64,000 nt of DNA from contig NZ_CP080388.1 in assembly GCF_030036535.1 (NCBI RefSeq), positions 1 to 64,000 on the forward strand, read 5' to 3'. The notes beneath the pieces are model-generated. The model was not told where the DNA came from. It made no database searches and was given only the letters and a program-made list of their open reading frames with translations. Each line of letters opens with the position of its first letter. The first letter of the stretch is position 1. Positions 1 to 64,000 of this stretch are shown here, one piece after another. The position numbers and the translations under genes were made by a program. The stretch is from Agrobacterium cucumeris (lineage in GTDB: Bacteria > Pseudomonadota > Alphaproteobacteria > Rhizobiales > Rhizobiaceae).

Positions 1-2285
1 TTGGTATCTTAGCGCACGTCGATATTGAATCGGGCTATGAAATCGAGGTGCCCGGTGCCTCACCCCATAAATTCGACGTGATTGCCCACAAAGCACTGCT
101 CGGAATCGAGCTAAAGCATGCTGGATCAGCTATATCCTATGCGGCAGGCGATCCCAATATGGACCGAATGCAAATGGGGAAAAATCGAATAGAGAAACTG
201 AAGCTAGGGTCCCGACAATATCTGGCTAGAGTTCTTAATTCAGATGCTCATTCCCTAGGGAATCTTGGGCGCAATGCAGAGCTGCAAAAAAGAGTTACCC
301 GTTACAAAATGGACAGTCTCTCGTTTGGGGCTCTACGGCTCGCTCTCGAAGACGCTGATGCTCGAGTCCGGATAGAGGATTTGATACCCAGCTCCGTACC
401 GCACGTTATAGGCGTGTCCCTCGATGGTGGTTTTCTTACAAACCAGTCTATCCAATTTAGCCAAAACCTTAATTGTATTATTGGGGGCCGTGGCACCGGT
501 AAATCAACCACCTTTGAAGCCGTTCGCTGTTTGGTGGGAGTAGACGCCGATTGCAAGGTTCTCGATTCTGAAGTTTGGCCAGATATATTGCATCTTTTCT
601 GGCGCGATAAGGCAGGCGTTCTACATCGCTTACAGCGCCATAAAGAAGGTGAGATGATCAACTTGGACGGCGACGATCGACCCGTTACCTTTGAAATTGA
701 TTGTTTTGGTCAAGGCGATGCGGCGAAGATTAGCATCCAAGCCCAAACCAATCCACTTGCGCTTCTGAACTACCTTGACCGTTTTATCAATATTCGCGCG
801 GCAATCGATTCCGAAAGCGAAGTTAGGGACAAATTACTTGAGCTGCAATCTAAGATCGAAGAGGCTGAGCAAAAAGTAGAACTCATACCCCAGCATGAAC
901 GGCTCTTGGCAACGACTAGGCAGCAGTTGGAAGCCTTAAAGAAGCCAGAAGTGACCGAACTAATCACTTTACAGCGCAAACTAGCGACCGAACGCGCGGT
1001 GCAATCCGACATCGCCGAAGTCATCAGTGAAGCTAAGCAGCAAATAGCGGCAGGCAGCTTCACTGACTTTGCCGGCCGCATACGAGAGGTTTCTACAGTG
1101 GACACTCTCACTGTAGGGCGAGAAGAGTTCCAGGCGATCCTCACAGCTGCCTCCAGTTATGAAACCAACGTCGGCGCAGCGGAAATACAAATTCGTTCAA
1201 GTGTCGATGCGCTGGAAGGTGTGGTTAAAACTCAAATTCTTACTTGGAAAACCAAAGAGACTGCAGCCCAAACACGTATTGATGAAAAGCGCCGCGAACT
1301 AGAGGCTTTGAACATTGCTTTTGATATGTCCTATATCAGTAAGCTCGCCAATGATGAGGCATCTCATGAGCAATCGATCAAAAATCTGAAAACTTGGAAA
1401 CCGCACCTTGATGAACTGAAAAAACAGCGGGTGCAAACTTTGCGAGAGAGATGGGGTCTTAGGGAGAGGGTTGCTACACTTCGAGATGCATTCGGTCGTA
1501 AAGCGAGTGAAATTCTGAGTGAATCTTTGTCCGATCTTTTTGTAAGCCTGAAATACAAGCGAAATGCCTACTCCCCAGAGGCTGAGGACATCATCATTAA
1601 TGCCATGGGGTGGAGAACCAACCAACAAGTAAGAGCTAACTATCTGGTTGCTGAGTTGACGATCCCGAAACTCCTAGATTCGCTTGGAAAGAAGGATTTT
1701 TCGGCTATAACGGGTATTAAGACGCCTGAAGGAGTTTCAATCTTCAAACAGGATGAAGCTCGGTCGATACTAGAAACCTTAGCTGAAAAAACGACACGGC
1801 AAGCGCTCGAGCGAGTCGCATTGCACGACCTTCCGAAACTACAGGTCACTCGCCACAATCCTGCCGCTACCGGTACACGTCATGTAACCCGCGACTTCTC
1901 CAAACTATCGCTAGGGCAGCAGCAATCAGTTCTGCTGGCATTGATGTTGTCATCCGACAGTGATCGGCCGCTAATTATCGACCAGCCAGAAGACAATTTA
2001 GATGGAGAATTCATTTACGCTACCCTTGTACCGGTGCTCAGAAGAGCAAAAGAACGGCGACAAATCATCATCGTGACCCATAATCCAAATGTCGCAGTCC
2101 TTGGCGATGCCGAGCAGATCGTTGTACTGAAGGCACTAAATGATCGCGGAACCATAACGTCACGGGGTTCAATTGATCATGCAGAGACCCGTGATGCAGC
2201 ATGTGCAATCTTAGAAGGAGCAAAAGAAGCCTTCATCCGCCGCAGCAGTATGTACGGTCTGGGTTCATACAGCCTTCCAAACTGA
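1..2285 (+). CDS. TrlF-family PHP-domain/SMC-like ATPase, 5' end outside the window
   Basis: The reading frame is open from the window edge (first full codon at 3), so the N-terminus is missing; the GTG at 48 is internal. Numbered from 48, the remains of a PHP phosphoesterase domain come first: AHVDIESG just before 48, IELKHA near 20-25 and SDAHSLGNLGR at 65-75. An SMC/ABC-type ATPase follows: Walker A GGRGTGKST at 146-154, a long charged coiled-coil middle (about 250-480), signature LSLGQQQ near 620, Walker B PLIIDQPEDNLD near 642 and an H-loop VTHNPN near 676. This is the TrlF architecture. PHP-ATPase proteins of this kind (the ppl type) have been reported as single-gene phage defence. AT-richer codons than the rest of the window suggest transfer. 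The family assignment is strong; the defence role is inference. Confidence 0.85.
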   Translation, partial: GILAHVDIESGYEIEVPGASPHKFDVIAHKALLGIELKHAGSAISYAAGDPNMDRMQMGKNRIEKLKLGSRQYLARVLNSDAHSLGNLGRNAELQKRVTRYKMDSLSFGALRLALEDADARVRIEDLIPSSVPHVIGVSLDGGFLTNQSIQFSQNLNCIIGGRGTGKSTTFEAVRCLVGVDADCKVLDSEVWPDILHLFWRDKAGVLHRLQRHKEGEMINLDGDDRPVTFEIDCFGQGDAAKISIQAQTNPLALLNYLDRFINIRAAIDSESEVRDKLLELQSKIEEAEQKVELIPQHERLLATTRQQLEALKKPEVTELITLQRKLATERAVQSDIAEVISEAKQQIAAGSFTDFAGRIREVSTVDTLTVGREEFQAILTAASSYETNVGAAEIQIRSSVDALEGVVKTQILTWKTKETAAQTRIDEKRRELEALNIAFDMSYISKLANDEASHEQSIKNLKTWKPHLDELKKQRVQTLRERWGLRERVATLRDAFGRKASEILSESLSDLFVSLKYKRNAYSPEAEDIIINAMGWRTNQQVRANYLVAELTIPKLLDSLGKKDFSAITGIKTPEGVSIFKQDEARSILETLAEKTTRQALERVALHDLPKLQVTRHNPAATGTRHVTRDFSKLSLGQQQSVLLALMLSSDSDRPLIIDQPEDNLDGEFIYATLVPVLRRAKERRQIIIVTHNPNVAVLGDAEQIVVLKALNDRGTITSRGSIDHAETRDAACAILEGAKEAFIRRSSMYGLGSYSLPN

Positions 2286-2306
2286 GGCGGGACAAGAGGT
2301 AAAAAG

Positions 2307-3038
2307 ATGCCGACAGATGCTAATTTCTTCACAACCCCGACTGGAATCGCAGTCATTTCAGCGGGTGCCTCGTTTATCGCGGGCCTTCTAGGTGCGGGAA
2401 TTTCTGCTTGGACGACACGACGTCTTCATGTGTCGCAGCTTGCCGCTGACCAAAGCCTAGCCGAACAAAGATTCGCATTTGATATCTCGCTTGCAGAAAG
2501 GAAATTCTTGTTGGATGCCCGGAACGCTGATCGTAAACGCAAACAAGACTTGGCAGAAACTGTGTTGACGGGCTTCTACCAAACCGAGGCGATCATGCGA
2601 TCAGTACGTTCACCGATGAGTTATCTCTATGAAGCTGATAGCCGTCCAAAAGTGACAGCCGAAACAGAATCGACAGCAAAGCTGCGTGATACATACTACG
2701 TTATTCTAGCTCGTTACGACAAAAATCGAAAGGAAATAGGAAACCTACTTGCGCTCCGCTATCGCATGACTGCCTGGTTTGGCGCAAATGCCGACGTTCC
2801 ATTCCAAAGGCTGCAAGAAGCTATAAATCAGGTCATCACAGCTGCACAGATGCTCGTGCGGTGGTCGGCCGACGCAGACAGTTTCCGCGCCAATAACTTA
2901 GAGTTATGGCAAAAAATGGAGGCAGACATATGGTGGGGAGCAGAAGATCCCGACCGAGTGGGCGTGCTGATTACGGGAGCTGTCGCCGCAATGGAAGCAA
3001 TCTGCCGTCCAATTCTCGAGGAGATCGTTGCTGCATGA
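2307..3038 (+). CDS. membrane-anchored coiled-coil protein of unknown function, probable partner of the TrlF-type ATPase
   Basis: The 243-residue protein starts 21 bp after the ATPase stop with a good ribosome site (AGAGG) at 2294-2298, so the two genes are probably one operon. Residues 11-33 form a single hydrophobic Gly/Ala-rich helix, followed by a long charged amphipathic stretch (about 35-80, repeated SLAE/DRKRKQ-type residues) that should be a coiled coil facing the cytoplasm. The rest is helical with several Trp and no motif I recognise. It shares the AT-rich composition of the upstream gene and differs from the genes after 3.1 kb. Membrane-anchored small partners are common in defence operons, but nothing in this protein proves such a role. 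Confidence 0.7.
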   Translation: MPTDANFFTTPTGIAVISAGASFIAGLLGAGISAWTTRRLHVSQLAADQSLAEQRFAFDISLAERKFLLDARNADRKRKQDLAETVLTGFYQTEAIMRSVRSPMSYLYEADSRPKVTAETESTAKLRDTYYVILARYDKNRKEIGNLLALRYRMTAWFGANADVPFQRLQEAINQVITAAQMLVRWSADADSFRANNLELWQKMEADIWWGAEDPDRVGVLITGAVAAMEAICRPILEEIVAA

Positions 3039-3106
3039 AGCAAATCGATCATCGACTGAGCGAAATATTTCTAATCAGGCGAACAAACACGAACGGGGAT
3101 CAGGAA

Positions 3107-3469
3107 TTGAAAGTCATCACAGGAACCGGATTTGCCGCTGCCGCACTTCTTTTTTCAGGCTCTGTAGCCTTTGCCGCGCCGACATACCTCAGCTGCGAAT
3201 TTGCGGGTTCGAAGGGAACCCCTCAGGTGTTCAATTTCGCTCTCGACGAAGCCGCCGGGACATTTGGAGTTTATGTCCCGGCTTCCGGAAGTCAGAGAAT
3301 GGAGAAAGGCACCTTCGCCGGCGGGAAAGCGAGCCTGAATGAAGGCTCGGTGGCATGGGAGATCGATATCGCCAAGGGTTCGGTCATTCGTGATAAGCGC
3401 ATGGTTGGCGAGAAGGACAGCGGGACCTGCAAGACGATCTCGCACGCGCAGAGCGGCTTTGACGAGTAA
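3107..3469 (+). CDS. small exported protein of unknown function
   Basis: From TTG at 3107 the product is 120 residues and begins with a clean signal peptide (Lys, then a hydrophobic Ala/Leu/Phe core, probable cut after VAFA near residue 22). The mature part has two Cys (YLSCEF and SGTCKT) that could form a disulfide, and looks like a small beta-rich periplasmic protein. An in-frame ATG at 3035 overlaps the stop of the preceding gene, but it would put 24 hydrophilic residues before the signal peptide; GGGGAT at 3094-3099 suits the TTG. No family recognised. Its composition is like the genes to its right, so the left-hand AT-rich segment ends about here. Confidence 0.6.
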   Translation: MKVITGTGFAAAALLFSGSVAFAAPTYLSCEFAGSKGTPQVFNFALDEAAGTFGVYVPASGSQRMEKGTFAGGKASLNEGSVAWEIDIAKGSVIRDKRMVGEKDSGTCKTISHAQSGFDE

Positions 3470-3599
3470 TTGCTGATCCGGACAAGAGGCCGGTATCAAG
3501 CGTTTACAGGGCGCTGAGAGCCTGGCGTGCCATCAGGCCGACATCACCCGGCAGATCGCCATCCTGCCTCGCAGGGTATCCTCTACGATACGGCCCACA

Positions 3600-4346
3600 T
3601 CATTTGTGAAGCTCGCCCATAACGGAGCGGAGCAAGCTTTGATCCGGCATTTTGCTGATTGGTATGCCTGCTTCACGAAACCACGATGTATCCGCCTCCG
3701 GATGAGGCCCCGTCAGCACGACGACACCTTTGCCGAAACGGTAACGAGCAGCGGCAATATCGCCATTCTGATACGTAGCAATCTTCTTGAACCCGCTGCG
3801 GTCTTTCGGCTCAGGCATATACGGCCCGTCCTGAAAGAAGACTGTTTGTTTTCTACCGCTCCACCTTGTCGACACCGCCGTGCTTATGATCGAATTTACC
3901 GGAAAGCCGGGCCGCCCGACCTCGGATTCCAGCTCGTCATCGATCAATCCTATGCCCGAACCGCTTGCGAGATAGGCTCCCATGCACGAGCCGAAAAAGC
4001 CGCCTCCTGCCTTAACAAACCTGCGGATGGCCTCAACCCGTTGATCACCAAGGCTTTCAAATGCGGCTGGAATATCCTGTCCCCCGCCCGGCTGGACGTA
4101 GATGTCATATTTTGAAAGCGTCTCGTCGCGAATATCGATCTTCTCCTTCGCACCGACGTAATCGACACGATACTCAGGTCCGAGCGCCATAATCGATTGA
4201 CGCATCGTTTCAGAGCAATCCTCGCAACTGGCGGGCCCGCGGTAAACCGCAACCCGAACGATGCCTTCCTTTGCGTTTGAAGAAGAAACCACCCCGGTGG
4301 TGGCAGTGATAACGGTGAGTGCCGCGGTCATGGTTTTGATGATCAT
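3600..4346 (-). CDS. exported BPL_N / class I glutamine-amidotransferase-like protein
   Basis: 248 residues with an N-terminal signal peptide (hydrophobic 6-20, cut near SSNAK). The core resembles the biotin-protein-ligase N-terminal (BPL_N) branch of the class I glutamine amidotransferase-like fold: VYVQPGGGQD near 80-90, a nucleophile elbow FFGSCMGAYLA with Cys near 120, and a late GPHPEAD that could supply the His. The secreted form lacks any ligase domain. Substrate unknown; members of this group are annotated only by fold. The gene is convergent with the small exported protein at 3107 and stands alone. The fold call is good; the role is unknown. Confidence 0.75.
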   Translation of the reverse strand: MIIKTMTAALTVITATTGVVSSSNAKEGIVRVAVYRGPASCEDCSETMRQSIMALGPEYRVDYVGAKEKIDIRDETLSKYDIYVQPGGGQDIPAAFESLGDQRVEAIRRFVKAGGGFFGSCMGAYLASGSGIGLIDDELESEVGRPGFPVNSIISTAVSTRWSGRKQTVFFQDGPYMPEPKDRSGFKKIATYQNGDIAAARYRFGKGVVVLTGPHPEADTSWFREAGIPISKMPDQSLLRSVMGELHK

Positions 4347-4452
4347 GTCTTATCTCGCTTATCTGGCGCGGGTTGGCCGAGGGAAGAGGCACAGCTGGCA
4401 GGAACTGGAACACAGCTTATGAGGCGCGCAACGCGCCGAGGCTCAGCGTGGA

Positions 4453-5907
4453 TCATGGTCTGGTATTCACCATGGGGTCCTCATCCAGGCTTTGATCGTC
4501 CGGCGCAGGAGCAACGCTTGACCCGCCCGAATCCTCATTGGGCGGCCATGTATCAGATGTTGAATGATCGGGCGGCGTCCAGCCCTCACGATCCTCCCGC
4601 TTGTCCTCATGGTCTGGCGAAGTGCCGTCTGTGGCAGGATCGAAAGCGCCCCTCTCCGCAGCATCAGGTTGTTGTTCCGGCGGAGACGGAACCACAGGCG
4701 GCGGGTTGTCCTGATCGCCAGGAGTAGCGGGATCCTGATCCTTCAGGCGGCTGTCGATCGGGACTTCAGGGCCTTGATCGGGAGCCTCTGCCGACGGAGG
4801 AACAGCGTTGTTTCTGAACTCATCAACCGGCGGAGCAGCCAGGGTCTGGTCTGTGGAAACGTCTTCCACGCTGAAGTTCACATCCTGTGGAACTGGCGCG
4901 ACGGCGACATCCGACAAATCTTCCTCGGGCATCGTCTGGTAGATATTCGTCGTCTCGTTCGTGACGTTGTATATCGTTTCATAGGTGACGTTCTGGAAGA
5001 TTTCGGGGCGGCTTTCGGTCATGATCGGAGCAGAAATGATCACGGGTTCGCTGTAATAGCTGTCAGCAACGCCTTGGTAATACCCGTCGTAATATCCGTC
5101 CCAGTAACTGTCGATTGACCGGTCGCTTTCAAAATCGACGATCCTTACATAATAGCCTGGATAATATTCCCTCGTGGTGAGTGAGAGAGCTGCGAAGGAG
5201 CCGGACAGGACCGTCAGTGTGAACGAAAGGCGCTGGTAGTCGTATCCACTTGCAGGCGCGCGCTGCGCTATCACAATTTCACGCCGCATCCTGATAACCT
5301 CAGTGCGAAGAGCTGCGTTGTCGGCGACCTCGTCCTCCAACTGCTGCATTCTATACGACAAGTCGGCAACTTTTCGTTTGAGCGCTTTCACATCCGATGC
5401 ATTTGCATTTGCCGCAAATCCCTTATGTTTTGCGAGGACGAAACGGCTTGAATATTCCGCCCAGGCCGCATTGAAGCGCTGGAGAGCTCTCGTCGCCCCG
5501 TCGCATTTGGCTGATGACAGGGAGTAACGCGTCTGCAGATTACCGACCGCATGGGACAGCGCCTTGGTGGCCCGCGAAATGCGGGCGGGTTCACGCGATG
5601 CAATTGCCGCTTCAAGGCCCTGCACAGACCGCGTCGCCTCCGTGAGGGCAGCGAGCGCAGCCACGCCACTGCGACGCCGTTTCTCGCCCTTCGCTTCGCT
5701 GAACGAAAAAGCGATTTCCCCCAGAGAGGCGCGCATGTCTCCAAGAAGGGCCGGCGCGTTCATCCGGACGGGTGAGCCGGCAACCGCTCGCACTGACGAG
5801 AGCGAAACGACGGCGGTTGCCAAGACAGCCTGCTGGACCAGGGGACTAACCGTAAGCGCCGCGAAAACCGGGAGGAGCGACACGAGTTTCATTTTGTTTT
5901 CAGGCAT
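4453..5907 (-). CDS. exported coiled-coil, Tyr-rich and Pro/Asp-rich protein of unknown function
   Basis: 484 residues from ATG 5907 (GAGAG about 9 bp upstream; an in-frame TTG lies at 5913). The order is: signal peptide with a long Ala/Val/Leu core (about 8-40), a helical domain with a short coiled coil (KRKVADLSYRMQQLEDEV, about 175-195), a hydrophobic beta-like stretch, a Tyr-rich repeat (YWDGYYDGYYQG), an Asn/Thr-rich segment and a disordered acidic Pro-rich tail of about 130 residues. No catalytic motif is visible. The tail looks like a spacer or a wall/matrix-contacting arm. I do not recognise a family. The gene is divergent from the PepSY two-component operon with a 323-bp shared upstream region. 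Confidence 0.65.
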   Translation of the reverse strand: MPENKMKLVSLLPVFAALTVSPLVQQAVLATAVVSLSSVRAVAGSPVRMNAPALLGDMRASLGEIAFSFSEAKGEKRRRSGVAALAALTEATRSVQGLEAAIASREPARISRATKALSHAVGNLQTRYSLSSAKCDGATRALQRFNAAWAEYSSRFVLAKHKGFAANANASDVKALKRKVADLSYRMQQLEDEVADNAALRTEVIRMRREIVIAQRAPASGYDYQRLSFTLTVLSGSFAALSLTTREYYPGYYVRIVDFESDRSIDSYWDGYYDGYYQGVADSYYSEPVIISAPIMTESRPEIFQNVTYETIYNVTNETTNIYQTMPEEDLSDVAVAPVPQDVNFSVEDVSTDQTLAAPPVDEFRNNAVPPSAEAPDQGPEVPIDSRLKDQDPATPGDQDNPPPVVPSPPEQQPDAAERGAFDPATDGTSPDHEDKREDREGWTPPDHSTSDTWPPNEDSGGSSVAPAPDDQSLDEDPMVNTRP

Positions 5908-5983
5908 TTTCAAATCTCTCGTACCTATTGTATGTCATCGCAGGAGCGCGCAATCCGTATATGTCCGGTCACGGCACCTTAAG

Positions 5984-5999
5984 GGTCCGTCCACGGACC
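5984..5999. promoter_or_regulatory. palindrome in the divergent region upstream of the PepSY operon
   Basis: GGTCCGT and ACGGACC flank a 2-bp centre, a perfect 7-2-7 inverted repeat about 76 bp upstream of the 4453-5907 gene and about 230 bp upstream of the PepSY gene. It could be an operator for either gene. No consensus is recognised. Nothing else stands out in 5908-6230 apart from the Shine-Dalgarno at 6219-6225. Confidence 0.35.
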
Positions 6000-6230
6000 A
6001 TCCGGGCGGATTTCGTGTGGCCAGGATCGTGAGCGCAATCATCCAGAAGATGGCAACAAACACGGCGGCTGGAAGTAGGCGCAAGAACATCGGTGAACCT
6101 CACTGAACCTGACGAGCCAAAAACGCGTCAGGCAGTGATATATTCGACTGGACCTGACAGCCCCTTGAAGCCGTTGTCAGCGAATTGTCATCTTCAATCG
6201 TCTAAAGGTGCTGCGACCAAGGAGGTCCAT

Positions 6231-6686
6231 GTGAAACCCACCAAGCCAAAGCGATGCGTCCGATACTCCGTCGTGCTGGCGTTGATGCTCTCCACCGTGG
6301 TCCACGCGCGCGCCTATGCTGAAGATGACACGGGCGCAGGCGCTGAAAGCGAGACCTCCTCCGAGACCGAAAGCGACGATGGCGTGGCCGAGGGCGTCTA
6401 TAATGGCAGCGACGCTGCCAGCTCGATGCGCGGCTTTTCCAACGAGATCGAAGATTACGAACAGCAGGATCAAGGGGGCCCAAATGGTCTTCAGGGGCAA
6501 AATATCCTTTCGCTCGACAGCATTGCGGCAAAAACCCAGGCGCTCACGGACGGCCGCATTCTGGACGCTGAGCTCAAGCCGCGCCGCAACGGCCTCAGAT
6601 ACGAACTCAAAGTCCTGGAAAATGACGACCGGTTGCGACGATACTCCTTCGACGCGCATAACGGCCGTCTCATCGGAGTGAAGTGA
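6231..6686 (+). CDS. PepSY-domain periplasmic protein
   Basis: Start is GTG 6231, fixed by a full Shine-Dalgarno AAGGAGG at 6219-6225; upstream in-frame ATG codons lack one. The 151-residue product has a signal peptide (cut near AYA/ED, about residue 27), a Glu/Ser/Thr-rich acidic linker and a C-terminal PepSY domain (about 95-151: AKTQALTDGRILDAELK through YSFDAHNGRLIGVK). Short PepSY proteins often sit before an OmpR-type two-component pair and are thought to modulate the sensor from the periplasm. The response regulator starts 3 bp after the stop, so the genes are one operon. Confidence 0.8.
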   Translation: MKPTKPKRCVRYSVVLALMLSTVVHARAYAEDDTGAGAESETSSETESDDGVAEGVYNGSDAASSMRGFSNEIEDYEQQDQGGPNGLQGQNILSLDSIAAKTQALTDGRILDAELKPRRNGLRYELKVLENDDRLRRYSFDAHNGRLIGVK

Positions 6687-6689
6687 ACC

Positions 6690-7355
6690 ATGCGCGTTCT
6701 CATCGCCGAAGATGATAAACGGATCGCTCAGTCTCTCTCGATTGCGCTTGCGGCTGCCGGTTTCGTGACAGAGATCTCGCTTGATGGCGAGGACGCCTGG
6801 TTTCGAGGCGAAACCGAGGCATTTGATGCCGTCATCTTAGATCTCGGCCTTCCAGGCCTCGACGGACTGACCATTCTCAAGCGATGGCGCCGCGACGGCA
6901 GGGCTGCGCCGGTTCTCATCCTGACAGCCCGCGGAGACTGGAGCGAACGGGTCGAAGGTATCGAATCCGGTGCAGATGATTATGTCGTGAAGCCTTTCAG
7001 GATGGAGGAAGTCGTCGCGCGTATCCGGGCGCTGGTGAGGCGCGCAGCCGGCTTTTCCTCGCCGAACATCACGATAGGCCGCTACACGCTGGACACGCGG
7101 CTGAAACAGGTCTCGATCGGAGGATTGCCCGTCGCACTCTCTCCCCAGGAATACCGCCTGTTAGCCTTCATGGCGCACAGGCCGGGGAAGGTCGTTTCCC
7201 AGCTGGAAATCACGGAACATCTCTATGCACAGGATGACGACCGCCTGTCCAACGCCGTCGAGGTGCTGGTCGGGCGGCTTCGCCGCCGACTGGGCGCCGA
7301 TATCATCATTACACGCAGAGGGTTGGGATATCTCCTGGGCGGCGATGCCGCATGA
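6690..7355 (+). CDS. OmpR/PhoB-family response regulator
   Basis: 221 residues. The receiver domain is complete: acidic pair E7-D8-D9, phosphoacceptor Asp51 in VILDLGLPGLDG, Thr79 (ILTA) and Lys101 (VVKPF). A winged-helix DNA-binding domain fills about 125-220, with LSPQEYRLL and TRRGLGYLL as landmarks. It is a transcription factor acting on the signal from the adjacent kinase. Its stop overlaps the kinase start by 4 bp (ATGA), showing translational coupling. The best resemblance is to the PhoP/QseB-like branch; the target genes are not evident. Confidence 0.93.
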   Translation: MRVLIAEDDKRIAQSLSIALAAAGFVTEISLDGEDAWFRGETEAFDAVILDLGLPGLDGLTILKRWRRDGRAAPVLILTARGDWSERVEGIESGADDYVVKPFRMEEVVARIRALVRRAAGFSSPNITIGRYTLDTRLKQVSIGGLPVALSPQEYRLLAFMAHRPGKVVSQLEITEHLYAQDDDRLSNAVEVLVGRLRRRLGADIIITRRGLGYLLGGDAA

Positions 7356-8707
7356 AATCACGATCGCTGAAATCCCGCATGATCGTGGCCGGCGCGGTGT
7401 GGATTTTTTTCGCGCTCATACTTGCCGGTTCTGCAATATCCTATCTGTTCATTGAAAATGTCGAAAAGGGAGTTCGGTCCGATCTCAGCGCGACACTCTC
7501 GCGGCTCGTTGCCATCATCGACCTTGATGCGCGGCAAGATCGGCCCCGTCTGACACGACAGCTGCCCGACCCGAGATATGAAACCCCGTTTAGCGGCGTT
7601 TACTGGCAGATCACCGACATAGACAATCAAAAGGCGCTGCGCTCGCGCTCCCTGTGGGATAAAAATCTCGAGACGGAGGTGAGCACCGATGGCGAGCATT
7701 TCGCCAGTATTGACGGCCCGGCGGGCCAATCCCTGCTGGCACTGTCGTTGACGACGCGCTTCAAGGCGAGGGACATTGAACGTCACTATCAGATCGTCGT
7801 CGCACTGGACCGTTCCATCCTCGACGAAACCATTCACAAATTTGCATGGGAAATGACCGCGGCGCTCGCCGTACTCGGTGCGTCGCTCGTCCTTGCCGCC
7901 CTGTTGCAGGTTCATTTCGGCCTCCTGCCGTTCCGGCAGTTAAAGAGTGAAGTCGAGATCATTCGCAAGGGCGCCGCGACCTCGCTGGAGAGCGAATATC
8001 CGACAGAGGTGTATCCGCTTGTTGCCGAAGTGAACGAACTGTTGAAACTGCAGGAAACATCGATCGAATTTGCAAGGGCGCGCGCTTCCGATCTTGCGCA
8101 CGGATTGAAGACGCCCCTCTCCGTCCTAGTGACGGTTGCCGAGGACCTCAGACGCCGTGGCGAAACGTCCGCCGCGTCTGTCCTGTTCGATCTGTCCGAG
8201 GAAATGAACAGTCGGGTGGACTATCAGCTCAAATTGTCGAAACTCCGACAGAGAGCGCGGCTGCACACATTGCGGGCTCCACTTGGATCGATCGTCAGCC
8301 GGGCCGTCGCCGTTCTCAAGAAAACCAAAGAAGGCGAGCAACTGAACTGGCAGATCGACATGACGCAGAACATCGACGTCGATATCGATGAAAACGATCT
8401 CGTCGAACTGGTCGGCGTCGTTTTGGAAAACGCAGCAAAGTGGGCCACCTCGACGGTACGGGTGTCAGCATCAAGGCGGAAGGACGTCGCAGAGCTGCGC
8501 ATCTTTGATGACGGGCCGGGTATCGGCCAGTCCGACCTCAAGCTCATTGGGAAACGCGGCCAACGCTTCGATGAAAGCGTTGGCGGGTCTGGACTTGGCT
8601 TGGCGATTGCAACGGAAATTCTCGCGATAAACCACGGTTCGATCCTCTTCGAAGGCGATCAGGGCGTGGGAACCCTTGTCATCGTGAGGCTTCCGCTTGC
8701 CGTCTGA
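7352..8707 (+). CDS. membrane sensor histidine kinase (PhoQ-like)
   Basis: 451 residues: TM1 about 11-35, a periplasmic domain of about 130 residues, TM2 about 168-188, linker, then the DHp helix with His250 in DLAHGLKTPLS and a HATPase_c domain with N-box VLENAAKWA, G1 DDGPGIG and G2 GGSGLGLAIA. The H-box with Gly-Leu-Lys after the His is typical of PhoQ-type kinases paired with PepSY proteins. The gene overlaps the regulator gene by 4 bp. The signal is unknown; cations, peptides or envelope state are possible by analogy only. Confidence 0.92.
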   Translation: MKSRSLKSRMIVAGAVWIFFALILAGSAISYLFIENVEKGVRSDLSATLSRLVAIIDLDARQDRPRLTRQLPDPRYETPFSGVYWQITDIDNQKALRSRSLWDKNLETEVSTDGEHFASIDGPAGQSLLALSLTTRFKARDIERHYQIVVALDRSILDETIHKFAWEMTAALAVLGASLVLAALLQVHFGLLPFRQLKSEVEIIRKGAATSLESEYPTEVYPLVAEVNELLKLQETSIEFARARASDLAHGLKTPLSVLVTVAEDLRRRGETSAASVLFDLSEEMNSRVDYQLKLSKLRQRARLHTLRAPLGSIVSRAVAVLKKTKEGEQLNWQIDMTQNIDVDIDENDLVELVGVVLENAAKWATSTVRVSASRRKDVAELRIFDDGPGIGQSDLKLIGKRGQRFDESVGGSGLGLAIATEILAINHGSILFEGDQGVGTLVIVRLPLAV

Positions 8708-8774
8708 TCTCGACAAACCTGCAACGACTTGATGTTCACCTGAAGGGATATTCAGCGACAAGGGAGCACTAAAA

Positions 8775-8960
8775 TTACCGACCAGCTGACCTAGTGCCAT
8801 TCAGGAGTTTATCGAGTTCAGCAGCGCGGGATCTGGATAGCCGAACTTCTTCAGCAAACAGCGGCCAGCGGTCTACGGCCGCTCGAACCTGTTCGACAAC
8901 TTCCCGGCCATCCGGATCTGAAATCGAGGCCCCCCTGGAGACTGCCGAAAGGTGAGGCAC
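8775..8960 (-). pseudogene. possible remnant of a hipA-like gene (C-terminal tail only)
   Basis: A short open stretch reads VRAAVDRWPLFAEEVRLSR and ends with a Leu-rich helix. This resembles the end of HipA toxin kinases, where a conserved Trp/Phe-Ala helix precedes the C-terminus. There is no kinase core, no hipB, and the frame is closed just upstream near 8982, so only a tail could remain. The similarity is from memory and weak. If wrong, 8708-8998 is simply a non-coding gap of 291 bp between convergent genes. Confidence 0.3.
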
Positions 8961-8998
8961 GTCCTCAGGGCGTCGGACGTGACATCATGATCGTTTGT

Positions 8999-9772
8999 TT
9001 ACTGCGTCTTTGTTTCGAGGGCCTTCACAATGGCCTCACCGAATGCCTTGGCCGAGGCTGGGTTCTGACCTGTGATGAGACGGCCGTCGACAACAACCTT
9101 GTTCTCGAAAATCGGTGCCTCTTCAAATATCGCACCAGCGTTCTTCAGCGCGCCCTCGAGCTCGAAAGGAACGATCTTGTCATAGTGGCGGGAGGCTTCT
9201 TCTTCTGCAGTGAAGCTCGTGAGTTGGCGTCCCCTGATAAGGCTTTCGCCGTTGCTCAGCTTCACATTCAAAAGGCCTGCCGGACCGTGGCAAACGGCAC
9301 TGACGATGCCGTTGCCCTCGTAAATCTTGCGAATGATATCCTGAAGATCGGTATCATTGACGAAATCCCACATTGGTCCATGTCCGCCGACAAGTTGGAC
9401 AGCCGCATATTGTGAGGCGTCGACCTCTGAAAGTTTGATCGAATTTGCGATCTTGTTGCGATGATCCGGATTGGTCCAGAATGCGAGTGTCGCAGGATCC
9501 TTTAGATCGAACCCGTCAAAAGGCGACAATCCGCCCTTCGGACTTGCAATGTCGAAATCGATACCGGCTTCATCGAACACTTCTACGGGGTGCGTAAGCT
9601 CGGGAAACCAATATCCGCCGACGAGTTCGGGGGTTTTCTTGTCCAGGCTGGACACGACGATCAGGATTTTTTTCTTTGCGGTTTCAGCAGTCTGCGCGAA
9701 CGAGCTGGCGGGCAGCGCGACAAGGGTGGCAATGGCGACGCAGATGCCTGCGACGTGGTTAAAGAGCGACAT
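8999..9772 (-). CDS. exported DJ-1/PfpI-family protein (Hsp31-like)
   Basis: GAGGA at 9779-9783 touches the ATG at 9778 but is 6 bp from the in-frame ATG at 9772, so 9772 is preferred (257 residues). A signal peptide (cut near SFAQ) is followed by a DJ-1/PfpI domain: FDIASPKGG, the glycine-rich VGGHGPMWD, and the nucleophile elbow SAVCHGPAGLL with the reactive Cys. This pattern is closest to the Hsp31/YajL-like branch linked to glyoxal detoxification or protein deglycation. Export to the periplasm is less usual. The gene is divergent from a LysR regulator at 9928, which is the likely controller. Confidence 0.88.
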   Translation of the reverse strand: MSLFNHVAGICVAIATLVALPASSFAQTAETAKKKILIVVSSLDKKTPELVGGYWFPELTHPVEVFDEAGIDFDIASPKGGLSPFDGFDLKDPATLAFWTNPDHRNKIANSIKLSEVDASQYAAVQLVGGHGPMWDFVNDTDLQDIIRKIYEGNGIVSAVCHGPAGLLNVKLSNGESLIRGRQLTSFTAEEEASRHYDKIVPFELEGALKNAGAIFEEAPIFENKVVVDGRLITGQNPASAKAFGEAIVKALETKTQ

Positions 9773-9927
9773 ATCCATTCCTCAAATTGTTGACACGCTC
9801 TCCATATGTCCAGCTTCGATTAAAAACATAAGTGCCACACTTCTATATGGATTGTTTAGAAAACCTTCGTTATCTGTCTGGAGCCTTATAGGGTTGCCTT
9901 CGACAATGGTCCGAATGGAAAGATCAA

Positions 9928-10845
9928 ATGACGCGTCACGATGCATTCGACGGACTGTCGGAATTCCTGGCAATCGCCAGGCATAAAAGCATCCGCAAGG
10001 CAGCATTGGAGCTTGGCGTGACGCCAGGCGCGATCAGCCAGGCGTTGCAGCGGCTGGAACGAAGACTATCGACACCCTTGTTTCATCGTACGACCAGAAA
10101 AATGTCGCTGACAGAAGCAGGCGAAGGGCTTCTGGGGAAGATAGGCCCGGCGGCTCATCTGATCGAGGCAAGCTTTGAGGAGACGCTCCAGTCCTCAAGC
10201 GAGCCGTCCGGCACGTTGCGGCTTATCGTGGAGAGGCTTGCTATTCCGCATGTTTTGGATCCTGTCATGCCCATTTTCAGACGGTCTTGGCCGCTGGTGA
10301 ATGTGGACGTGACGGTCAGCAATCAGCATCACGATTTTGTTGCCCAGGGTTATGACGCTGGCATCCTGCTCGGATCCTATATCGCCCAGGAAATGATCGC
10401 TATCAGGCTTTCACCACCGTTCAGTTGGGCCGTTTTCGGTTCTCCAGAGTATTTCAAAGCGCATGGGAAACCGAAAACACCTGGGGAGCTTACACAGCAC
10501 CGATGCATTCGATTTCGACGCCCGGAAAAAGGAGACATCTACCGGTGGGAGTTTCTCGATCAGGGTCAGACCGTCCGATTGGAACCGAGTGGACCGATCA
10601 CAGTGAACGATGGGGAACTTATGCGGCAATTCGCTTGCCAGGGTCTGGGCCTCATCTATTCGTCGACGTTCCACACATCCAGCGAACTCGCCCAGGGTCT
10701 GCTCGAACCCGCTTTGCTCGATTACTCTCCCGGTGGCGATGGCCTCTTTCTCTACTTCACCAAGGCCGCCCAAAGCCAGCCCAAGTTACGGGCCTTCATC
10801 GACACCTGCTCGAAGCTGCGCAAGCAGTCCAAGTCAGTGGCGTGA
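9928..10845 (+). CDS. LysR-family transcriptional regulator
   Basis: 305 residues: an N-terminal winged HTH (FLAIARHKSIRKAALELGVTPGAISQALQRLERRL, about 11-45, given here only as a landmark in parts) and a LysR substrate-binding domain from about 90. It is of the CrgA/PecT-like subgroup by the RLIVERLAIPHVLDPVMPIF style of linker. It is divergent from the DJ-1 gene across a 155-bp region, the usual layout for a LysR regulator and its target. No T-N11-A box could be chosen with confidence. 10846-11104 downstream holds nothing I can name. Confidence 0.92.
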   Translation: MTRHDAFDGLSEFLAIARHKSIRKAALELGVTPGAISQALQRLERRLSTPLFHRTTRKMSLTEAGEGLLGKIGPAAHLIEASFEETLQSSSEPSGTLRLIVERLAIPHVLDPVMPIFRRSWPLVNVDVTVSNQHHDFVAQGYDAGILLGSYIAQEMIAIRLSPPFSWAVFGSPEYFKAHGKPKTPGELTQHRCIRFRRPEKGDIYRWEFLDQGQTVRLEPSGPITVNDGELMRQFACQGLGLIYSSTFHTSSELAQGLLEPALLDYSPGGDGLFLYFTKAAQSQPKLRAFIDTCSKLRKQSKSVA

Positions 10846-11104
10846 TGTATATTCAATTCCGACCATAGATGCCTCCGGCCTGCCGCGCACTGTCAGACTT
10901 GGAAACAACATCAAGCCTCTCATTAAATCAGGTCTGCCTGCAGCAGCCTCAAGAATGTCCGGGGACGCCGGCACCTCACAAGACGTATAACGCGTCATGA
11001 TGCGCAACGTTGACGACGTCTCCGATGACCGTGAACCCCTTTCGTGAATAGATTAATAAAATCGAAAAGACCGATCCGAACCAGTTTGGAAAAAACTGGC
11101 AACG

Positions 11105-12004
11105 TCATGCAACTGAGTTGATTGCACCTATTTCGACGGAATCCGTAGCCCACCGCTCGGGAATACTGCTCTGACTACCTTTTCGTGAGCATGCCAGCGC
11201 TGCGGCGATCGATGCCCGCTGCATGGCCGCCTTGAGCGGCAAGCCGCAGTCTAATCCCGAGGCAAGCACCCCGACGAAGCAATCGCCAGCTGCTGTTGTA
11301 TCCTGTACGTCGATCGACATGGCCGCGATACGAATATACTCGCCAAACGCGCAGGCTTCAGCACCATCACCACCGAGTGTACGCAGAACGCCGGTGGCGA
11401 GACGCACAGACAAGGCCGTTGCCGATGCATCGCAACCGAGCCAACCCGCTAAAGCCTCAGCTTCATCTTCATTGACGACAATCAGATCGCACAAGGACAG
11501 AACTTCTTCCGACAAAAGAAATGCCGGTGCGAGGTTGAGGATCGAGATGGCCTTTGAGGCATGCGTACGGCGGATGAGTTTTTCCACTTCGGCCACATCG
11601 TTTTCCATTTGCATGAGCACGACACCGGCCCGCTGCAACAAATCCTCCTCCACGTAATTCGAAGAAACCGCGAGGTTGGCACCAGCCGCCACCACAATCA
11701 TATTCCGACCCTTGGCATCGATATGGATCGAGGCATTGCCGGTCGGTTCTCCAAGAGAGGCGACGCGGCTGATATCCGTTGCCGTCTTCAGGTTCTGCAA
11801 GCCGATCTCGGCCAGACCATCCTGCCCGACCGCACCCACCATCACCACCTCGGCACCATCTCGGGCCGCTGCAAGCGCCTGATTGGCGCCTTTGCCACCG
11901 GCCTCCGTGCGGAAACGTTTGGCAAGCAGCGTCTGGCCCGGCTGCGGCATGTCCTCGACCTCATAAACGAAGTCGACATTGATTGAGCCGAAGGTGATGA
12001 TCAT
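11105..12004 (-). CDS. PfkB-family sugar kinase, ribokinase-like
   Basis: 299 residues. Ribokinase landmarks are present: GSINVDFVYEV at the N-terminus, the glycine-rich GGKGANQALAAAR near 37-49, and the ATP/anion-hole motif DTTAAGDCFVG near 233-243 with catalytic Asp; DTTAAGD has Ala where DTTGAGD is commonest. It would phosphorylate ribose (or a related sugar) released by the nucleoside hydrolases of the same operon. The start has AAGGA about 9 bp upstream and lies 12 bp after the ABC ATPase stop; it is the last gene of the operon. Confidence 0.9.
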   Translation of the reverse strand: MIITFGSINVDFVYEVEDMPQPGQTLLAKRFRTEAGGKGANQALAAARDGAEVVMVGAVGQDGLAEIGLQNLKTATDISRVASLGEPTGNASIHIDAKGRNMIVVAAGANLAVSSNYVEEDLLQRAGVVLMQMENDVAEVEKLIRRTHASKAISILNLAPAFLLSEEVLSLCDLIVVNEDEAEALAGWLGCDASATALSVRLATGVLRTLGGDGAEACAFGEYIRIAAMSIDVQDTTAAGDCFVGVLASGLDCGLPLKAAMQRASIAAALACSRKGSQSSIPERWATDSVEIGAINSVA

Positions 12005-12016
12005 GACGCGGTTTCC

Positions 12017-13822
12017 TTAAGCGATCTGAACGAAGTGACCTTCGCCGGCTTCTTCGTAGGTCCGCTTCGGCGGCACATAATCGGCAGCGCGGAACGGGCT
12101 CTTGATCTCGTCATTGGAGATACGGCGCGTCTGTCGGCGCGAGGGATCGGCAATCGGGACCGCCGCCATCAGCCGTTTGGTATATTCGTGCTGCGGGTTT
12201 TCAAAGACGGCCTGACGCGGGCCAATTTCGACGATCTCTCCGAGATACATCACGGCGACGCGGTGGCTGATGCGCTCGACAACCGCCATGTCGTGGCTGA
12301 TGAAGAGGTAACCGAGACCGTATTTTTCCTGCAGGTCCAGCATCAGATTGATGACCTGTGCCTTCACCGAGACATCGAGCGCGGACACCGACTCGTCGGC
12401 AATCAGGAGCTTCGGCTCCAGCGCGAGGGCGCGGGCGATACAGACGCGTTGACGCTGGCCGCCGGAAAATTCGTGCGGGAAGCGGTCCGCCATCGAAGCG
12501 GAAAGGCCGACACGTTCCAGAAGGTCACCGACGCGCTGACGCGCTTGCGAAGCTGGCGCCAGACCATGGGTGACGATCGGCTCGGCAATCGCCTGGCCGA
12601 CGCGGATGCGTGGATTGAGGCTTTCGAACGGGTCCTGGAAGATCATCTGCGCTTCGCGGCGGATATCGGCGAGATCGCTCTTGCCGGCCGTAAGTACATT
12701 CTTGCCGCCGATCTGCACTTCACCGGATACCGCATCGGTAAGCCGAATGATCGAGCGGCCGGTGGTAGATTTACCGCAACCGGATTCGCCGACCAACGAC
12801 AGGGTTTCCCCCTGACGCAGTTCCAGCGATACGCCTTCGACCGCGTGGATGCGGCCGATGGTTTTGCGCAGGAAGCCCTTCCTGATCGGAAAGCGCGTAA
12901 TCAGGTTGTCGACCTTGAGGATCGGTGGGTGATTGCGCTTGACCGTATCCTCGGTCGGCTTGACCGGCTGGATTTCCCCGGTTGCCATGTCCACCTGCGG
13001 AAACCGCAACGGACGATCCTTGCCGGTCATCGAGCCAAGCTGTGGTACTGCCGACAACAGCGCGCGGGTATAGGGATGTTTGGCGCCGGCAAAGAGATCA
13101 TGCGTCGTGCCGGTCTCAACCTGTTCGCCACGATACATCACCACCGTACGGTCGGATATTTCCGCAACAACGCCCATGTCATGGGTGATGAAGAGCACGG
13201 ACATGCCTTCCTCTTCCTGCAGTGTCTTGATGAGTTCGAGGATCTGCGCCTGGATGGTCACATCGAGCGCCGTCGTCGGTTCGTCGGCGATCAGCAGCTT
13301 GGGGTCACAGGCAAGTGCAATCGCGATAACGACACGCTGGCGCATGCCGCCCGAAAAATTCATCGGGTATTCGTTAAGGCGCGACTTTGCCGAGGGAATG
13401 CGGACCTTTTCCAGAAGCCGCACGGCTTCTGCCTGAGCTTCGGTTTCCGTCATGCCGCGGTGCTGGCGCAGGACCTCGGTGATCTGCGCACCGATCTTCA
13501 GCACCGGGTTGAGTGAGGTCATCGGCTCCTGAAAGATCATACCAATGCGATTGCCGCGGATTTTCTGCATGTCTTCAAGCGGGATCGACAGAAGATCCTT
13601 GCCCTCGAACTCGATCTTTCCGGTCACGCGCGAATTGCCCGGCGACAGAAGCCGCATGATCGACATCGCCGTGACGCTCTTGCCCGAACCGGATTCACCG
13701 ACAACGGCAACGGTTTCCTTCGGCGCGATATCGAAGCTGACATCATGCACGACATTGCGCCACTCGCCACCGACGCGGAAGGCCGTGTTGAGATTGGAAA
13801 TTGAAAGAATTGGATTGGTCAT
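12017..13822 (-). CDS. fused two-domain ABC transporter ATPase, dipeptide/oligopeptide type
   Basis: 601 residues from ATG 13822; an upstream in-frame GTG at 13837 would run into the preceding gene. Two full ABC cassettes lie in tandem (DppD-DppF fusion): Walker A GESGSGKS at 42-49 and GESGCGKST near 344-352, signatures FSGGMRQR and FSGGQRQR, Walker B LLIADEPTTALD and LLIADESVSALD. The second Walker B carries Ser instead of Pro, seen in some such transporters. It powers import with the two permeases just upstream. The start lies 5 bp after the permease stop. Confidence 0.95.
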   Translation of the reverse strand: MTNPILSISNLNTAFRVGGEWRNVVHDVSFDIAPKETVAVVGESGSGKSVTAMSIMRLLSPGNSRVTGKIEFEGKDLLSIPLEDMQKIRGNRIGMIFQEPMTSLNPVLKIGAQITEVLRQHRGMTETEAQAEAVRLLEKVRIPSAKSRLNEYPMNFSGGMRQRVVIAIALACDPKLLIADEPTTALDVTIQAQILELIKTLQEEEGMSVLFITHDMGVVAEISDRTVVMYRGEQVETGTTHDLFAGAKHPYTRALLSAVPQLGSMTGKDRPLRFPQVDMATGEIQPVKPTEDTVKRNHPPILKVDNLITRFPIRKGFLRKTIGRIHAVEGVSLELRQGETLSLVGESGCGKSTTGRSIIRLTDAVSGEVQIGGKNVLTAGKSDLADIRREAQMIFQDPFESLNPRIRVGQAIAEPIVTHGLAPASQARQRVGDLLERVGLSASMADRFPHEFSGGQRQRVCIARALALEPKLLIADESVSALDVSVKAQVINLMLDLQEKYGLGYLFISHDMAVVERISHRVAVMYLGEIVEIGPRQAVFENPQHEYTKRLMAAVPIADPSRRQTRRISNDEIKSPFRAADYVPPKRTYEEAGEGHFVQIA

Positions 13823-13826
13823 GATC

Positions 13827-14765
13827 TTAGCCCTCACGACGCGGATTGAGGATGTCGCGCAGGGAATCGCCGATCAGGTTGATCGCGACGATGAGCAACA
13901 GAAGGGCGATGCCCGGGAATAGGCTGATCCAGTAGTCACCGGAAAGCAGGTATTCGAAGCCGTTCGAGATCAGCAGACCAAGGGACGGTTCCGTCACCGG
14001 CAGGCCGATGCCAAGGAAGGAAAGCGTTGCTTCCAGCATGATGGCATAAGCGACGCGCATGGTGGCGACGACGATCAGCGGCGGCAGGCAGTTCGGCAGG
14101 ATGTGCCGGAAAAGGATGTTGCGGTCCGGCAGCGCCATCGAGCGGGCGGCATCGACATAAGCGCGTTTGCGCTCGACCAGCGCCGAACCGCGGATCGTGC
14201 GGGCATAATAAGCCCATTGCGTCACCACCAGCGCCAGAATGATCTTGTCGACGCCCTGGCCGAGAATGGCGAGGAAAATCAGCGCAATCAGGATTGCGGG
14301 GAAGCTCAGCTGGATATCGACGATACGCATCAGCACCGAGTCCAGCCGGCCGCCGACATAAGCGCTGGTGAGGCCGATCGATGCGCCGATGACGAGCGCG
14401 ATCGCCGCACTGGAGAGGCCGACGAGGATACTGGTGCGCAGGCCATAGAGGATGGCGCTGAACAGGTCGCGGCCCTGCGTGTCGGTGCCGATCAGATAGG
14501 GCATGCCCGACATGCTTTCCGAACCCGGTGGCAGGCGACCGTCGAGAATGTCGAGTTGAGCCAGATCATACGGATTTTGCGGCGCGATGACCGGTGCGAA
14601 GATGGCAGCCACGATAAAGATCGTCACCAGTATGATGCCGACGAGCGCGAGCTTGTCGTGCAGCAGCGCATGGACGACTTCCCGTGCGGGGGAACGCGAG
14701 GTGGATTTCGCGCCGCTGTTTGCGGCGGCATGAACCGAAACGGTCGAGCTGTTGTTGTCGGTCAT
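13827..14765 (-). CDS. ABC transporter permease, DppC/OppC type
   Basis: 312 residues. A cytoplasmic N-terminus of about 35 residues rich in Ser/Ala is followed by six predicted membrane helices and the permease EAA loop (YVDAARSMALPDRNILFRHILPN) typical of the BPD_transp_1 family. FLGIGLPVTEPSLGLLISNG near the end is a DppC hallmark. The ATG at 14765 overlaps the TGA of the preceding permease by one base (TGATG); the GTG at 14768 is an alternative. Substrate probably a nucleoside or nucleoside-like compound, from context. Confidence 0.94.
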   Translation of the reverse strand: MTDNNSSTVSVHAAANSGAKSTSRSPAREVVHALLHDKLALVGIILVTIFIVAAIFAPVIAPQNPYDLAQLDILDGRLPPGSESMSGMPYLIGTDTQGRDLFSAILYGLRTSILVGLSSAAIALVIGASIGLTSAYVGGRLDSVLMRIVDIQLSFPAILIALIFLAILGQGVDKIILALVVTQWAYYARTIRGSALVERKRAYVDAARSMALPDRNILFRHILPNCLPPLIVVATMRVAYAIMLEATLSFLGIGLPVTEPSLGLLISNGFEYLLSGDYWISLFPGIALLLLIVAINLIGDSLRDILNPRREG

Positions 14766-15739
14766 CACGAATTCCCCTCAAGGCGAACGCGGGGGTCGAC
14801 GATGGAGTACAGAATGTCGACCAGAAGATTGATGATGCTGAACATCACCACGGTGATCATCAGGTAGGCGAGGATGACGGGACGGTCGAGAACGCCGATA
14901 GCGTCGATGATCAGCTTGCCCATGCCTGGCCAGGCAAAGATCGTTTCCGTGACGACTGCGAAAGCGATCAGCGAGCCAAGTTCCAGACCGATGACGGTGA
15001 TCAACGGGATCAGTGTGTTCTTCAGCACGTGTACGGTGACGATACGGCGTTCGGGCAGACCCTTGGCGCGGGCGAAACGAACGAAATCGAGCTGCATTGT
15101 TTCCATCACGCCGGCGCGTGTAAGACGGATGACCAGCGAAATCTTGAACAGCGCCAGATTAAAGGCCGGCAGCAGCAGATGCGCCAAACCATCGAACGTG
15201 AACAGGCTGAGCGGCACGCCAAGAACGTTGACAGTCTCACCGCGACCCGATGCCGGCAACCAGCCCAAATAGACGCTGAACAGCATGATCATGACCAGCC
15301 CGATCCAGAAGGTCGGCAAACTGAAACCGAGGATCGAAAAGGTCATGATCGACTTGGAAATAAAGCCCTTCGGCTTGAGGCCGGCATAAACGCCGAGCGG
15401 AATGCCGACAACAAGCGCCATGAACAGCGCGACGAAGGCAAGTTCCAGCGTTGCCGGCATGCGGTTCAAAATCAGGGTTAGCGCCGGCTGATTGAACACA
15501 AAGGAATTGCCGAGATCGCCGGAAAGCGCACGCGTGAGGAACAGCCAGTATTGCTCCCAAACCGACTTGTCGAGGCCGAAGGACTGGATGACCTGCAGGC
15601 GTTCCGCCGGTGTCGCGGTCGGGCTCAGCAGAACGTCAACCGGATTGCCGACGAGATAGAGGCCGACAAAGACCAGAACCGACATGACAAAAAGCGTGAG
15701 CACGGTTTGTAGCGACCGGCTTAGAAGATATCCGCTCAT
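14765..15739 (-). CDS. ABC transporter permease, DppB/OppB type
   Basis: 324 residues with six predicted helices. The N-terminus YLLSRSLQTVLTLFVMSVLVF and the long periplasmic loop after TM1 are typical of DppB. The EAA loop is MQLDFVRFARAKGLPERRIVTVHVLKN, and the family signature FAWPGMGKLIIDAIGVLDRPV is present near 270-290. It pairs with the permease encoded immediately downstream. It overlaps the nucleoside hydrolase gene before it by 4 bp, so all are translated together. Confidence 0.94.
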   Translation of the reverse strand: MSGYLLSRSLQTVLTLFVMSVLVFVGLYLVGNPVDVLLSPTATPAERLQVIQSFGLDKSVWEQYWLFLTRALSGDLGNSFVFNQPALTLILNRMPATLELAFVALFMALVVGIPLGVYAGLKPKGFISKSIMTFSILGFSLPTFWIGLVMIMLFSVYLGWLPASGRGETVNVLGVPLSLFTFDGLAHLLLPAFNLALFKISLVIRLTRAGVMETMQLDFVRFARAKGLPERRIVTVHVLKNTLIPLITVIGLELGSLIAFAVVTETIFAWPGMGKLIIDAIGVLDRPVILAYLMITVVMFSIINLLVDILYSIVDPRVRLEGNS

Positions 15740-16716
15740 GAGCTTGAGCCTCCCAGATTTTTTTTAGCGAGCGCTGCACCGCCATGGCGGGCGATGCGCT
15801 CGATCAGTAATTCGATGAAACCGGTCTCGTCGACATCGGTAACGACGGTGGTGTTCGCCGCCCGGTCCATCTTCTTGTAGAAATCGGCGTAGGTGTACCC
15901 CATCGTGAGACCGGTGACCTCAACGCCGACAAAAGCCTCACGGCTGGTAAACAATTCGGGTCGGATCAGCCACGCGATCGTCGTCGCATCATGGATCGGT
16001 CCGCCCGGTCGACCGAAACGTTTGACGTCGCTGCGGTCGAAGGTCGAGAAAAGATTGAAAAGGGCATCGCCCGCTTCGCCGCCGGCACGGAACCGTTCAA
16101 AATGTTTGGCGGTAAACAGCGCCTGGAAGGTCATGTCGAGCGGCATCAGCACAATCGGAACGCCGGACTGGAAGACGATTTCGGCGGCGTGCGGATCGGC
16201 ATAGACGTTGAATTCGGCCCATGGCGTGCGATGGCCAAGTGCGGTGAAAGCTCCCCCCATCGAAACGATCCGGCGGATGCCGCGGGCAACGTCCGGATGC
16301 TGGATCAACGCCAGCGCCACATTCGTCATCGGCCCGATAGCGCAGATGGTGACCGGCTCACCTGCCGCTGCCGCCGCCCGCGCCGTGCGGACGATGAAAC
16401 GCACGGCGTTTTCTTCCGCCGCAACGATATCCCCGGCCTTGACCAGCGTATCGTCGAAAGCGCCGATGCGAGCGTATTTCCCATAGACCTGTTCGCGCAC
16501 CAGCGGACCGCTGGCACCGGCATAAACCGGCACATCACGCCGTCCGCTCAGGCCAACCAGCTTGCACGCATTGGTGACCGTATCGCGAAGCGGCACATTG
16601 CCGGCGACAATGGACAGTCCCAGAACCTCGATTTCCGGCGAGGCAAGCGCCATCAGAATGGCGGCGGCATCGTCCACGCCAGGATCCGCATCTATGATGA
16701 CCTTGTGAGGTTTCAT
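15736..16716 (-). CDS. nucleoside hydrolase (IUNH family), second copy
   Basis: 326 residues. The calcium-binding signature IDADPGVDDAAAI is near 8-20; further IUNH landmarks are IGPMTNVALAL near 130, SMGGAF, EFNVYADPHAAEIVF and the late HDATTIAWL with the catalytic-region His-Asp. Members hydrolyse the N-glycosidic bond of ribonucleosides to base plus ribose. It shares the fold and much sequence with the neighbour at 16713-17672. Overlaps of 4 bp with genes on both sides fix it in the operon. The preference for purine or pyrimidine cannot be read. Confidence 0.94.
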   Translation of the reverse strand: MKPHKVIIDADPGVDDAAAILMALASPEIEVLGLSIVAGNVPLRDTVTNACKLVGLSGRRDVPVYAGASGPLVREQVYGKYARIGAFDDTLVKAGDIVAAEENAVRFIVRTARAAAAAGEPVTICAIGPMTNVALALIQHPDVARGIRRIVSMGGAFTALGHRTPWAEFNVYADPHAAEIVFQSGVPIVLMPLDMTFQALFTAKHFERFRAGGEAGDALFNLFSTFDRSDVKRFGRPGGPIHDATTIAWLIRPELFTSREAFVGVEVTGLTMGYTYADFYKKMDRAANTTVVTDVDETGFIELLIERIARHGGAALAKKNLGGSSS

Positions 16717-17672
16717 GCGACGACCTTTTCGGCATAACGCGACAGGCGCTCGAGGAAGAAGGCGATCACGCCTTCCGCATCGACCCTGGTGACGATGTCG
16801 GCATTCGGCTCCAAGCCGCTCTTGCCATACCAGTCGGCAATCGTCTGGCCCATGCAGAGTTCGCTTTCATATTCGACGAACACACGTGCTTTCTGGGTTT
16901 CAAACAGATGCGGCGCAAGGATATAGGCCATGACCAGCGGATCATGCAGCGGACCGCCACGCGAGCCATAACGGGGTACGTCGTTACGATCCCAGAACGC
17001 CATCAGTTCGGCAAGCGTCTGGGAAATGCGACCGCTGACGCGGGAAAACTCAGTGACATGTTCCGGCTTCAGCATGACCTGATGGGTAGCATCGAGTGCC
17101 AGCGCGACAATCGGGATGCCGCTGGAAAACACCACATGCACGGCATGCGGATCGGCCAGAACATTATATTCTGAGGTCATCGTGCGGTTGCCGGGTTCGC
17201 GATAGGCGCCGCCCATCATCACGATACGTTCGATGCCTCCAGCGATCTGCGGTTTCATACGCAGCGCGACGGCAATATTGGTCATCGGACCCAGGCAGCA
17301 GAGCGTGATACGCTCGCCCTGTTCGGCGGCCTTGTCCAGCGCGTCGATCAGGAAATCGACGGCGGAAGTCTCTTCCGCCTTCTTCACCGGTTCCGGCAAT
17401 ACGGTGTTGCCGAGTCCGGTCTTGCCATGAAACTGACCATGGATCGGCTCACGCAGCATCGGCCGGAAGCAGCCGGCATAGACCGGGATGTCGGCACGAT
17501 TGCCGAGTTCGCAGACCTGCAGCGCATTGCGCACCGTGCGCTCCAGCGGCTGGTTGCCACAGACCGGCGTGATACCCAGAATCTTAAGTTCCGGCGACAC
17601 GAATGCGGTCAACAGGGCAATCGTGTCATCGATACCCGGATCACAATCGACGATGATCGAAATCGGCTTCAT
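16713..17672 (-). CDS. nucleoside hydrolase (IUNH family), first copy
   Basis: 319 residues from ATG 17672, with GAAGG 8 bp upstream; a TTG at 17687 is a weaker start. Signature VDCDPGIDDTIALL at about 7-20, LGPMTNIAVAL, MMGGAYREPGN, SEYNVLADPHAVHVVF and LHDPLVMAYIL complete the family pattern. Two diverged hydrolases in one operon could split purine and pyrimidine nucleosides, or ribo- and other pentosides. Products would feed the kinase encoded at the operon end. Confidence 0.94.
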   Translation of the reverse strand: MKPISIIVDCDPGIDDTIALLTAFVSPELKILGITPVCGNQPLERTVRNALQVCELGNRADIPVYAGCFRPMLREPIHGQFHGKTGLGNTVLPEPVKKAEETSAVDFLIDALDKAAEQGERITLCCLGPMTNIAVALRMKPQIAGGIERIVMMGGAYREPGNRTMTSEYNVLADPHAVHVVFSSGIPIVALALDATHQVMLKPEHVTEFSRVSGRISQTLAELMAFWDRNDVPRYGSRGGPLHDPLVMAYILAPHLFETQKARVFVEYESELCMGQTIADWYGKSGLEPNADIVTRVDAEGVIAFFLERLSRYAEKVVA

Positions 17673-17705
17673 TCTCAATGCCTTCAATGTGTGGGATCAG
17701 AAAAC

Positions 17706-18587
17706 TCAGAGCGCGCCGACATCGCGCAGCACACTGGCGATTTCCGCTCGCGCGGCTTCGCCGAGCGGCATTTGCGGATGTATCGGCGCACCGACGGCAA
17801 AACCCTGCAGATCGAGCGCCGTCTTGATGCAGGCGGCGATCGAATACTTCGCGAAAATCTCGTTGACCTTCCACATCGGCCGCTGAAGGTCCATCGCACG
17901 CGTCCAGTCGCCGGCCTTGGCCACCTCATAAAGCGCAATGCTCTGCTTGGGCACGATGCAGGCCGGACCGGCCATCCAGCCCACACCGCCAATCATCATC
18001 ACGCAGACCGGGATGTGCGCGGAGGCTGCAAATACTTCCATCCGGCCGCGGGTCCGCTCGATGATGGAGAGCAGGCGCCCCGTATTGGTCGAGGCGTCCT
18101 TGATGTAACGGATATTATCGACCCGGCTCAGTCGCTCGATAACCGGCAACGAAAGATCGGAACGCTGGAACTGCGGATTGGTATAGAGCACCACCGGACG
18201 GCCCTTGGCCGCCCCGGCGATCGCAGTGAAATAGGCTTCCACACCCTCGTCGCTGACCGGAAAGTACGCTTCGAGGATCGCCAGAATGCCATCCGCACCG
18301 GCCGCGACCATATATTCCGTCTGGGCGACGGCGTCGGCAGTAGAAATCGACGCCACGCCGGCGATAACGGGAACCCGGCCGCGATTGGCCGAGATCACGG
18401 TATCGACAACGATGCGTCTTTGCTCCTGGGAGAGATAGGCAAATTCACCCGTGCTGCCGAGCGGCGTCAGACCATGCACGCCCGCGTCGACCAGGTGGTC
18501 CACCAGATCCGTCAGCACACCTTGCATCACCTCACCACGGCTATCGACCGGGGAAACGAGATAGGGAAATACACCGCTGAAAGACAT
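17706..18587 (-). CDS. DapA/NanA-superfamily aldolase or dehydratase
   Basis: 293 residues, a TIM-barrel class I aldolase by motif: [10 protein letters not shown] near 43-52, the Tyr of VVLYTNP near 137, and the Schiff-base Lys in YIKDAS near 165. It is not the biosynthetic DapA: the context is catabolic and the residues after GSTGE differ from dihydrodipicolinate synthase. It may act on a keto-sugar acid related to the imported compound. Its role in a nucleoside operon is not obvious. It lies 23 bp downstream of the binding-protein gene. Confidence 0.88.
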
Positions 18588-18610
18588 GGTGGACCGCTCC
18601 TTTTCTTCGA

Positions 18611-20161
18611 TCAGTTCGGCTTCACGTAGTAGGGAAGCGTGTAACCGTCGGAACGACCTGCATAGTTGATATCGCTCTTCACCGCCCAGGTGTTGGCGAG
18701 ATAGAAAACCGGAATGACACCGAGATCCGTCATCGCGATTTCTGTGGCCTTCTTCAGAAGCTCCTCGCGCCTGGCGTCGTCGAGCGTCGAGCGGGCTTCG
18801 TTCAGGGCCTTGTCGAATTCCGGGTTGGAATAACGACCGCGATTGCCCTGACCGGCCTTTTCGCCGTAGGTCTCGAGGATCGGTCCAAGAACGCCCGAAG
18901 CCTCACCGGTTTCGACGGCGGCACCGCCCATGATGAACGAAAACTCGAGGTTCGAGGCACGGGTAAAATAGACGCTGCCCGGCAGGGTGGCGACTTCGGT
19001 CTTCACGCCGACGCGGCTGAAGAACTGGCCGATGGCCTGCGCAACCTTGCTATCGTTCGGATAACGGTCATTCGATGCATGGAAGGTCAACTGGAAACCG
19101 TCGGGATAACCGGCCTTCGCCAACAGTTCCTTGGCCTTGGTCGGGTCATAGGCATCGACCTTGATGGCGGGATCATAACCGAAATAACCTTCCGGCACGA
19201 CCTGGCCGGCCGGCACGCCCTGCCCGTCCATGATGCGGTCGACCAGCGCTTCGCGGTTGATCGACAGGGACAGAGCGCGGCGCACTTCCGGTTTCAGGAG
19301 CGGGTTCTTGCCATCCGGACCCTTGGCGAAAGGCGATTCTTCACGGGCTTGGTCCATGTGCAGATACATGATGCGGTTGCCGGCAATATTGACGACTTTC
19401 AGCTTGTCGGATGCCTCAAGCCGGCGGGTATCGGCCGTCGGGATGCTTTCGATCATGTCGACATCGCCCGAAAGCATGGCGGCAACGCGCGCGCTCGGGT
19501 TCTTGAAGACCCGGAAGGTTACCTTGTCCCAGGCAGCTTTTTCGCCCCAATAGGCATCATTGCGTGCAACAACGACATTGTCGTCCGGCGACCAGGAAAC
19601 GAATTTAAACGGGCCGGTGCCGACAACACCCTTGCCGGTGTTCATTTCGCCCGTCGTAACCTTTTCCATTTCGGCCGGAAGTATCGCGATACGGCTGAGG
19701 TTGTTGAGCAGAAGCGGCGTTGGACCGGCAGTCTTGATACGGACCGTCAGCGGATCGACGGCTTCGACCTCGGTGATAGCCTTCACGTAAGCGGCAAATG
19801 AGCTTGGGCTGTTGGTCGAGGCAAGTGGAATGCGCTTGATGCTGGCGACTACGTCTTCAGCGGTGAAATCGCTGCCGTCGTGGAATTTCACGCCTTCGCG
19901 CAGCTTGAATTCCCAGGTCTTGTCATCGACGATTTTCCAAGAAACGGCGAGCGCCGGCTGGATCTGCTGCTTGTCGTCCTGATTGACGAGGCCATCGAAA
20001 ATGTTGCGCGCCATCGCACTGTTCGGGCCGACGACATAAAATTGCGGGTCCATGGACGTCGTTGAGGCAGAAAGACCAACGGTCAGATCCCGCGCCTCGC
20101 TCGCGAACGGCATGGCGAAAACAGACGCTGCCAATGCGGCTGCGAAAACAGAAAACTTCAT
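18611..20161 (-). CDS. ABC transporter periplasmic binding protein, family 5 (SBP_bac_5)
   Basis: 516 residues with a signal peptide cut near ASEA/RD, then the family 5 pattern: [50 protein letters not shown], and [18 protein letters not shown] near 285-302. It starts behind a strong GGAGGAG ribosome site. It is the first gene of an eight-gene minus-strand operon (binding protein, aldolase, two hydrolases, two permeases, ATPase, kinase). Family 5 proteins usually bind peptides, but nucleoside hydrolases in the operon suggest a nucleoside or modified nucleoside here. Confidence 0.94.
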
Positions 20162-20186
20162 GACGGGGACTCCTCCAGGTTGTCCG

Positions 20187-20205
20187 GCCCGCGCTCCCTG
20201 CGGGC
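20187..20205. promoter_or_regulatory. short hairpin between the nucleoside operon and its LysR gene
   Basis: GCCCGC and GCGGGC are separated by 7 bases. On the minus strand the hairpin lies 26 bp upstream of the binding-protein ATG, just before its ribosome site, so it would be in the 5' leader; on the plus strand it lies upstream of the LysR gene. It could be an operator half or an mRNA structure. Confidence 0.3.
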
Positions 20206-20290
20206 AAAAGAAGAATTAACGTTTTACCTGGCAAAAGAAAAATTGCATTTTGTACTTAAGCCATGCCGCAATGTTATGGAAGGAAACCAG

Positions 20291-21193
20291 GTGAGACTGA
20301 AACCAAGGCAGGTCGAAGCGTTTCGAGCCGTGATGATGACCGGTGGCATTACTGCAGCGGCCGAAGCCCTGAACGTCACCCAGCCGGCCGTTAGTCGTCT
20401 TATCCGCGATCTTGAGGATATCGTGCAGATGCGGTTGTTTGAACGGATCGGCGCCAGGCTGGTTCCAACCACCGAAGCCACGCAGTTTTACCGGGAGGTC
20501 GAACGACTGTATCTCGGCCTCGACCAGATCGCCCAGGCGGCCGATGACATACGAGCACACAAGAACACCGTCTTGCGGATCGGTAGTGTCACGTCATTGG
20601 TAAGGCCTTATCTTCACAAGGCAATTGTCGAGGTGATTGGTGACCGGCTGGACATTCCGCTTGTCATCGACGTCGAAAACAGCCGCCACATCTGGGATAT
20701 GGTCGATCAGAACCGCTACGATCTCGGTCTGGTTTTCGGTTCTCCCAGAATGGCCGACAAGAATGCCACGCCTCTATACAGTTCCTATGCCGTCGCCGCA
20801 ATGACGGCAGATCACCGTCTGGCATCCCGCCGGGTCGTCACACCTGGTGACCTTCTCAACGAGCGAGTGCTCATTCCTGGCCGCAATTCTCCACTCAGGC
20901 TAGCGCTTGACCGCGCTTTCTCAATCGAAGAGCACCAACCGACAAGCACGATGGAAACGTCAATGCTGAACTGCTGCCACTTTGCATCGGCCGGCATGGG
21001 CGTCGGCATCGTGGATCATACCAGTCTGCGCTCTGCCGATGCCGAAGTGGTGGCGATACCATTCGAACCAAAGATCGAAGTGTCCTATTACGCGATACGG
21101 CCAACTGGTGCGCAAAGAATTGCTGTCCTTGATGAGTTGATTAAGCGCATACGCCAAATGATGAGAGCCGAGGAAGATCCTAATCACACCTAA
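20291..21193 (+). CDS. LysR-family regulator, probable controller of the nucleoside operon
   Basis: The GTG at 20291 has GGAAGGA about 7 bp upstream and is preferred over ATG 20276, which has no ribosome site. The 300-residue product has an N-terminal HTH (QVEAFRAVMMTGGITAAAEALN and VTQPAVSRLIRDLE as landmarks) and a substrate-binding domain. The sequence is near the OccR/NocR-type LysR group common in Agrobacterium. It is divergent from the ABC operon at 20161 across 129 bp, the expected position for its regulator; the ligand would be a catabolic intermediate. Confidence 0.9.
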   Translation: MRLKPRQVEAFRAVMMTGGITAAAEALNVTQPAVSRLIRDLEDIVQMRLFERIGARLVPTTEATQFYREVERLYLGLDQIAQAADDIRAHKNTVLRIGSVTSLVRPYLHKAIVEVIGDRLDIPLVIDVENSRHIWDMVDQNRYDLGLVFGSPRMADKNATPLYSSYAVAAMTADHRLASRRVVTPGDLLNERVLIPGRNSPLRLALDRAFSIEEHQPTSTMETSMLNCCHFASAGMGVGIVDHTSLRSADAEVVAIPFEPKIEVSYYAIRPTGAQRIAVLDELIKRIRQMMRAEEDPNHT

Positions 21194-21463
21194 CATTACG
21201 GGCTCTTGCATGGGTTCGGACTATCAACGCCTATTTGCCTTGAAATAAGCAGCCACCTCGCCGCTGTATTGACGAGATTGGAAAGGAAGACTTACCGCAG
21301 GGATCGACATCTGATTTGGCTATACCCCCAAATTCCGGCTGCAATCTCTGCGTTCAGGTCTGCCCACCAATGTCTTCGGGGGCGATGCCGGAAGGCTCAC
21401 CCGTCATCCTGCAGCAGGATTCGTGCCAGACATATTTTATGTGCGAGGGCTATTGCCCGGTCG

Positions 21464-21684
21464 ATGTCCCAGTCATCCATCCTGTTTCATGAAACTTATT
21501 CGCAAGCCGCACGGGATGGTCTTGAATCCTATGACGAGGTATTGAAGACGTTTCAGGAAAAACAGGGTCTTCCGCAAAACGGCTGGACGGCACCCATTTC
21601 CCAGCGTGTGGAGAACGCCACGGCGCTCAAGGGCCGCGCGGACTGAGCCAGACATTGCGCCGTCTCGGTTTCGGCATCAAATAA
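21464..21684 (+). pseudogene. possible frameshifted gene remnant, family unknown
   Basis: From ATG 21464 a 60-residue frame looks genuinely coding (helical, Tyr/Glu/Leu-rich, ending ISQRVENATALKGRAD) and stops at 21644-21646. In the next frame, starting at 21643, the sequence continues as LSQTLRRLGFGIK with a stop at 21682-21684. The junction reads as one protein tail cut by a frameshift. I could not assign a family, and upstream 21194-21463 shows no supporting frame. It may equally be chance. Confidence 0.25.
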
Positions 21685-21767
21685 ACGCCTGCCCCCTGCC
21701 GGCATCGAACACAGACGCGTCCCTGGCTCTGCGATAACTGACCACCTGCCAGGGGCAGCGCATTCTC

Positions 21768-21790
21768 TCCCGAAATCGCCGATTTCGGGA
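21768..21790. promoter_or_regulatory. perfect 11-1-11 palindrome upstream of the 21.99-kb operon
   Basis: Arms TCCCGAAATCG and CGATTTCGGGA flank one central C. It lies 21 bp before the shared promoter element at 21811-21836. A hairpin would have an 8- to 9-bp stem, with no T-run following, so an operator is more likely than a terminator. No regulator consensus is recognised. Confidence 0.5.
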
Positions 21791-21810
21791 ACTGATTTTC
21801 TACAAAATTA

Positions 21811-21859
21811 GTAGATATAGAATGACCGGTCTTCCTTTATACCGCTTGAAGGCCTTACG
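21811..21859 (+). promoter_or_regulatory. shared promoter/operator element, copy A (before the ketopantoate-reductase-like/TetR operon)
   Basis: The 18-bp core at 21819-21836 fits the consensus AGAAWRACCNGTCTTYCT shared with copies at 28209-28226 and 34933-34950. Extended to 26 bp, this copy differs from copy C at 4 positions. The centre GACCGGTC is a perfect palindrome, like many TetR operators. CTTCCT at its end could act as a weak -35, with a less clear -10 17 bp later at 21854-21859. It controls the operon that contains the TetR gene, which fits autoregulation. A nearby TCTAC-N7-GTAGA repeat lies at 21799-21815. The leader to the ATG at 21992 contains a small hairpin CTCCGG/CCGGAG at 21948-21964. 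Confidence 0.6.
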
Positions 21860-21991
21860 ATCCGTTCCAGACCGCTTCTGAACCGCATCCTCCCGCCGTC
21901 CTCAATCGCCACCGCACAGACCGCCGAACCAATCAATAACCGAAATCCTCCGGAAAATCCGGAGCGTAAAAGACAGGACGAGAAACGACAG

Positions 21992-23020
21992 ATGCCACGT
22001 TACGTTATCATTGGCGCCGGCGCGGTGGGCGCGAGCCTTGCAGCGCAGTTCGCACTTTCCGGCATTGACTATGCGCTTTTCGGACGGGGTGCCCAGATCA
22101 GCCATATCAGGCAGCATGGCCTCACCTTCCAGCGCCCCGCAGAGACGCGGCAGATCGATCTGAATGTCTTCGACCTGACGGATCTTCCGGAATTGACCCC
22201 GAACGATATACTTCTGCTCACGGTGAAAGCACAGGATGCCGTAAGCGCGCTCGCCTTCTGGTCCTGGCAAAGCGTCTCGAACACGACGACATCGGCAGCG
22301 GCAAACCTGCCTATCGTAACTTTTCAAAATGGACTGGCGACCGAAGCAAATGCACTGAGAACATTTGCCCGGGTCTATGGTGCAAGCATTCTGACACCGG
22401 CGCGGTTTACCGAAACCGGCAAGGTGGTGGTGGGCGGCGAGCCGCAATTGGGCATCGTGACAGTCGGTCGCTTTCCGCTTGGACAGGATGACGTGACAGC
22501 GCAGGTCACGGCGGACCTGAACAGGGCTGGATATCTTGCCGAGGCAAGTGACGATATCCGCCGCTGGAAAGCAGCAAAGCTCCTTCACAACGTTCGAAAT
22601 GCACTGGAACTTTTCGAGGGTCCGGGCGATCTGAACGACAGGATCAGCGCGGCTCTGGTGGATGAGGCCCGCCATGTGCTGGAAGCGGCAGGCTACACCT
22701 TTGCCTCACCCTCCGAGCGAACCGTCGACATCTCGAACTGGCGGGTTGCGCCCAACAGCGGGATTCATCCGGGCCAGCAATCGACATGGCAGAGTTTCAG
22801 GCGCGGCGCCTCGAGCGAAGTGGATTTCCTCAACGGAGAAATCGTTCTGCTGGGCCGGATTCATGGCGTTCCGACGCCTTTTAACGAGGCCGTTCAAACG
22901 CTGGCCGGAAAGCTGGCACATCAGGGCGGATTTTCAAAGCCGCTGCCGCTCGATGCGATCACATCTCTCATCGCCGTCCCGGACCCGGCGGCACATACCA
23001 GTCCTGCCGTCCCTTCATGA
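21992..23020 (+). CDS. ketopantoate-reductase-like (ApbA/PanE family) NADP-dependent oxidoreductase
   Basis: 342 residues. The Rossmann dinucleotide motif GAGAVG is at 8-13, followed by LFGRGAQ and LLLTVKAQD in the positions expected for ApbA/PanE; the C-terminal helical domain is present (RGASSEVDFLNGEIV, a hallmark of the family near 270, and PTPFNEAVQTL). It reduces a 2-oxo acid. The genomic context is catabolic, so it is probably a paralogue rather than the pantothenate enzyme. First gene of an operon with the TetR regulator, 49 bp before it. Confidence 0.88.
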   Translation: MPRYVIIGAGAVGASLAAQFALSGIDYALFGRGAQISHIRQHGLTFQRPAETRQIDLNVFDLTDLPELTPNDILLLTVKAQDAVSALAFWSWQSVSNTTTSAAANLPIVTFQNGLATEANALRTFARVYGASILTPARFTETGKVVVGGEPQLGIVTVGRFPLGQDDVTAQVTADLNRAGYLAEASDDIRRWKAAKLLHNVRNALELFEGPGDLNDRISAALVDEARHVLEAAGYTFASPSERTVDISNWRVAPNSGIHPGQQSTWQSFRRGASSEVDFLNGEIVLLGRIHGVPTPFNEAVQTLAGKLAHQGGFSKPLPLDAITSLIAVPDPAAHTSPAVPS

Positions 23021-23069
23021 CCGGCAATCCGTATCAGTGCGACTTTTGAAACGACAGTGTGAAACGATA

Positions 23070-23642
23070 ATGCGAGAAGCCATATCAGACCATATCCTCA
23101 CCGCCGCTGGCACGCTCTTCTACCGCGAAGGCATCCGGGCTGTCGGCATAGATCGGATCATCGAAGAGGCGAATGTTGCGAAGGCGACGCTTTATCGGCA
23201 TTTCCCGTCAAAGGATCATCTCGTTGCGGCCTATCTGCAGGCGCGGCACGAGCGAGTGATATACTCGCTTCAAAAGGTACTGGAGGAGGACATGGCTCCG
23301 AAGGAGCAGATCCGGTTGATCTTCGAGCAGCTCCACGAAAAGGCTGATAGCCCGGATTTTCGCGGCTGTGCCTTTGCTCTTGCGGTTGCGGAACATGGCG
23401 AGTCCGAGCGTGTCGTGTTTGTAGCGCGTGCCCATAAGGCAAAGGTCAGGGACGTGTTTGGCGCTGTTCTGGCAAGAGCCGGCAGCACGGTGGAAATTGC
23501 CGCTGCCCATCTGTCACTTCTCTACGAAGGAGCCTTGGCGACCGTTGCCGTCGGACGCGATCCCACGGCGGTCCTGATTGCGCGAGACTGTGCTCTCTCC
23601 GTTTTCGACACCGCCGCCGCCTCCACCAATCAACCCAACTGA
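23070..23642 (+). CDS. TetR-family transcriptional regulator
   Basis: 190 residues from ATG 23070. The N-terminal HTH is classic TetR: ILTAAGTLFYREGIRAVGID, then VAKATLYRHFPSKDHLVAAYL (two landmarks, about 9-60). The C-terminal domain is helical with two Cys-poor segments, so no redox sensing is obvious. It is co-transcribed with the reductase and isomerase genes and is the only regulator gene in the 21.9-38.0 kb block. The palindromic centre of the element upstream of its own operon, repeated before two other transcription units, makes it the best candidate to bind those sites. Confidence 0.92.
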   Translation: MREAISDHILTAAGTLFYREGIRAVGIDRIIEEANVAKATLYRHFPSKDHLVAAYLQARHERVIYSLQKVLEEDMAPKEQIRLIFEQLHEKADSPDFRGCAFALAVAEHGESERVVFVARAHKAKVRDVFGAVLARAGSTVEIAAAHLSLLYEGALATVAVGRDPTAVLIARDCALSVFDTAAASTNQPN

Positions 23643-23654
23643 AAGCAGCAGATC

Positions 23655-24257
23655 ATGACAAGGACGATCGATTATTTTTTCAGCATCGGCTCTCCCTGGG
23701 CCTTCATCGGCCTTCAACCGTTTGCTGCGCTCGCGAAAGAACAGGGCGCCACGATCCGCCCCCATGTCATTCCGCTGATCGAGGAAAACGGCGGCATTTA
23801 TTCCCGAAACCGGCCCGAGGCCAGACGTGCCTACTGGATCAGGGATTTGAAGCGCTGGGCGGCATTGCGCGGAAAAGTGCTCAATTTTGATAATCGCGCA
23901 GCTCTCTCGGATCCAGCACCCGCCGGCCTGATGGTGGCGGCGGCGATCGAGACGGGCGATGACTGGCTGACGCTGGCGGCTGCCCTTCAGGAAGCCTTCT
24001 GGGTTCACGGCAAAGACATCGGCCGGGCGGACGTGCGTCAGGCGATTGCGAAAGCCGCAGGCTTTGATAGTGCCGCACTCGATAAGCATGGCCAGAGCGA
24101 TGCGGTTACAGCATTGCAAAAGGCCAGCTTCGAAGCTGCCAGGGCAGCCGGCGTGTTCGGGGTGCCGACCTATAGCTATCAGGATGAACTCTACTGGGGG
24201 CAGGACAGCCTTCCATTCCTCGAGCGTCATCTCCGGGGCGAAAAGCTCGCCGCCTGA
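23655..24257 (+). CDS. 2-hydroxychromene-2-carboxylate isomerase-like protein (DsbA/GST-kappa fold)
   Basis: 200 residues of the HCCA-isomerase family: FFSIGSPWAFIGL at 8-20 with the active-site Ser13 where thioredoxins have Cys, RPHVIPLIEENGGIYSRN, and a cis-Pro loop GVFGVPTYSY near 165-175. The enzyme family is glutathione-dependent and is related to kappa glutathione transferases. In a block with sulfur-type monooxygenases a glutathione-linked step is plausible. It starts 12 bp after the TetR gene. Confidence 0.88.
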   Translation: MTRTIDYFFSIGSPWAFIGLQPFAALAKEQGATIRPHVIPLIEENGGIYSRNRPEARRAYWIRDLKRWAALRGKVLNFDNRAALSDPAPAGLMVAAAIETGDDWLTLAAALQEAFWVHGKDIGRADVRQAIAKAAGFDSAALDKHGQSDAVTALQKASFEAARAAGVFGVPTYSYQDELYWGQDSLPFLERHLRGEKLAA

Positions 24258-24367
24258 TATCACCACCGAAGGCGGAGACAGTCTGGCGTTATGCCGGGGC
24301 GCGCTTCGCCTTCAATGTTTGCAAGTCTGTCGTGGCATTTTGCTGCCGGGCTCCCATGGAATCTCTT

Positions 24368-25744
24368 ATGCCTGACCTGTCCCCTTCTCTCATCCAATCT
24401 CTGGGGGACCTCCTCGGGGAGCGTCTTTCAACGTCCCTGGCACTGCGCGAGCAGCATGGGCGCGGCGAAGCACATCATGCAGCCGTGTTTCCCGACGCGG
24501 TCGCTTTCGCTGAAACCACCTCCGAAGTATCCGAGATCGTGCGACTATGTGCGGCGGAAGGGGTGCCCGTCATCGCTTTCGGCGCCGGCACTTCGCTTGA
24601 GGGGCATTTGACAGCTGTCAATGGCGGGGTCTCAATCGACCTTTCGCGCATGTCGAAGATCGCCCGTATCAGCGGTGAAGATCTGGATTGCACGGTTGAG
24701 GCCGGTGTCACGCGGGAGCAATTGAACACATATCTGCGCGACATGGGATTGTTCTTTCCCATCGATCCCGGCGCAAACGCCTCGATTGGCGGCATGGCCG
24801 CAACCCGCGCTTCGGGAACCAATGCCGTCCGCTACGGAACGATGCGGGAAAACGTGCTCGGGCTGACCGTGGTGCTGCCGACCGGTCAGATCATCAAAAC
24901 CGGCGGCCGCGCCAGAAAATCTTCCGCCGGATATGACCTGACGCGGCTGTTTGTGGGTTCGGAAGGAACGCTGGGGATCATCACCGAAATAACGCTTCGT
25001 CTCTACGGAATTCCGGAAACCATCTCGGCGGCGCTCTGCTCTTTCGAGAGCGTCGAACAGGCGGTGGTGGCGGCCATTCAGGTCGTGCAGCTTGGCATCC
25101 CGGTCGCCCGCATGGAGCTTATGGACCGTGGCCTGATCAGGGCCGTCAACGCCTATTCCGGGCTGGACCTGAAGATAAAGGATACGCTGGCTTTCGAGTT
25201 TCACGGCTCGCCCGCCGGCGTTCAGGAGCAGGTCGACATGGTATCCGCCATCGTAGAGGAACATGGCGGCAAGGATTTCGAGTGGGCCAATGCGCCTGAA
25301 GATCGCAACCGTCTCTGGAAAGCGAGGCATAGTGCGTTTTATGCCGTCGTATCGCAGAGGCCAAACGCCAAAGGCTGGTCTTCGGATGTCTGTGTTCCAG
25401 TGTCGCAGCTCAGCAATTGCATATTAAAGACCCGCGAACTTCTGAAAGATTGCAGCGTACCGGCGGCTATCCTCGGCCATGTCGGCGACGGCAACTATCA
25501 TGTCGTCTTCGCGGTTGATCCCGGTAATGCGGAAGAACTCGGCGAAGTGGCGGCGATCAACAAGAAGATGGTGCGATACGCGCTGTCTGTCGGCGGCACC
25601 TCGACCGGTGAACATGGTGTCGGCACCGGCAAGATCGCTTATCTGCGCGAGGAACATGGCGACGCGGTCGAGCTGATGGCGCTCATCAAACATGCGGTCG
25701 ATCCTGCCGGCATCATGAATCCCGGGAAAATCCTGCCGAACTAG
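24368..25744 (+). CDS. FAD-linked oxidase of the D-lactate/glycolate dehydrogenase (GlcD) family
   Basis: 458 residues from ATG 24368; in-frame ATG codons at 24332 and 24356 would add residues with no likeness to the family. FAD_binding_4 motifs: VIAFGAGTSLEGH, FPIDPGANASIGGMAATRASG and FVGSEGTLGIITE. The C-terminal FAD-oxidase domain has GHVGDGNYH (metal/substrate His), and STGEHGVGTGK near the end. It oxidises a D-2-hydroxy acid. The reductase-like protein in the same operon could make or use such an acid. It follows the isomerase by 110 bp. Confidence 0.93.
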   Translation: MPDLSPSLIQSLGDLLGERLSTSLALREQHGRGEAHHAAVFPDAVAFAETTSEVSEIVRLCAAEGVPVIAFGAGTSLEGHLTAVNGGVSIDLSRMSKIARISGEDLDCTVEAGVTREQLNTYLRDMGLFFPIDPGANASIGGMAATRASGTNAVRYGTMRENVLGLTVVLPTGQIIKTGGRARKSSAGYDLTRLFVGSEGTLGIITEITLRLYGIPETISAALCSFESVEQAVVAAIQVVQLGIPVARMELMDRGLIRAVNAYSGLDLKIKDTLAFEFHGSPAGVQEQVDMVSAIVEEHGGKDFEWANAPEDRNRLWKARHSAFYAVVSQRPNAKGWSSDVCVPVSQLSNCILKTRELLKDCSVPAAILGHVGDGNYHVVFAVDPGNAEELGEVAAINKKMVRYALSVGGTSTGEHGVGTGKIAYLREEHGDAVELMALIKHAVDPAGIMNPGKILPN

Positions 25745-25782
25745 AATTGCCACTTTGCAGTTGATGATCGTGAGGCCATGCG

Positions 25783-28188
25783 ATGAATTCCTTCAAGACT
25801 CACAGCTCCCACTGGGGCGCATTTTCCGGACGCCTTGCAAATGGGCGACTGGAGATAGAGCCTCACCCGGATGACCCTCACCCATCACCACTGCTGGGCA
25901 ATCTTCCGGCGGTGGCCTATAGCCCGGCTCGTGTCCGGCGGCCTGCCGTCCGGCGGGGCTGGCTTGAACGCGAGACCGGCCACGCGCAGCGACGCGGCGC
26001 TGACGACTACGTCGAGGTCAGCTGGGCCGAAGCGACGAGGCTGGTCGCGGATGAGTTGAAGCGGGTCTATGACCATCATGGCCCGAGCGCGATATTCGGC
26101 GGCTCCTATGGCTGGTCGAGTGCTGGCCGGTTTCATCATGCACAGAGCCAGATTCACCGCTTCTTGAATGTTCTTGGCGGATATGTCCGGTCCGTCAACA
26201 CATATAGTTCCGGCGCGGCCATGGTTATAATCCCCCATGTGCTTGGACCGTATGACAGTTTCGACCGCAAGAGCGTGACCTGGGATGCGATCGAACGCAG
26301 CAGTGAGCTGGTGCTCGCATTCGGCGGGATGGCAATCAAGAATGCCGATGTCCACGGCGGAGGGATCAGCACGCACACGGTCCGGCAGAAACTGGCCGGC
26401 GCGAGGGCTCGCGGTGCGAGTTTCACATTCATCAGCCCGCTGGCCAACGATTTTCCCAGTGATATGAATGCCGAGTGGCTTCCCATTATTCCCGGTACGG
26501 ACGTGGCGATGATGCTCGGGCTTGCGCACGTCCTCGTCACCGAAGAGCTGCACGACCGGGCGTTTCTGGATCATTATACGGCTGGATATGACCGGTTCGA
26601 GAACTATCTTCTTGGCAGGGAGGACGGCCAGCACAAAAGCCCGGAATGGGCGGCCGCGATCTGCAACATCGACCCGGAGACGATCCGCAAGCTGGCGCGG
26701 AAGATGGCGAGTTCGAGAACCCTGATCACGGTCAGCCACTCGCTTCAGCGGGCCGATTATGGCGAACAGCCGGTGTGGATGGGCATTGTCCTTGCCGCCA
26801 TGCTTGGCCAGATCGGACTGGACGGCGGCGGATTTTCCTACTCCCTCGGCGCGTTGGGCAATATCGGCAAGAACCTGCTCGCCGTTCCCTTGCCAACGCT
26901 ACAGCAATTCAAGAACCCCGTTCCGGACTATATTCCCTGCGCGCGCATCGCCGATATGCTGCTCAATCCCGGTGCCGAGTTCCATTACAACGGGCACACG
27001 CTTCACTATCCCGATATCCGGCTTGTCTATTGGGCGGGCGGCAATCCATTTCACCACCACCAGGATATCAACCGGCTGCGAACCGCTTTCCGCCTTCCTG
27101 AAACGATCATCGTCCACGAGTCGGCCTGGACTTCGACCGCCCGGCACGCCGATATCGTGCTACCCGCCACGACCACGCTTGAACGTGACGACATCGGCGC
27201 TGCCGATCGCGATCCCCTGATGATCGCCATGAAGCGGCTGATCGCCCCCGTTGGCGAAGCACGCGACGATTATGAGATATTCGCCGGCATTGCGCGGGAA
27301 CTTGGCAGGTTCGATGCCTTTACCGAAAACCGCAGCAGCGGAGAATGGCTCGCCTTCCTGTACGAGACGACCCGTCAGGCGCTTGCGGCGGGCGGCCACG
27401 ACGCACCGGACTTTGAGACCTTCTGGAAGCGAGGGGAGCTGCTCCTTCCAGTCAAGCCAGACGACGGTGGCCCGGCGCGCGCTTTCCTTCACGACTCCGG
27501 GACGAAGCCGCTGGCGACACCGTCAGGAAAAATCGAAATCTTTTCCGAGACTGTCGAGAGCTTCGGATATGATGACTGCAAAGGTCATCCGCGCTGGTAT
27601 CCGCCAAGAATGGAGACGCCCGATGATGCCCGCCTCCATCCCCTGCATCTTGTCTGCAATCAGCCGTATCAACGTCTGCACAGCCAGCTGGACTATGGCG
27701 ATTTCAGCCGTTCGACCAAGATCAGGGATCGGGAACCTGTCCGTATCCATCCGGCCGACGCTTTGACCCGCGGAATAGCTGACGGCGATATCGTCAGGCT
27801 TTTTAATGCGCGCGGCAGCTGTCTCGCTGGCGCCGTCATCAGTGAAGACGTCATGCCGGGCGTGATGCAGCTTGCCACCGGCGCATGGTTCGAGCCACAG
27901 GATTCTGCGGCGGAGAATGCCATCTGCATCCATGGCAATCCCAATGTCCTGACCCGCGACATCGGCACTTCGAAACTGTCGCAGGGTTCAACCGGCCAGA
28001 TTGCGAAGGTGGCGATTGAGCTTTTCACCGGCGACTTGCCACCGGTCAGGGTTTTCGAAGCCATGACATTTGCGCCGCGTGACAGAGCGTCTTGGTCGCC
28101 AAACCATCATCGACCGCCGGGGCGAGACGGCAATTCAAGTGCGGCTGAAACACCAATCCAAACAGTCGGCAAAATGGCGATAAAATAA
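25783..28188 (+). CDS. molybdopterin-dependent oxidoreductase, BisC/DMSO-reductase type
   Basis: 801 residues without a Tat signal, so cytoplasmic like BisC. The DMSO-reductase family pattern is clear: HWGAFSGRLANGR, FGGSYGWSSAGRFHHAQ at 105-121, TYSSGAAMVIIPH with the Ser ligand region at 142-143, YWAGGNPFHHHQD near 410-420, and TTLERDDIGAAD. The C-terminal molybdopterin-dinucleotide domain begins near 620 (CNQPYQRLHSQLDYGDFS). No Fe-S Cys motif is present at the N-terminus, as expected for this branch. BisC enzymes reduce S- and N-oxides such as biotin or methionine sulfoxide. Start behind GAGG, 38 bp after the oxidase gene. Confidence 0.93.
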   Translation: MNSFKTHSSHWGAFSGRLANGRLEIEPHPDDPHPSPLLGNLPAVAYSPARVRRPAVRRGWLERETGHAQRRGADDYVEVSWAEATRLVADELKRVYDHHGPSAIFGGSYGWSSAGRFHHAQSQIHRFLNVLGGYVRSVNTYSSGAAMVIIPHVLGPYDSFDRKSVTWDAIERSSELVLAFGGMAIKNADVHGGGISTHTVRQKLAGARARGASFTFISPLANDFPSDMNAEWLPIIPGTDVAMMLGLAHVLVTEELHDRAFLDHYTAGYDRFENYLLGREDGQHKSPEWAAAICNIDPETIRKLARKMASSRTLITVSHSLQRADYGEQPVWMGIVLAAMLGQIGLDGGGFSYSLGALGNIGKNLLAVPLPTLQQFKNPVPDYIPCARIADMLLNPGAEFHYNGHTLHYPDIRLVYWAGGNPFHHHQDINRLRTAFRLPETIIVHESAWTSTARHADIVLPATTTLERDDIGAADRDPLMIAMKRLIAPVGEARDDYEIFAGIARELGRFDAFTENRSSGEWLAFLYETTRQALAAGGHDAPDFETFWKRGELLLPVKPDDGGPARAFLHDSGTKPLATPSGKIEIFSETVESFGYDDCKGHPRWYPPRMETPDDARLHPLHLVCNQPYQRLHSQLDYGDFSRSTKIRDREPVRIHPADALTRGIADGDIVRLFNARGSCLAGAVISEDVMPGVMQLATGAWFEPQDSAAENAICIHGNPNVLTRDIGTSKLSQGSTGQIAKVAIELFTGDLPPVRVFEAMTFAPRDRASWSPNHHRPPGRDGNSSAAETPIQTVGKMAIK

Positions 28189-28200
28189 TTCACTAAATCG

Positions 28201-28249
28201 ATAGAAAAAGAATAACCAGTCTTTCTCCCTCACGCCCGGCTGCTAGGTT
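28201..28249 (+). promoter_or_regulatory. shared promoter/operator element, copy B (before the ABC importer operon)
   Basis: The core at 28209-28226 fits AGAAWRACCNGTCTTYCT. Extended to 28201-28226 it matches copy C at 21 of 26 positions. CTTTCT (28221-28226) and TAGGTT (28244-28249) are 17 bp apart, a plausible weak -35/-10 pair. Transcription would start near 28256 and give a leader of about 270 nt before the binding-protein gene. Confidence 0.6.
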
Positions 28250-28285
28250 ATGGGCAAGATAAACACCGCAACGAGGGATCGCGTC

Positions 28286-28351
28286 ATGACTGGAATATGT
28301 AGAAGCGGGCGCGCTCCTCAGCCAAGCGAACTCCCACGAGCCGCTCGCTAA
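28286..28351 (+). CDS. short leader peptide (21 residues) upstream of the ABC importer operon
   Basis: An ATG at 28286 follows GAGGG at 28273-28277 with an 8-base spacing, a better ribosome site than many genes here. The peptide starts MTGICRSGR, contains one Cys codon (TGT) and several Arg, and ends at a TAA at 28349-28351. It begins about 30 nt after the predicted transcription start and 174 nt before the binding-protein ATG. The position, size and Cys-Arg content fit a regulatory leader peptide of a sulfur-related operon. This is inference; no published match is claimed. Confidence 0.5.
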   Translation: MTGICRSGRAPQPSELPRAAR

Positions 28352-28453
28352 CCCTCGCGACGCCCAACCCGACTGCCCAATGAATTCAAGCATTCTCCCG
28401 CTCGGCTGAAAGGCCGACGCGGCAACGGTTTGACATGCCTGCTGCCAATGACG

Positions 28454-28514
28454 GCGGCCGCATGTGCGTCCGCAGGAGATGCCGAAATTGCAACGAAAAA
28501 ACTTTGAATTTTTC
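28454..28514 (+). promoter_or_regulatory. leader hairpins between the short peptide and the binding-protein gene
   Basis: Two structures are visible. At 28454-28473 GCGG-CG pairs with CG-CCGC around a small loop (one mismatch). At 28495-28514 GAAAAA pairs with TTTTTC around ACTTTGAA, ending 2-3 bases before the AGGA ribosome site of the next gene. A third small stem TCGGC/GCCGA lies around 28413-28428. An in-frame-to-nothing Cys-rich stretch (Met-Cys-Val, then two more Cys) is also readable from 28462. They could couple leader translation to downstream expression. Confidence 0.4.
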
Positions 28515-28525
28515 AGGATCATATC

Positions 28526-30181
28526 ATGACAAGACGTTCTTTCTCATTCTCCCTGTCGCGTCGCCGGCTGCTTTTCACGGCCTCTCTGGCAGTCTCCGCC
28601 TCGCTGTTTTTATCAACAGCGGCACCTCTGAGCGCACTGGCGGCGGATACGCCGCGCGATGGCGGTGACATCACCTTTCTGATCGATTCACTGGGCGACA
28701 CGTGGATCCCAAACAACAGTGCCATCTCCAGTTTTCAGGGCCACATCTGGGGTCATGTGACGGACAAGCTGCTTTACGTCGATGCGGAAGGCAAGGTCAG
28801 CCCATGGATCGCCGAACGCTGGGAGCAGAACGACACCGCAACGGAATTCACCCTTCACCTCAAAAGCGGCGTGACTTTCTCGGATGGCGAACCGCTTGAT
28901 GCGAAGGCCGTCGTCGCCAATCTCGACATCTGGTATGCCGGCCGCAAGAACGAGGGGATCAACCCGATCGGCCTCTTCCCCAAGACCTACGATCACGCCG
29001 AAGCGGTTGATGCCACGACGGTCAAGGTTTTCTTCAAGAAGCCTACACTCGGGTTCATTCCAACGCTTGGCTATCACGGTTCCATCCTGATCTCTCCCAA
29101 GAGCATCGCCCAGCCTGCCGGCCAGCAGGCTGACCTCAGCAAGACCGCCGGCAGCGGACCTTACGTGGTGGAGTCCTGGAAAGAGGGCGACCATGTCACC
29201 CTCGTCAAGCGCAAGGATTATAATTGGGGGCCAGCCGCCGTCGGCCACACCGGACCCGCCTATCTCGATACCATCACCTACAAACTTGTCTCGGAGCCAT
29301 CCCTTCGCGTCGCCTCCGTTCAGTCCGGTCAGGCGGATGTCGCCTACAACGCCTCGCCCCAGGAACTGAAATCGCTGAAGGAAGAAGGCTTCACTGTTGC
29401 GACCCCGCGTTATCTCGGCTTCGTCAACGGCTGGGCCGTCAACACCAAGCTACAGCCCTATGATGACGTGAAGATTCGCCAGGCGCTCCAGGCCGGCATC
29501 AACCGCCAGGAAATTATCGACACCGTCTATACGCAGGACTGGAGGCTAGCGACGTCGTTCATTCAGAGCAACGTCCCGGGTGCCACGGATCACAGCGATC
29601 TCCTCGCCTATAACCCGGAAAAGTCAGAGAAGCTTTTGGAGGAAGCCGGATGGATCAAGGGCGCTGACGGTATTCGCGTGAAAGATGGAAAATCGCTGGA
29701 GCTGACGATCCATTCCAATCCTTATCTGGCAACCTCGAAATCCGTTGATGAGCTTATTGCCCAGCAGCTTGGCAGGCTCGGATGGAAGGTTAACATCAGG
29801 GCTTATGACGTTGTCACCTTTGGCGAGAAGGTCAAATTCGGTGGTGCAGCGGTTCCCACATATGAAGTCACCCGCAGCTTCATCGATGCCGGCACGGTCG
29901 CCAGCATCCTGACCAATGCCAATAATGGCGAGAACTGGTTTGCACTGGATGAGCGTGATGCGAAGCTCAATGATCTGCGCGACAAAATCGCTGGCGCGGG
30001 TTCCGTCGAGGACAGAAAGCCTCTTCTGGACGACCTGCAGAAATACGTACTGGAACAGGGTTACTTCATCCCACGCACGCAAATCGTCCAGCGCATCTAC
30101 GTGCAATCGCCGAAGCTGAAGGGCGAAGTCTATAACGGCGTCGCTTACGCCAGCTATTACACAGCGTTCATTGCCGAATGA
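28526..30181 (+). CDS. ABC transporter periplasmic binding protein, family 5 (SBP_bac_5)
   Basis: 551 residues. The N-terminus has SRRRLLFTASLA, a possible Tat-type twin-arginine signal, with cleavage near ALAA. Family 5 landmarks: LLYVDAEGKVSPWIAERWE, TEFTLHLKSGVTFSDGEPLDAKAVVANLDIW (in parts), GSGPYVVESW and IRQALQAGINRQEIIDTVY. The sequence recalls the binding-protein group that travels with luciferase-type monooxygenases (the KPN_01854/KPN_01858 families), from memory. It starts the operon binding protein-permease-permease-ATPase-monooxygenase. The ligand is probably a small organosulfur compound or peptide-like conjugate. Confidence 0.92.
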   Translation: MTRRSFSFSLSRRRLLFTASLAVSASLFLSTAAPLSALAADTPRDGGDITFLIDSLGDTWIPNNSAISSFQGHIWGHVTDKLLYVDAEGKVSPWIAERWEQNDTATEFTLHLKSGVTFSDGEPLDAKAVVANLDIWYAGRKNEGINPIGLFPKTYDHAEAVDATTVKVFFKKPTLGFIPTLGYHGSILISPKSIAQPAGQQADLSKTAGSGPYVVESWKEGDHVTLVKRKDYNWGPAAVGHTGPAYLDTITYKLVSEPSLRVASVQSGQADVAYNASPQELKSLKEEGFTVATPRYLGFVNGWAVNTKLQPYDDVKIRQALQAGINRQEIIDTVYTQDWRLATSFIQSNVPGATDHSDLLAYNPEKSEKLLEEAGWIKGADGIRVKDGKSLELTIHSNPYLATSKSVDELIAQQLGRLGWKVNIRAYDVVTFGEKVKFGGAAVPTYEVTRSFIDAGTVASILTNANNGENWFALDERDAKLNDLRDKIAGAGSVEDRKPLLDDLQKYVLEQGYFIPRTQIVQRIYVQSPKLKGEVYNGVAYASYYTAFIAE

Positions 30182-30219
30182 CGCCAGCACCCACCAAGTA
30201 ACGTCAAGGAGGTGACGGC

Positions 30220-31230
30220 ATGAGCAATGCCTACCTAACCTACGCCGCAAAGCGGCTCGGCCAGGCGATCGTCGTCATCCTCCTGGCCTATGTCTTCACC
30301 TTCGTGGTCGTCAGCGTCCTGCCCGGCGACCCGATCACCAGCGTTCTGCGCAACCCGCAGAACGGTTTCACCGAGCAGGAGATCGCCGAAATCATTGCTG
30401 CACAGGGGCTGGACAGGCCGATCATCGTGCAGCTCTGGCACTCCCTGTCGGCATTCCTGACGGGCGATCTCGGCATTTCCATGCGCTCCAACCGACCGGT
30501 CTCGACACTCATTGCCGAGGTGCTGCCATCCACGCTGGTTTTGGCCTCCGCCGGGCTAACGGTCGCCTTGATCCTCGCCTTTGCCGTTGCCTACGGCACC
30601 CAGGTCGTGCCGAAGCGTTACGGCCAAGGACTGCTGCGCGCTTTCCCATCTCTGTTCCTGTCGACACCTAATTTCGTCATCGGCCTGTTTCTGATCCACC
30701 TCTTCGGTTTTCAGCTCAGGCTGTTCCGCGTCATCGAACCGGACAGCTTCTGGGCCACGCTGTTTGCGGCGATCACCATCGGCATACCGTTTTCCGCACA
30801 GATCGCGGAAGTTCTGATTGCCAATCTCGATCATGAGGCCGAGCAGGATTACGCAGCGGTTGCCCGCAGTCGCGGCATCGGGCCGAGACGGCTTTTCGCA
30901 ACACATCTCCTCAAGCCCGCCTCCTTGCCCGTCGTGACGGTTATCGCTTTGACCGTTGGCGAACTTCTGGGCAACTCGCTGATCACGGAAACGGTATTCG
31001 GCCGGACCGGTATCGGCAGTCTCGTACAGCGTTCCGTCAGCACCCAGGACCTGCCGGTCCTGCAGGCGATCGTCTCGCTGGGAGCCGTGGTGTTTGTCAT
31101 CGTCAACCTCGTCGCCGATCTTCTCTATCCGCTGCTCGATCCACGGGTGAAAATTATCGTTGGCCGAAAACGCCGCCTGTCGACCATCGACGACACGTCG
31201 CTTGGCCTAGAAACGGGGGCCAAACCATGA
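30220..31230 (+). CDS. ABC transporter permease, DppB type
   Basis: 336 residues, six predicted helices. The N-terminus YAAKRLGQAIVVILLAYVF, the EAA loop EQDYAAVARSRGIGPRRLFATHLLKP and the signature VFGRTGIGSLVQRSVSTQDLPV mark the DppB family. It has the best ribosome site of the operon (AAGGAGGTGA about 7 bp before the ATG), 38 bp after the binding-protein stop. The stop overlaps the next permease start by 4 bp. Confidence 0.94.
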   Translation: MSNAYLTYAAKRLGQAIVVILLAYVFTFVVVSVLPGDPITSVLRNPQNGFTEQEIAEIIAAQGLDRPIIVQLWHSLSAFLTGDLGISMRSNRPVSTLIAEVLPSTLVLASAGLTVALILAFAVAYGTQVVPKRYGQGLLRAFPSLFLSTPNFVIGLFLIHLFGFQLRLFRVIEPDSFWATLFAAITIGIPFSAQIAEVLIANLDHEAEQDYAAVARSRGIGPRRLFATHLLKPASLPVVTVIALTVGELLGNSLITETVFGRTGIGSLVQRSVSTQDLPVLQAIVSLGAVVFVIVNLVADLLYPLLDPRVKIIVGRKRRLSTIDDTSLGLETGAKP

Positions 31231-32072
31231 GCCTTATCTCCAGCCCGGTTTCCGTCAGCAATCCGTTGGAGAGACTGAAAGGTCTCAATATAACTGCGAC
31301 GGTCGCCCTCTCCCTGCTTGTCATCGCCATCGTCGTCGCCTGGTCGGTTGCACCGCAGCTCTTCACAAGTCTGAGCCCGGTCAACGGTGTCCCGGCCAAC
31401 AAGCTCCTAGCGCCCAGTGCCGCACATTGGTTCGGCACGGATCATCTGGGGCGCGATCTCTACACGCGCGTCGTTTATGGCACCGCGTCCTCGGTATCGA
31501 GCGCGCTCGTCGCCGTCGTCATTGGCGTGTTGGTCGGCGGCGTGATCGGTCTGCTCGCTGGATTTTTCGGCGGATGGGTGGATATCGTCTTTGCGCGTTT
31601 TGTCGACGTACTGCTGTCCATCCCGAAGTTCCTGCTCGCGGTCATCATCGTCACGGCAATCGGCTTCGAGACGATCAACGCCGCCATTGCGACAGGCATA
31701 TCGGCGATCGCCTTCTTCGCCCGCGTGGCGCGTTCGGAGGTCATCAAGACCCGCCAGGCGACCTTCGTGGAGGCATCTTTCCTCGCAGGTGGCTCACGCG
31801 GATACATCGTGCTGAGACATGTCCTGCCAAACGCATCTCGCTCGATGCTGCCGCTTGCCGTCCTGCAATTCGGCGAGTCCATTCTTGTCATCGCCAGCCT
31901 CGCCTTCCTCGGCTACGGCGATCCGCCCCCCTCCTCCGACTGGGGCCTGCTGATTTCAATCGGCAAGGACTACCTCAAATGGCCCTGGCTCGTTTATGCC
32001 CCCGCGTTCGTTACGATCGTGACCGTCCTCTCTGTCAACAGGATCAGCCGATGGCTTCGCAAATCGCACTGA
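31227..32072 (+). CDS. ABC transporter permease, DppC type
   Basis: 281 residues with six predicted helices. DppC landmarks: HWFGTDHLGRDLYTRVVYG near 71-89, the EAA loop ATFVEASFLAGGSRGYIVLRHVLPNA (in parts), and LGYGDPPPSSDWGLLISIG near the end. ATGA overlap with the first permease at its start, and a 22-bp overlap with the ATPase gene at its end, show tight coupling. Confidence 0.94.
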   Translation: MSLISSPVSVSNPLERLKGLNITATVALSLLVIAIVVAWSVAPQLFTSLSPVNGVPANKLLAPSAAHWFGTDHLGRDLYTRVVYGTASSVSSALVAVVIGVLVGGVIGLLAGFFGGWVDIVFARFVDVLLSIPKFLLAVIIVTAIGFETINAAIATGISAIAFFARVARSEVIKTRQATFVEASFLAGGSRGYIVLRHVLPNASRSMLPLAVLQFGESILVIASLAFLGYGDPPPSSDWGLLISIGKDYLKWPWLVYAPAFVTIVTVLSVNRISRWLRKSH

Positions 32073-33769
32073 AAACAGCGCCAATCCTTCCCGAGTTCGT
32101 GGCGGCGTCTCCACAACACGCGACGCCCCTCATCGCGGTGGAAAATCTTGTCGTTGCCTACCGGAGGCAGGAGGTCGTCCATAATGTCGGCTTCGAAATC
32201 GGGCGCGGCGAAAGCCTTGCCCTCATCGGAGAATCCGGTTCTGGAAAATCGACAATCGCGAAGGCTGTGCTGCGGCTTCTTCCCAACGGTGCGAACGCTA
32301 CGGGTCAGGTCGTTTTCGACAGGCAGAATATTTTGGCATTGCCGGAACGGCGCTTCAGGCCGTATCGCGGCCGCGAAATCGGCTTCGTGCCGCAGGATCC
32401 CGGCAACTCCCTCAACCCTGTGAGAACAATCGGCGCGCAAGCACTCGAAGCGGCAGCGCTGACCGAAGAGGTCAATCCGGCGATCCGCAAGGCACTTATC
32501 CTCGAAACATTCGCCAAAGTGGGTCTCGACAATCCGCAACGGGTTTACGATTCCTATCCACATCAACTGTCCGGAGGCATGTTGCAGCGCGTGCTGATCG
32601 CTCTGGCAATATTGCCGCGTCCTGCCCTGCTGGTGGCGGACGAGCCGACCTCGGCGCTCGACGTCACAATCCAGAAACGCATCCTCGATCTCCTGTCCCG
32701 CCTTCGGGATGAGCTGAACATCAGCCTGCTTCTCATTACCCATGATCTCGCGATAGCGGCAGAGCGGGCAGATAAGCTCGTTGTGCTGAAGAACGGCGTC
32801 GTGCAGGAGGCAGGCAAAACGTCTGCCGTTTTCTCCTCCCCTTCCTCTTCCTATGCGAAGAAACTCCATGGGGACGTGCCAGCCCTCAACCCTGACCGCT
32901 ATGCAAAGTTTCGCGATCCGGGGTTCGGTCTCCTGAAGGGTGATAAGTCGCCGAAGATTGCGGTAGAGGGTGTCACCAAACGTTTCACCGTGGATGGCAA
33001 AACCCTGACGGCGGTGGACAATATTTCATTTACGGTTCCGGCAGGCACGACCCATGCGCTCGTCGGCGAATCCGGCTCCGGCAAGACGACGACGATCCGC
33101 CTGCTGCTGGGGCTCGAAGAGCCGGAAAGCGGCACAATCACGGTTGCCGACGAGACCGTCACGAGCAAAAGCCGGGCTTCGCTCCGTTCTGTCTGGCGGC
33201 ATCTTCAACTGGTTTACCAGAACCCGTTTACGTCACTCGACCCGACGTGGAAGGTGGGACAGCTTGTGCGTGAACCACTCGATCGGTTCGAGATCGGGAC
33301 GCCGAAAGAGCGCTCCGAGCGGGTACGGGAAGCTCTCGCGAATGTCGGCTTGAGTGAGCATTTGCTGGAACGCAAACCGTCGGCTCTCTCCGGCGGGCAG
33401 CGTCAACGTGTGGCGATCGCCCGCTCGCTGGTCCTCAAACCGGATGTGATTGTGCTGGACGAACCCACATCCGCTCTTGATGTCAGCGTTCAGGCTGACA
33501 TCGTCGAGGTTCTGCTGTCGCTGCAGGCCAAGCTCGGCCTGACCTATGTCTTCGTTTCGCATGACCTTGCCCTGGTCCGGCAACTTGCGCATAGCGTTTC
33601 GGTGATGCAGCGGGGACGCATCGTCGAGCATGGAGCCGTCACCGAGATTTTCGGCAATCCGAGACACGAATATACCGCGTCGCTGCTGAACTCCATCCCG
33701 TCGGGCATTGCCGGAACGGTTCGCGTTCCCGCGGTCCGGCACACTCTGCGGAAGGAGCAACTCGCATGA
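32051..33769 (+). CDS. fused two-domain ABC transporter ATPase, dipeptide type
   Basis: 572 residues from ATG 32051, which lies inside the end of the permease gene; the frame is open further upstream but only as a shadow of the permease. Two cassettes: Walker A GESGSGKST at 60-68 and GESGSGKTT near 339-347, signatures LSGGMLQR and LSGGQRQR, Walker B LLVADEPTSALD and VIVLDEPTSALD. Both sites look competent. The stop overlaps the following monooxygenase start by 4 bp, tying catabolism to uptake. Confidence 0.95.
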   Translation: MASQIALKTAPILPEFVAASPQHATPLIAVENLVVAYRRQEVVHNVGFEIGRGESLALIGESGSGKSTIAKAVLRLLPNGANATGQVVFDRQNILALPERRFRPYRGREIGFVPQDPGNSLNPVRTIGAQALEAAALTEEVNPAIRKALILETFAKVGLDNPQRVYDSYPHQLSGGMLQRVLIALAILPRPALLVADEPTSALDVTIQKRILDLLSRLRDELNISLLLITHDLAIAAERADKLVVLKNGVVQEAGKTSAVFSSPSSSYAKKLHGDVPALNPDRYAKFRDPGFGLLKGDKSPKIAVEGVTKRFTVDGKTLTAVDNISFTVPAGTTHALVGESGSGKTTTIRLLLGLEEPESGTITVADETVTSKSRASLRSVWRHLQLVYQNPFTSLDPTWKVGQLVREPLDRFEIGTPKERSERVREALANVGLSEHLLERKPSALSGGQRQRVAIARSLVLKPDVIVLDEPTSALDVSVQADIVEVLLSLQAKLGLTYVFVSHDLALVRQLAHSVSVMQRGRIVEHGAVTEIFGNPRHEYTASLLNSIPSGIAGTVRVPAVRHTLRKEQLA

Positions 33770-34893
33770 ATATTGCAGCACCTTCCCGCGACCTTCCCGC
33801 GTTATTTCGACCTAAGCAGCGGCTTGGCTTCAATACGCGGGTGTCGTTCAACGACGATGATGGTCCGGCACAGGGGTTGCGACAGGGCATTGAACTGTTC
33901 AGGCAGGCGGAAAAGCTGGGATATCAATCAGGCTGGGCCTATCAGCGTCACTTCGATCATTATCTGTCTTCCCCGTTGCCCTTCTTCGCGGCGGTCGGCC
34001 AGCATACGCGACACATCACGCTCGGCTCCGCCGTCATTCCGATGCGTTATCAGGATCCCATCCTTCTGGCCGAGGCGGCAGGAACGACCGACCTCTTGAT
34101 CGACGGCCGACTTGAACTGGCGATTTCGACCGGGGCCAACGGTGCGTTTGACGCCGTCTTCGGAACAGTCGATGCCGATGCGCGAACGGAGGCAAAACGT
34201 CGCCAGTCGCGCTTCCTCGCAGCCATTGCCGGAGATGTATTGCACACTGTTACGGAGCGGGACCAAGGGGCGCCTCTGGGAGCCGAATTGCGGGTTACGC
34301 CGCACAGCCCAACCTTGCGGAACCGCATACGACAGGGCTCTGCCAGCATCGATTCCGCCATCCAGGCCGCCGAACTTGGTATCGGCCTGATTTCAGGAAC
34401 CGTCCTTCACGATCACGCCGAAGGCGAGACATTCGGTCAGTATCAGGCACGGATCATCGACGCCTATCGCACCCATTGGCTTCGCATCTGGAAGACGCCG
34501 CCGCCGCCCGTCGCCGTTGCAGCTTCCATTCTGGTCGGGACCACCGCCGAACTGCGTGAGAAATATGCCGCTTACGACCTCGAGCGCCGCACGGTGGGAA
34601 TTGCCGCGTCACGCCCGAAGGGTGCGTTGGCTCCTGCCGGCCAACCGGTCGGTGCGCAGATTTCTCCCGTTTTTCAAGGTACACCGGACGAGGTTATCGA
34701 GAGCATATTGAGCGACCCGGGACTGGCGACCGCAGATGAACTCGTTCTGTTTCTGCCACCCGCTTTCGCATTGCCAGAAAACATACGATTGCTCTCCGAT
34801 CTTGCAACGACCGTCGCTCCATCTCTGGGATGGACGCCTGCTCCGGATCACGAAATGCCGTCACAGACGACAATCCAAGGTTCCAGGCAGTAA
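33766..34893 (+). CDS. FMN-dependent luciferase-like monooxygenase (LLM class)
   Basis: 375 residues, TIM-barrel bacterial-luciferase fold: FRQAEKLGYQSGWAYQRHFDHYLSSP (in parts), TRHITLGSAVIPMRYQDPILLAEAAGTTDLL and DGRLELAISTG. It resembles the KPN_01858 group of putative monooxygenases found with peptide-type ABC importers; that assignment is from memory. It needs reduced FMN, which the reductase at 37456 could supply. It is the last gene of the ABC operon, with a 4-bp overlap. Confidence 0.9.
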   Translation: MNIAAPSRDLPALFRPKQRLGFNTRVSFNDDDGPAQGLRQGIELFRQAEKLGYQSGWAYQRHFDHYLSSPLPFFAAVGQHTRHITLGSAVIPMRYQDPILLAEAAGTTDLLIDGRLELAISTGANGAFDAVFGTVDADARTEAKRRQSRFLAAIAGDVLHTVTERDQGAPLGAELRVTPHSPTLRNRIRQGSASIDSAIQAAELGIGLISGTVLHDHAEGETFGQYQARIIDAYRTHWLRIWKTPPPPVAVAASILVGTTAELREKYAAYDLERRTVGIAASRPKGALAPAGQPVGAQISPVFQGTPDEVIESILSDPGLATADELVLFLPPAFALPENIRLLSDLATTVAPSLGWTPAPDHEMPSQTTIQGSRQ

Positions 34894-34924
34894 GGATAGT
34901 CGGGCAATATTTTCTACATATTCC

Positions 34925-34973
34925 ATAGAAATAGAAAGACCTGTCTTCCTCATATGCCACGCCGGCATTAGCT
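34925..34973 (+). promoter_or_regulatory. shared promoter/operator element, copy C (before the second monooxygenase operon)
   Basis: The core at 34933-34950 fits AGAAWRACCNGTCTTYCT. AGAC-CT-GTCT at its centre is near-palindromic. CTTCCT (34945-34950) and TTAGCT (34968-34973) are 17 bp apart, and the ATG at 35008 is about 28 nt beyond the expected transcription start. After the core, CACGCC-GGC is also shared with copy B. Confidence 0.6.
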
Positions 34974-35007
34974 TTTACCCGATATCCAGAAACACCAAGG
35001 AGCTCCC

Positions 35008-36111
35008 ATGGCTGCGGAATTCATCAGCGTCAGCTTTCCCAACGCGTCCAATGATCTGAACCCCATCCCGGATGCTCCGGTCGATCCGCTCTTCCTGGAA
35101 CGTTATGCGCGTGCACTGGACGACTACGGGTTCAACTACACGCTCATTCCCTACTCCTCGTCCTCGTTCGATCCCTTCACATTGGGCGCGACGGTGCTTG
35201 CGCATACGAAGAATATCAAGATCATCGTCGCACTCCGGCCCAACACCGTTTATCCGACGGTTGCGGCCAAATCTCTCGCCACGCTCGACCAGTTGAGCGG
35301 TGGCCGCGTCGTCGTCCACTTCATCGCGGGCGGAAGCGACGAGGAGCAGGCGCGCGAGGGAGATTTCCTCAACAAGGAAGAGCGTTACGAGCGGCAGGAA
35401 GAATATATCCGCATACTTCGTCTTGCCTGGACGTCAACCGAGCCCTTCGATTTCGACGGCAAATATTACCAGTTCAAGCAGTTTCGCAGCGCCGTACGTC
35501 CCACCAACGGCCTGATCCCGATTTCGCTCGGCGGCTCGTCGGATGCCGCCTATCGTATCGGCGGCTCGTTGTGCGACATTTTCGGCCTCTGGGGCGAACC
35601 GCTGGCTGAAACCAAGCAGCAGATTGACCGCATCTACGCCGAAGCCGCAAAAGCGGGTCGAACCGATCGCCCGCGTATCTGGGTCACCTTCCGGCCAATC
35701 GTGGCTGAAACGGATGAACTGGCCTGGGACAAGGCGCACAGGGTTCTCGACCGTCTGAACGAGAACCGCCAGAAGGGTCTTTCCCGCGCGCCGGTCAACG
35801 CAACACCACCCGCTAATATCGGCTCCCAGCGCCTGCTCGATATCGCCAAACGCGGCGATGTCCATGACCGCGCGCTCTGGTATCCGACGGTCACCGCAAC
35901 CAATGCAAGCGGCGCGACAACCGCTCTGGTCGGATCACCCCGCACAATCGCCGACTCCATTCTCGACTATATTGATCTCGGCGCCGATCTGATTTCGATC
36001 CGTGGATACGACAATTATAACGATGCCGTCGACTACGGACGATATATCCTGCCCCTCGTCCGCGAGGGTATTCGCCAACGTGAAGAGGCAAAGAAGAAGG
36101 CCGCCGCGTGA
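35008..36111 (+). CDS. LLM-class flavin monooxygenase, alkanesulfonate-monooxygenase-like (SsuD type)
   Basis: 367 residues. SsuD-type landmarks: LDDYGFNYTLIPYSSSSFDPF, IKIIVALRPNTVYPTVAAKSLATLDQLSGGR (in parts), HFIAGGSDEEQAREGDFLNKEERYERQEEY and PISLGGSSDAAYRIGG. Such enzymes use reduced FMN and oxygen to cleave C-S bonds of sulfonates or sulfones. It begins a separate transcription unit behind copy C of the shared element, with AAGGAG 7 bp before the ATG. Confidence 0.92.
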   Translation: MAAEFISVSFPNASNDLNPIPDAPVDPLFLERYARALDDYGFNYTLIPYSSSSFDPFTLGATVLAHTKNIKIIVALRPNTVYPTVAAKSLATLDQLSGGRVVVHFIAGGSDEEQAREGDFLNKEERYERQEEYIRILRLAWTSTEPFDFDGKYYQFKQFRSAVRPTNGLIPISLGGSSDAAYRIGGSLCDIFGLWGEPLAETKQQIDRIYAEAAKAGRTDRPRIWVTFRPIVAETDELAWDKAHRVLDRLNENRQKGLSRAPVNATPPANIGSQRLLDIAKRGDVHDRALWYPTVTATNASGATTALVGSPRTIADSILDYIDLGADLISIRGYDNYNDAVDYGRYILPLVREGIRQREEAKKKAAA

Positions 36112-36163
36112 TGACCGCAGTCCGGCCACGCCGTCGGACCCATCCACCTCTTCTTCCAAGACG

Positions 36164-36194
36164 GGGATCATCCACGCCCGCAACGGATGATCCC
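36164..36194 (+). promoter_or_regulatory. intercistronic hairpin between the SsuD-like and DszC-like genes
   Basis: GGGATCATCC and GGATGATCCC form a perfect 10-bp stem with an 11-base loop. It sits in the 113-bp gap before the preferred start at 36225, which supports this gap being non-coding. It could stabilise or process the mRNA and so set the ratio of the two enzymes. No T-run follows, so it is not a simple terminator. Confidence 0.5.
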
Positions 36195-36224
36195 GCCCGC
36201 CGACCTTTAGAAAGCCGTTACCGC

Positions 36225-37406
36225 ATGTCCTACGATCCCACCGCACTTGACGCCGCCGTGCGCGCCGTTTCCGAAGCCGCACCGGATGCGGATCAGACCG
36301 GTCAATTTCCCTGGACCGGTATTCGTGCCGTTCATCAGGCTGAGCTTCTTGAGAGCACCGTGGCCACGCGTTACGGCGGTTCGGGAGGCAACTTGAACAC
36401 CGCAGCCCATATTCTGGCGGCGCTTGGACGCGGTGACCCCTCTGTAGCGCTCATCAGCGCGATGACGATCTTCACGCATCTGGGACAGGCGGCAAAAGAC
36501 CACTGGCCGGACGGTCTCTACAGGGAACTTCTTTCCAGGGCCAAACACCAGCCATTGCTGCTCAACGCCGCGCGTGTGGAACCGGAACTGGGTTCTCCGG
36601 CGCGCGGCGGATTGCCGGCCACGCGCGCGCACCGGACGGCGAATGGCTGGTCGATCACGGGCCGCAAGCGCTTCGTGACGGGCGCGCACGGCCTCACGCA
36701 CTTCCTCGTATGGGCGCACACCGACGAGGCTCAGGCTCGGGTCGGTACGTTCGTCGTTCCAAACGGCCTGCCCGGCATCAAGATCATAGAAAACTGGAAA
36801 AGCCTTGGAATGCGGGCGACGGGTTCGCACGACGTCGAATATACCGATGTTGAAATTCCGGCGGAAAATGTGCTGGAGCTTGTTGATCCCTCGGTCGCCC
36901 AGCAGGATAATCGCGGCCATGCAGCAATGACCCTTGCGCTGACTGCAATCTATCTGGGCGCGGCTGAGGCCGCTCAGGAAGCGTTCATCCGCTTCGCGCA
37001 TGAGCGCGTGCCCGCCAATCTGGGCCGTCCGATTGCGCAGACGGAACGTTTCGTCGAGCTCTCGGGTGAGATCGACCTTCTGGTTTCCGGAGCCCGCCAG
37101 ATCATCTTTGGCGCGCTCGCAAACCATATCGGCGATGCCGAACACCTGATAAGGGCCCGGCTTCTCGCCGGCAGGCAAATCCGCGACGCTGTCCAGCTTG
37201 CTGTCCGCGGCATCGGCAATCCCGGCCTCAACGCCGATCTGGGCCTGGAGCGGCATTTCCGGGATATCCAGTCGGTTCTCGTCCATGCCCCCCAGGAGGA
37301 TACGTCCGTCGCCATTCTCGGACGTACTGCTTTTGAGCGCTGGAAAACGGGCGAGAATGACCGATCAAAACACCCAGCCAGCCTGTCAGTCCTGAAGACA
37401 GCTTAA
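36225..37406 (+). CDS. acyl-CoA-dehydrogenase-fold flavoprotein (SfnB/DszC-like monooxygenase)
   Basis: 393 residues from ATG 36225. An in-frame ATG at 36108 overlaps the previous stop but would add an Arg/Pro-rich segment running through a perfect hairpin, unlike any family member. The fold is clear: AHILAALGRGDPSVALISAMT, WSITGRKRFVTGAHGLTHFLVWA, GMRATGSHDVEYTDVEIP, and NADLGLERHFRDIQSVLVHAP at the end. SfnB/DszC relatives oxygenate sulfur compounds using reduced flavin rather than dehydrogenating acyl-CoA. It lies between a sulfonate-type monooxygenase and an FMN reductase, which supports the sulfur role. Confidence 0.85.
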   Translation: MSYDPTALDAAVRAVSEAAPDADQTGQFPWTGIRAVHQAELLESTVATRYGGSGGNLNTAAHILAALGRGDPSVALISAMTIFTHLGQAAKDHWPDGLYRELLSRAKHQPLLLNAARVEPELGSPARGGLPATRAHRTANGWSITGRKRFVTGAHGLTHFLVWAHTDEAQARVGTFVVPNGLPGIKIIENWKSLGMRATGSHDVEYTDVEIPAENVLELVDPSVAQQDNRGHAAMTLALTAIYLGAAEAAQEAFIRFAHERVPANLGRPIAQTERFVELSGEIDLLVSGARQIIFGALANHIGDAEHLIRARLLAGRQIRDAVQLAVRGIGNPGLNADLGLERHFRDIQSVLVHAPQEDTSVAILGRTAFERWKTGENDRSKHPASLSVLKTA

Positions 37407-37455
37407 GGCGCAGTAGCGCGATCCACTTCCTCATGATCATCCGAGAGAACGTCCA

Positions 37456-38016
37456 ATGAGCAACAATCTGATCGTCGGTTTCTCCGGCAATACGTCACGC
37501 CCATCAAACACGAAGCGTTTTGTTGAAAATGTCAGCGAAGCACTGGCCGGGCAACTGGGCCTGCAGCATCAGGTTTTCGACGTCGAGGATCTGGGGACAT
37601 CGTTAGGCTCGGCGCGATCCGTAACGGATCTTGATGGGAACGCACAGCGGGTTGTTCAGACGATTATCGAGGCCGAAGCTCTGGTGATCGGCTCACCAAC
37701 CTACAAGGGAAGTTATACGGGCCTCTTTAAACACGTCATCGATCTTCTCGACCCCGCCGACCTCAGAGGCAAGCCGATCATCCTGACGGCGACCGGCGGC
37801 GGAGACCAGCATTCACTTGTGGTGGAGCATCAACTCAGACCGCTATTTGCGTTTTTCGAAGCGTTCGTGACACCGACCGCAATCTACACCTCCGGCCTTG
37901 ATTTTATAGAAGGTGCGCTTTCACCGACTATAAACGCGCGGGTAAATCAGGCAATCGCAGAAGCTGTCTTGCTCGTGAAAGCACGTTATGAAAGCGTAAC
38001 AATCGCTGCGGAATAA
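37456..38016 (+). CDS. NAD(P)H-dependent FMN reductase (MsuE/SsuE type)
   Basis: 186 residues, flavodoxin-like fold: VGFSGNTSRPSNTKRFVENV near 7-26 binds FMN phosphate, ALVIGSPTYKGSYTGLFKHVIDLL near 75-98, and LTATGGGDQHSLVVEHQLRPLFAFF. It would provide reduced FMN to the two luciferase-type monooxygenases and the DszC-like enzyme upstream. It is the last gene of the block, 49 bp after the flavoprotein gene. A weak AT-rich end at 38056-38078 might help termination. Confidence 0.92.
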   Translation: MSNNLIVGFSGNTSRPSNTKRFVENVSEALAGQLGLQHQVFDVEDLGTSLGSARSVTDLDGNAQRVVQTIIEAEALVIGSPTYKGSYTGLFKHVIDLLDPADLRGKPIILTATGGGDQHSLVVEHQLRPLFAFFEAFVTPTAIYTSGLDFIEGALSPTINARVNQAIAEAVLLVKARYESVTIAAE

Positions 38017-38476
38017 CGGGATCATGTGCAGGGATAAGTATGTAATGGCTCGCTCAAAACGCCCGTTTAATTTTTTATAAGATCGGATCGGTATCGCCAG
38101 CGCCGCGTGCTCAGCGAAATGAATGGTGATCAGGTCTATGATATTGGGATCAGTGGATGCACGGTTATACGGGACAATCGAGCGGCTCCTGATGGAGAGC
38201 CGATCAAGAATGTTGGGATCCTCATTGAGTTAATGCCAAATTGGGCTGGAGTATGTTGTTGCCGATTGAACATCGATACATTTTCAACTTTGGCTTCAGC
38301 TTGGTCTCCGGTCCGAAATGAACCGGGGCACTGGGGAGAACAAACCTTCAGTTTCTTGCTCCTTATAGTAACTGCATGGCCATCTCTTTCAGCAAGCATC
38401 TCAGGCTGGCTGACCGCGAATGACGCCGACATCGATACGCGATGTCGGCCGGCTCAAATGCGGTTCGTAAACTGGA
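38017..38476. other. 460-bp gap without a supportable gene
   Basis: The stretch between the FMN reductase and the PP2C gene is AT-richer than its surroundings. Open frames exist on both strands (about 98 and 129 codons) but neither has a ribosome site, a recognisable motif or normal codon use, and the plus-strand one runs into the end of the PP2C gene. It may be a decayed gene. A T-rich run follows an imperfect AAACG/CGTTT repeat at 38057-38068. Confidence 0.5.
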
Positions 38477-39439
38477 CTACCCTTGAACCATGTTGAGGCA
38501 AATGATGGTCCTGTCATCGCTGAATTCCGCCGTTGTCGAACCTTTGACGGACGGATACTCACGCAGCTTGTGAAAATCCGCCGCTTCGACACGTGCGAAT
38601 TCCGCTTCCCATGCCGTAACATCCGTCCCCGCCGGCAGGGACAAATAGCCGTCGGAGAATATTTCAACGCTAGAGAGTCCGTCTTTGGCGATGCGGAGGT
38701 CAACCGTCCCCTCCTGCATGACGGTTCCGCCATTCACCGAGGCATAACCCAGTACATGCCCATGCCGGTTTGCGAATTGCGGCTGGACACGGATTCCACC
38801 CATCAGGAATTCCTCGACCGTTTCAATGTCGTTCTCGAGACCGCTCATGCCCGCTGCGGCAATGACGACATTTTCCGCATCCCGCGCCGTCATGATACCG
38901 TTTGCGACAGCCGAACGCAGGCCTGAGAAGATCGTCGCACGCGTGCGCGCCTCGGCCACATCACCATCACCGATGGCGGCGAGAAGCTGTTTGAACACGA
39001 ATATACGCGCCGAAGTGCTTACCGTATCGATCAGCTTCGTGTGCTGAAACAGACGGGTGCCATTGATCCTCACGCCGGAATCGCCGGCAAGCAGCAGGCG
39101 GAAGCTGTCGCCCATATCCGCCACGATCGCCAGGGTGGTCGATGGCGGATGGCCGGCATTGATACGCTGCGCCTCCTTTTTAAGAATATCGCTGATATTC
39201 TGAAAAAGCGCGAGCGCGGCGAGCGTTTCCAACCTGCCGTCAAGGCTCATCTCAGCAACGGCATTGGCGGCGGCAAGGGCTGCGATGCGGCCGGAACTAA
39301 GCCCGCTGTAACTTGCTCCGGTCGGATCGGTCGCGCCGTCGAAAACGGCCAGAACCCGTCCGGGAATGAGAAGTGCCACATCGTCCCCCGGCTTTGCGGC
39401 GTTCTTGTATTTCGATTGCGAAAAGCTCGCGATATTCAT
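38477..39439 (-). CDS. PP2C-like protein phosphatase encoded at the end of an ABC operon
   Basis: 320 residues from ATG 39439 (an upstream in-frame ATG at 39478 is less likely). The PP2C metal-binding pattern is recognisable: GDDVALL near 18-24, AVFDGATDPTG at 31-41, GDSGVRING near 119-127, FSDGYLSLP near 262 and DDRTIICL near 310. The first motif lacks the usual Arg. No membrane or sensor domain is present. It follows the fused permease gene by 81 bp on the same strand. Its target could be a phosphoprotein or, less usually, an imported phospho-compound. Confidence 0.75.
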   Translation of the reverse strand: MNIASFSQSKYKNAAKPGDDVALLIPGRVLAVFDGATDPTGASYSGLSSGRIAALAAANAVAEMSLDGRLETLAALALFQNISDILKKEAQRINAGHPPSTTLAIVADMGDSFRLLLAGDSGVRINGTRLFQHTKLIDTVSTSARIFVFKQLLAAIGDGDVAEARTRATIFSGLRSAVANGIMTARDAENVVIAAAGMSGLENDIETVEEFLMGGIRVQPQFANRHGHVLGYASVNGGTVMQEGTVDLRIAKDGLSSVEIFSDGYLSLPAGTDVTAWEAEFARVEAADFHKLREYPSVKGSTTAEFSDDRTIICLNMVQG

Positions 39440-39520
39440 CTTTCTGGTGTCCTTGCAGAGGGAGGCTGGCGGCGACACATGGATCGCCGCTGCTGCAGTT
39501 TTGAATGATATTTGATGGCT

Positions 39521-41206
39521 TCAGACGAAAGAGGCTTCCTTGTCCTCCGAAAGCCGGAAGACGACGAAGACGCAAAGTCCGGTGCTGACGAGAAGTAAGG
39601 TGGAAAGTGCCGCGGCCGTGCCGAACTCGCCGTCAATCACCTGAATATAGATCAAGACGGGCATCGTGATCGTCCGCGCCGTGTAGAGGATCAGCGTCGA
39701 GGACAATTCGTTGATGGCGGTGATGAAGCTCATTAAGGAACCGATGATGAGCCCGGGCAACATCAGCGGCACCGTCACCGATATGAACGTCTTCGCCGGC
39801 GAAGCGCCGAGATTGACCGCGGCCTCCTCGATGGACGGCTTGATCTGCCGCAGGATCGAGGTCGTGGAGCGCACGCCGTAAGGCAGGCGGCGGATGAACA
39901 CCAGCAGGATGATGATGAGTGCCGTGCCGGTAATGTCAAAAGGCGGATAACGGAACGTCGTGACATAGCCAATCGCCATGACGACGCCGGGTATCAGGTA
40001 GGGAACCATCAGCAGAAGATCGAGCGAGCCTGATACTGCATTGTCCCGCCTGACCACGATGAAAGAGAGCAGGCCGGAAACGATGGCGATCAACACCACA
40101 GCGGCAAGCGCAAAGGTGAAGCTGTTGGCAATCGCCTGCGGTGAATCGCGAAGAATGCGGGCATAGCTGTCCAACCCGAAGCCGCCTGTGAAGACGGGAC
40201 CGTTTGTTGCGAGGAACGATGTGTAGATGACCGTAAGGGACGGCAGCATGGCGACAAAGATGACCAGATAGCAGAAACCGTGCACGATGAAAGATTTCAG
40301 CGGGCGCATGGAGCGCTTCACCGGCCGATTGGTCAATGAGCTGGCATAACGGCGCTTGGCGAGAATGTGCCGCTGCAACAGAAGTGCGGCCATGGAAATG
40401 GCGATCATCACCATGGAAATCGTGACTGCCATGGTCGGTGTGCCGGCCATTTCGGAGGTATATTGCGCATAGGCGATGGTCGAGAGCGTCCTGATGCCCT
40501 TGCCGAGGATTGCCGGAGTTCCAAAGTCTGCGATGGACAATACGAAGCAGATGATCGCGCCGGTGCTGACTGCCGGAAAGACCAGCGGCAAGGTGATCTT
40601 GCGGAACCGTTGGAACGCCGTGCAGCCGAGGTTTTCCGCCGCATCCTCATAGGATTTGTTGATGGTGTTCAGCGCATTTTCCGTCATCAGGAAGATATAG
40701 GGAAAGAACTTCAGGCTGAAGACCATGACGATACCCGGTATCCCGTAAATGGTCGGCAGTGAAATGCCGGCGAAAGACAGGAGATTGGTGACCGCACCGT
40801 TGGCGCCGAACAGCATGATCCAGGCATAGGCGCCGATGAAGGGCGGCGCGCACAGAACCAGCACAGCAAAGGTGGCAATGAAGGTGCGGCCCTTGATGCG
40901 GTATCGCGAGGTGCAGAAGGCAAGCGGAATACCGAGCAGGCAGGCCCCCAACATGCCGAGCACGCCGATGACGAGCGTATTCCACAATGCCACAGTATAA
41001 AAACGCCGCGTCAGCACCTGAACATAGTTGCCGAAACCGAAAGCACCCGTCTTGGCATCGAAGAAACTGATGAAGAATACGCTGAAGATCGGCAGGATCA
41101 AAAAGATCGCCAGCATGACAACGGCAAATGCCGTCACGCTGGTCCAGAAGCCCGGCAGTCTCAGGCGGAAGCCGCCCGTGGTTACGGTTGCGGTCACATC
41201 CGTCAT
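39521..41206 (-). CDS. fused ABC permease, iron(III)/2-aminoethylphosphonate type
   Basis: 561 residues with two permease halves in tandem, about 12 helices. Each half has an EAA loop: YEDAAENLGCTAFQRFRKITLPLVFP (first, in parts) and IEEAAVNLGASPAKTFISVTVPLMLPG (second, in parts). This fused FbpB/AfuB-like form works with one binding protein and one ATPase homodimer. The gene overlaps the ATPase gene by 4 bp. The family carries ferric iron, phosphonates or sugar phosphates; the divergent ROK regulator and the phosphatase favour a sugar-type or phosphorylated substrate. Confidence 0.92.
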   Translation of the reverse strand: MTDVTATVTTGGFRLRLPGFWTSVTAFAVVMLAIFLILPIFSVFFISFFDAKTGAFGFGNYVQVLTRRFYTVALWNTLVIGVLGMLGACLLGIPLAFCTSRYRIKGRTFIATFAVLVLCAPPFIGAYAWIMLFGANGAVTNLLSFAGISLPTIYGIPGIVMVFSLKFFPYIFLMTENALNTINKSYEDAAENLGCTAFQRFRKITLPLVFPAVSTGAIICFVLSIADFGTPAILGKGIRTLSTIAYAQYTSEMAGTPTMAVTISMVMIAISMAALLLQRHILAKRRYASSLTNRPVKRSMRPLKSFIVHGFCYLVIFVAMLPSLTVIYTSFLATNGPVFTGGFGLDSYARILRDSPQAIANSFTFALAAVVLIAIVSGLLSFIVVRRDNAVSGSLDLLLMVPYLIPGVVMAIGYVTTFRYPPFDITGTALIIILLVFIRRLPYGVRSTTSILRQIKPSIEEAAVNLGASPAKTFISVTVPLMLPGLIIGSLMSFITAINELSSTLILYTARTITMPVLIYIQVIDGEFGTAAALSTLLLVSTGLCVFVVFRLSEDKEASFV

Positions 41207-42300
41207 GACAGGCGCTCCCCGGTAACGCCCTCACCAAAGAGCTTGGTATCACCCGCAGACCAGGAGAAAACCGTTTTCTGGCCGGGCTGGAGGGCGATGA
41301 TATCAGCCGACGGCTTGGTGATAGCCTCGATTTCCTCTCCCGACGACAGCACTGCGGCAACATTCATCTCGCGGCCGGTGAAGCTCACCTGTCTTATGGT
41401 GACAGGTAGTTCGATGCGGTCTCCGCCATCGGTTGCCCGCGAGCCAACGGTAATCGCTTCGGGACGGATGGCGGCAACGACCGTTCGTTGCGGCGCAATG
41501 GCATCGACCTGTGGCAGCCCCACCCTGTGCCCGGAAATGGATGTCTGGCCACCCGAACGATTCAGCGTCAGGAAGTTGTTTACCCCCACGAAGGAGGCGA
41601 CAAAACGGTTGGCGGGATTGTTATAAACGTCCCAGGGTGCGGCTGCCTGCTGGATGACGCCACCATACATCACACAGACCAGATCGGACATGGCAAGCGC
41701 CTCCTCCTGATCATGGGTCACATAAACCGTGGTAATGTTCATGGCCTGCTGAATTTCGCGCAACTCGCGCCGCAGATCGACGCGCAGTTTGGCATCGAGG
41801 TTGGATAGTGGCTCGTCCATCAACAGCACTTTTGGATTGATGACGAGCGCTCGCGCCAGACCGACGCGCTGCTGCTGACCGCCGGATAATTCATGCGGCA
41901 TGCGCTTGGCGTAGGGAGCGAGCTGCACGATATCGAGAATCTTGCCGACACGTTCACGAATCTCGGCGGAAGACGCCTTGCGCTGCTTCAAACCGAAGGC
42001 GATGTTGTCGAAGACGGAAATATGCGGAAAGACCGCATAATCCTGAAAAACCATGCCGACATCGCGCTTATGTGCGGGCACATGCTCGATCGCCTGTCTT
42101 TCGATACTGATACTGCCGCTGTCCTGCTGGTGAAACCCGGCAATCGTGCGCAGGAGGGTCGTCTTGCCGCATCCGCTCGGACCGAGAAGCGTAAAGAACG
42201 ATCCCGAGGGGATGGAGATATTGATGTCGGAAAGGGCAACGACATCCCGGTAGCTCTTTTTTATGCTGGTAATTTCCACGGCGGCCATGTGCTGCTCCAT
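41203..42300 (-). CDS. ABC transporter ATPase, FbpC/PotA type
   Basis: 365 residues from ATG 42300 (AGGA 6-7 bp upstream; a second ATG at 42288 is possible). Walker A GPSGCGKTT at 40-48, Q-loop FQDYAVFPH, signature LSGGQQQR, Walker B VLLMDEPLSNLD, H-loop VTHDQEEA. The C-terminal TOBE region (about 280-360) is present, as in spermidine/iron-type importers. It sits between the binding-protein and permease genes. Confidence 0.95.
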   Translation of the reverse strand: MEQHMAAVEITSIKKSYRDVVALSDINISIPSGSFFTLLGPSGCGKTTLLRTIAGFHQQDSGSISIERQAIEHVPAHKRDVGMVFQDYAVFPHISVFDNIAFGLKQRKASSAEIRERVGKILDIVQLAPYAKRMPHELSGGQQQRVGLARALVINPKVLLMDEPLSNLDAKLRVDLRRELREIQQAMNITTVYVTHDQEEALAMSDLVCVMYGGVIQQAAAPWDVYNNPANRFVASFVGVNNFLTLNRSGGQTSISGHRVGLPQVDAIAPQRTVVAAIRPEAITVGSRATDGGDRIELPVTIRQVSFTGREMNVAAVLSSGEEIEAITKPSADIIALQPGQKTVFSWSAGDTKLFGEGVTGERLS

Positions 42301-42401
42301 GACAGATCCTGCACGGCCGGTGACCACGCTGGACAAACGAAAAGCGAATTGTGAATGGGATAAAGGGGGACGCCGCTTCTGCGCCGTCCCCGGCAATTAT
42401 C

Positions 42402-43394
42402 TTACTGAACGTCGAGCAATGTCTCGTTCCACTTTTCCATCAGGCGCGCGCGATTGTCCGCAGCCCATTTGAAGTCGTATTTCGCGTCTGGAACATCGGA
42501 AAGCGGAACGAGTGCCGGATTGGCGGGAACATCGGTTCGAACCGAACGACGACCCGCCTTCACCACGATTTCCTGCGCTTCCCTGGAGACGATGAAATCG
42601 ATGAAGGCCCTGCCATTGCCGGCATTTGGCGCTCCCTTCACAAGCGCCATGCCGTCAGGCGCGATTGCCGTACCCTCTTTCGGATAAACGATTTCGACCG
42701 GCGCGCTGCCAAGCTTGTAGCGCAGCGCGGCATCTTCCAGCGTAATGCCAACGGCCTGTTCGCCATCGTTGACGAAACGCGGCACCGCGCCTGAAGAGGT
42801 GGAAAGAACCGAGTTGCCGAGGATGCCGGTATAAATTTCCCAGCCTTTTTCTTCGCTGTCGAAATCCTGCAATACCGTTGCCATCTGAATATAGGCCGAT
42901 CCGGACTGATCGGCGCGGGCCGACGAAATCAGGCCCTTGTATTCCGGCTTTGCGAGATCGGCCCAGGACGTCGGAACGGGAGCGCCTTTCAGGGCCTCCT
43001 TATTGACGATAAAGGCCGTGACGACAGCCGTGAAAGGCACCCAGTTCGCGCTCGGTGAGAAGGCAGGGTTGATCGACGCAGCCTCAACCGGCTTGTATGG
43101 TTCGAAAAGTTCGGCGGAGAAATCGATGACCGTCCCATCGACGCTCCAGATCACATCACCCGCCGCCTTGCCGCTCTCCGCCTTGATGCGGTTCATCAGC
43201 TCCCCGGACCCGGCTTTGACAAGCTCAACCTTGGTGCCGGTTTTCTTTTCGAACATGGGCAATAACTCGTCCATGAGCTGCTGCGGGGCAGCGGAATAGA
43301 CCACGACGGTACCTTCGGCATGAGCGAAAGCCGCGCTGGCAAGGAAAGTGGCGCCCGCAAAAAGGCGCGCGAAAATAGTGCATGATTGACGCAT
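42402..43394 (-). CDS. periplasmic iron/phosphonate-type binding protein
   Basis: 330 residues with signal peptide cut near FAHA/EG. The mature start EGTVVVYSAAPQQLMDELLPMFEKKTG and GDVIWSVDGTVIDF are typical of the FbpA/AfuA-like class (SBP_bac_6/8). The Tyr pair that binds iron in FbpA is not evident, so iron is not the likely ligand; AfuA-type proteins bind hexose phosphates. First gene of the operon binding protein-ATPase-fused permease-PP2C, divergent from a ROK regulator. Confidence 0.9.
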   Translation of the reverse strand: MRQSCTIFARLFAGATFLASAAFAHAEGTVVVYSAAPQQLMDELLPMFEKKTGTKVELVKAGSGELMNRIKAESGKAAGDVIWSVDGTVIDFSAELFEPYKPVEAASINPAFSPSANWVPFTAVVTAFIVNKEALKGAPVPTSWADLAKPEYKGLISSARADQSGSAYIQMATVLQDFDSEEKGWEIYTGILGNSVLSTSSGAVPRFVNDGEQAVGITLEDAALRYKLGSAPVEIVYPKEGTAIAPDGMALVKGAPNAGNGRAFIDFIVSREAQEIVVKAGRRSVRTDVPANPALVPLSDVPDAKYDFKWAADNRARLMEKWNETLLDVQ

Positions 43395-43492
43395 GAGGGG
43401 TCTCCGTTTTTTTGTTCCCTGACAGTCCGGCCCTGCGACATGATTTCTTTTTGGTTTTGCCTGTCGCCACCCGCTGTCTGTTATTTATTTTC

Positions 43493-43530
43493 TTTACGTA
43501 AATTAATTAGTCAAGCCGAAATTTATTTCG
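43493..43530. promoter_or_regulatory. two palindromes in the AT-rich divergent region of the ABC operon and ROK gene
   Basis: TTTACGTAAA (43493-43502) is a perfect 10-bp palindrome and CGAAAT-TT-ATTTCG (43517-43530) is a perfect 6-2-6 repeat 15 bp away. Both lie in the 291-bp divergent region, about 100 bp upstream of the binding-protein start. ROK repressors of the NagC/Mlc type bind AT-rich operators, so these are candidates. Confidence 0.45.
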
Positions 43531-43685
43531 AATATAAAAATAAAATATCCGATTGAAAAAGCACAATTCTTTATGATTTTCATTCACGGGCCTCCGATCT
43601 CTACGGCGGATTTTCCGGCAAAGCGCGGTGTACAATCGCGTAATTTTCGCTAATCATCCGGCATGATTTCTCGCGGGAGACTTTT

Positions 43686-44819
43686 TTGATCGATCTCGGC
43701 TACAACGAGCGGCGTCTGCTCGAGATTTTGCGCGGTAAGGGAGGCATGTCGCGTATCGAACTGGCGCGCGAGATGGATGTTTCCGCACCGACCCTTACTC
43801 GCCTGACCGCCAATCTTCTGGAATCCGGCCTCATCGTCGAAGCGGAGGAAGCCCGCAATGACGGTAAACGGGGCAAACCCTCCACCGCCATCGAGATCAA
43901 TCCGAACGGGCTTTTCACGCTGGGGGTCTACTTCAATCCAGACGATCTGCGTGTCTGCGTGGCCGATCTCAACGGCACGATAAGGCAGGAAATCAGGTCG
44001 GAACTGGAGGGGCACAGTTTTGAGCATATCATGGAGATGGCCGAGGCGTCCGCCCGGCAAGTGCTTGAAAAAGCGAAGATACGAAAGAAAGATGTGCTGG
44101 GCTGCGGCATCAGCTTTCCCGGCCATTTCAGGCGGGATCGCGGCCATGTCTTCCGTATCAAGCAGTTCGAAAGCTGGCGCGACATCGACGTCGACAAGGA
44201 CTTCCAGCCCTATTTCGACTTCCCGGTCTTTCACGAAAATGACGGCAATACCGTCATTCTTTCCGAGCTCTATTATGGCGCAGGCCGCAATATCCGCAAT
44301 TTCGCGATGATCTGGCTGACATATGGCATTGGTGGCGCCGTGGTGGTGCAGCGTCATCTCTATCGCGGCACCAATGGCAATGCCGGCGAGTTCGGCGGAC
44401 TGTTTCCAAAATCCCATCCCCGCCCCTCGGGACAGGACCTGTGCGACACTCTGGCTGCTCAGGGCATCGGCATTCGACGCCTGAAAGACATTGACGAAAG
44501 TTATGCCGACCATCCTGCCGTGGCATCCTGGCTGGAACGGGCAACGGATCAGCTTCGCCTTCTTTCATTGACGGTCGCCCGCACGATGGATCCGGCAGCC
44601 ATTATTTTCGGTGGATCGCTGCCGGACTGGATTCTCGAACATATCGTGCGGCGTATCGGTTCGCTGGACATACTCGGCGAAGATTTTTTCGTCGAGCCGC
44701 CGGAAATACGCAAATCAATCATGAGCGACTCGCCTCATCTCGGCGCCGCCAGCATACCGATCTACCGCGCCATCACGCCCAGCTATTATTCCGGGCGGGC
44801 GCTGAAAGGCTGGGCATGA
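43686..44819 (+). CDS. ROK-family transcriptional regulator lacking the zinc motif
   Basis: 377 residues from TTG 43686, with GGGAG about 8 bp upstream. An N-terminal winged HTH (GGMSRIELAREMDVSAPTLTR, about 19-40, in parts) is followed by a ROK domain: ENDGNTVILSELYYG near 180, YGIGGAVVVQRHLYRGTNGNAGEFGG near 215-240. The CxCGxxGC zinc-binding motif of most ROK proteins is absent; the position reads SHPRPSGQDLCD. It is divergent from the ABC operon and probably represses it in the absence of the sugar-like inducer. Confidence 0.9.
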   Translation: MIDLGYNERRLLEILRGKGGMSRIELAREMDVSAPTLTRLTANLLESGLIVEAEEARNDGKRGKPSTAIEINPNGLFTLGVYFNPDDLRVCVADLNGTIRQEIRSELEGHSFEHIMEMAEASARQVLEKAKIRKKDVLGCGISFPGHFRRDRGHVFRIKQFESWRDIDVDKDFQPYFDFPVFHENDGNTVILSELYYGAGRNIRNFAMIWLTYGIGGAVVVQRHLYRGTNGNAGEFGGLFPKSHPRPSGQDLCDTLAAQGIGIRRLKDIDESYADHPAVASWLERATDQLRLLSLTVARTMDPAAIIFGGSLPDWILEHIVRRIGSLDILGEDFFVEPPEIRKSIMSDSPHLGAASIPIYRAITPSYYSGRALKGWA

Positions 44820-45227
44820 CACGCCATGGCCACCAGAGCGTTTTCCTCTATTGGTCTGCGTGTTGATGACAGGGGGCGCCGTTACCTGGATATACGCCGC
44901 CGGAATTCCTCCGTACCCGCTGATTGTCAGGCACGGCCAGGTTCATATCGACGGGCTGCCCGGCGAGGAAAAGATGGACGATCCCGCCGATTTTCCCGAC
45001 CGGTGGTCGATGGGAGCATATGATGCATCTCTCCATGCCGGCGAGCGTGAAGATCGACATATACCGCCATGGCGCTCGCGAGCGGATAAGACTGATCACT
45101 GAAGCGATCGAGAAGCCGCGTTAGTGCGGTTCGCGACCGCAGGCCGCGATGGAAACGCACGGTGCCACTGGCAGATAGACCGCCGATATCAAGAGGCTTG
45201 GCGTATGATGCTGCTGGCCCTGTACAT
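44820..45227. other. 408-bp gap without a supportable gene
   Basis: The gap lies between the stops of the ROK gene and the SRPBCC gene. Open frames of about 83 codons exist on both strands (for example 44851-45102 plus) but none shows a ribosome site with a family motif, and they overlap one another. GC is normal. It may be decayed coding sequence or downstream UTRs. Confidence 0.4.
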
Positions 45228-46151
45228 TTACAGCGCCCTGGCGAAGCGTTCCAGTTTGCCCAGCGTTTGCTGACCCAGCTCCACGGCACCGAAACCCTTT
45301 GCCTGCTGGAACTCGGCTTCCGTGCTGAACACCATGCCCAGCACAACTTTCGTCGCGCCATCCTCATCTTCGAAGGAGGCCCAGGCATCGGCATGTTTCG
45401 GCCCGTTTTCGCCCCATAACAGCGTATAGGCGAGCCTCTCTTCGGGGCGGACCTCGACATAACGATGATGGTTCGGGAAGACTGTGCCGTCAGGGCCGAT
45501 CATGTCGAATACCCACTCGCCGCCGGTTCGCAGGTCAATTCTCTTCGTGCGGCAGGAAAATCCTTCAGGACCCCACCATTGCGGCAGCGTCTTTTCGTTC
45601 ATCCAGGCCTTCCAGACGATGTCTCGCGGCACCTTTATCACTCGTTCCAGCACCATGGTTCGACCGGCCACACTGGCCAGATTGTTGAGACCCGCGCTGA
45701 AACCCTGTTGATAACCGTCCCGCATATCCTCGGCCAGCGAGGAAAGCTGAACCGTTACGGTCAAGCGGCTACGCTCTTCCACAGCCCGAAAATCGGCAGT
45801 GACCAGCGCTGCCGACTGCGTTACGCCGCCAGAGGACACCACCTCGTAATTCACGCTGCGGCGGGCCGGCTGCAACTCCAGCCAGCCGCATTCACAGCGA
45901 ATATCCGGCTGGCCGGCGACCTTGCAGAGGGAAACTTCGCGACCGCCCACCCTGCTGTCCGCCTCCAGGAACTCAACGGTAACCGCGGGTGTGGGAGAAG
46001 CCCACACCGCCCGGGCGGCGGGTGACAGCCAGACCTGCCAGAGCGCTGATGGCGGAACGGCAATTTCCCGTTCGAAGCTCAGCGTCGCAAAACGGTCCTG
46101 TGTGAGATGCGGTTCGGCGCGTGCGCCTTCCTGACCCGGCTTCGTCGTCAT
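45228..46151 (-). CDS. tandem SRPBCC (AHSA1-like) domain protein
   Basis: 307 residues with two START/SRPBCC modules. The first (about 22-155) starts FEREIAVPPSALWQVWLSPAA and the second (about 168-305) LERVIKVPRDIVWKAWMNEKTLPQWWGPEGF, the classic AHSA1 signature; DLRTGGEWVFDMIGPDG follows. Single-domain relatives with an ArsR regulator are common; the double module is less so. Ligand unknown, possibly a lipid or hydrophobic molecule. It overlaps the ArsR gene by 4 bp (ATGA). Confidence 0.9.
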   Translation of the reverse strand: MTTKPGQEGARAEPHLTQDRFATLSFEREIAVPPSALWQVWLSPAARAVWASPTPAVTVEFLEADSRVGGREVSLCKVAGQPDIRCECGWLELQPARRSVNYEVVSSGGVTQSAALVTADFRAVEERSRLTVTVQLSSLAEDMRDGYQQGFSAGLNNLASVAGRTMVLERVIKVPRDIVWKAWMNEKTLPQWWGPEGFSCRTKRIDLRTGGEWVFDMIGPDGTVFPNHHRYVEVRPEERLAYTLLWGENGPKHADAWASFEDEDGATKVVLGMVFSTEAEFQQAKGFGAVELGQQTLGKLERFARAL

Positions 46152-46489
46152 TTAGAATCCTCCTTCATGGCCTGCATTGCAAATGCCTCCAACCGGTCAA
46201 GCCGGCTCTCCCACATCGCCCGCTGCTCATCGAGCCAAGTGCGTACCGGCTCCAGCGCTTCCGGCACGATCGCGCAGGTGCGCACCCGCCCATCCTTGGA
46301 GGTGATGATCAGCCCCGCCTCCTCCAGCACGGAAAGATGCCGCATAACCGTGGGCAGACGCAGCCCCGTGGGAGCGGACAGCTCCATGACCGGTGCCGGC
46401 CCTCCGCCAAGCCGCGCCAGAATGGCCCGCCGCGTCGGATCGGCCAGAGCCTGGAAGATCAGTGATAACTCGGGATGATGCTTAGTCAT
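46148..46489 (-). CDS. ArsR-family transcriptional regulator
   Basis: 113 residues from ATG 46489 (GTG 46504 is an alternative). The winged HTH is clear: IFQALADPTRRAILARLGGG, then RLPTVMRHLSVLEEAGLI and SKDGRVRTC. No metal-binding Cys cluster is present, so it is of the non-metal branch usually paired with SRPBCC proteins. It is the first gene of the two-gene operon. Confidence 0.93.
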   Translation of the reverse strand: MTKHHPELSLIFQALADPTRRAILARLGGGPAPVMELSAPTGLRLPTVMRHLSVLEEAGLIITSKDGRVRTCAIVPEALEPVRTWLDEQRAMWESRLDRLEAFAMQAMKEDSK

Positions 46490-46527
46490 ATTGCTAACTA
46501 TCACGCTCCACTGGGACGCCGCAAGGG

Positions 46528-46551
46528 AAACTTAGTAAATCAACTAAGTTT
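46528..46551. promoter_or_regulatory. candidate ArsR operator
   Basis: AAACTTAG and CTAAGTTT are perfect 8-bp arms separated by 8 bp, centred about 50 bp upstream of the ArsR start. Size and position fit an autoregulatory ArsR site. Confidence 0.55.
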
Positions 46552-46775
46552 TCGGTTGTGGAGTGGCGCGAGGAATGAGGCGCCGATGCCTCGTTTCAGC
46601 ATTTCGTTCAGGCAACCGAGCTTTTAATCTCTCCAGCGCCTGACGATCGGCAGCCGGCAGCAGATGCAACTGTCGAGTCGGAAATTAGCCATCAAAAGTT
46701 GCAGAAAAGGATTGACTCTCTTGGCTGTGTGAGTGAGCCTTGCCCGGAAAAAGACGGGGAAAATATCAAATCATC

Positions 46776-46994
46776 ATGTCACCAGAACGCTTTAATCAAT
46801 GCCTGCGGGTCATCCGCTGGACGCCGATCAATATTGCGTCCGCCCTGCAATGTGAGCTTTCGTGGATCGAGGCACTGGAGGCGGGCAATGAGGAAGTTCC
46901 CGCCGGTTTGGCCACGTGGCTTGAAACGCTTGCACAGGCCCATGAGGCTCTCCCGCCTCCATCCACCTACAGAGGAAAACGGTCGGCATTCTGA
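46776..46994 (+). CDS. small HTH-like protein of unknown function
   Basis: 72 residues from ATG 46776. SPERFNQCLRVIRWTPINIASAL through LSWIEALEAGN reads like an XRE-type helix-turn-helix (about 3-40) where the second helix meets IASALQCELSWIEALE. The tail is Pro-rich. Small proteins of this kind occur in rhizobia without known role. It might bind DNA. It ends 46 bp before the exported protein gene and may be co-transcribed. Confidence 0.55.
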   Translation: MSPERFNQCLRVIRWTPINIASALQCELSWIEALEAGNEEVPAGLATWLETLAQAHEALPPPSTYRGKRSAF

Positions 46995-47040
46995 TGCGGC
47001 CTATAGCTCTCAATCTTCATCAACAACTGGATTGTTCGAA

Positions 47041-47445
47041 ATGAAATATGTCATAGCAGCTCTTGGCCTGATCAGCTTCTCAAGCCCTGCCTTCGCGGCA
47101 TCCTGCGAGAAGAACTTCGCTGTCTCCGGCGTGCCGATGGTGACCGCTGTCTCTTACAAATCATGGCAGGAATTGCCGAAGGCAAAAGCGCCCGCCGTGC
47201 TTCAAAAGCTCGCTCAGGCTGTGGCAGCGGAAGGTTTTTCCGGCATTCAGGTCAACAAGGCGCTGTCCTCGATTGATGCGCACCAGGAGACCAGCGGCAG
47301 CGGTAGAATTCAGACGCTGCGGGTTGTGGCCCGGCAGAAAGGCGCCGGCGTGCGGATCGACGCTGTTTTCAACATTCAGGCAGGACAGATTGCGGACAAG
47401 AACGTCATCCGCGAAGGCATTTGCAATATCATCAACGGCGTGTGA
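47041..47445 (+). CDS. small exported protein of unknown function
   Basis: 134 residues from ATG 47041: MKYVIAALGLISFSSPAFA is a clear signal peptide with an AxA cut near residue 20. The mature protein has Cys near both ends (SCEKNF and EGICNI), possibly a disulfide, and a KAPAVLQKLAQAVAAEGFSG helix. No family recognised. A longer in-frame extension upstream to 46699 lies over the HTH gene and is not used. Confidence 0.6.
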   Translation: MKYVIAALGLISFSSPAFAASCEKNFAVSGVPMVTAVSYKSWQELPKAKAPAVLQKLAQAVAAEGFSGIQVNKALSSIDAHQETSGSGRIQTLRVVARQKGAGVRIDAVFNIQAGQIADKNVIREGICNIINGV

Positions 47446-47579
47446 AGCGCTGTAGATGAGACTGCCCATTCGACGGAGCGGGCCAGCCGCTTCGTCTGCA
47501 CCGGCCGTGGCGTGACGGCCGCTTCTGCGGATGGCAACACGAAACAGGCCCAGGCCTCCACCATTCATTCACAGTCTCT

Positions 47580-47726
47580 ATGACGATGGACACCGACATC
47601 GGAAATGGCACGCCGCCGGCTGACCCGGCACGGGCGGTGAGCCAGGCGCTGCTCCATGCTGTTTATGACGATGCTTATGGTATGGTGGGCGAACCCGGAA
47701 TCTGCGATGGGTGCAGGCAGGGATAG
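47580..47726 (+). CDS. possible 48-residue protein
   Basis: ATG at 47580 to TAG at 47724-47726. The peptide has normal codon use for this genome, an Ala-rich helix (ARAVSQALLHAVYDDAYGM) and ends ICDGCRQG with a CxxC pair. The ribosome site is poor. The rest of 47446-47767 holds nothing recognisable. Low support; listed because the gap is otherwise empty. Confidence 0.25.
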   Translation: MTMDTDIGNGTPPADPARAVSQALLHAVYDDAYGMVGEPGICDGCRQG

Positions 47727-47767
47727 TGTCCGTGGCCGCAAGCACGCCATGAAGCGACGGGGAAAAA

Positions 47768-48661
47768 ATGCCGATTTATGAACTGGCTGCCGTGGGCGCC
47801 GCAACCTGCTGGGCGATGACCGGACTTCTGGCGGCACGTCCGGCGGGGCATCTGGGAGCGCTCGCCTTCAACAGGACACGGCAGCTTTTTGTCGCTTCCC
47901 TGCTGGGGGTCTATGTCCTCGCTTCGGGAACCTGGCGGGAACTGCAGCCCGAGGCGCTGTCGGCGCTTCTGCTATCCGGTTTCATCGGCATCTTCGTTGG
48001 CGATACGCTGCTGTTCACCTGTCTCAATCGGGTGGGGCCACGCCGCTCGGGGATCCTGTTTGCCCTCAACGCCCCAATTGCCGCCCTGCTGGGATGGGCG
48101 GTGCTTGGCGAGGAGCTTTCCGTAACGACGGTCACCGGCATAGGCCTGACGCTGTGCGGTGTTCTGCTCGCAATTCTCTTCGGCAAGCGCAAGGCGCAGC
48201 TGCACGAATGGGAAAGAGTGAAGGGACCACTCTGGCTCGGCGTGCTCCTCGGCCTGCTGGCCGCGCTCAGTCAGGCCGTCGGCTCGCTGATCGCAAGACC
48301 CGTCATGGCGAGTGGGATCGATCCGATTACCGCTTCCATGCTGCGCGTCGGGGTCGCGGCACTCTGCCTGACGGCGCTTACCATGCTGCCCATCAAGGCA
48401 GTGCGGCCGAACGGCCCGCTGACGATGAACATTTTCCTGCAGACGGCGCTTACCGGCATCATCGCGCTTGCCTTTGGCATGACGCTGCTTCTTTTCGCAC
48501 TTTCCGGCGGCAAGATCGGCATCGTCTCGACACTGTCTGCAACAACGCCCGTCATCATCCTGCCATTGCTCTGGCTGAGAACACGGGAATTGCCGGCACC
48601 CGGCGCATGGGCCGGGGCAGCACTGGTCGTGGCCGGCATGGCGCTGATGTTCTGGAAGTGA
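47768..48661 (+). CDS. EamA/DMT-family transporter
   Basis: 297 residues with ten predicted helices in two EamA repeats (about 3-137 and 153-295). FIGIFVGDTLLFTCLNRVGPRRSGILFALNAPIAALLGW (in parts) is the typical end of the first repeat, with the conserved Pro and Gly. It exports or imports small metabolites; the substrate cannot be read. GGGGA precedes the ATG by 6 bp. Confidence 0.92.
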   Translation: MPIYELAAVGAATCWAMTGLLAARPAGHLGALAFNRTRQLFVASLLGVYVLASGTWRELQPEALSALLLSGFIGIFVGDTLLFTCLNRVGPRRSGILFALNAPIAALLGWAVLGEELSVTTVTGIGLTLCGVLLAILFGKRKAQLHEWERVKGPLWLGVLLGLLAALSQAVGSLIARPVMASGIDPITASMLRVGVAALCLTALTMLPIKAVRPNGPLTMNIFLQTALTGIIALAFGMTLLLFALSGGKIGIVSTLSATTPVIILPLLWLRTRELPAPGAWAGAALVVAGMALMFWK

Positions 48662-48756
48662 CCGAAGCCCTCAAAAGCGTCGCAGATGACGCCGCTCGCG
48701 CCACGATATACCACTGCAAATAATGTCGAGCTGTTCCGGCGGTACACTTGCGCGGC

Positions 48757-48788
48757 AACTTTCGCGTGTCTAAAAGACGCGCAAAGTT
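48757..48788 (+). terminator. strong hairpin between the EamA gene and the large envelope-protein gene
   Basis: AACTTT-C-GCGTGTCT pairs with AGACGCGCAAAGTT: a 14-bp stem with one bulge and one G-U around AAA. It lies 96 bp after the EamA stop and 27 bp before the next GTG. No good T-run follows, so it may be a terminator-like structure for the upstream gene or a leader hairpin for the downstream one. Confidence 0.45.
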
Positions 48789-48814
48789 AATTCGCATTAC
48801 AGAGGACCAACTTC

Positions 48815-50824
48815 GTGGAACAGGTAAACACTCCAGTCGGCAAGGGCCGGCGCATGGCTTTATGGGCAGCGGTTGCGGTTATTGCCATCGCGGCTGCAGG
48901 TGTCATCGGTGGTAAAGCCTTCTACGAAGCAAAGGTCGACGAGCTGATTGCCCGCAGCGGCGCAACCGCCCGTTCCGTGGACGTCGATTTTCTCGGACAA
49001 ATCCATATTCGCGAGCTGACCCTGCCGCTTGAAGACGGCAAGAAAATCCAGATCGCAGCTATCGACGGGCGTCCCAAACTTCCTTTCCTGGAAGGCGCGC
49101 TCGATATGAATGGCATCGATATTGACGTGCCGACCGGCAATATCTCCATGGCGCATGCCCGTGTCGAGAACGCCGCTTTCAAGAAAGTGGAAACGGTATC
49201 TGGCGATGGCAACGCAAACTCCCTGTCCCGGCGCATGGAGCGCTTCGCAGCGACGCGCATTTCCACGCCTGAACTGACATTCACCCAATCTATCGCCGAC
49301 ACAGAGCAGAAGACCGTTTACAACAACGCGGCTCTGCTTGATATCGCCGATGGCCGGGTCGCCCGCTATACGATCGACAATGCCAGCTATGACATCAAGA
49401 TGGCTCTGCCGGACAGCACTGGCACGATGGAAAAGAAGCACATGGTCGTCTCGACGGGTGCAATAACCGGCCAGGACTTCGACGCCGCCTATCTTGCAAG
49501 GCTCTACACGGAAAAAGCCGGGCCCGAAGACAAGGATGCAAAACCTCTTTACGGACCACTCTCCGTCAGCAAGATTTCCTTCTCCGACGGTGACGGTCAG
49601 TTCAGCTACGACGAAATACGCAGCGACGGCTTTACCGCTCGCATGCCGGCCGAGCCGCTGCTGGAAACCCTGAAGGCGCTGACGACAACCCAGAATGCCG
49701 ATGAGCTTTCACCACAGGAGCGCCAGGCATTTTTCGGCAAGGTCGTGTCCATTCTGGACATGATGGGCAAGAGCAACATGCAGCTGCTGGGCTTCAAGGT
49801 CGACGCGCCTGATCAAAGCGAAGGGGCGGACGGCAAGCGGGTCAAGGCGACCATCGAGCGCATCGACATGCAGATGGACAGCCGCAAGCTCGATTTCGGC
49901 CTGAACGGCATGTCGATTGGCGATGGCGACGGCAAGATCGAAGTCGCCGAGGCAAGCCTCAAGGGCTTTGACTGGAGTTCCACAATCGAAGGTCTCTCCC
50001 AGATCGTCGGTTTCGATGAAACGAAAATCGAGACATTTCCGTTCAATCGGCTGATACCGGAACTCGGCAAGGTGCGTGTCGGTGGCATCAACGTTGATAT
50101 CGCCGCACCGGAAAAGACCGATGAAGAGGCCGCAGGCACGCCTGAGCGCATCAAGTTCACGCTCAAGAATTTCGAGATGGGACTGACCAAACCCTTCAAT
50201 GGCATCCCGACCGACATCGAGATCAGGCAGGAAGACCTCTCCCTGCCCATCCCGGCGGATTCGACGGAGGAAGTTTTTGTTGAAGCGCGCAAACTGGGTC
50301 TGGAGTCACTCGCCTTGTCTTACGCCCTCGCCGCTGGCTGGGACGAACCAAACAAAAACCTGCTGATCCGCGAAGTTTCGCTCAGCAGCAAGGATATTGG
50401 CAGTGTCAATTTTTCCGGTCTGGTGAGCGGCTTCACGGAAGAGTTTTTCTCCTTCGACCTTGGCCGCGCCCAGGCTGCGCTTTTCGGGCTTGCCGGTCGT
50501 GAGGTGAAATTCACGATCAAGGACGAAGGCATGATGGCCAAGGCGATCAAGCTCTATGCCCTGCAGAACGAGATGACCGAGGATCAGGTGCGTGGCACTT
50601 TGACATTGGTTGCCAACGTGATGCTGCAGCAGGTGGCCGCCGAACAACCGAAACTCCAGGATGCGGTGAACGCACTCGTCCAGTTCATCAACACGCCGGG
50701 AACCTTGACCGTCACGGTCAAATCGACAGGCCCAAATGGCCTTGGCCTTTTTGATCTTGCTGCAGCCTCCGATAATCCGATGCTTCTCCTCGACAAGGTC
50801 GATATTCAGGCAACCGCTGAATAA
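48815..50824 (+). CDS. large single-anchor envelope protein of unknown function
   Basis: 669 residues from GTG 48815 with AGAGGA about 6 bp upstream. A short basic N-terminus and one hydrophobic helix (about 14-34) anchor it in the inner membrane; the rest is a periplasmic, repetitive beta-rich chain with recurring blocks such as VDFLGQIHIRELTLPL, SVSKISFSDGDGQFSYDEI and LNGMSIGDGDGKIEVAEASL. This is reminiscent of AsmA-like or other bridge-type proteins, but no defined domain was recognised. It stands alone and is followed by a good terminator. Confidence 0.7.
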   Translation: MEQVNTPVGKGRRMALWAAVAVIAIAAAGVIGGKAFYEAKVDELIARSGATARSVDVDFLGQIHIRELTLPLEDGKKIQIAAIDGRPKLPFLEGALDMNGIDIDVPTGNISMAHARVENAAFKKVETVSGDGNANSLSRRMERFAATRISTPELTFTQSIADTEQKTVYNNAALLDIADGRVARYTIDNASYDIKMALPDSTGTMEKKHMVVSTGAITGQDFDAAYLARLYTEKAGPEDKDAKPLYGPLSVSKISFSDGDGQFSYDEIRSDGFTARMPAEPLLETLKALTTTQNADELSPQERQAFFGKVVSILDMMGKSNMQLLGFKVDAPDQSEGADGKRVKATIERIDMQMDSRKLDFGLNGMSIGDGDGKIEVAEASLKGFDWSSTIEGLSQIVGFDETKIETFPFNRLIPELGKVRVGGINVDIAAPEKTDEEAAGTPERIKFTLKNFEMGLTKPFNGIPTDIEIRQEDLSLPIPADSTEEVFVEARKLGLESLALSYALAAGWDEPNKNLLIREVSLSSKDIGSVNFSGLVSGFTEEFFSFDLGRAQAALFGLAGREVKFTIKDEGMMAKAIKLYALQNEMTEDQVRGTLTLVANVMLQQVAAEQPKLQDAVNALVQFINTPGTLTVTVKSTGPNGLGLFDLAAASDNPMLLLDKVDIQATAE

Positions 50825-50891
50825 GCCGGCCTATCAGCCGCCAGTTATCTCAAGCTCAGTTACCTGAGCCTGAGATTACCTGAACATACAT

Positions 50892-50919
50892 CCTGCCGCC
50901 CCATTTGCGGGGCGGCAGG
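50892..50919 (+). terminator. rho-independent-type terminator after the 48.8-50.8 kb gene
   Basis: CCTGCCGCCCC and GGGGCGGCAGG form a perfect 11-bp stem with a 6-base loop, 67 bp after the stop. An AT-rich run follows. The remainder of 50825-51161 holds only the inverted repeat at 51060-51098. Confidence 0.75.
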
Positions 50920-51059
50920 TTGGAAATTATAATATAATTTTTACAAGCTTATTTAATTAGTTATCTTGAAAATCGAAAGTCAGACATTAACAAAGATCAC
51001 AATATCCGGGTCGCATCAGCCGCGCGACACAAACCCGGCCGATTGAAAAATCGCATTCC

Positions 51060-51098
51060 GGTCCATCGCAGCTCCCGTGAAGGACGCAACGATGGACC
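51060..51098. repeat. inverted repeat downstream of the second ABC operon
   Basis: GGTCCATCG and CGATGGACC are perfect 9-bp arms separated by 21 bases. It lies 64 bp past the ATPase stop on the minus strand and may end that transcript; the stem is followed on that strand by GATTTTTC. A shorter CCGGGT/ACCCGG pair lies next to it at about 51006-51038. Confidence 0.4.
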
Positions 51099-51161
51099 AT
51101 AAGCCACTCTTACCGGCCATACTGGTCCGCCACAGAGAGGCCAGACCGGACGGACGGGATA

Positions 51162-52223
51162 TTATCGAGCACCGGCAAAAAGCCAGACGCTTTCACGGGG
51201 AATATCCACCCAGACCGGGCCTTCCGGCAGTGCCTTCGCGCCAAAAGCCTTGGCGGCGAAGTCGCCGGCCTTCAGGCGGTATTCCCAGCGGTCGCCGAGG
51301 TAAAGGCAGGCATCCAGATGCATTTCCCTGCGGTTCTGGCCGGGATTGTCATGCACGGCGATCTGCTCGACGCGGATGACCGCCTTGTCCTCTTTTTCTT
51401 CGTTCCTGCCGAAAACAATGCCATCAAGCTGCCAGTTTGGCCCGTGAATGCTGGCATCTTCGCCCAGACCGCGTATCTCGCCGCTGGCGACATTGTTCGC
51501 GCCGAGAAAGTCGGCCGCATAAAAGCTCTTCGGCTTGGTGTAAATGTCCTGCGGTGTACCTTCCTGAACGATGGCGCCGTTGCGCAAGAGCAGGATATTG
51601 TCGGATGCGGCGAGCGCTTCCGACTGATCGTGGGTGACGAGAACACCGCATATTTCCAGATCGAGGATGAGCTTGCGGATCCAGTAACGCGCCTCTTCCC
51701 GCAGCTTCGCGTCAAGGTTGGAAAGCGGCTCATCCATCAACAGGACACGCGGCTCATAGACCAGCGCGCGGCAGATTGCGACGCGTTGTTGCTGGCCGCC
51801 CGAAAGCTGATCGGGATAACGCTCGGCAAGATGGCCGAGACCGATCTTTTCCAGCGTCGCCTGAACACGTTTGCCGGCATCCACCCGGTTCACGCCACGC
51901 AGCTTCAGGCCATAGGCGACATTTTCCATCACGGTGCGATGCGGCCACAGCGCATAGGACTGAAAGACAAGGCCGATATTGCGGTTTTCCGGTGCAACCG
52001 TCAGGCCCTTGCTGCCATCGAGCATCGGTTTTCCACCGATGCTGATGAGGCCCTGTTCGGGCTGCTCCAGCCCGGCAATGCAGCGCAGCAGGGTTGTTTT
52101 GCCGCTACCCGACGCGCCGAGCAGGGAAACGATCGAGCCGCGTTCGGCGGTGAAGGATGCGCCCTGAAGAATATGCAGGCCGCCGAGATATTTGTGAACG
52201 TCGCGAACAGTAAGTTCAGTCAT
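51162..52223 (-). CDS. ABC transporter ATPase, FbpC/PhnT type
   Basis: 353 residues from ATG 52223 with GGGAG 8-9 bp upstream; the start overlaps the permease stop by 8 bp. Walker A GASGSGKTT at 36-44, Q-loop FQSYALWPH, signature LSGGQQQR, Walker B VLLMDEPLSNLD, H-loop VTHDQSEA, then a TOBE-type C-terminus. It resembles ATPases of 2-aminoethylphosphonate or iron importers. Last gene of the operon. Confidence 0.94.
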   Translation of the reverse strand: MTELTVRDVHKYLGGLHILQGASFTAERGSIVSLLGASGSGKTTLLRCIAGLEQPEQGLISIGGKPMLDGSKGLTVAPENRNIGLVFQSYALWPHRTVMENVAYGLKLRGVNRVDAGKRVQATLEKIGLGHLAERYPDQLSGGQQQRVAICRALVYEPRVLLMDEPLSNLDAKLREEARYWIRKLILDLEICGVLVTHDQSEALAASDNILLLRNGAIVQEGTPQDIYTKPKSFYAADFLGANNVASGEIRGLGEDASIHGPNWQLDGIVFGRNEEKEDKAVIRVEQIAVHDNPGQNRREMHLDACLYLGDRWEYRLKAGDFAAKAFGAKALPEGPVWVDIPRESVWLFAGAR

Positions 52224-53967
52224 GGATTTTTGCTCCCAGACGAAGGGCGAGACCGAGGCCTGCGCCGGTAAGAACGATGCTGACGAATGCCAGCGCGGCA
52301 ATCGTGTCCATTGCGCCGGACTGGATCATGGAAACCATGAGCGAGCCGATGACTTCGGTTCCGGCGCTCATGAGATAGATGCCGGTCGCATAGTCGCGCA
52401 GGAAGACAATCATGATCAGCGCCCATGCGCCGACGAGACCGGGGCGCACGATGGGAATGACGACGTCACGCCAGGTCTGGCCGATTGTCGCACCCGTCGT
52501 GCGTGCGGCCTCCTCCAGTTCGGGGCTGACCTGAATGAGCGTGCCCTGCAACAGCCGCAGGCCATAGGAAAGGCCAACGATCAGATAAGCGATGAACAGG
52601 CTTATCAGCGTCGTGCGCAGCGGCACCAGGAACGGAATGAACAGGAAAAGCCAGAAGAAGGCGAGACCGATGATCAGGCTCGGCATGGAGCGCGGCAGAA
52701 GAACCATGTAATCGAGAACGGTGTTGGACACGTCGCGATTGCGGTGCCCGGCAAGACCGACGACCAGATAAAAGGCGACAGCCACGGCACCACCAACGAC
52801 CGCCAGTATGATGGTGTTGAGAACACCACGATAAAGGCTCGGAACCTCGAAAAGCGCATTGAAATGCTTGGTGGTGAGATGAGCGAAAGGATTGACGCCC
52901 TGCCCCCACGCATCGACAAAGGCGCGCAGGATAATTCCGCCGATCGGCAGGATGACCGACAGGAACAGCCAGAAACCGATGATGGAAAGCGCGATGATCT
53001 GGCCGGCGCGCCCCAGCCGCATGACGGTGGTGCGCGAACCTTTTCCGCCAAGGGCCGCATAACGGCGGCTGTGGCGCAACAGCCGGCGCTGATACCACAC
53101 CAGCGGCAGGGTCAGGAGCACGAGCAGGACAACGACGACAGCCATCAGCTGATAGGTGGGAACGCCGAAAAGTGTCGTGAGCTTGTAGATATAGGTGGTG
53201 AGGACGTTGATGCCGCTCGGATCGCCAAGCACCAGCGGCACGCCGAACATTTCAAAGCCGATCAACAGGTTAAGCGCGGTGGCGAAGATCAGCGCGGGCA
53301 GCACCATGGGCACGGTGACATCCCAGCACACACGCCAGATGGGCGCGCCGGTGATGCGGGCCGCCTCTTCAAGATCGGACGGCAGGTTGCGCATTGCCGC
53401 TGACACATAAAGATAGACATGCGGGACATGCGCCAGCCCCGTGACAAGCACGATGCCGCTCAGTGAATAGATGTTCCACGGCACGAAACCGATGATGTCG
53501 CGCACGAGGATCGAGACGAAGCCGGACGGCCCGATGGCAACCGTATACCCGAAAGCAAGCACCAGCGCCGAAATGAACATCGGAACCAGCACGATGATTT
53601 CCAGCGCCTTGCGGAAATGCACATCGGTACGGGTGAGCAGGAAGGAGAGTGCTGCGCCCAGCGGGACGGCGATCGCCACCATGCCCACGGCCATGATGAC
53701 CGTGTTCCACAGGGCGTCGTAAAACATCGGGTCGACGAGAATATATTCATATGCGCTCAGGCCGAGGCTGGCGCTCGGGCTGAAGAACGGACCATCGAGA
53801 AAGCTCTGGTAGATGATCAGGCAAATGGGCGTCAGGACGCACAGCGTCAGGAAACCGATGACGAGCCGGCGGAAGAGCAGCGCTTCGCCGGGCGGACGCG
53901 GCGTCTTCAGTCGCGGCTCGCGGGATAGTTCTCGGGGTGGGTTTTGGGTAATGGTATCCACCGGCAT
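52216..53967 (-). CDS. fused ABC permease, 2-aminoethylphosphonate/iron type
   Basis: 583 residues from ATG 53967, chosen because CCGGAGG lies 9 bp upstream; ATG 54015 has no ribosome site. Two permease halves with about 12 helices carry EAA loops (LEEAARITGAPIWRVCWDVTVPMVLPA and LEEAARTTGATIGQTWRDVVIPIVRPG, in parts). Same fused architecture as the protein at 39521-41206. It lies 150 bp after the binding-protein gene, with a hairpin in the gap. Confidence 0.92.
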   Translation of the reverse strand: MPVDTITQNPPRELSREPRLKTPRPPGEALLFRRLVIGFLTLCVLTPICLIIYQSFLDGPFFSPSASLGLSAYEYILVDPMFYDALWNTVIMAVGMVAIAVPLGAALSFLLTRTDVHFRKALEIIVLVPMFISALVLAFGYTVAIGPSGFVSILVRDIIGFVPWNIYSLSGIVLVTGLAHVPHVYLYVSAAMRNLPSDLEEAARITGAPIWRVCWDVTVPMVLPALIFATALNLLIGFEMFGVPLVLGDPSGINVLTTYIYKLTTLFGVPTYQLMAVVVVLLVLLTLPLVWYQRRLLRHSRRYAALGGKGSRTTVMRLGRAGQIIALSIIGFWLFLSVILPIGGIILRAFVDAWGQGVNPFAHLTTKHFNALFEVPSLYRGVLNTIILAVVGGAVAVAFYLVVGLAGHRNRDVSNTVLDYMVLLPRSMPSLIIGLAFFWLFLFIPFLVPLRTTLISLFIAYLIVGLSYGLRLLQGTLIQVSPELEEAARTTGATIGQTWRDVVIPIVRPGLVGAWALIMIVFLRDYATGIYLMSAGTEVIGSLMVSMIQSGAMDTIAALAFVSIVLTGAGLGLALRLGAKIHD

Positions 53968-54038
53968 GGGTTGTAACCTCCGGGAAACAGACGTTTGTTG
54001 AATGGATTTTTTCATAGGAATGGCACGACCGCGGCCCT

Positions 54039-54085
54039 GGGCCAGACACCGTTCTGTGCCTTTAAAAAAGCTCGGTATCTGGCCC
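54039..54085 (-). promoter_or_regulatory. intercistronic hairpin between binding-protein and permease genes
   Basis: GGGCCAGACACC and GGTATCTGGCCC pair over 12 positions with one mismatch around a 23-base loop. It follows the binding-protein stop by 33 bp. Such stems protect the upstream mRNA from 3' decay and let a binding protein be made in excess over its permease. Confidence 0.55.
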
Positions 54086-54117
54086 CGTCCTTGGGGGACT
54101 TGCGTGCCCGGGCGCGA

Positions 54118-55182
54118 TCAGCCCTTGAGCGCTGCGCGCCACTCGTTGAGGAACTTCAACCGTTTCATGGGTTCCATGAAACCGAGGAGCGTTTCATCAA
54201 GCGCGATCGGCTTCAAATTGCCGCCGACCAGTGCGTTGAGCGTGTCGATATTATAACCTTCGGTGGTGTCCTTGCGCAGAGCCGGCATGCCCTTTGAAGC
54301 AAGCGCGTTCTGCCCGTCCTGCGACAGCAGGAAGTCCATGAACAACTTGCCGGCATTGGGGTGCGGCGCGTCCTTCAACAGGCCGGCAACACGCGAGAAG
54401 GCAAGCGTGTAATCCTTGCCGAAAGCAACACCAAGGTTCGGCGCGCTCTTTACCCAGTCCAGCGCGTAGGAGCCGATCAGGTTGTAAGCGAGGACATTTT
54501 CACCCGAGACCACGGTTTCGCGCATCGAGCCTGTCGAGGAGTAAGATTTGCCCTTCGCCTTGCCGAGCCCCTTGGTCATGTCCCAGAAATTGCTTGTTTT
54601 TTCCAGATCGCTGGTCTGAATCAGAAATCCGACGCCGGACTTTTCCGGATCGAAGGTGCCGATACGGCCGTTATATTCACCGCTGGAAATGAATTTGATC
54701 AGATCTTCGCGTGTCTGCGGCACCTTGTCTTCCGGCAGCGCGGTCTTGTTGTAGATCATGCCGACAGGCTCAACCGAGGTGGCGTAAACAATGTCCTTGA
54801 AGACCGCCCAGCTGGGCAGAGACGGCATTTCAGGCGACTTGTAGGCCTCCAGATAACCGTCGGTCGCAAGCTTCACGCCCTGATCCATCGCCGAAGTCCA
54901 GAAGACGTCGCCACCCACCTGCTTGGCGGCGGCCTCCGAAATGATGCGATTATAAACGCCATTGGTGCCGATATCGTTGTAGTCGACGCGGATGCCGGGA
55001 TATTTCTTCGTGAAGGCATCGAGCGCTGCCTGCGCCTGCGCCTGGTCGGTGGCCGCGTAGATCGTGACCGACCCCTCCTTGCGTGCGGCCTCGACAAGAT
55101 CGTCACTGGCCGCAAATACCGGCATGGCCAGCAGCAGGGCCGCCGCATTCGCGGTCAGCGCATAAGAGAAAAATTGCTTCAT
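54118..55182 (-). CDS. periplasmic binding protein of an iron/phosphonate-type importer
   Basis: 354 residues from ATG 55182 behind GGGAGGA. Signal peptide cut near FAAS. Mature landmarks: VTIYAATDQAQAQAALDAF, GGDVFWTSAMDQGVKLA, EPVGMIYNKTALP, GVGFLIQTSDLE, VLAYNLIGSYALDWV and FGKDYTLAFSRVAG. Several blocks recur in the binding protein at 57541-58641, so the two are paralogues. First gene of the minus-strand importer operon, divergent from a two-component system. Confidence 0.92.
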   Translation of the reverse strand: MKQFFSYALTANAAALLLAMPVFAASDDLVEAARKEGSVTIYAATDQAQAQAALDAFTKKYPGIRVDYNDIGTNGVYNRIISEAAAKQVGGDVFWTSAMDQGVKLATDGYLEAYKSPEMPSLPSWAVFKDIVYATSVEPVGMIYNKTALPEDKVPQTREDLIKFISSGEYNGRIGTFDPEKSGVGFLIQTSDLEKTSNFWDMTKGLGKAKGKSYSSTGSMRETVVSGENVLAYNLIGSYALDWVKSAPNLGVAFGKDYTLAFSRVAGLLKDAPHPNAGKLFMDFLLSQDGQNALASKGMPALRKDTTEGYNIDTLNALVGGNLKPIALDETLLGFMEPMKRLKFLNEWRAALKG

Positions 55183-55421
55183 TTCTGGTCCTCCCACAAT
55201 GATTCAAGAAATCCGGGGGAAGAGAAGCGACCAAGTTACGACAGACTTTACTTGCCGACACACGCCTGAATATCTCGATTATTTTAAGCAAAACAATAGT
55301 AATTCCACTTCTTACGAAGTAGATCAAGCCGCCAATAAAATCGATATCCTCCCACGGATATAGTGAAAATCATCCGTTAAACCGAATAGATCGCCACGCT
55401 ACATAAATTTATCCATGATAT

Positions 55422-55439
55422 CTGTCAGCAACCTGTCAC
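55422..55439. promoter_or_regulatory. Pho-box-like direct repeat in the divergent region
   Basis: CTGTCA at 55422 and again at 55433, an 11-bp period, followed by C: the whole fits the PhoB box layout (CTGTCA-N5-CTGTCA-Y). It lies about 53 bp upstream of the response-regulator start and 240 bp from the importer start. Either PhoB or the local OmpR-type regulator could bind. 55183-55491 also holds ACTTC-TTAC-GAAGT near 55308-55321 and is otherwise AT-rich non-coding. Confidence 0.55.
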
Positions 55440-55491
55440 GTTCAAATATGTTTTTGTTGTCATGTTCGATTTTTCATGCAATTCATGGCCC

Positions 55492-56166
55492 ATGCGCATC
55501 CTCTTGGTCGAAGACACACGGGATGTCGGGGAGGCAATCAATCAACGGCTGGAGCGGGTGGGACACTCGGTTGATTGGGAGGCAGACGGACTTGTCGCGG
55601 CTGAAATTCTCGACTTCACCGATTACGATCTGATCATTCTTGACGTCATGCTGCCCGGGCTTGACGGGTTCGAGATATTGCGCCGTGTGCGGGCCGCCAA
55701 AAAAACGGTTCCAGTGCTGGTACTGACGGCCCGCTCGGAAATCGAGGATCGCGTCAGCGCGCTTGATCTTGGCGCGGACGATTATCTGGTCAAACCGTTC
55801 GATTTTCGTGAGCTGGATGCGCGTGTGCGCGTGCTGTTGCGGCGCAACCGCGGCGAAACCACCAATATCATCACCTGCGGCAATCTGCAGCTCGATCAGC
55901 AGAGCCGCAATGTCCGGATCGGCAAACGGGAAGTGCAGCTGAAGCGGCGCGAAATTGCCATTCTCGAGGTTTTTGCCACCCGTCCCGGCCGTCTGTTCAG
56001 CAAGGACGAGTTGATGGATGCGCTGTTCGGCTTTGACGAGGGCGTCAACCACAATGCGGTCGAACTTTATGTCAGCCGGATACGCAAGAAGATCGAGGGT
56101 TCAGGCGTATCGATCATTACCCAGCGCGGCATGGGTTATCAGCTGGTGATCGATGACAACCCGTGA
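55492..56166 (+). CDS. OmpR-family response regulator (TctD-like)
   Basis: 224 residues from ATG 55492, which matches the family start; an ATG at 55462 would add ten residues. The receiver is complete: E7-D8, Asp51 in IILDVMLPGLDG, Thr79, Lys101. The winged-helix domain covers about 125-220 with QLKRREIAILEVFATRPGRLF (in parts) and TQRGMGYQL. It overlaps the kinase gene by 14 bp. The likely target is the divergent importer operon. Confidence 0.94.
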   Translation: MRILLVEDTRDVGEAINQRLERVGHSVDWEADGLVAAEILDFTDYDLIILDVMLPGLDGFEILRRVRAAKKTVPVLVLTARSEIEDRVSALDLGADDYLVKPFDFRELDARVRVLLRRNRGETTNIITCGNLQLDQQSRNVRIGKREVQLKRREIAILEVFATRPGRLFSKDELMDALFGFDEGVNHNAVELYVSRIRKKIEGSGVSIITQRGMGYQLVIDDNP

Positions 56167-57544
56167 ACCATCGCTGTTTTCACGCCTCGTCATTCGTGTG
56201 GGCATGGTTCTGCTCATAGTGGCGAGTATCCTTATTTCCGCCGCCGGTTATTATGCCCAGACGGCCGCCAACAAGACCTATGACCAGCTTCTGCGCGGTG
56301 CCGCCATGCAGATTGCCGACGGCATTACCCAGAATGACGGCAAGCTGATCGTCAATCTGCCGCTCTCGGCTTTCGAACTGCTTGGCTTTGCGGAAAGGGA
56401 CCGCATCTTCTATCGCATCGTCGGACCGGATGGCGCGATCGTCAGCGGTTATCCCGACCTCAATGCCGATTATGATTATGTCGCTGCCCGTTACGATCCG
56501 CAGCTCGAAACGGAACAATATCGCGGCGTGGAAGTGCGGGTCATCACCGTTTCGCGCGCGCTGGCCGATCAGGCGCAGGGCGGATGGATCTACGTCATCC
56601 TGGCGCAGACCACCGAGGCGCGCCGGGCGCTGGCCGCTGAGATAACCCAGGGCGCCATATTGATTGTCGGCATCATGATCCTGCTTGGACTTGGCGGCAC
56701 CTTTCTCGCCGTGCGTTATGCGCTGAAGCCCGTCACCCGGCTGGCGCTTGCCCTGCGGCAGCGCAACCCCGAAGACCTGACGACCATGGAAATGCCCGCA
56801 CCGCAGGAGCTGCAGCCGTTTCTGGGCGCCATCAACCACTTCATGAGGCGACTGGACGAACGTGTCGTGCGGTTGCAGCAGTTCATCGCCGATGCCGCAC
56901 ACCAGATACGCACGCCGCTGACCGGGCTTTCCGCCCAGGTGGACATGCTTGATGAAGCGAGCATGATCCCGGAAAATCGCGAGCGCACCCAGCGCATCAA
57001 GATACGCACGGGCGAGCTGGCGCAGCTGACCAACCAGTTGCTCAGCCACGCCATGGTCATCCATCGCTCCGGCACCATCCAGCTCGAAAACATCAATCTG
57101 GTTGCGGTGGCGCGCACGGCCTTCCACCATGCCGTTCCGCTGACCGTCGATCCCGACATGGTGATTTCGTTCGAGGCCGACGAAGCGTTGATGCCGGTCA
57201 AAGGCGACCCGGTCAGCCTGCGAGAAGCAATCGCCAACATCATCAGCAATGCGCTGCGCCATGGCGCGGTGTCGCGCCTCGATGTCCGGGTGATGCAGCA
57301 TGACGAGCGGATCTGCGTCGAGGTGGAAGATGACGGACCGGGTATTCCGCCGGAAAAATGGGATCAGATGTCACGCCGCTTCAACGCCACGTCTCCCAAT
57401 GTCGGCACCGCCTCGGGGCTCGGGTTTGCCATAGCAGCGGAAGTCGCGGTCGCGCATGGCGGCCTGATCCGCTTTCGCGAAAAGGGCGACACGGGTTTCA
57501 CCGTCATCCTTGACTTGCCCTGCGCCGGGGAGGACAGCGCGTGA
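56153..57544 (+). CDS. membrane sensor histidine kinase (TctE-like)
   Basis: 463 residues: TM1 about 12-32, a periplasmic domain of about 130 residues, TM2 about 167-187, HAMP-like linker, DHp helix with His250 in FIADAAHQIRTPLTGL, and HATPase_c with N-box IISNALRHG, DDGPGIP and GLGFAIA. Kinases of this type control uptake of carboxylates and related solutes. Its stop overlaps the next gene, a binding protein, by 4 bp, which suggests that protein takes part in sensing. Confidence 0.93.
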   Translation: MTTREPSLFSRLVIRVGMVLLIVASILISAAGYYAQTAANKTYDQLLRGAAMQIADGITQNDGKLIVNLPLSAFELLGFAERDRIFYRIVGPDGAIVSGYPDLNADYDYVAARYDPQLETEQYRGVEVRVITVSRALADQAQGGWIYVILAQTTEARRALAAEITQGAILIVGIMILLGLGGTFLAVRYALKPVTRLALALRQRNPEDLTTMEMPAPQELQPFLGAINHFMRRLDERVVRLQQFIADAAHQIRTPLTGLSAQVDMLDEASMIPENRERTQRIKIRTGELAQLTNQLLSHAMVIHRSGTIQLENINLVAVARTAFHHAVPLTVDPDMVISFEADEALMPVKGDPVSLREAIANIISNALRHGAVSRLDVRVMQHDERICVEVEDDGPGIPPEKWDQMSRRFNATSPNVGTASGLGFAIAAEVAVAHGGLIRFREKGDTGFTVILDLPCAGEDSA

Positions 57545-58641
57545 AAAAACTTCTCCTGGCAATCCTGTTTTCAGCGCTGGCCACGGGCTCGGCTCTCGCG
57601 CAGCCGACGGAGGGCACCTCGACATATTTTCCCGCCCCGGCCGAAGAGATGGGCCGTCTCGTCATCAACGGCGCGGCAGACACATCCGCCCTGACACCGC
57701 TTCTGCTCGATTTTCAGCAGATCGAACCGAACGTCGCCATCGACTACACCGATTTCGTCACCAATGATCTCTATCGCGAGGCGGACGCCGCCTGCCGGGA
57801 GGAGAAGGATTTCGGCGACCTTCTGATGTCGTCTTCGGTGGATCAGATGGTGAAGCTCGCCAATGACGGGTGCGCCCTGTCGCATGTGTCGAGCGAGACG
57901 CGCGCGGTGGAGAACCATGCCAATAGCTGGCGCGACGAGGTCTATGGCTTCACATTCGAGCCGAGTGTCATTGTTTATAACAGCGATTATGTTCCGCCGC
58001 AGGACGTGCCGCATACGCGCGCCGAACTTGCCGATCTGCTGCGCCGAAAACAGGAGTTCTATCGCGGCCACGTCGCGACCTATGATCTTCGCCAGTCAGG
58101 CGTTGGTTATCTTCTGGCCTTCCTCGATGCGGAGCAGAATTCCACCGCCTATGGCCGCCTGCTGGAAAGCATGAGCCGCGTCGACACCCAACTGCGCTGC
58201 TGCAACAGTTCCGTGCTCTCCGATATCTCCAACCAGAAAATATATATAGGCTACAATGTCATAGGCTCCTACGCCTATGCGGCTACCCTGCGCGATCCGA
58301 AGCTGAAGATCGTCTTGCCGCGTGATTATACCCTTGTTCTCAGCAGGGCAGCGCTCATTCCGCAAAAGGCAAGGCAGCCAGCGCTTGCCGGACGCTTCAT
58401 TGATTATCTTCTTTCGGAACGCGGCCGGCGTATCGCGCGGGAAAAATCCTTCTTCTTCTCGCAGGACGGAACCATGCCGACCGGTGTCGATGGCCCTCCC
58501 TCGCTCATTGAAAGCGGTGTTGGACGCCTCATCCGCATCGGCCCCGCCCTTCTGGCGACGCAGGACGCCGCCCAGCGCAAACGTTTCATCGACGACTGGA
58601 CCGGTGTGATGACGTCCGGAAACAATTCCGGAGCGAACTGA
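57541..58641 (+). CDS. periplasmic binding protein co-encoded with the two-component system (probable sensor subunit)
   Basis: 366 residues with a signal peptide cut near SALA/QP. The iron/phosphonate-type binding fold is indicated by DFGDLLMSSSVDQMVKLANDG, GFTFEPSVIVYNSDYVPP, SGVGYLLAFLDAEQ, IGYNVIGSYAYAATL and LPRDYTLVLSRAAL; these line up with blocks in the importer's binding protein. It has extra Cys (AACREE, LRCCNSS). No permease or ATPase follows it. With a 4-bp overlap with the kinase gene it is best seen as a ligand-binding partner of the sensor. Confidence 0.85.
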   Translation: MKKLLLAILFSALATGSALAQPTEGTSTYFPAPAEEMGRLVINGAADTSALTPLLLDFQQIEPNVAIDYTDFVTNDLYREADAACREEKDFGDLLMSSSVDQMVKLANDGCALSHVSSETRAVENHANSWRDEVYGFTFEPSVIVYNSDYVPPQDVPHTRAELADLLRRKQEFYRGHVATYDLRQSGVGYLLAFLDAEQNSTAYGRLLESMSRVDTQLRCCNSSVLSDISNQKIYIGYNVIGSYAYAATLRDPKLKIVLPRDYTLVLSRAALIPQKARQPALAGRFIDYLLSERGRRIAREKSFFFSQDGTMPTGVDGPPSLIESGVGRLIRIGPALLATQDAAQRKRFIDDWTGVMTSGNNSGAN

Positions 58642-58798
58642 TATCTTGGAAAAATAGGACGGCACCCGGCGCATTCGGGCCGGCGGTGCGACAATTGCCG
58701 CCTCCATGCTGCGATGGACCGGCGCGTGGTTTCGGATGCCCGCCCTTCGACAGGCATCCTTCAGATCATTATGACGCGCTTCATATAACGTGTCATGT

Positions 58799-58820
58799 CC
58801 GGGAGGCTTTCACCTCCCGG
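58799..58820 (-). terminator. hairpin after acnB
   Basis: CCGGGAGG and CCTCCCGG form a perfect 8-bp stem with a 6-base loop, 10 bp beyond the acnB stop on the minus strand. No T-run follows on that strand, so termination strength is uncertain. It may serve both convergent transcripts. Confidence 0.55.
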
Positions 58821-58830
58821 TGCCGAAACC

Positions 58831-61620
58831 TCAATAATGGACCGAGAGGGAATCGATCGGCGTGCCCTTCGACGGGGTGAACTTGGTCAGATCGATCCCT
58901 TCGACGGCTGCCTTATACTCTTCCGCACTCGGCGTGCGGCCAAGGATTGCCGACAGGACGACGACCGGGGTCGAGGCCAGAAGCGATTCACCCTTCTTTT
59001 CAGCCGTGTCTTCCACGACGCGGCCCTGGAACAGGCGGGTCGAGGTTGCCAGAACGGTATCGCCCTTTTCCGCCTTCTCCTGGTTGCCCATGCACAGGTT
59101 GCAGCCCGGGCGCTCCAGATAGAGGATGTTCTCGTATTCGGTGCGGTTGGTGGTCTTCGGCTTCAGGTCGTCGAATTCGAAGCCGGAATACTTCTGCAGG
59201 ATTTCCCAATCCCCTTCCGCCTTCAGCTCGTCGATGATGTTGTAGGTCGGCGCGGCAACGACGAGCGGCGCCTTGAACTCGACCTTGCCTTCGGCCTTCT
59301 CGATGTTCTTCAACATCTGGGCGACGATCTTCATGTCGCCCTTATGCACCATGCACGAACCGACGAAGCCCAGATCGACCTTCTTGGTGCCGCCGTAATA
59401 GGACACCGGACGGATCGTATCATGGGTGTAACGCCGGGAGACATCGGCATTGTTGACGTCGGGGTCGGCGATCATCGGTTCGTCGATGACATCCAGATCC
59501 ACAACGACTTCGGCGAAATATTTCGCATTGTCGTCGGGGGTCAAGGCAGGCTTTTCGCCCGAGCGGATTTCGGCAATACGCTGATCCGCCTTGGCGATCA
59601 GGCCCTTCAGTGTCTGGGCGGCATTGTCCATGCCCTTGTCGATCATGATCTGGATGCGCGACTTGGCGATCTCCAGCGACTCGATCAGCGTCTCGTCCTC
59701 AGAGATACAGATCGACGCCTTGGCCTTCATCTCGGCCGTCCAGTCGGTGAAGGTGAAGGCCTGGTCGGCGAGCAGCGTGCCGATATGGACTTCGATGATG
59801 CGGCCCTGGAACACGTTATCGCCATGCTGCTTCAGCATCTGCGCCTGCGTCGCATGCACGACGTCGCGGAAGTCCATATGCGGCTGCATCGTGCCCTTGA
59901 AGGTGACCTTGACCGATTGCGGGATCGGCATGGTCGCCTCACCCGTCGCCAGCGCCAGCGCCACCGTGCCCGAGTCGGCGCCGAAGGCGACGCCCTTGGA
60001 CATGCGCGTATGGCTGTCGCCGCCGATGATGATCGCCCAGTCATCCACGGTGATGTCGTTCAGCACCTTGTGGATCACGTCCGTCATCGAATGATAGACG
60101 CCCTTCGGGTCGCGCGCGGTGATGACGCCGAAATTGTTCATGAAGGACATGAGCTTCGGAATATTCGCCTGCGCCTTCTTGTCCCAGACGGAGGCCGTGT
60201 GGCAGCCCGACTGATAGGCGCCATCCACCAGCGGCGAAATGACGGTTGCCGCCATCGCCTCAAGTTCCTGCGCGGTCATCAGGCCGGTCGTATCCTGCGA
60301 GCCGACGATGTTGACCTTGACGCGAACGTCCGAACCGGCATGCAGCACCTTGCCGGGGGTCACGCCGACGGCGTTGCGGTTGAAGATCTTCTCAACGGCG
60401 GTGAGGCCCTGACCTTCGATCGCGATTTCCTTGTTCGGAGCAAAGACCGGAGTCGCCTCGATGCCGAGCGTCTGAGCCGCAAAGGTCTGGAGCTTCTTGC
60501 CGAAGACGATGGCGTAGGAGCTGCCGGCCTTCATGAATTCCATCTTCTGGGGCGTGAAGGCGGCGGCAACGTCAACCAGCTCATTGCCGCTTTCGTCGCG
60601 AAGCTTGCGGTTCTTGGCGTCGATCTTCAGGACAGTGCCGGTCTCGACCGAATATTTCTGCTCGAGGATCGGGTTGCCGTCATTGTTGAGGATCGGCTTG
60701 CCGTCTTCACCGAGCTTTTTCACCCAGTTTTTCAGGTTGATGCCAATGCCGCCCGTCACGTCGACGGTAGTGGCGAAGATCGGCGAGATGCCGTTGGTGC
60801 CGGCAACGACGGGTGCGAAATTGACGAAGGGCACATAGGGGCTGGCCTGCTTGCCGGTCCACAGCGCCACGTTGTTGACGCCGGACATGCGTGACGAGCC
60901 GACGCCCATCGTGCCCTTTTCGGCGATCATCATCACCCGCTTGTCGGGATGCTGCTTCTGAAGCGCGACGATTTCCGCCTGCGCTTCCGGCGTGATCATA
61001 CACTGGCCGTGCAGCTGGCGGTCGGAGCGCGAATGCGCCTGGTTGCCGGGCGACAGAAGGTCGGTCGAAATATCGCCTTCGGCGGCGATGAAGGTCACGA
61101 CCTTGATCTCGTCTTCCACATCCGGAAGCTTGGTGAAGAATTCAGCCTTGGCATAGCTTTCAAGCACGCCCTTGGCGACGGCATTGCCTGCCTTGAAGGC
61201 ATCGCGCAGCCGGAACATGTCGGCGTCATAAAGGAAGACCTGGGTCTTCAGAACCTCACCCGCCTGCTCGGCAAGTGCCGCGTCATCACCGAGCGTGATG
61301 TCGAGCAGCACTTCGACGGAAGGGCCACCCTTCATGTGCGACAGCAGTTCCAGCGCGAAGGTGGGCGTGATCTCTGGCACGACCGCTTCGCCAAGGATGA
61401 TCTCCTTCAGAAACGCAGCCTTGACGCCCGCAGCACTCGTGGTGCCCGGCAGGGAGTTGTAGATGAAGAATTTGAGGGCGTCCGTCCGGTATTCGCTACC
61501 GGCATCCTTGATCAGCGCAATGATTTCGGCGGTCAATGCGCCGTCATCAATCGGCTTGGGTGCGAGCCCTTGTTGTTCTCTGCTTTTGATCTCAGCCAGG
61601 TAATCCAAGTAAAGGTTCAT
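58831..61620 (-). CDS. acnB: aconitate hydratase B
   Basis: 929 residues, longer than the roughly 865 of enterobacterial AcnB, with an insertion near 300-380 (KLGEDGKPILNNDGNP region). The enzyme interconverts citrate and isocitrate in the TCA cycle. The AcnB order is visible: N-terminal HEAT-like domain (SLPGTTSAAGVKAAFLKEI), the swivel domain with GSSRMSGVNN, and the Fe-S core with GGDSHTRMSKGVAFGADSG, GFVGSCMVHKGD (Cys near 754) and PGCNLCMGNQ (two Cys near 837-840) as cluster ligands. SRSDRQLHGQCM is a substrate-region motif. Single gene with its own promoter. A long frame on the opposite strand is an antisense shadow. Confidence 0.97.
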   Translation of the reverse strand: MNLYLDYLAEIKSREQQGLAPKPIDDGALTAEIIALIKDAGSEYRTDALKFFIYNSLPGTTSAAGVKAAFLKEIILGEAVVPEITPTFALELLSHMKGGPSVEVLLDITLGDDAALAEQAGEVLKTQVFLYDADMFRLRDAFKAGNAVAKGVLESYAKAEFFTKLPDVEDEIKVVTFIAAEGDISTDLLSPGNQAHSRSDRQLHGQCMITPEAQAEIVALQKQHPDKRVMMIAEKGTMGVGSSRMSGVNNVALWTGKQASPYVPFVNFAPVVAGTNGISPIFATTVDVTGGIGINLKNWVKKLGEDGKPILNNDGNPILEQKYSVETGTVLKIDAKNRKLRDESGNELVDVAAAFTPQKMEFMKAGSSYAIVFGKKLQTFAAQTLGIEATPVFAPNKEIAIEGQGLTAVEKIFNRNAVGVTPGKVLHAGSDVRVKVNIVGSQDTTGLMTAQELEAMAATVISPLVDGAYQSGCHTASVWDKKAQANIPKLMSFMNNFGVITARDPKGVYHSMTDVIHKVLNDITVDDWAIIIGGDSHTRMSKGVAFGADSGTVALALATGEATMPIPQSVKVTFKGTMQPHMDFRDVVHATQAQMLKQHGDNVFQGRIIEVHIGTLLADQAFTFTDWTAEMKAKASICISEDETLIESLEIAKSRIQIMIDKGMDNAAQTLKGLIAKADQRIAEIRSGEKPALTPDDNAKYFAEVVVDLDVIDEPMIADPDVNNADVSRRYTHDTIRPVSYYGGTKKVDLGFVGSCMVHKGDMKIVAQMLKNIEKAEGKVEFKAPLVVAAPTYNIIDELKAEGDWEILQKYSGFEFDDLKPKTTNRTEYENILYLERPGCNLCMGNQEKAEKGDTVLATSTRLFQGRVVEDTAEKKGESLLASTPVVVLSAILGRTPSAEEYKAAVEGIDLTKFTPSKGTPIDSLSVHY

Positions 61621-61794
61621 CGCTATCCCAACGTCCTGATATGTATGGAGCCAAAACCCAGCACCACCGAACTGTCACGTCAATAGGTCTGGGTCTTTTA
61701 CCGGTTTCGAGTACGCCAACCGGGGCCGGCTGACAAGATGTCGCATTTCAGTATAATCGTTTCAATCGTTCCGTTGTCCGACTGTCGCGACAAA

Positions 61795-61824
61795 AATGGG
61801 CGGCCCTTCTGCGAACCGCCCATT
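61795..61824 (-). terminator. rho-independent terminator of the chemoreceptor gene
   Basis: AATGGGCGG and CCGCCCATT form a perfect 9-bp stem with a 12-base loop. On the minus strand it is followed by a TTTTT-containing run, 72 bp after the chemoreceptor stop and before acnB. The rest of 61621-61895 holds the acnB upstream region with no feature I can name. Confidence 0.75.
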
Positions 61825-61895
61825 CCTATATCAGACCATCGTCTTGCCGGCGATCAAAAGGAGCCGTGAATCCGCCGTCAAAAACGCGGCAATCA

Positions 61896-63839
61896 TCAAA
61901 ACTCCTCCCAACTGTCCGCAGAGGTGCTCAGTGCGGCATTGCCGGAAAATGCAGCCCTGATCCTGCCGCCGAGCGCGCGCGCCGGAGATGCCGCGGGCCT
62001 GTCGGACGAAGAGACGGTGCGGACCGGAGCGGAAGCTTCACTGTAACCGCCTTCGGACAGCTTGAACTGGGCGATAAGTCCGTTGAGCGAAGACGCCTCG
62101 CGTGCAAGACCGTGGCTTGCAGCCGTGCTTTCTTCCACCATGGCGGCGTTCTTCTGGGTATCCTGATCCATCTGGTTCACAGCCGTGTTGATCTGCTGGA
62201 GGCCGGAGGACTGTTCCTGTGCCGATTCCGCGATCGCCGCGACGTGCCGGTTGATATCCTGCACTTCGGTGACGATCAGTTCCAGCGCCCTGCCGGTTTC
62301 GCCAACCAGCTGCACGCCCTGCTCCACCTGACTGTTCGATGTCGTGATCAGGTTCTTGATTTCTTTGGCGGCACCGGCGGAACGCTGCGCCAGTTCACGA
62401 ACCTCCTGCGCGACAACGGCAAAGCCCTTGCCCGCATCACCGGCACGCGCCGCTTCCACGCCGGCATTCAGCGCCAGAAGGTTGGTCTGGAAGGCGATCT
62501 CGTCGATCACGCCGATGATGTTGGAAATCTGATTGGCGGATGTCGCGATCTGTTCCATCGCCGCGACGGCCTTCTGCACAACTTCGCCCGACTTTTCCGC
62601 GCCGACCTTTGCGCGGCCGACGAGATGACCGGCTTCCTGTGCACGTTTGGTGGAGTCCTTCACCGTGATGGTGATTTCTTCCAGCGCCGCCGCAGTCTCT
62701 TCCACGGCCGCCGCCTGCTGTTCGGTACGTCTCGCCAGATCATCTGCCGCAGACCGGATTTCGTTGGCGCCGGCATCGATGCCGCGGGCATTCTGTGCCA
62801 CCTGGGTAAGGGTCGACTGCAACTGTTCTGCCGCCCGGTTGAAATCACCGCGAATACCGTCAAGGCCGGCAACGAACGGCTGAACGATCCGGTAGGTAAC
62901 GTCGCCCTGAGCGATCTTCGAAAGCGCGGTGGCAAGATTGTCGACGGCAAACTGTACGTCGGCAGCCTCTTTCGCCTTCTGTTTCTCGCGTTCTATCCGG
63001 TCCTTTTCAGAAGTCGACCGGTTGGCCTCGGTTTCATTTTCAAGCCGCACACGCTCGATTGCGTTTTCACGGAAGGCCTGAACCGCAGCGGCCATCTGGC
63101 CAACTTCATCCTTCCGGTCCATTCCGTCGATTTCGCCTGCCGTATCACCGGCCGCCAGCGATCCCATGCGCTCACGAAGCCGCGCAATCGGGGTGGTGAT
63201 GCCACGCGACGAGACAAACAGGCCAAGTGCGATCAGGGCCAGGGAAACAAGCGCAATGCCGATCAGGCCCGTCCAGATCGTCGTATCGGTGCTTGCGCTG
63301 AGCTGCTGCCGGCCGTCATTCATGACTTGGATAAGCTGCTCGTTGCCGGCGCTGATCTTCGGCGACACTTCGCCGATTTTCCGAAGGACGTTCAGCGCCA
63401 TATGCTGCGCTTCGGCGGTTTTTCCCGCCTGCATCAGGGCGATGACCTGATTGCCGATCTCCTCGACTTCAACGACACCCTTCAGGATATCGCGGGCGGC
63501 ATCCGTGCGGGCCGGCACCAGTTCCATGATCTTGTTCTGGCGCTCTTCGAGCTGTTTGCGGTCTGCCCTGAACGTCTTGACCGCCGATTCGAAATCACTG
63601 CCGGCGGGATCATTCAGGCTGGCGCGAAGCATCTGCATGCCGAGCGCATTGAGATTGCCGCTGGTCCGGGCGTTCAGCACCGCCGCAAGAGCCTCGTTGG
63701 CGATGAAGTCGCTATAGACGCGGTCGGTATTGTTATATTGCAGGCTGACGTAGCTAATGCCGGAAAGCGACATCAAACTCATCAGCGAGATGACAAAAAC
63801 GACCTTCGTTTTTATCTTGGTATTCTTCAGGAAAGACAT
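61896..63839 (-). CDS. methyl-accepting chemotaxis protein
   Basis: 647 residues from ATG 63839, behind GAGG with 6-bp spacing. TM1 about 13-33, a helical-bundle periplasmic domain of about 155 residues (4HB type, with charged helices such as FRADRKQLEERQNKIMEL), TM2 about 188-211, HAMP about 212-264, then the signalling domain with the hairpin tip EIAFQTNLLALNAGVEAARAGDAGKGFAVVAQEVR (in parts). The C-terminus ends SWEEF, like the tail that tethers CheR/CheB in rhizobial receptors. Ligand unknown. Confidence 0.95.
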   Translation of the reverse strand: MSFLKNTKIKTKVVFVISLMSLMSLSGISYVSLQYNNTDRVYSDFIANEALAAVLNARTSGNLNALGMQMLRASLNDPAGSDFESAVKTFRADRKQLEERQNKIMELVPARTDAARDILKGVVEVEEIGNQVIALMQAGKTAEAQHMALNVLRKIGEVSPKISAGNEQLIQVMNDGRQQLSASTDTTIWTGLIGIALVSLALIALGLFVSSRGITTPIARLRERMGSLAAGDTAGEIDGMDRKDEVGQMAAAVQAFRENAIERVRLENETEANRSTSEKDRIEREKQKAKEAADVQFAVDNLATALSKIAQGDVTYRIVQPFVAGLDGIRGDFNRAAEQLQSTLTQVAQNARGIDAGANEIRSAADDLARRTEQQAAAVEETAAALEEITITVKDSTKRAQEAGHLVGRAKVGAEKSGEVVQKAVAAMEQIATSANQISNIIGVIDEIAFQTNLLALNAGVEAARAGDAGKGFAVVAQEVRELAQRSAGAAKEIKNLITTSNSQVEQGVQLVGETGRALELIVTEVQDINRHVAAIAESAQEQSSGLQQINTAVNQMDQDTQKNAAMVEESTAASHGLAREASSLNGLIAQFKLSEGGYSEASAPVRTVSSSDRPAASPARALGGRIRAAFSGNAALSTSADSWEEF

Positions 63840-63922
63840 GAATGGCCTCGGGGCAAGCGCTCCGCCAGCCGTCCGCATGGGGTGGCCGGGGAGAGATATA
63901 AAGAAACATCGCGGGTAGCTGT

Positions 63923-63936
63923 GCCCTTCATAGGGC
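63923..63936 (-). promoter_or_regulatory. small hairpin in the upstream region of the chemoreceptor gene
   Basis: GCCCT-TCAT-AGGGC, 84 bp upstream of the chemoreceptor ATG, extended by GTAG/CTAC-like flanks. Possibly a leader structure. Nothing else is recognised in 63840-64000. Confidence 0.3.
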
Positions 63937-64000
63937 TACAAGCGGACATCAACTCAAAACCGCAAAGGCGTGGGTGAGATGGGGTCCGATTGCTCTACCG

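Follow-up and report, generated by a model that had tools for sequence, protein, structure and literature searches.

Organization of the gene cluster

The window analysed here, a stretch of 64,000 nucleotides of Agrobacterium cucumeris DNA (contig NZ_CP080388.1), contains a cluster of oxidoreductase, importer and regulator genes whose three units are each preceded by a copy of the same near-palindromic sequence. As the initial annotation had it, the copies lie before the reductase/TetR unit, the ABC importer unit and the SsuD-like unit. The features of the cluster are as follows.

21819-21836, + strand: site A, candidate TetR operator, AGAATGACCGGTCTTCCT, with halves AGAATGACC and GGTCTTCCT; 5′ of the apbA-tetR-dsbA-FAD oxidase-bisC genes
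21992-23020, + strand: ApbA/PanE-like reductase, first gene after site A
23073-23642, + strand: TetR-family regulator of 189 aa, proposed binder of sites A-C; Pfam TetR_N at 1.5e-15
23655-24257, + strand: DsbA-like protein (PF01323)
24371-25744, + strand: GlcD-like FAD-linked oxidase, start codon provisional
25783-28188, + strand: BisC-family-like S/N-oxide reductase; TIGR00509 at 927 bits, below the cut-off of 1017.55
28209-28226, + strand: site B, candidate TetR operator, AGAATAACCAGTCTTTCT; 5′ of the ABC importer operon
28526-30181, + strand: solute-binding protein (PF00496), first gene of the importer unit
33766-34893, + strand: luciferase-like monooxygenase, last gene 5′ of site C
34933-34950, + strand: site C, candidate TetR operator, AGAAAGACCTGTCTTCCT; 5′ of the SsuD-like operon
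35008-36111, + strand: SsuD/SfnG-like monooxygenase, first gene after site C; TIGR03565 at 1e-58, below cut-off
36225-37406, + strand: acyl-CoA-dehydrogenase-like (SfnB/DszC-like) protein, start codon provisional
37456-38016, + strand: MsuE-like FMN reductase; TIGR03566 at 209.5 bits, cut-off 212.5

The TetR_N domain (PF00440) is N-terminal and scores 57.1 bits against a cut-off of 24, and the transport genes of the importer unit, which is of the peptide type, extend to 33769. An NCBIfam scan of ten proteins returned none at the curated cut-off, and the label 'organosulfur' used below therefore denotes family resemblance only. Just 5′ of site A lies a LysR-type gene (20180-21193), divergent from a solute-binding-protein-like gene (18611-20161). 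Considered as a regulator of the cluster, this LysR-type gene was rejected, as it has no tblastn match (1e-10) in the 23 loci L048-L070; since these loci hold 20 other clusters of the genus, the gene falls outside the conserved unit.

Sequence and specificity of the three sites

The repeat had been described as a 26-mer with a palindromic centre, and its three copies are indeed found at 21811-21836, 28201-28226 and 34925-34950. Agreement is 22/26 for the pair AC and 21/26 for BC, matching the reported 21-22 positions, and 20/26 for AB, with 19 positions common to all three copies. The symmetrical unit within each is an 18-bp core, a near-palindrome with the consensus AGAAAGAC-NN-GTCTTTCT from which each copy departs at one or two positions (A 14/16, B 14/16, C 15/16). 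In site B the left half reads AAC instead of GAC, which counts against TetR as the binder. The conserved stretch reaches further 5′ than the 26-mer.

With respect to specificity, no other 26-mer on either strand of the window agrees with any copy at more than 17/26 positions, in keeping with the original reading, which saw no copy in other intergenic regions. With as many as 3 mismatches allowed, the 18-bp core has 7 matches in the window, six of which are sites A-C on both strands and the seventh (3 mismatches) a position inside the BisC-like ORF; 100 shuffles gave a mean of 0.54 and a maximum of 4 matches, and the core is thus far above chance in the window. Across the 5.7-Mb genome the outcome depends on stringency. 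The core as first defined is found without mismatch at sites A-C only, and allowing 1 mismatch adds none, whereas at up to 3 mismatches the core has 63 matches against 58 for a reversed-pattern control, and the symmetric pattern 26 against 40. At this stringency neither pattern stands out from its control, so that only close matches are informative. The two best matches outside the window, with 2 mismatches (C2:1423030 and C2:814189), were set aside, as both overlap program-called ORFs; the former agrees with the palindrome at 14/16 positions, equal to A and B.

Co-occurrence of the palindrome and TetR within the genus

A TetR orthologue is present in 23 of the 39 genomes of the genus. When Y is allowed at one position of the core, exact matches number 67 in the 39 genomes, compared with 4 for the reversed control, and every one of the 67 is confined to this cluster. 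This looser core occurs in all 23 TetR-bearing genomes and in just 1 of the 16 TetR-less ones (G002). We read the clusters of the window and of 20 others among the 23 TetR-bearing genomes (that of G024 lies on two contigs; the other two genomes, G061 and G062, have three exact core matches each), and in all of them A, B and C are each found at the expected place with 0-1 mismatch.

The importer gene is present in 25 of the 39 genomes, compared with 23 for TetR, which identifies the clusters of G002 and G023 as TetR-less. In G002 (locus L069) there is no TetR match at E≤1e-20 and apbA is followed directly by bisC; site B is intact, and A and C are degraded to 10/16 and 9/16, respectively. G023 (locus L107) is without tetR, and its site B is degraded, yet only to 12/16; the SsuD-like gene was not found in the stretch of G023 that was read. 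Overall, the palindrome is degraded in three and intact in one of the four promoter regions of these two clusters.

These observations bear directly on the identity of the binder, for which the initial annotation had offered either the local TetR protein or an unlinked sulfur regulator. In favour of the latter, the cluster resembles sulfur-scavenging genes, which are usually under global regulators, and G002 retains an exact site B despite the absence of a TetR match; the sole explanation that we can offer for this retention is that TetR may have been lost recently. Against it stand the confinement of all exact cores to the cluster and the degradation of three of the four TetR-less promoter regions, along with the evidence from rearranged clusters and distant homologues given below. 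As the binder of the palindrome an unlinked regulator is, in our estimation, very unlikely, despite the single intact site of TetR-less G002.

The palindrome beyond the genus

A family sample of 394 genomes includes 14 outside the genus with a TetR protein of at least 68% identity, and sites of at least 13/16 are found in 13 of these 14 loci. The exception is L101 (genome G290), where TetR is 72% identical and no site of at least 13/16 lies within 20 kb. Among loci L120-L149, drawn from the listed 80 of 512 relatives, L145 (Pseudochelatococcus), L146 and L149 encode TetR proteins of 63-69% identity and have no site within 12.5 kb. Named records extend the combination of site and TetR to Rhizobium, Neorhizobium, Shinella, Xaviernesmea and Ferranicluibacter. 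In total, the palindrome at ≥14/16 occupies 91 positions in 36 sequences (677,861 b), and 167 control palindromes made by permuting the same letters averaged 0.38 positions at this threshold, with at most 18, a control that measures specificity and does not yield a probability, since the loci are orthologous and hence dependent. The A, B and C variants are largely position-specific across genera, which indicates that the copies are old. At site C of G361 (L093:16630-16647, tetR orientation) the centre is changed to AGAACGGTCTGTCTTCCT although TetR is present, and in this it stands apart from the other C sites listed.

Rearranged clusters place the palindrome beside the regulator gene itself. 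Specifically, in 21 distinct contexts it lies 61-105 nt 5′ of tetR, three times as a perfect 16/16 match. Some of these rearranged loci have no mapped cluster gene preceding tetR (for example L096, L099 and L102), and others have apbA just 5′ of it (for example L097, L098 and L122-L125). Little besides the palindrome is conserved in the stretch 5′ of tetR in such clusters, an arrangement that argues against an unlinked regulator as the binder.

A related dyad is also associated with distant homologues of the protein. Of 50 homologues with 36-55% identity, 25 carry AGAC-NN-GTCT within 160 nt 5′ of tetR, compared with 7 of 2916 background windows, although these 50 loci (L150-L199) include many from Mesorhizobium and cyanobacteria and are thus not independent. 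Those with the dyad share the core without the outer AGAA arm, and the only other frequent 4+4 palindrome 5′ of distant homologues, that of ACAG (26), is part of the AGAC-NN-GTCT site. The dyad was not found 5′ of the remaining half of the 50, including both Variovorax homologues (54-55%). That the core is common to half of the distant TetR homologues again speaks against an unlinked regulator. As separate observations, the palindrome 5′ of the homologue's own gene in half of L150-L199 is CAGAC-CT-GTCTG-like and spans proteobacteria, cyanobacteria and actinobacteria, and two palindrome copies lie 5′ of the tetR homologue in L152, L178 and L182.

Taken together, the co-occurrence within the genus, the copies before tetR and the related dyad in half of the distant homologues lend good support to the proposal of a local regulon with a local TetR, and the palindrome is very probably the operator of the TetR protein encoded at 23073-23642.

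A two-part promoter

In terms of promoter architecture, each site in the window is accompanied by an AT-rich element on its 5′ side and a candidate -10 on its 3′ side:

21798-21816, + strand: AT-rich dyad of site A, TTCTA-N9-TAGAT
21856-21861, + strand: inferred -10 of promoter A, TACGAT, weaker, 19 bp after the palindrome
28182-28208, + strand: AT-rich element of site B, AAAATAAT...GATAGAAAA, AAAATAAT-N11-ATAGAAA, without an exact left TTCTA arm
28244-28249, + strand: inferred -10 of promoter B, TAGGTT, 17 bp after the palindrome; preceded by TGC, as in the extended -10 type
34912-34930, + strand: AT-rich dyad of site C, TTCTA-N9-TAGAA
34969-34974, + strand: inferred -10 of promoter C, TAGCTT, 18 bp after the palindrome

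The earlier suggestion of a -10 after a 17-bp spacer is accurate for B and right in substance for the others, the spacer being 18 bp at C and 19 bp at the weaker A. With up to 3 mismatches allowed, the upstream element has 3 matches in the genome, namely C, A and one elsewhere.

We compared sites before the enzyme and transporter operons (structural contexts) with those directly before tetR, counting contexts with identical 90 nt once. For the counts, two of the 104 structural contexts were dropped (the L098 copy 5′ of apbA and the L093 copy 5′ of ssuD), which leaves 102, and two of the 23 tetR contexts (L136 and L139, each more than 120 nt from the gene), which leaves 21; these last two carry TAGA and resemble operon promoters. 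In structural contexts, TAnnnT follows the palindrome by 16-19 bp in 97 of 102 cases (shuffled mean 4.9, maximum 12, 200 shuffles) and the 34-nt tract 5′ of the palindrome averages 72% AT (n=102). At the 21 tetR-proximal sites, the upstream tract averages 48% AT and TAnnnT stands at promoter spacing in 1 of 21; TA at 17-19 bp is present in 7 of these 21, compared with 100 of the 102 structural contexts. TAGA occupies a fixed place 5′ of the core in 20/24 apbA, 41/44 importer and 31/35 ssuD contexts, compared with 2/23 for tetR. The full dyad TTCTA-N9-TAGAA is exact in 11/23 A-type, 30/34 C-type and 0/44 B-type contexts (21/23, 31/34 and 29/44 at ≤2 mismatches), and 5′ of tetR in 1/23 (3/23 at ≤2 mismatches). 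Within the tetR-proximal copies, mean information per position is 1.51 bits for the dyad versus 0.33 for the AT-rich element.

The conservation of the AT-rich tract and the -10 alongside the core at structural promoters is what would be expected if the repeat were a promoter only, that is, a UP element plus -35 spread by duplication and having no dedicated binder. This explanation is extremely unlikely, however, as the tetR-proximal copies keep the dyad without the AT-rich element and nearly always without the -10 motif, and the position-specific A, B and C variants mark the copies as old. Natural rearrangement instead resolves two modules, a palindrome that accompanies tetR, and an AT-rich element found largely at enzyme and transporter promoters. 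Sequence comparison indicates that, across rhizobia, the palindrome belongs to a larger conserved promoter of two parts, with an AT-rich element ending in TAGAAA on its 5′ side and a candidate TAnnnT -10 17-19 bp to its 3′ side.

In other genera the combination of palindrome and AT-rich element also precedes further transcription units, the gene names here being assigned by eye from the translations. It is found 5′ of a different acyl-CoA-dehydrogenase-like gene (L103:10391-10408), of a GMC-oxidoreductase-like/SsuA-like operon (L106, reverse complement, 6826-6843) and of another unit at L122:317-334, L123:321-338, L124:319-336 and L125:308-325, which as read in L122 encodes an iron-siderophore-type (FecBCD-type) ABC transporter and a DmoA/NtaA-like monooxygenase. 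In the count of distinct sites, eight beyond the structural and tetR contexts have no mapped gene within 520 nt; one in L106 and four in L122-L125 precede another operon, that of L052 is inside bisC, that of L099 is in an unmapped stretch, and the next gene in L126 is unmapped.

The binding site of LysR-type regulators, among them CysB and Cbl, is a T-N11-A dyad near -60. We tentatively suggest that the AT-rich element 5′ of the structural operators could be the site of a sulfur-limitation activator of Rhizobiaceae. An unlinked sulfur regulator, very unlikely for the palindrome, may have its place at this separate element, part of which the 26-mer first described had taken in.

A model for regulation by TetR

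In the model that we infer for binding, repression, ligand, +1 positions and upstream factor, a TetR dimer would bind AGAAAGAC-NN-GTCTTTCT at each of the three promoters, placing the right half-site at -35, 17-19 bp 5′ of the -10. Without ligand, TetR would most likely exclude RNA polymerase by occlusion of the -35 region. The units repressed would be the operon that includes tetR, the ABC importer/monooxygenase operon after site B and the SsuD-like/SfnB-like/MsuE-like operon after site C; release of TetR would probably be brought about by either an organosulfur substrate or an intermediate of the pathway. At promoter C, the predicted -10 at 34969-34974 would put +1 near 34981, the operator centre at about -40 and the upstream dyad at about -60. 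The AT-rich element around -60 is likely a second input, either an activator site or a UP-type contact, because the -35 supplied by the right half of the operator is a poor hexamer.

A poor -35 hexamer, together with the fixed spacing of 16-19 bp between palindrome and -10 (97/102), could also be expected if TetR bound the same site as an activator in a class-II position near -40, a variant that falls within the probability we give to TetR as the binder. The TetR-less clusters speak against it: site C of G002 and site B of G023 keep the AT-rich element, the right-half CTTCC or CTTTCT and a TAnnnT -10, and the dyad itself is degraded. Such retention of promoter parts favours TetR as a dispensable repressor, on the basis of two promoters only. 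In addition, the TetR-family proteins studied are mostly repressors, according to the part of PMC3511530 consulted. Activation by TetR is accordingly unlikely, and the protein is likely a repressor.

Relationship to known systems

The proposed arrangement resembles that of TetR-family local autorepressors, in which a small TetR_N protein is encoded within the cluster that it regulates and an 18-bp dyad is found at its targets, including its own promoter. It differs in that three promoters here each carry a second conserved element, and in that the predicted targets, instead of an efflux pump, comprise an importer together with oxidoreductases of organosulfur type. The type of control would thus be ordinary, TetR local autorepression, and the novelty would lie in this particular TetR-type local regulon and its second promoter element.

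McbR, a member of the TetR family with the motif TAGAC-N6-GTCTA, likewise combines repression of sulphur genes with GAC/GTC-type half-sites. That spacing is not found at sites A-C, where the (G/A)AC and GTC half-sites are 2 bp apart, and the regulon proposed here is local, whereas McbR of Corynebacterium glutamicum is a global repressor of sulphur metabolism according to the part of PMC2580772 consulted; the comparison concerns function and motif, and no orthology is claimed. The same part of that source assigns control of sulfonate utilisation to SsuR/CysR in C. glutamicum and to Cbl/CysB in Escherichia coli (PMC2580772). Such dedicated sulfonate regulators are candidate analogues of the upstream second input, although they are activators of the ROK and LysR types and no such protein is tied to the AT-rich element here. 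The TetR groups FabR, FadP, LiuQ, PsrA and RutR of Proteobacteria have regulons defined, as here, by genome comparison, and in the part of the source consulted none is on organosulfur genes (PMC5343134).

A literature search at the level of titles and the beginnings of abstracts returned nothing on this TetR or its operator, which is no proof of absence. To the extent of that search, the present analysis predicts an operator, its regulator and their targets for a rhizobial cluster of organosulfur type with no prior study found, and a simple screen, by binding or with a reporter, could identify the inducing compound. Natural rearrangements and losses further show the promoter dividing into a site for the regulator and another conserved input. 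If that input is indeed the site of a sulfur-limitation activator, each promoter would integrate a substrate signal, delivered by TetR, with a nutritional signal.
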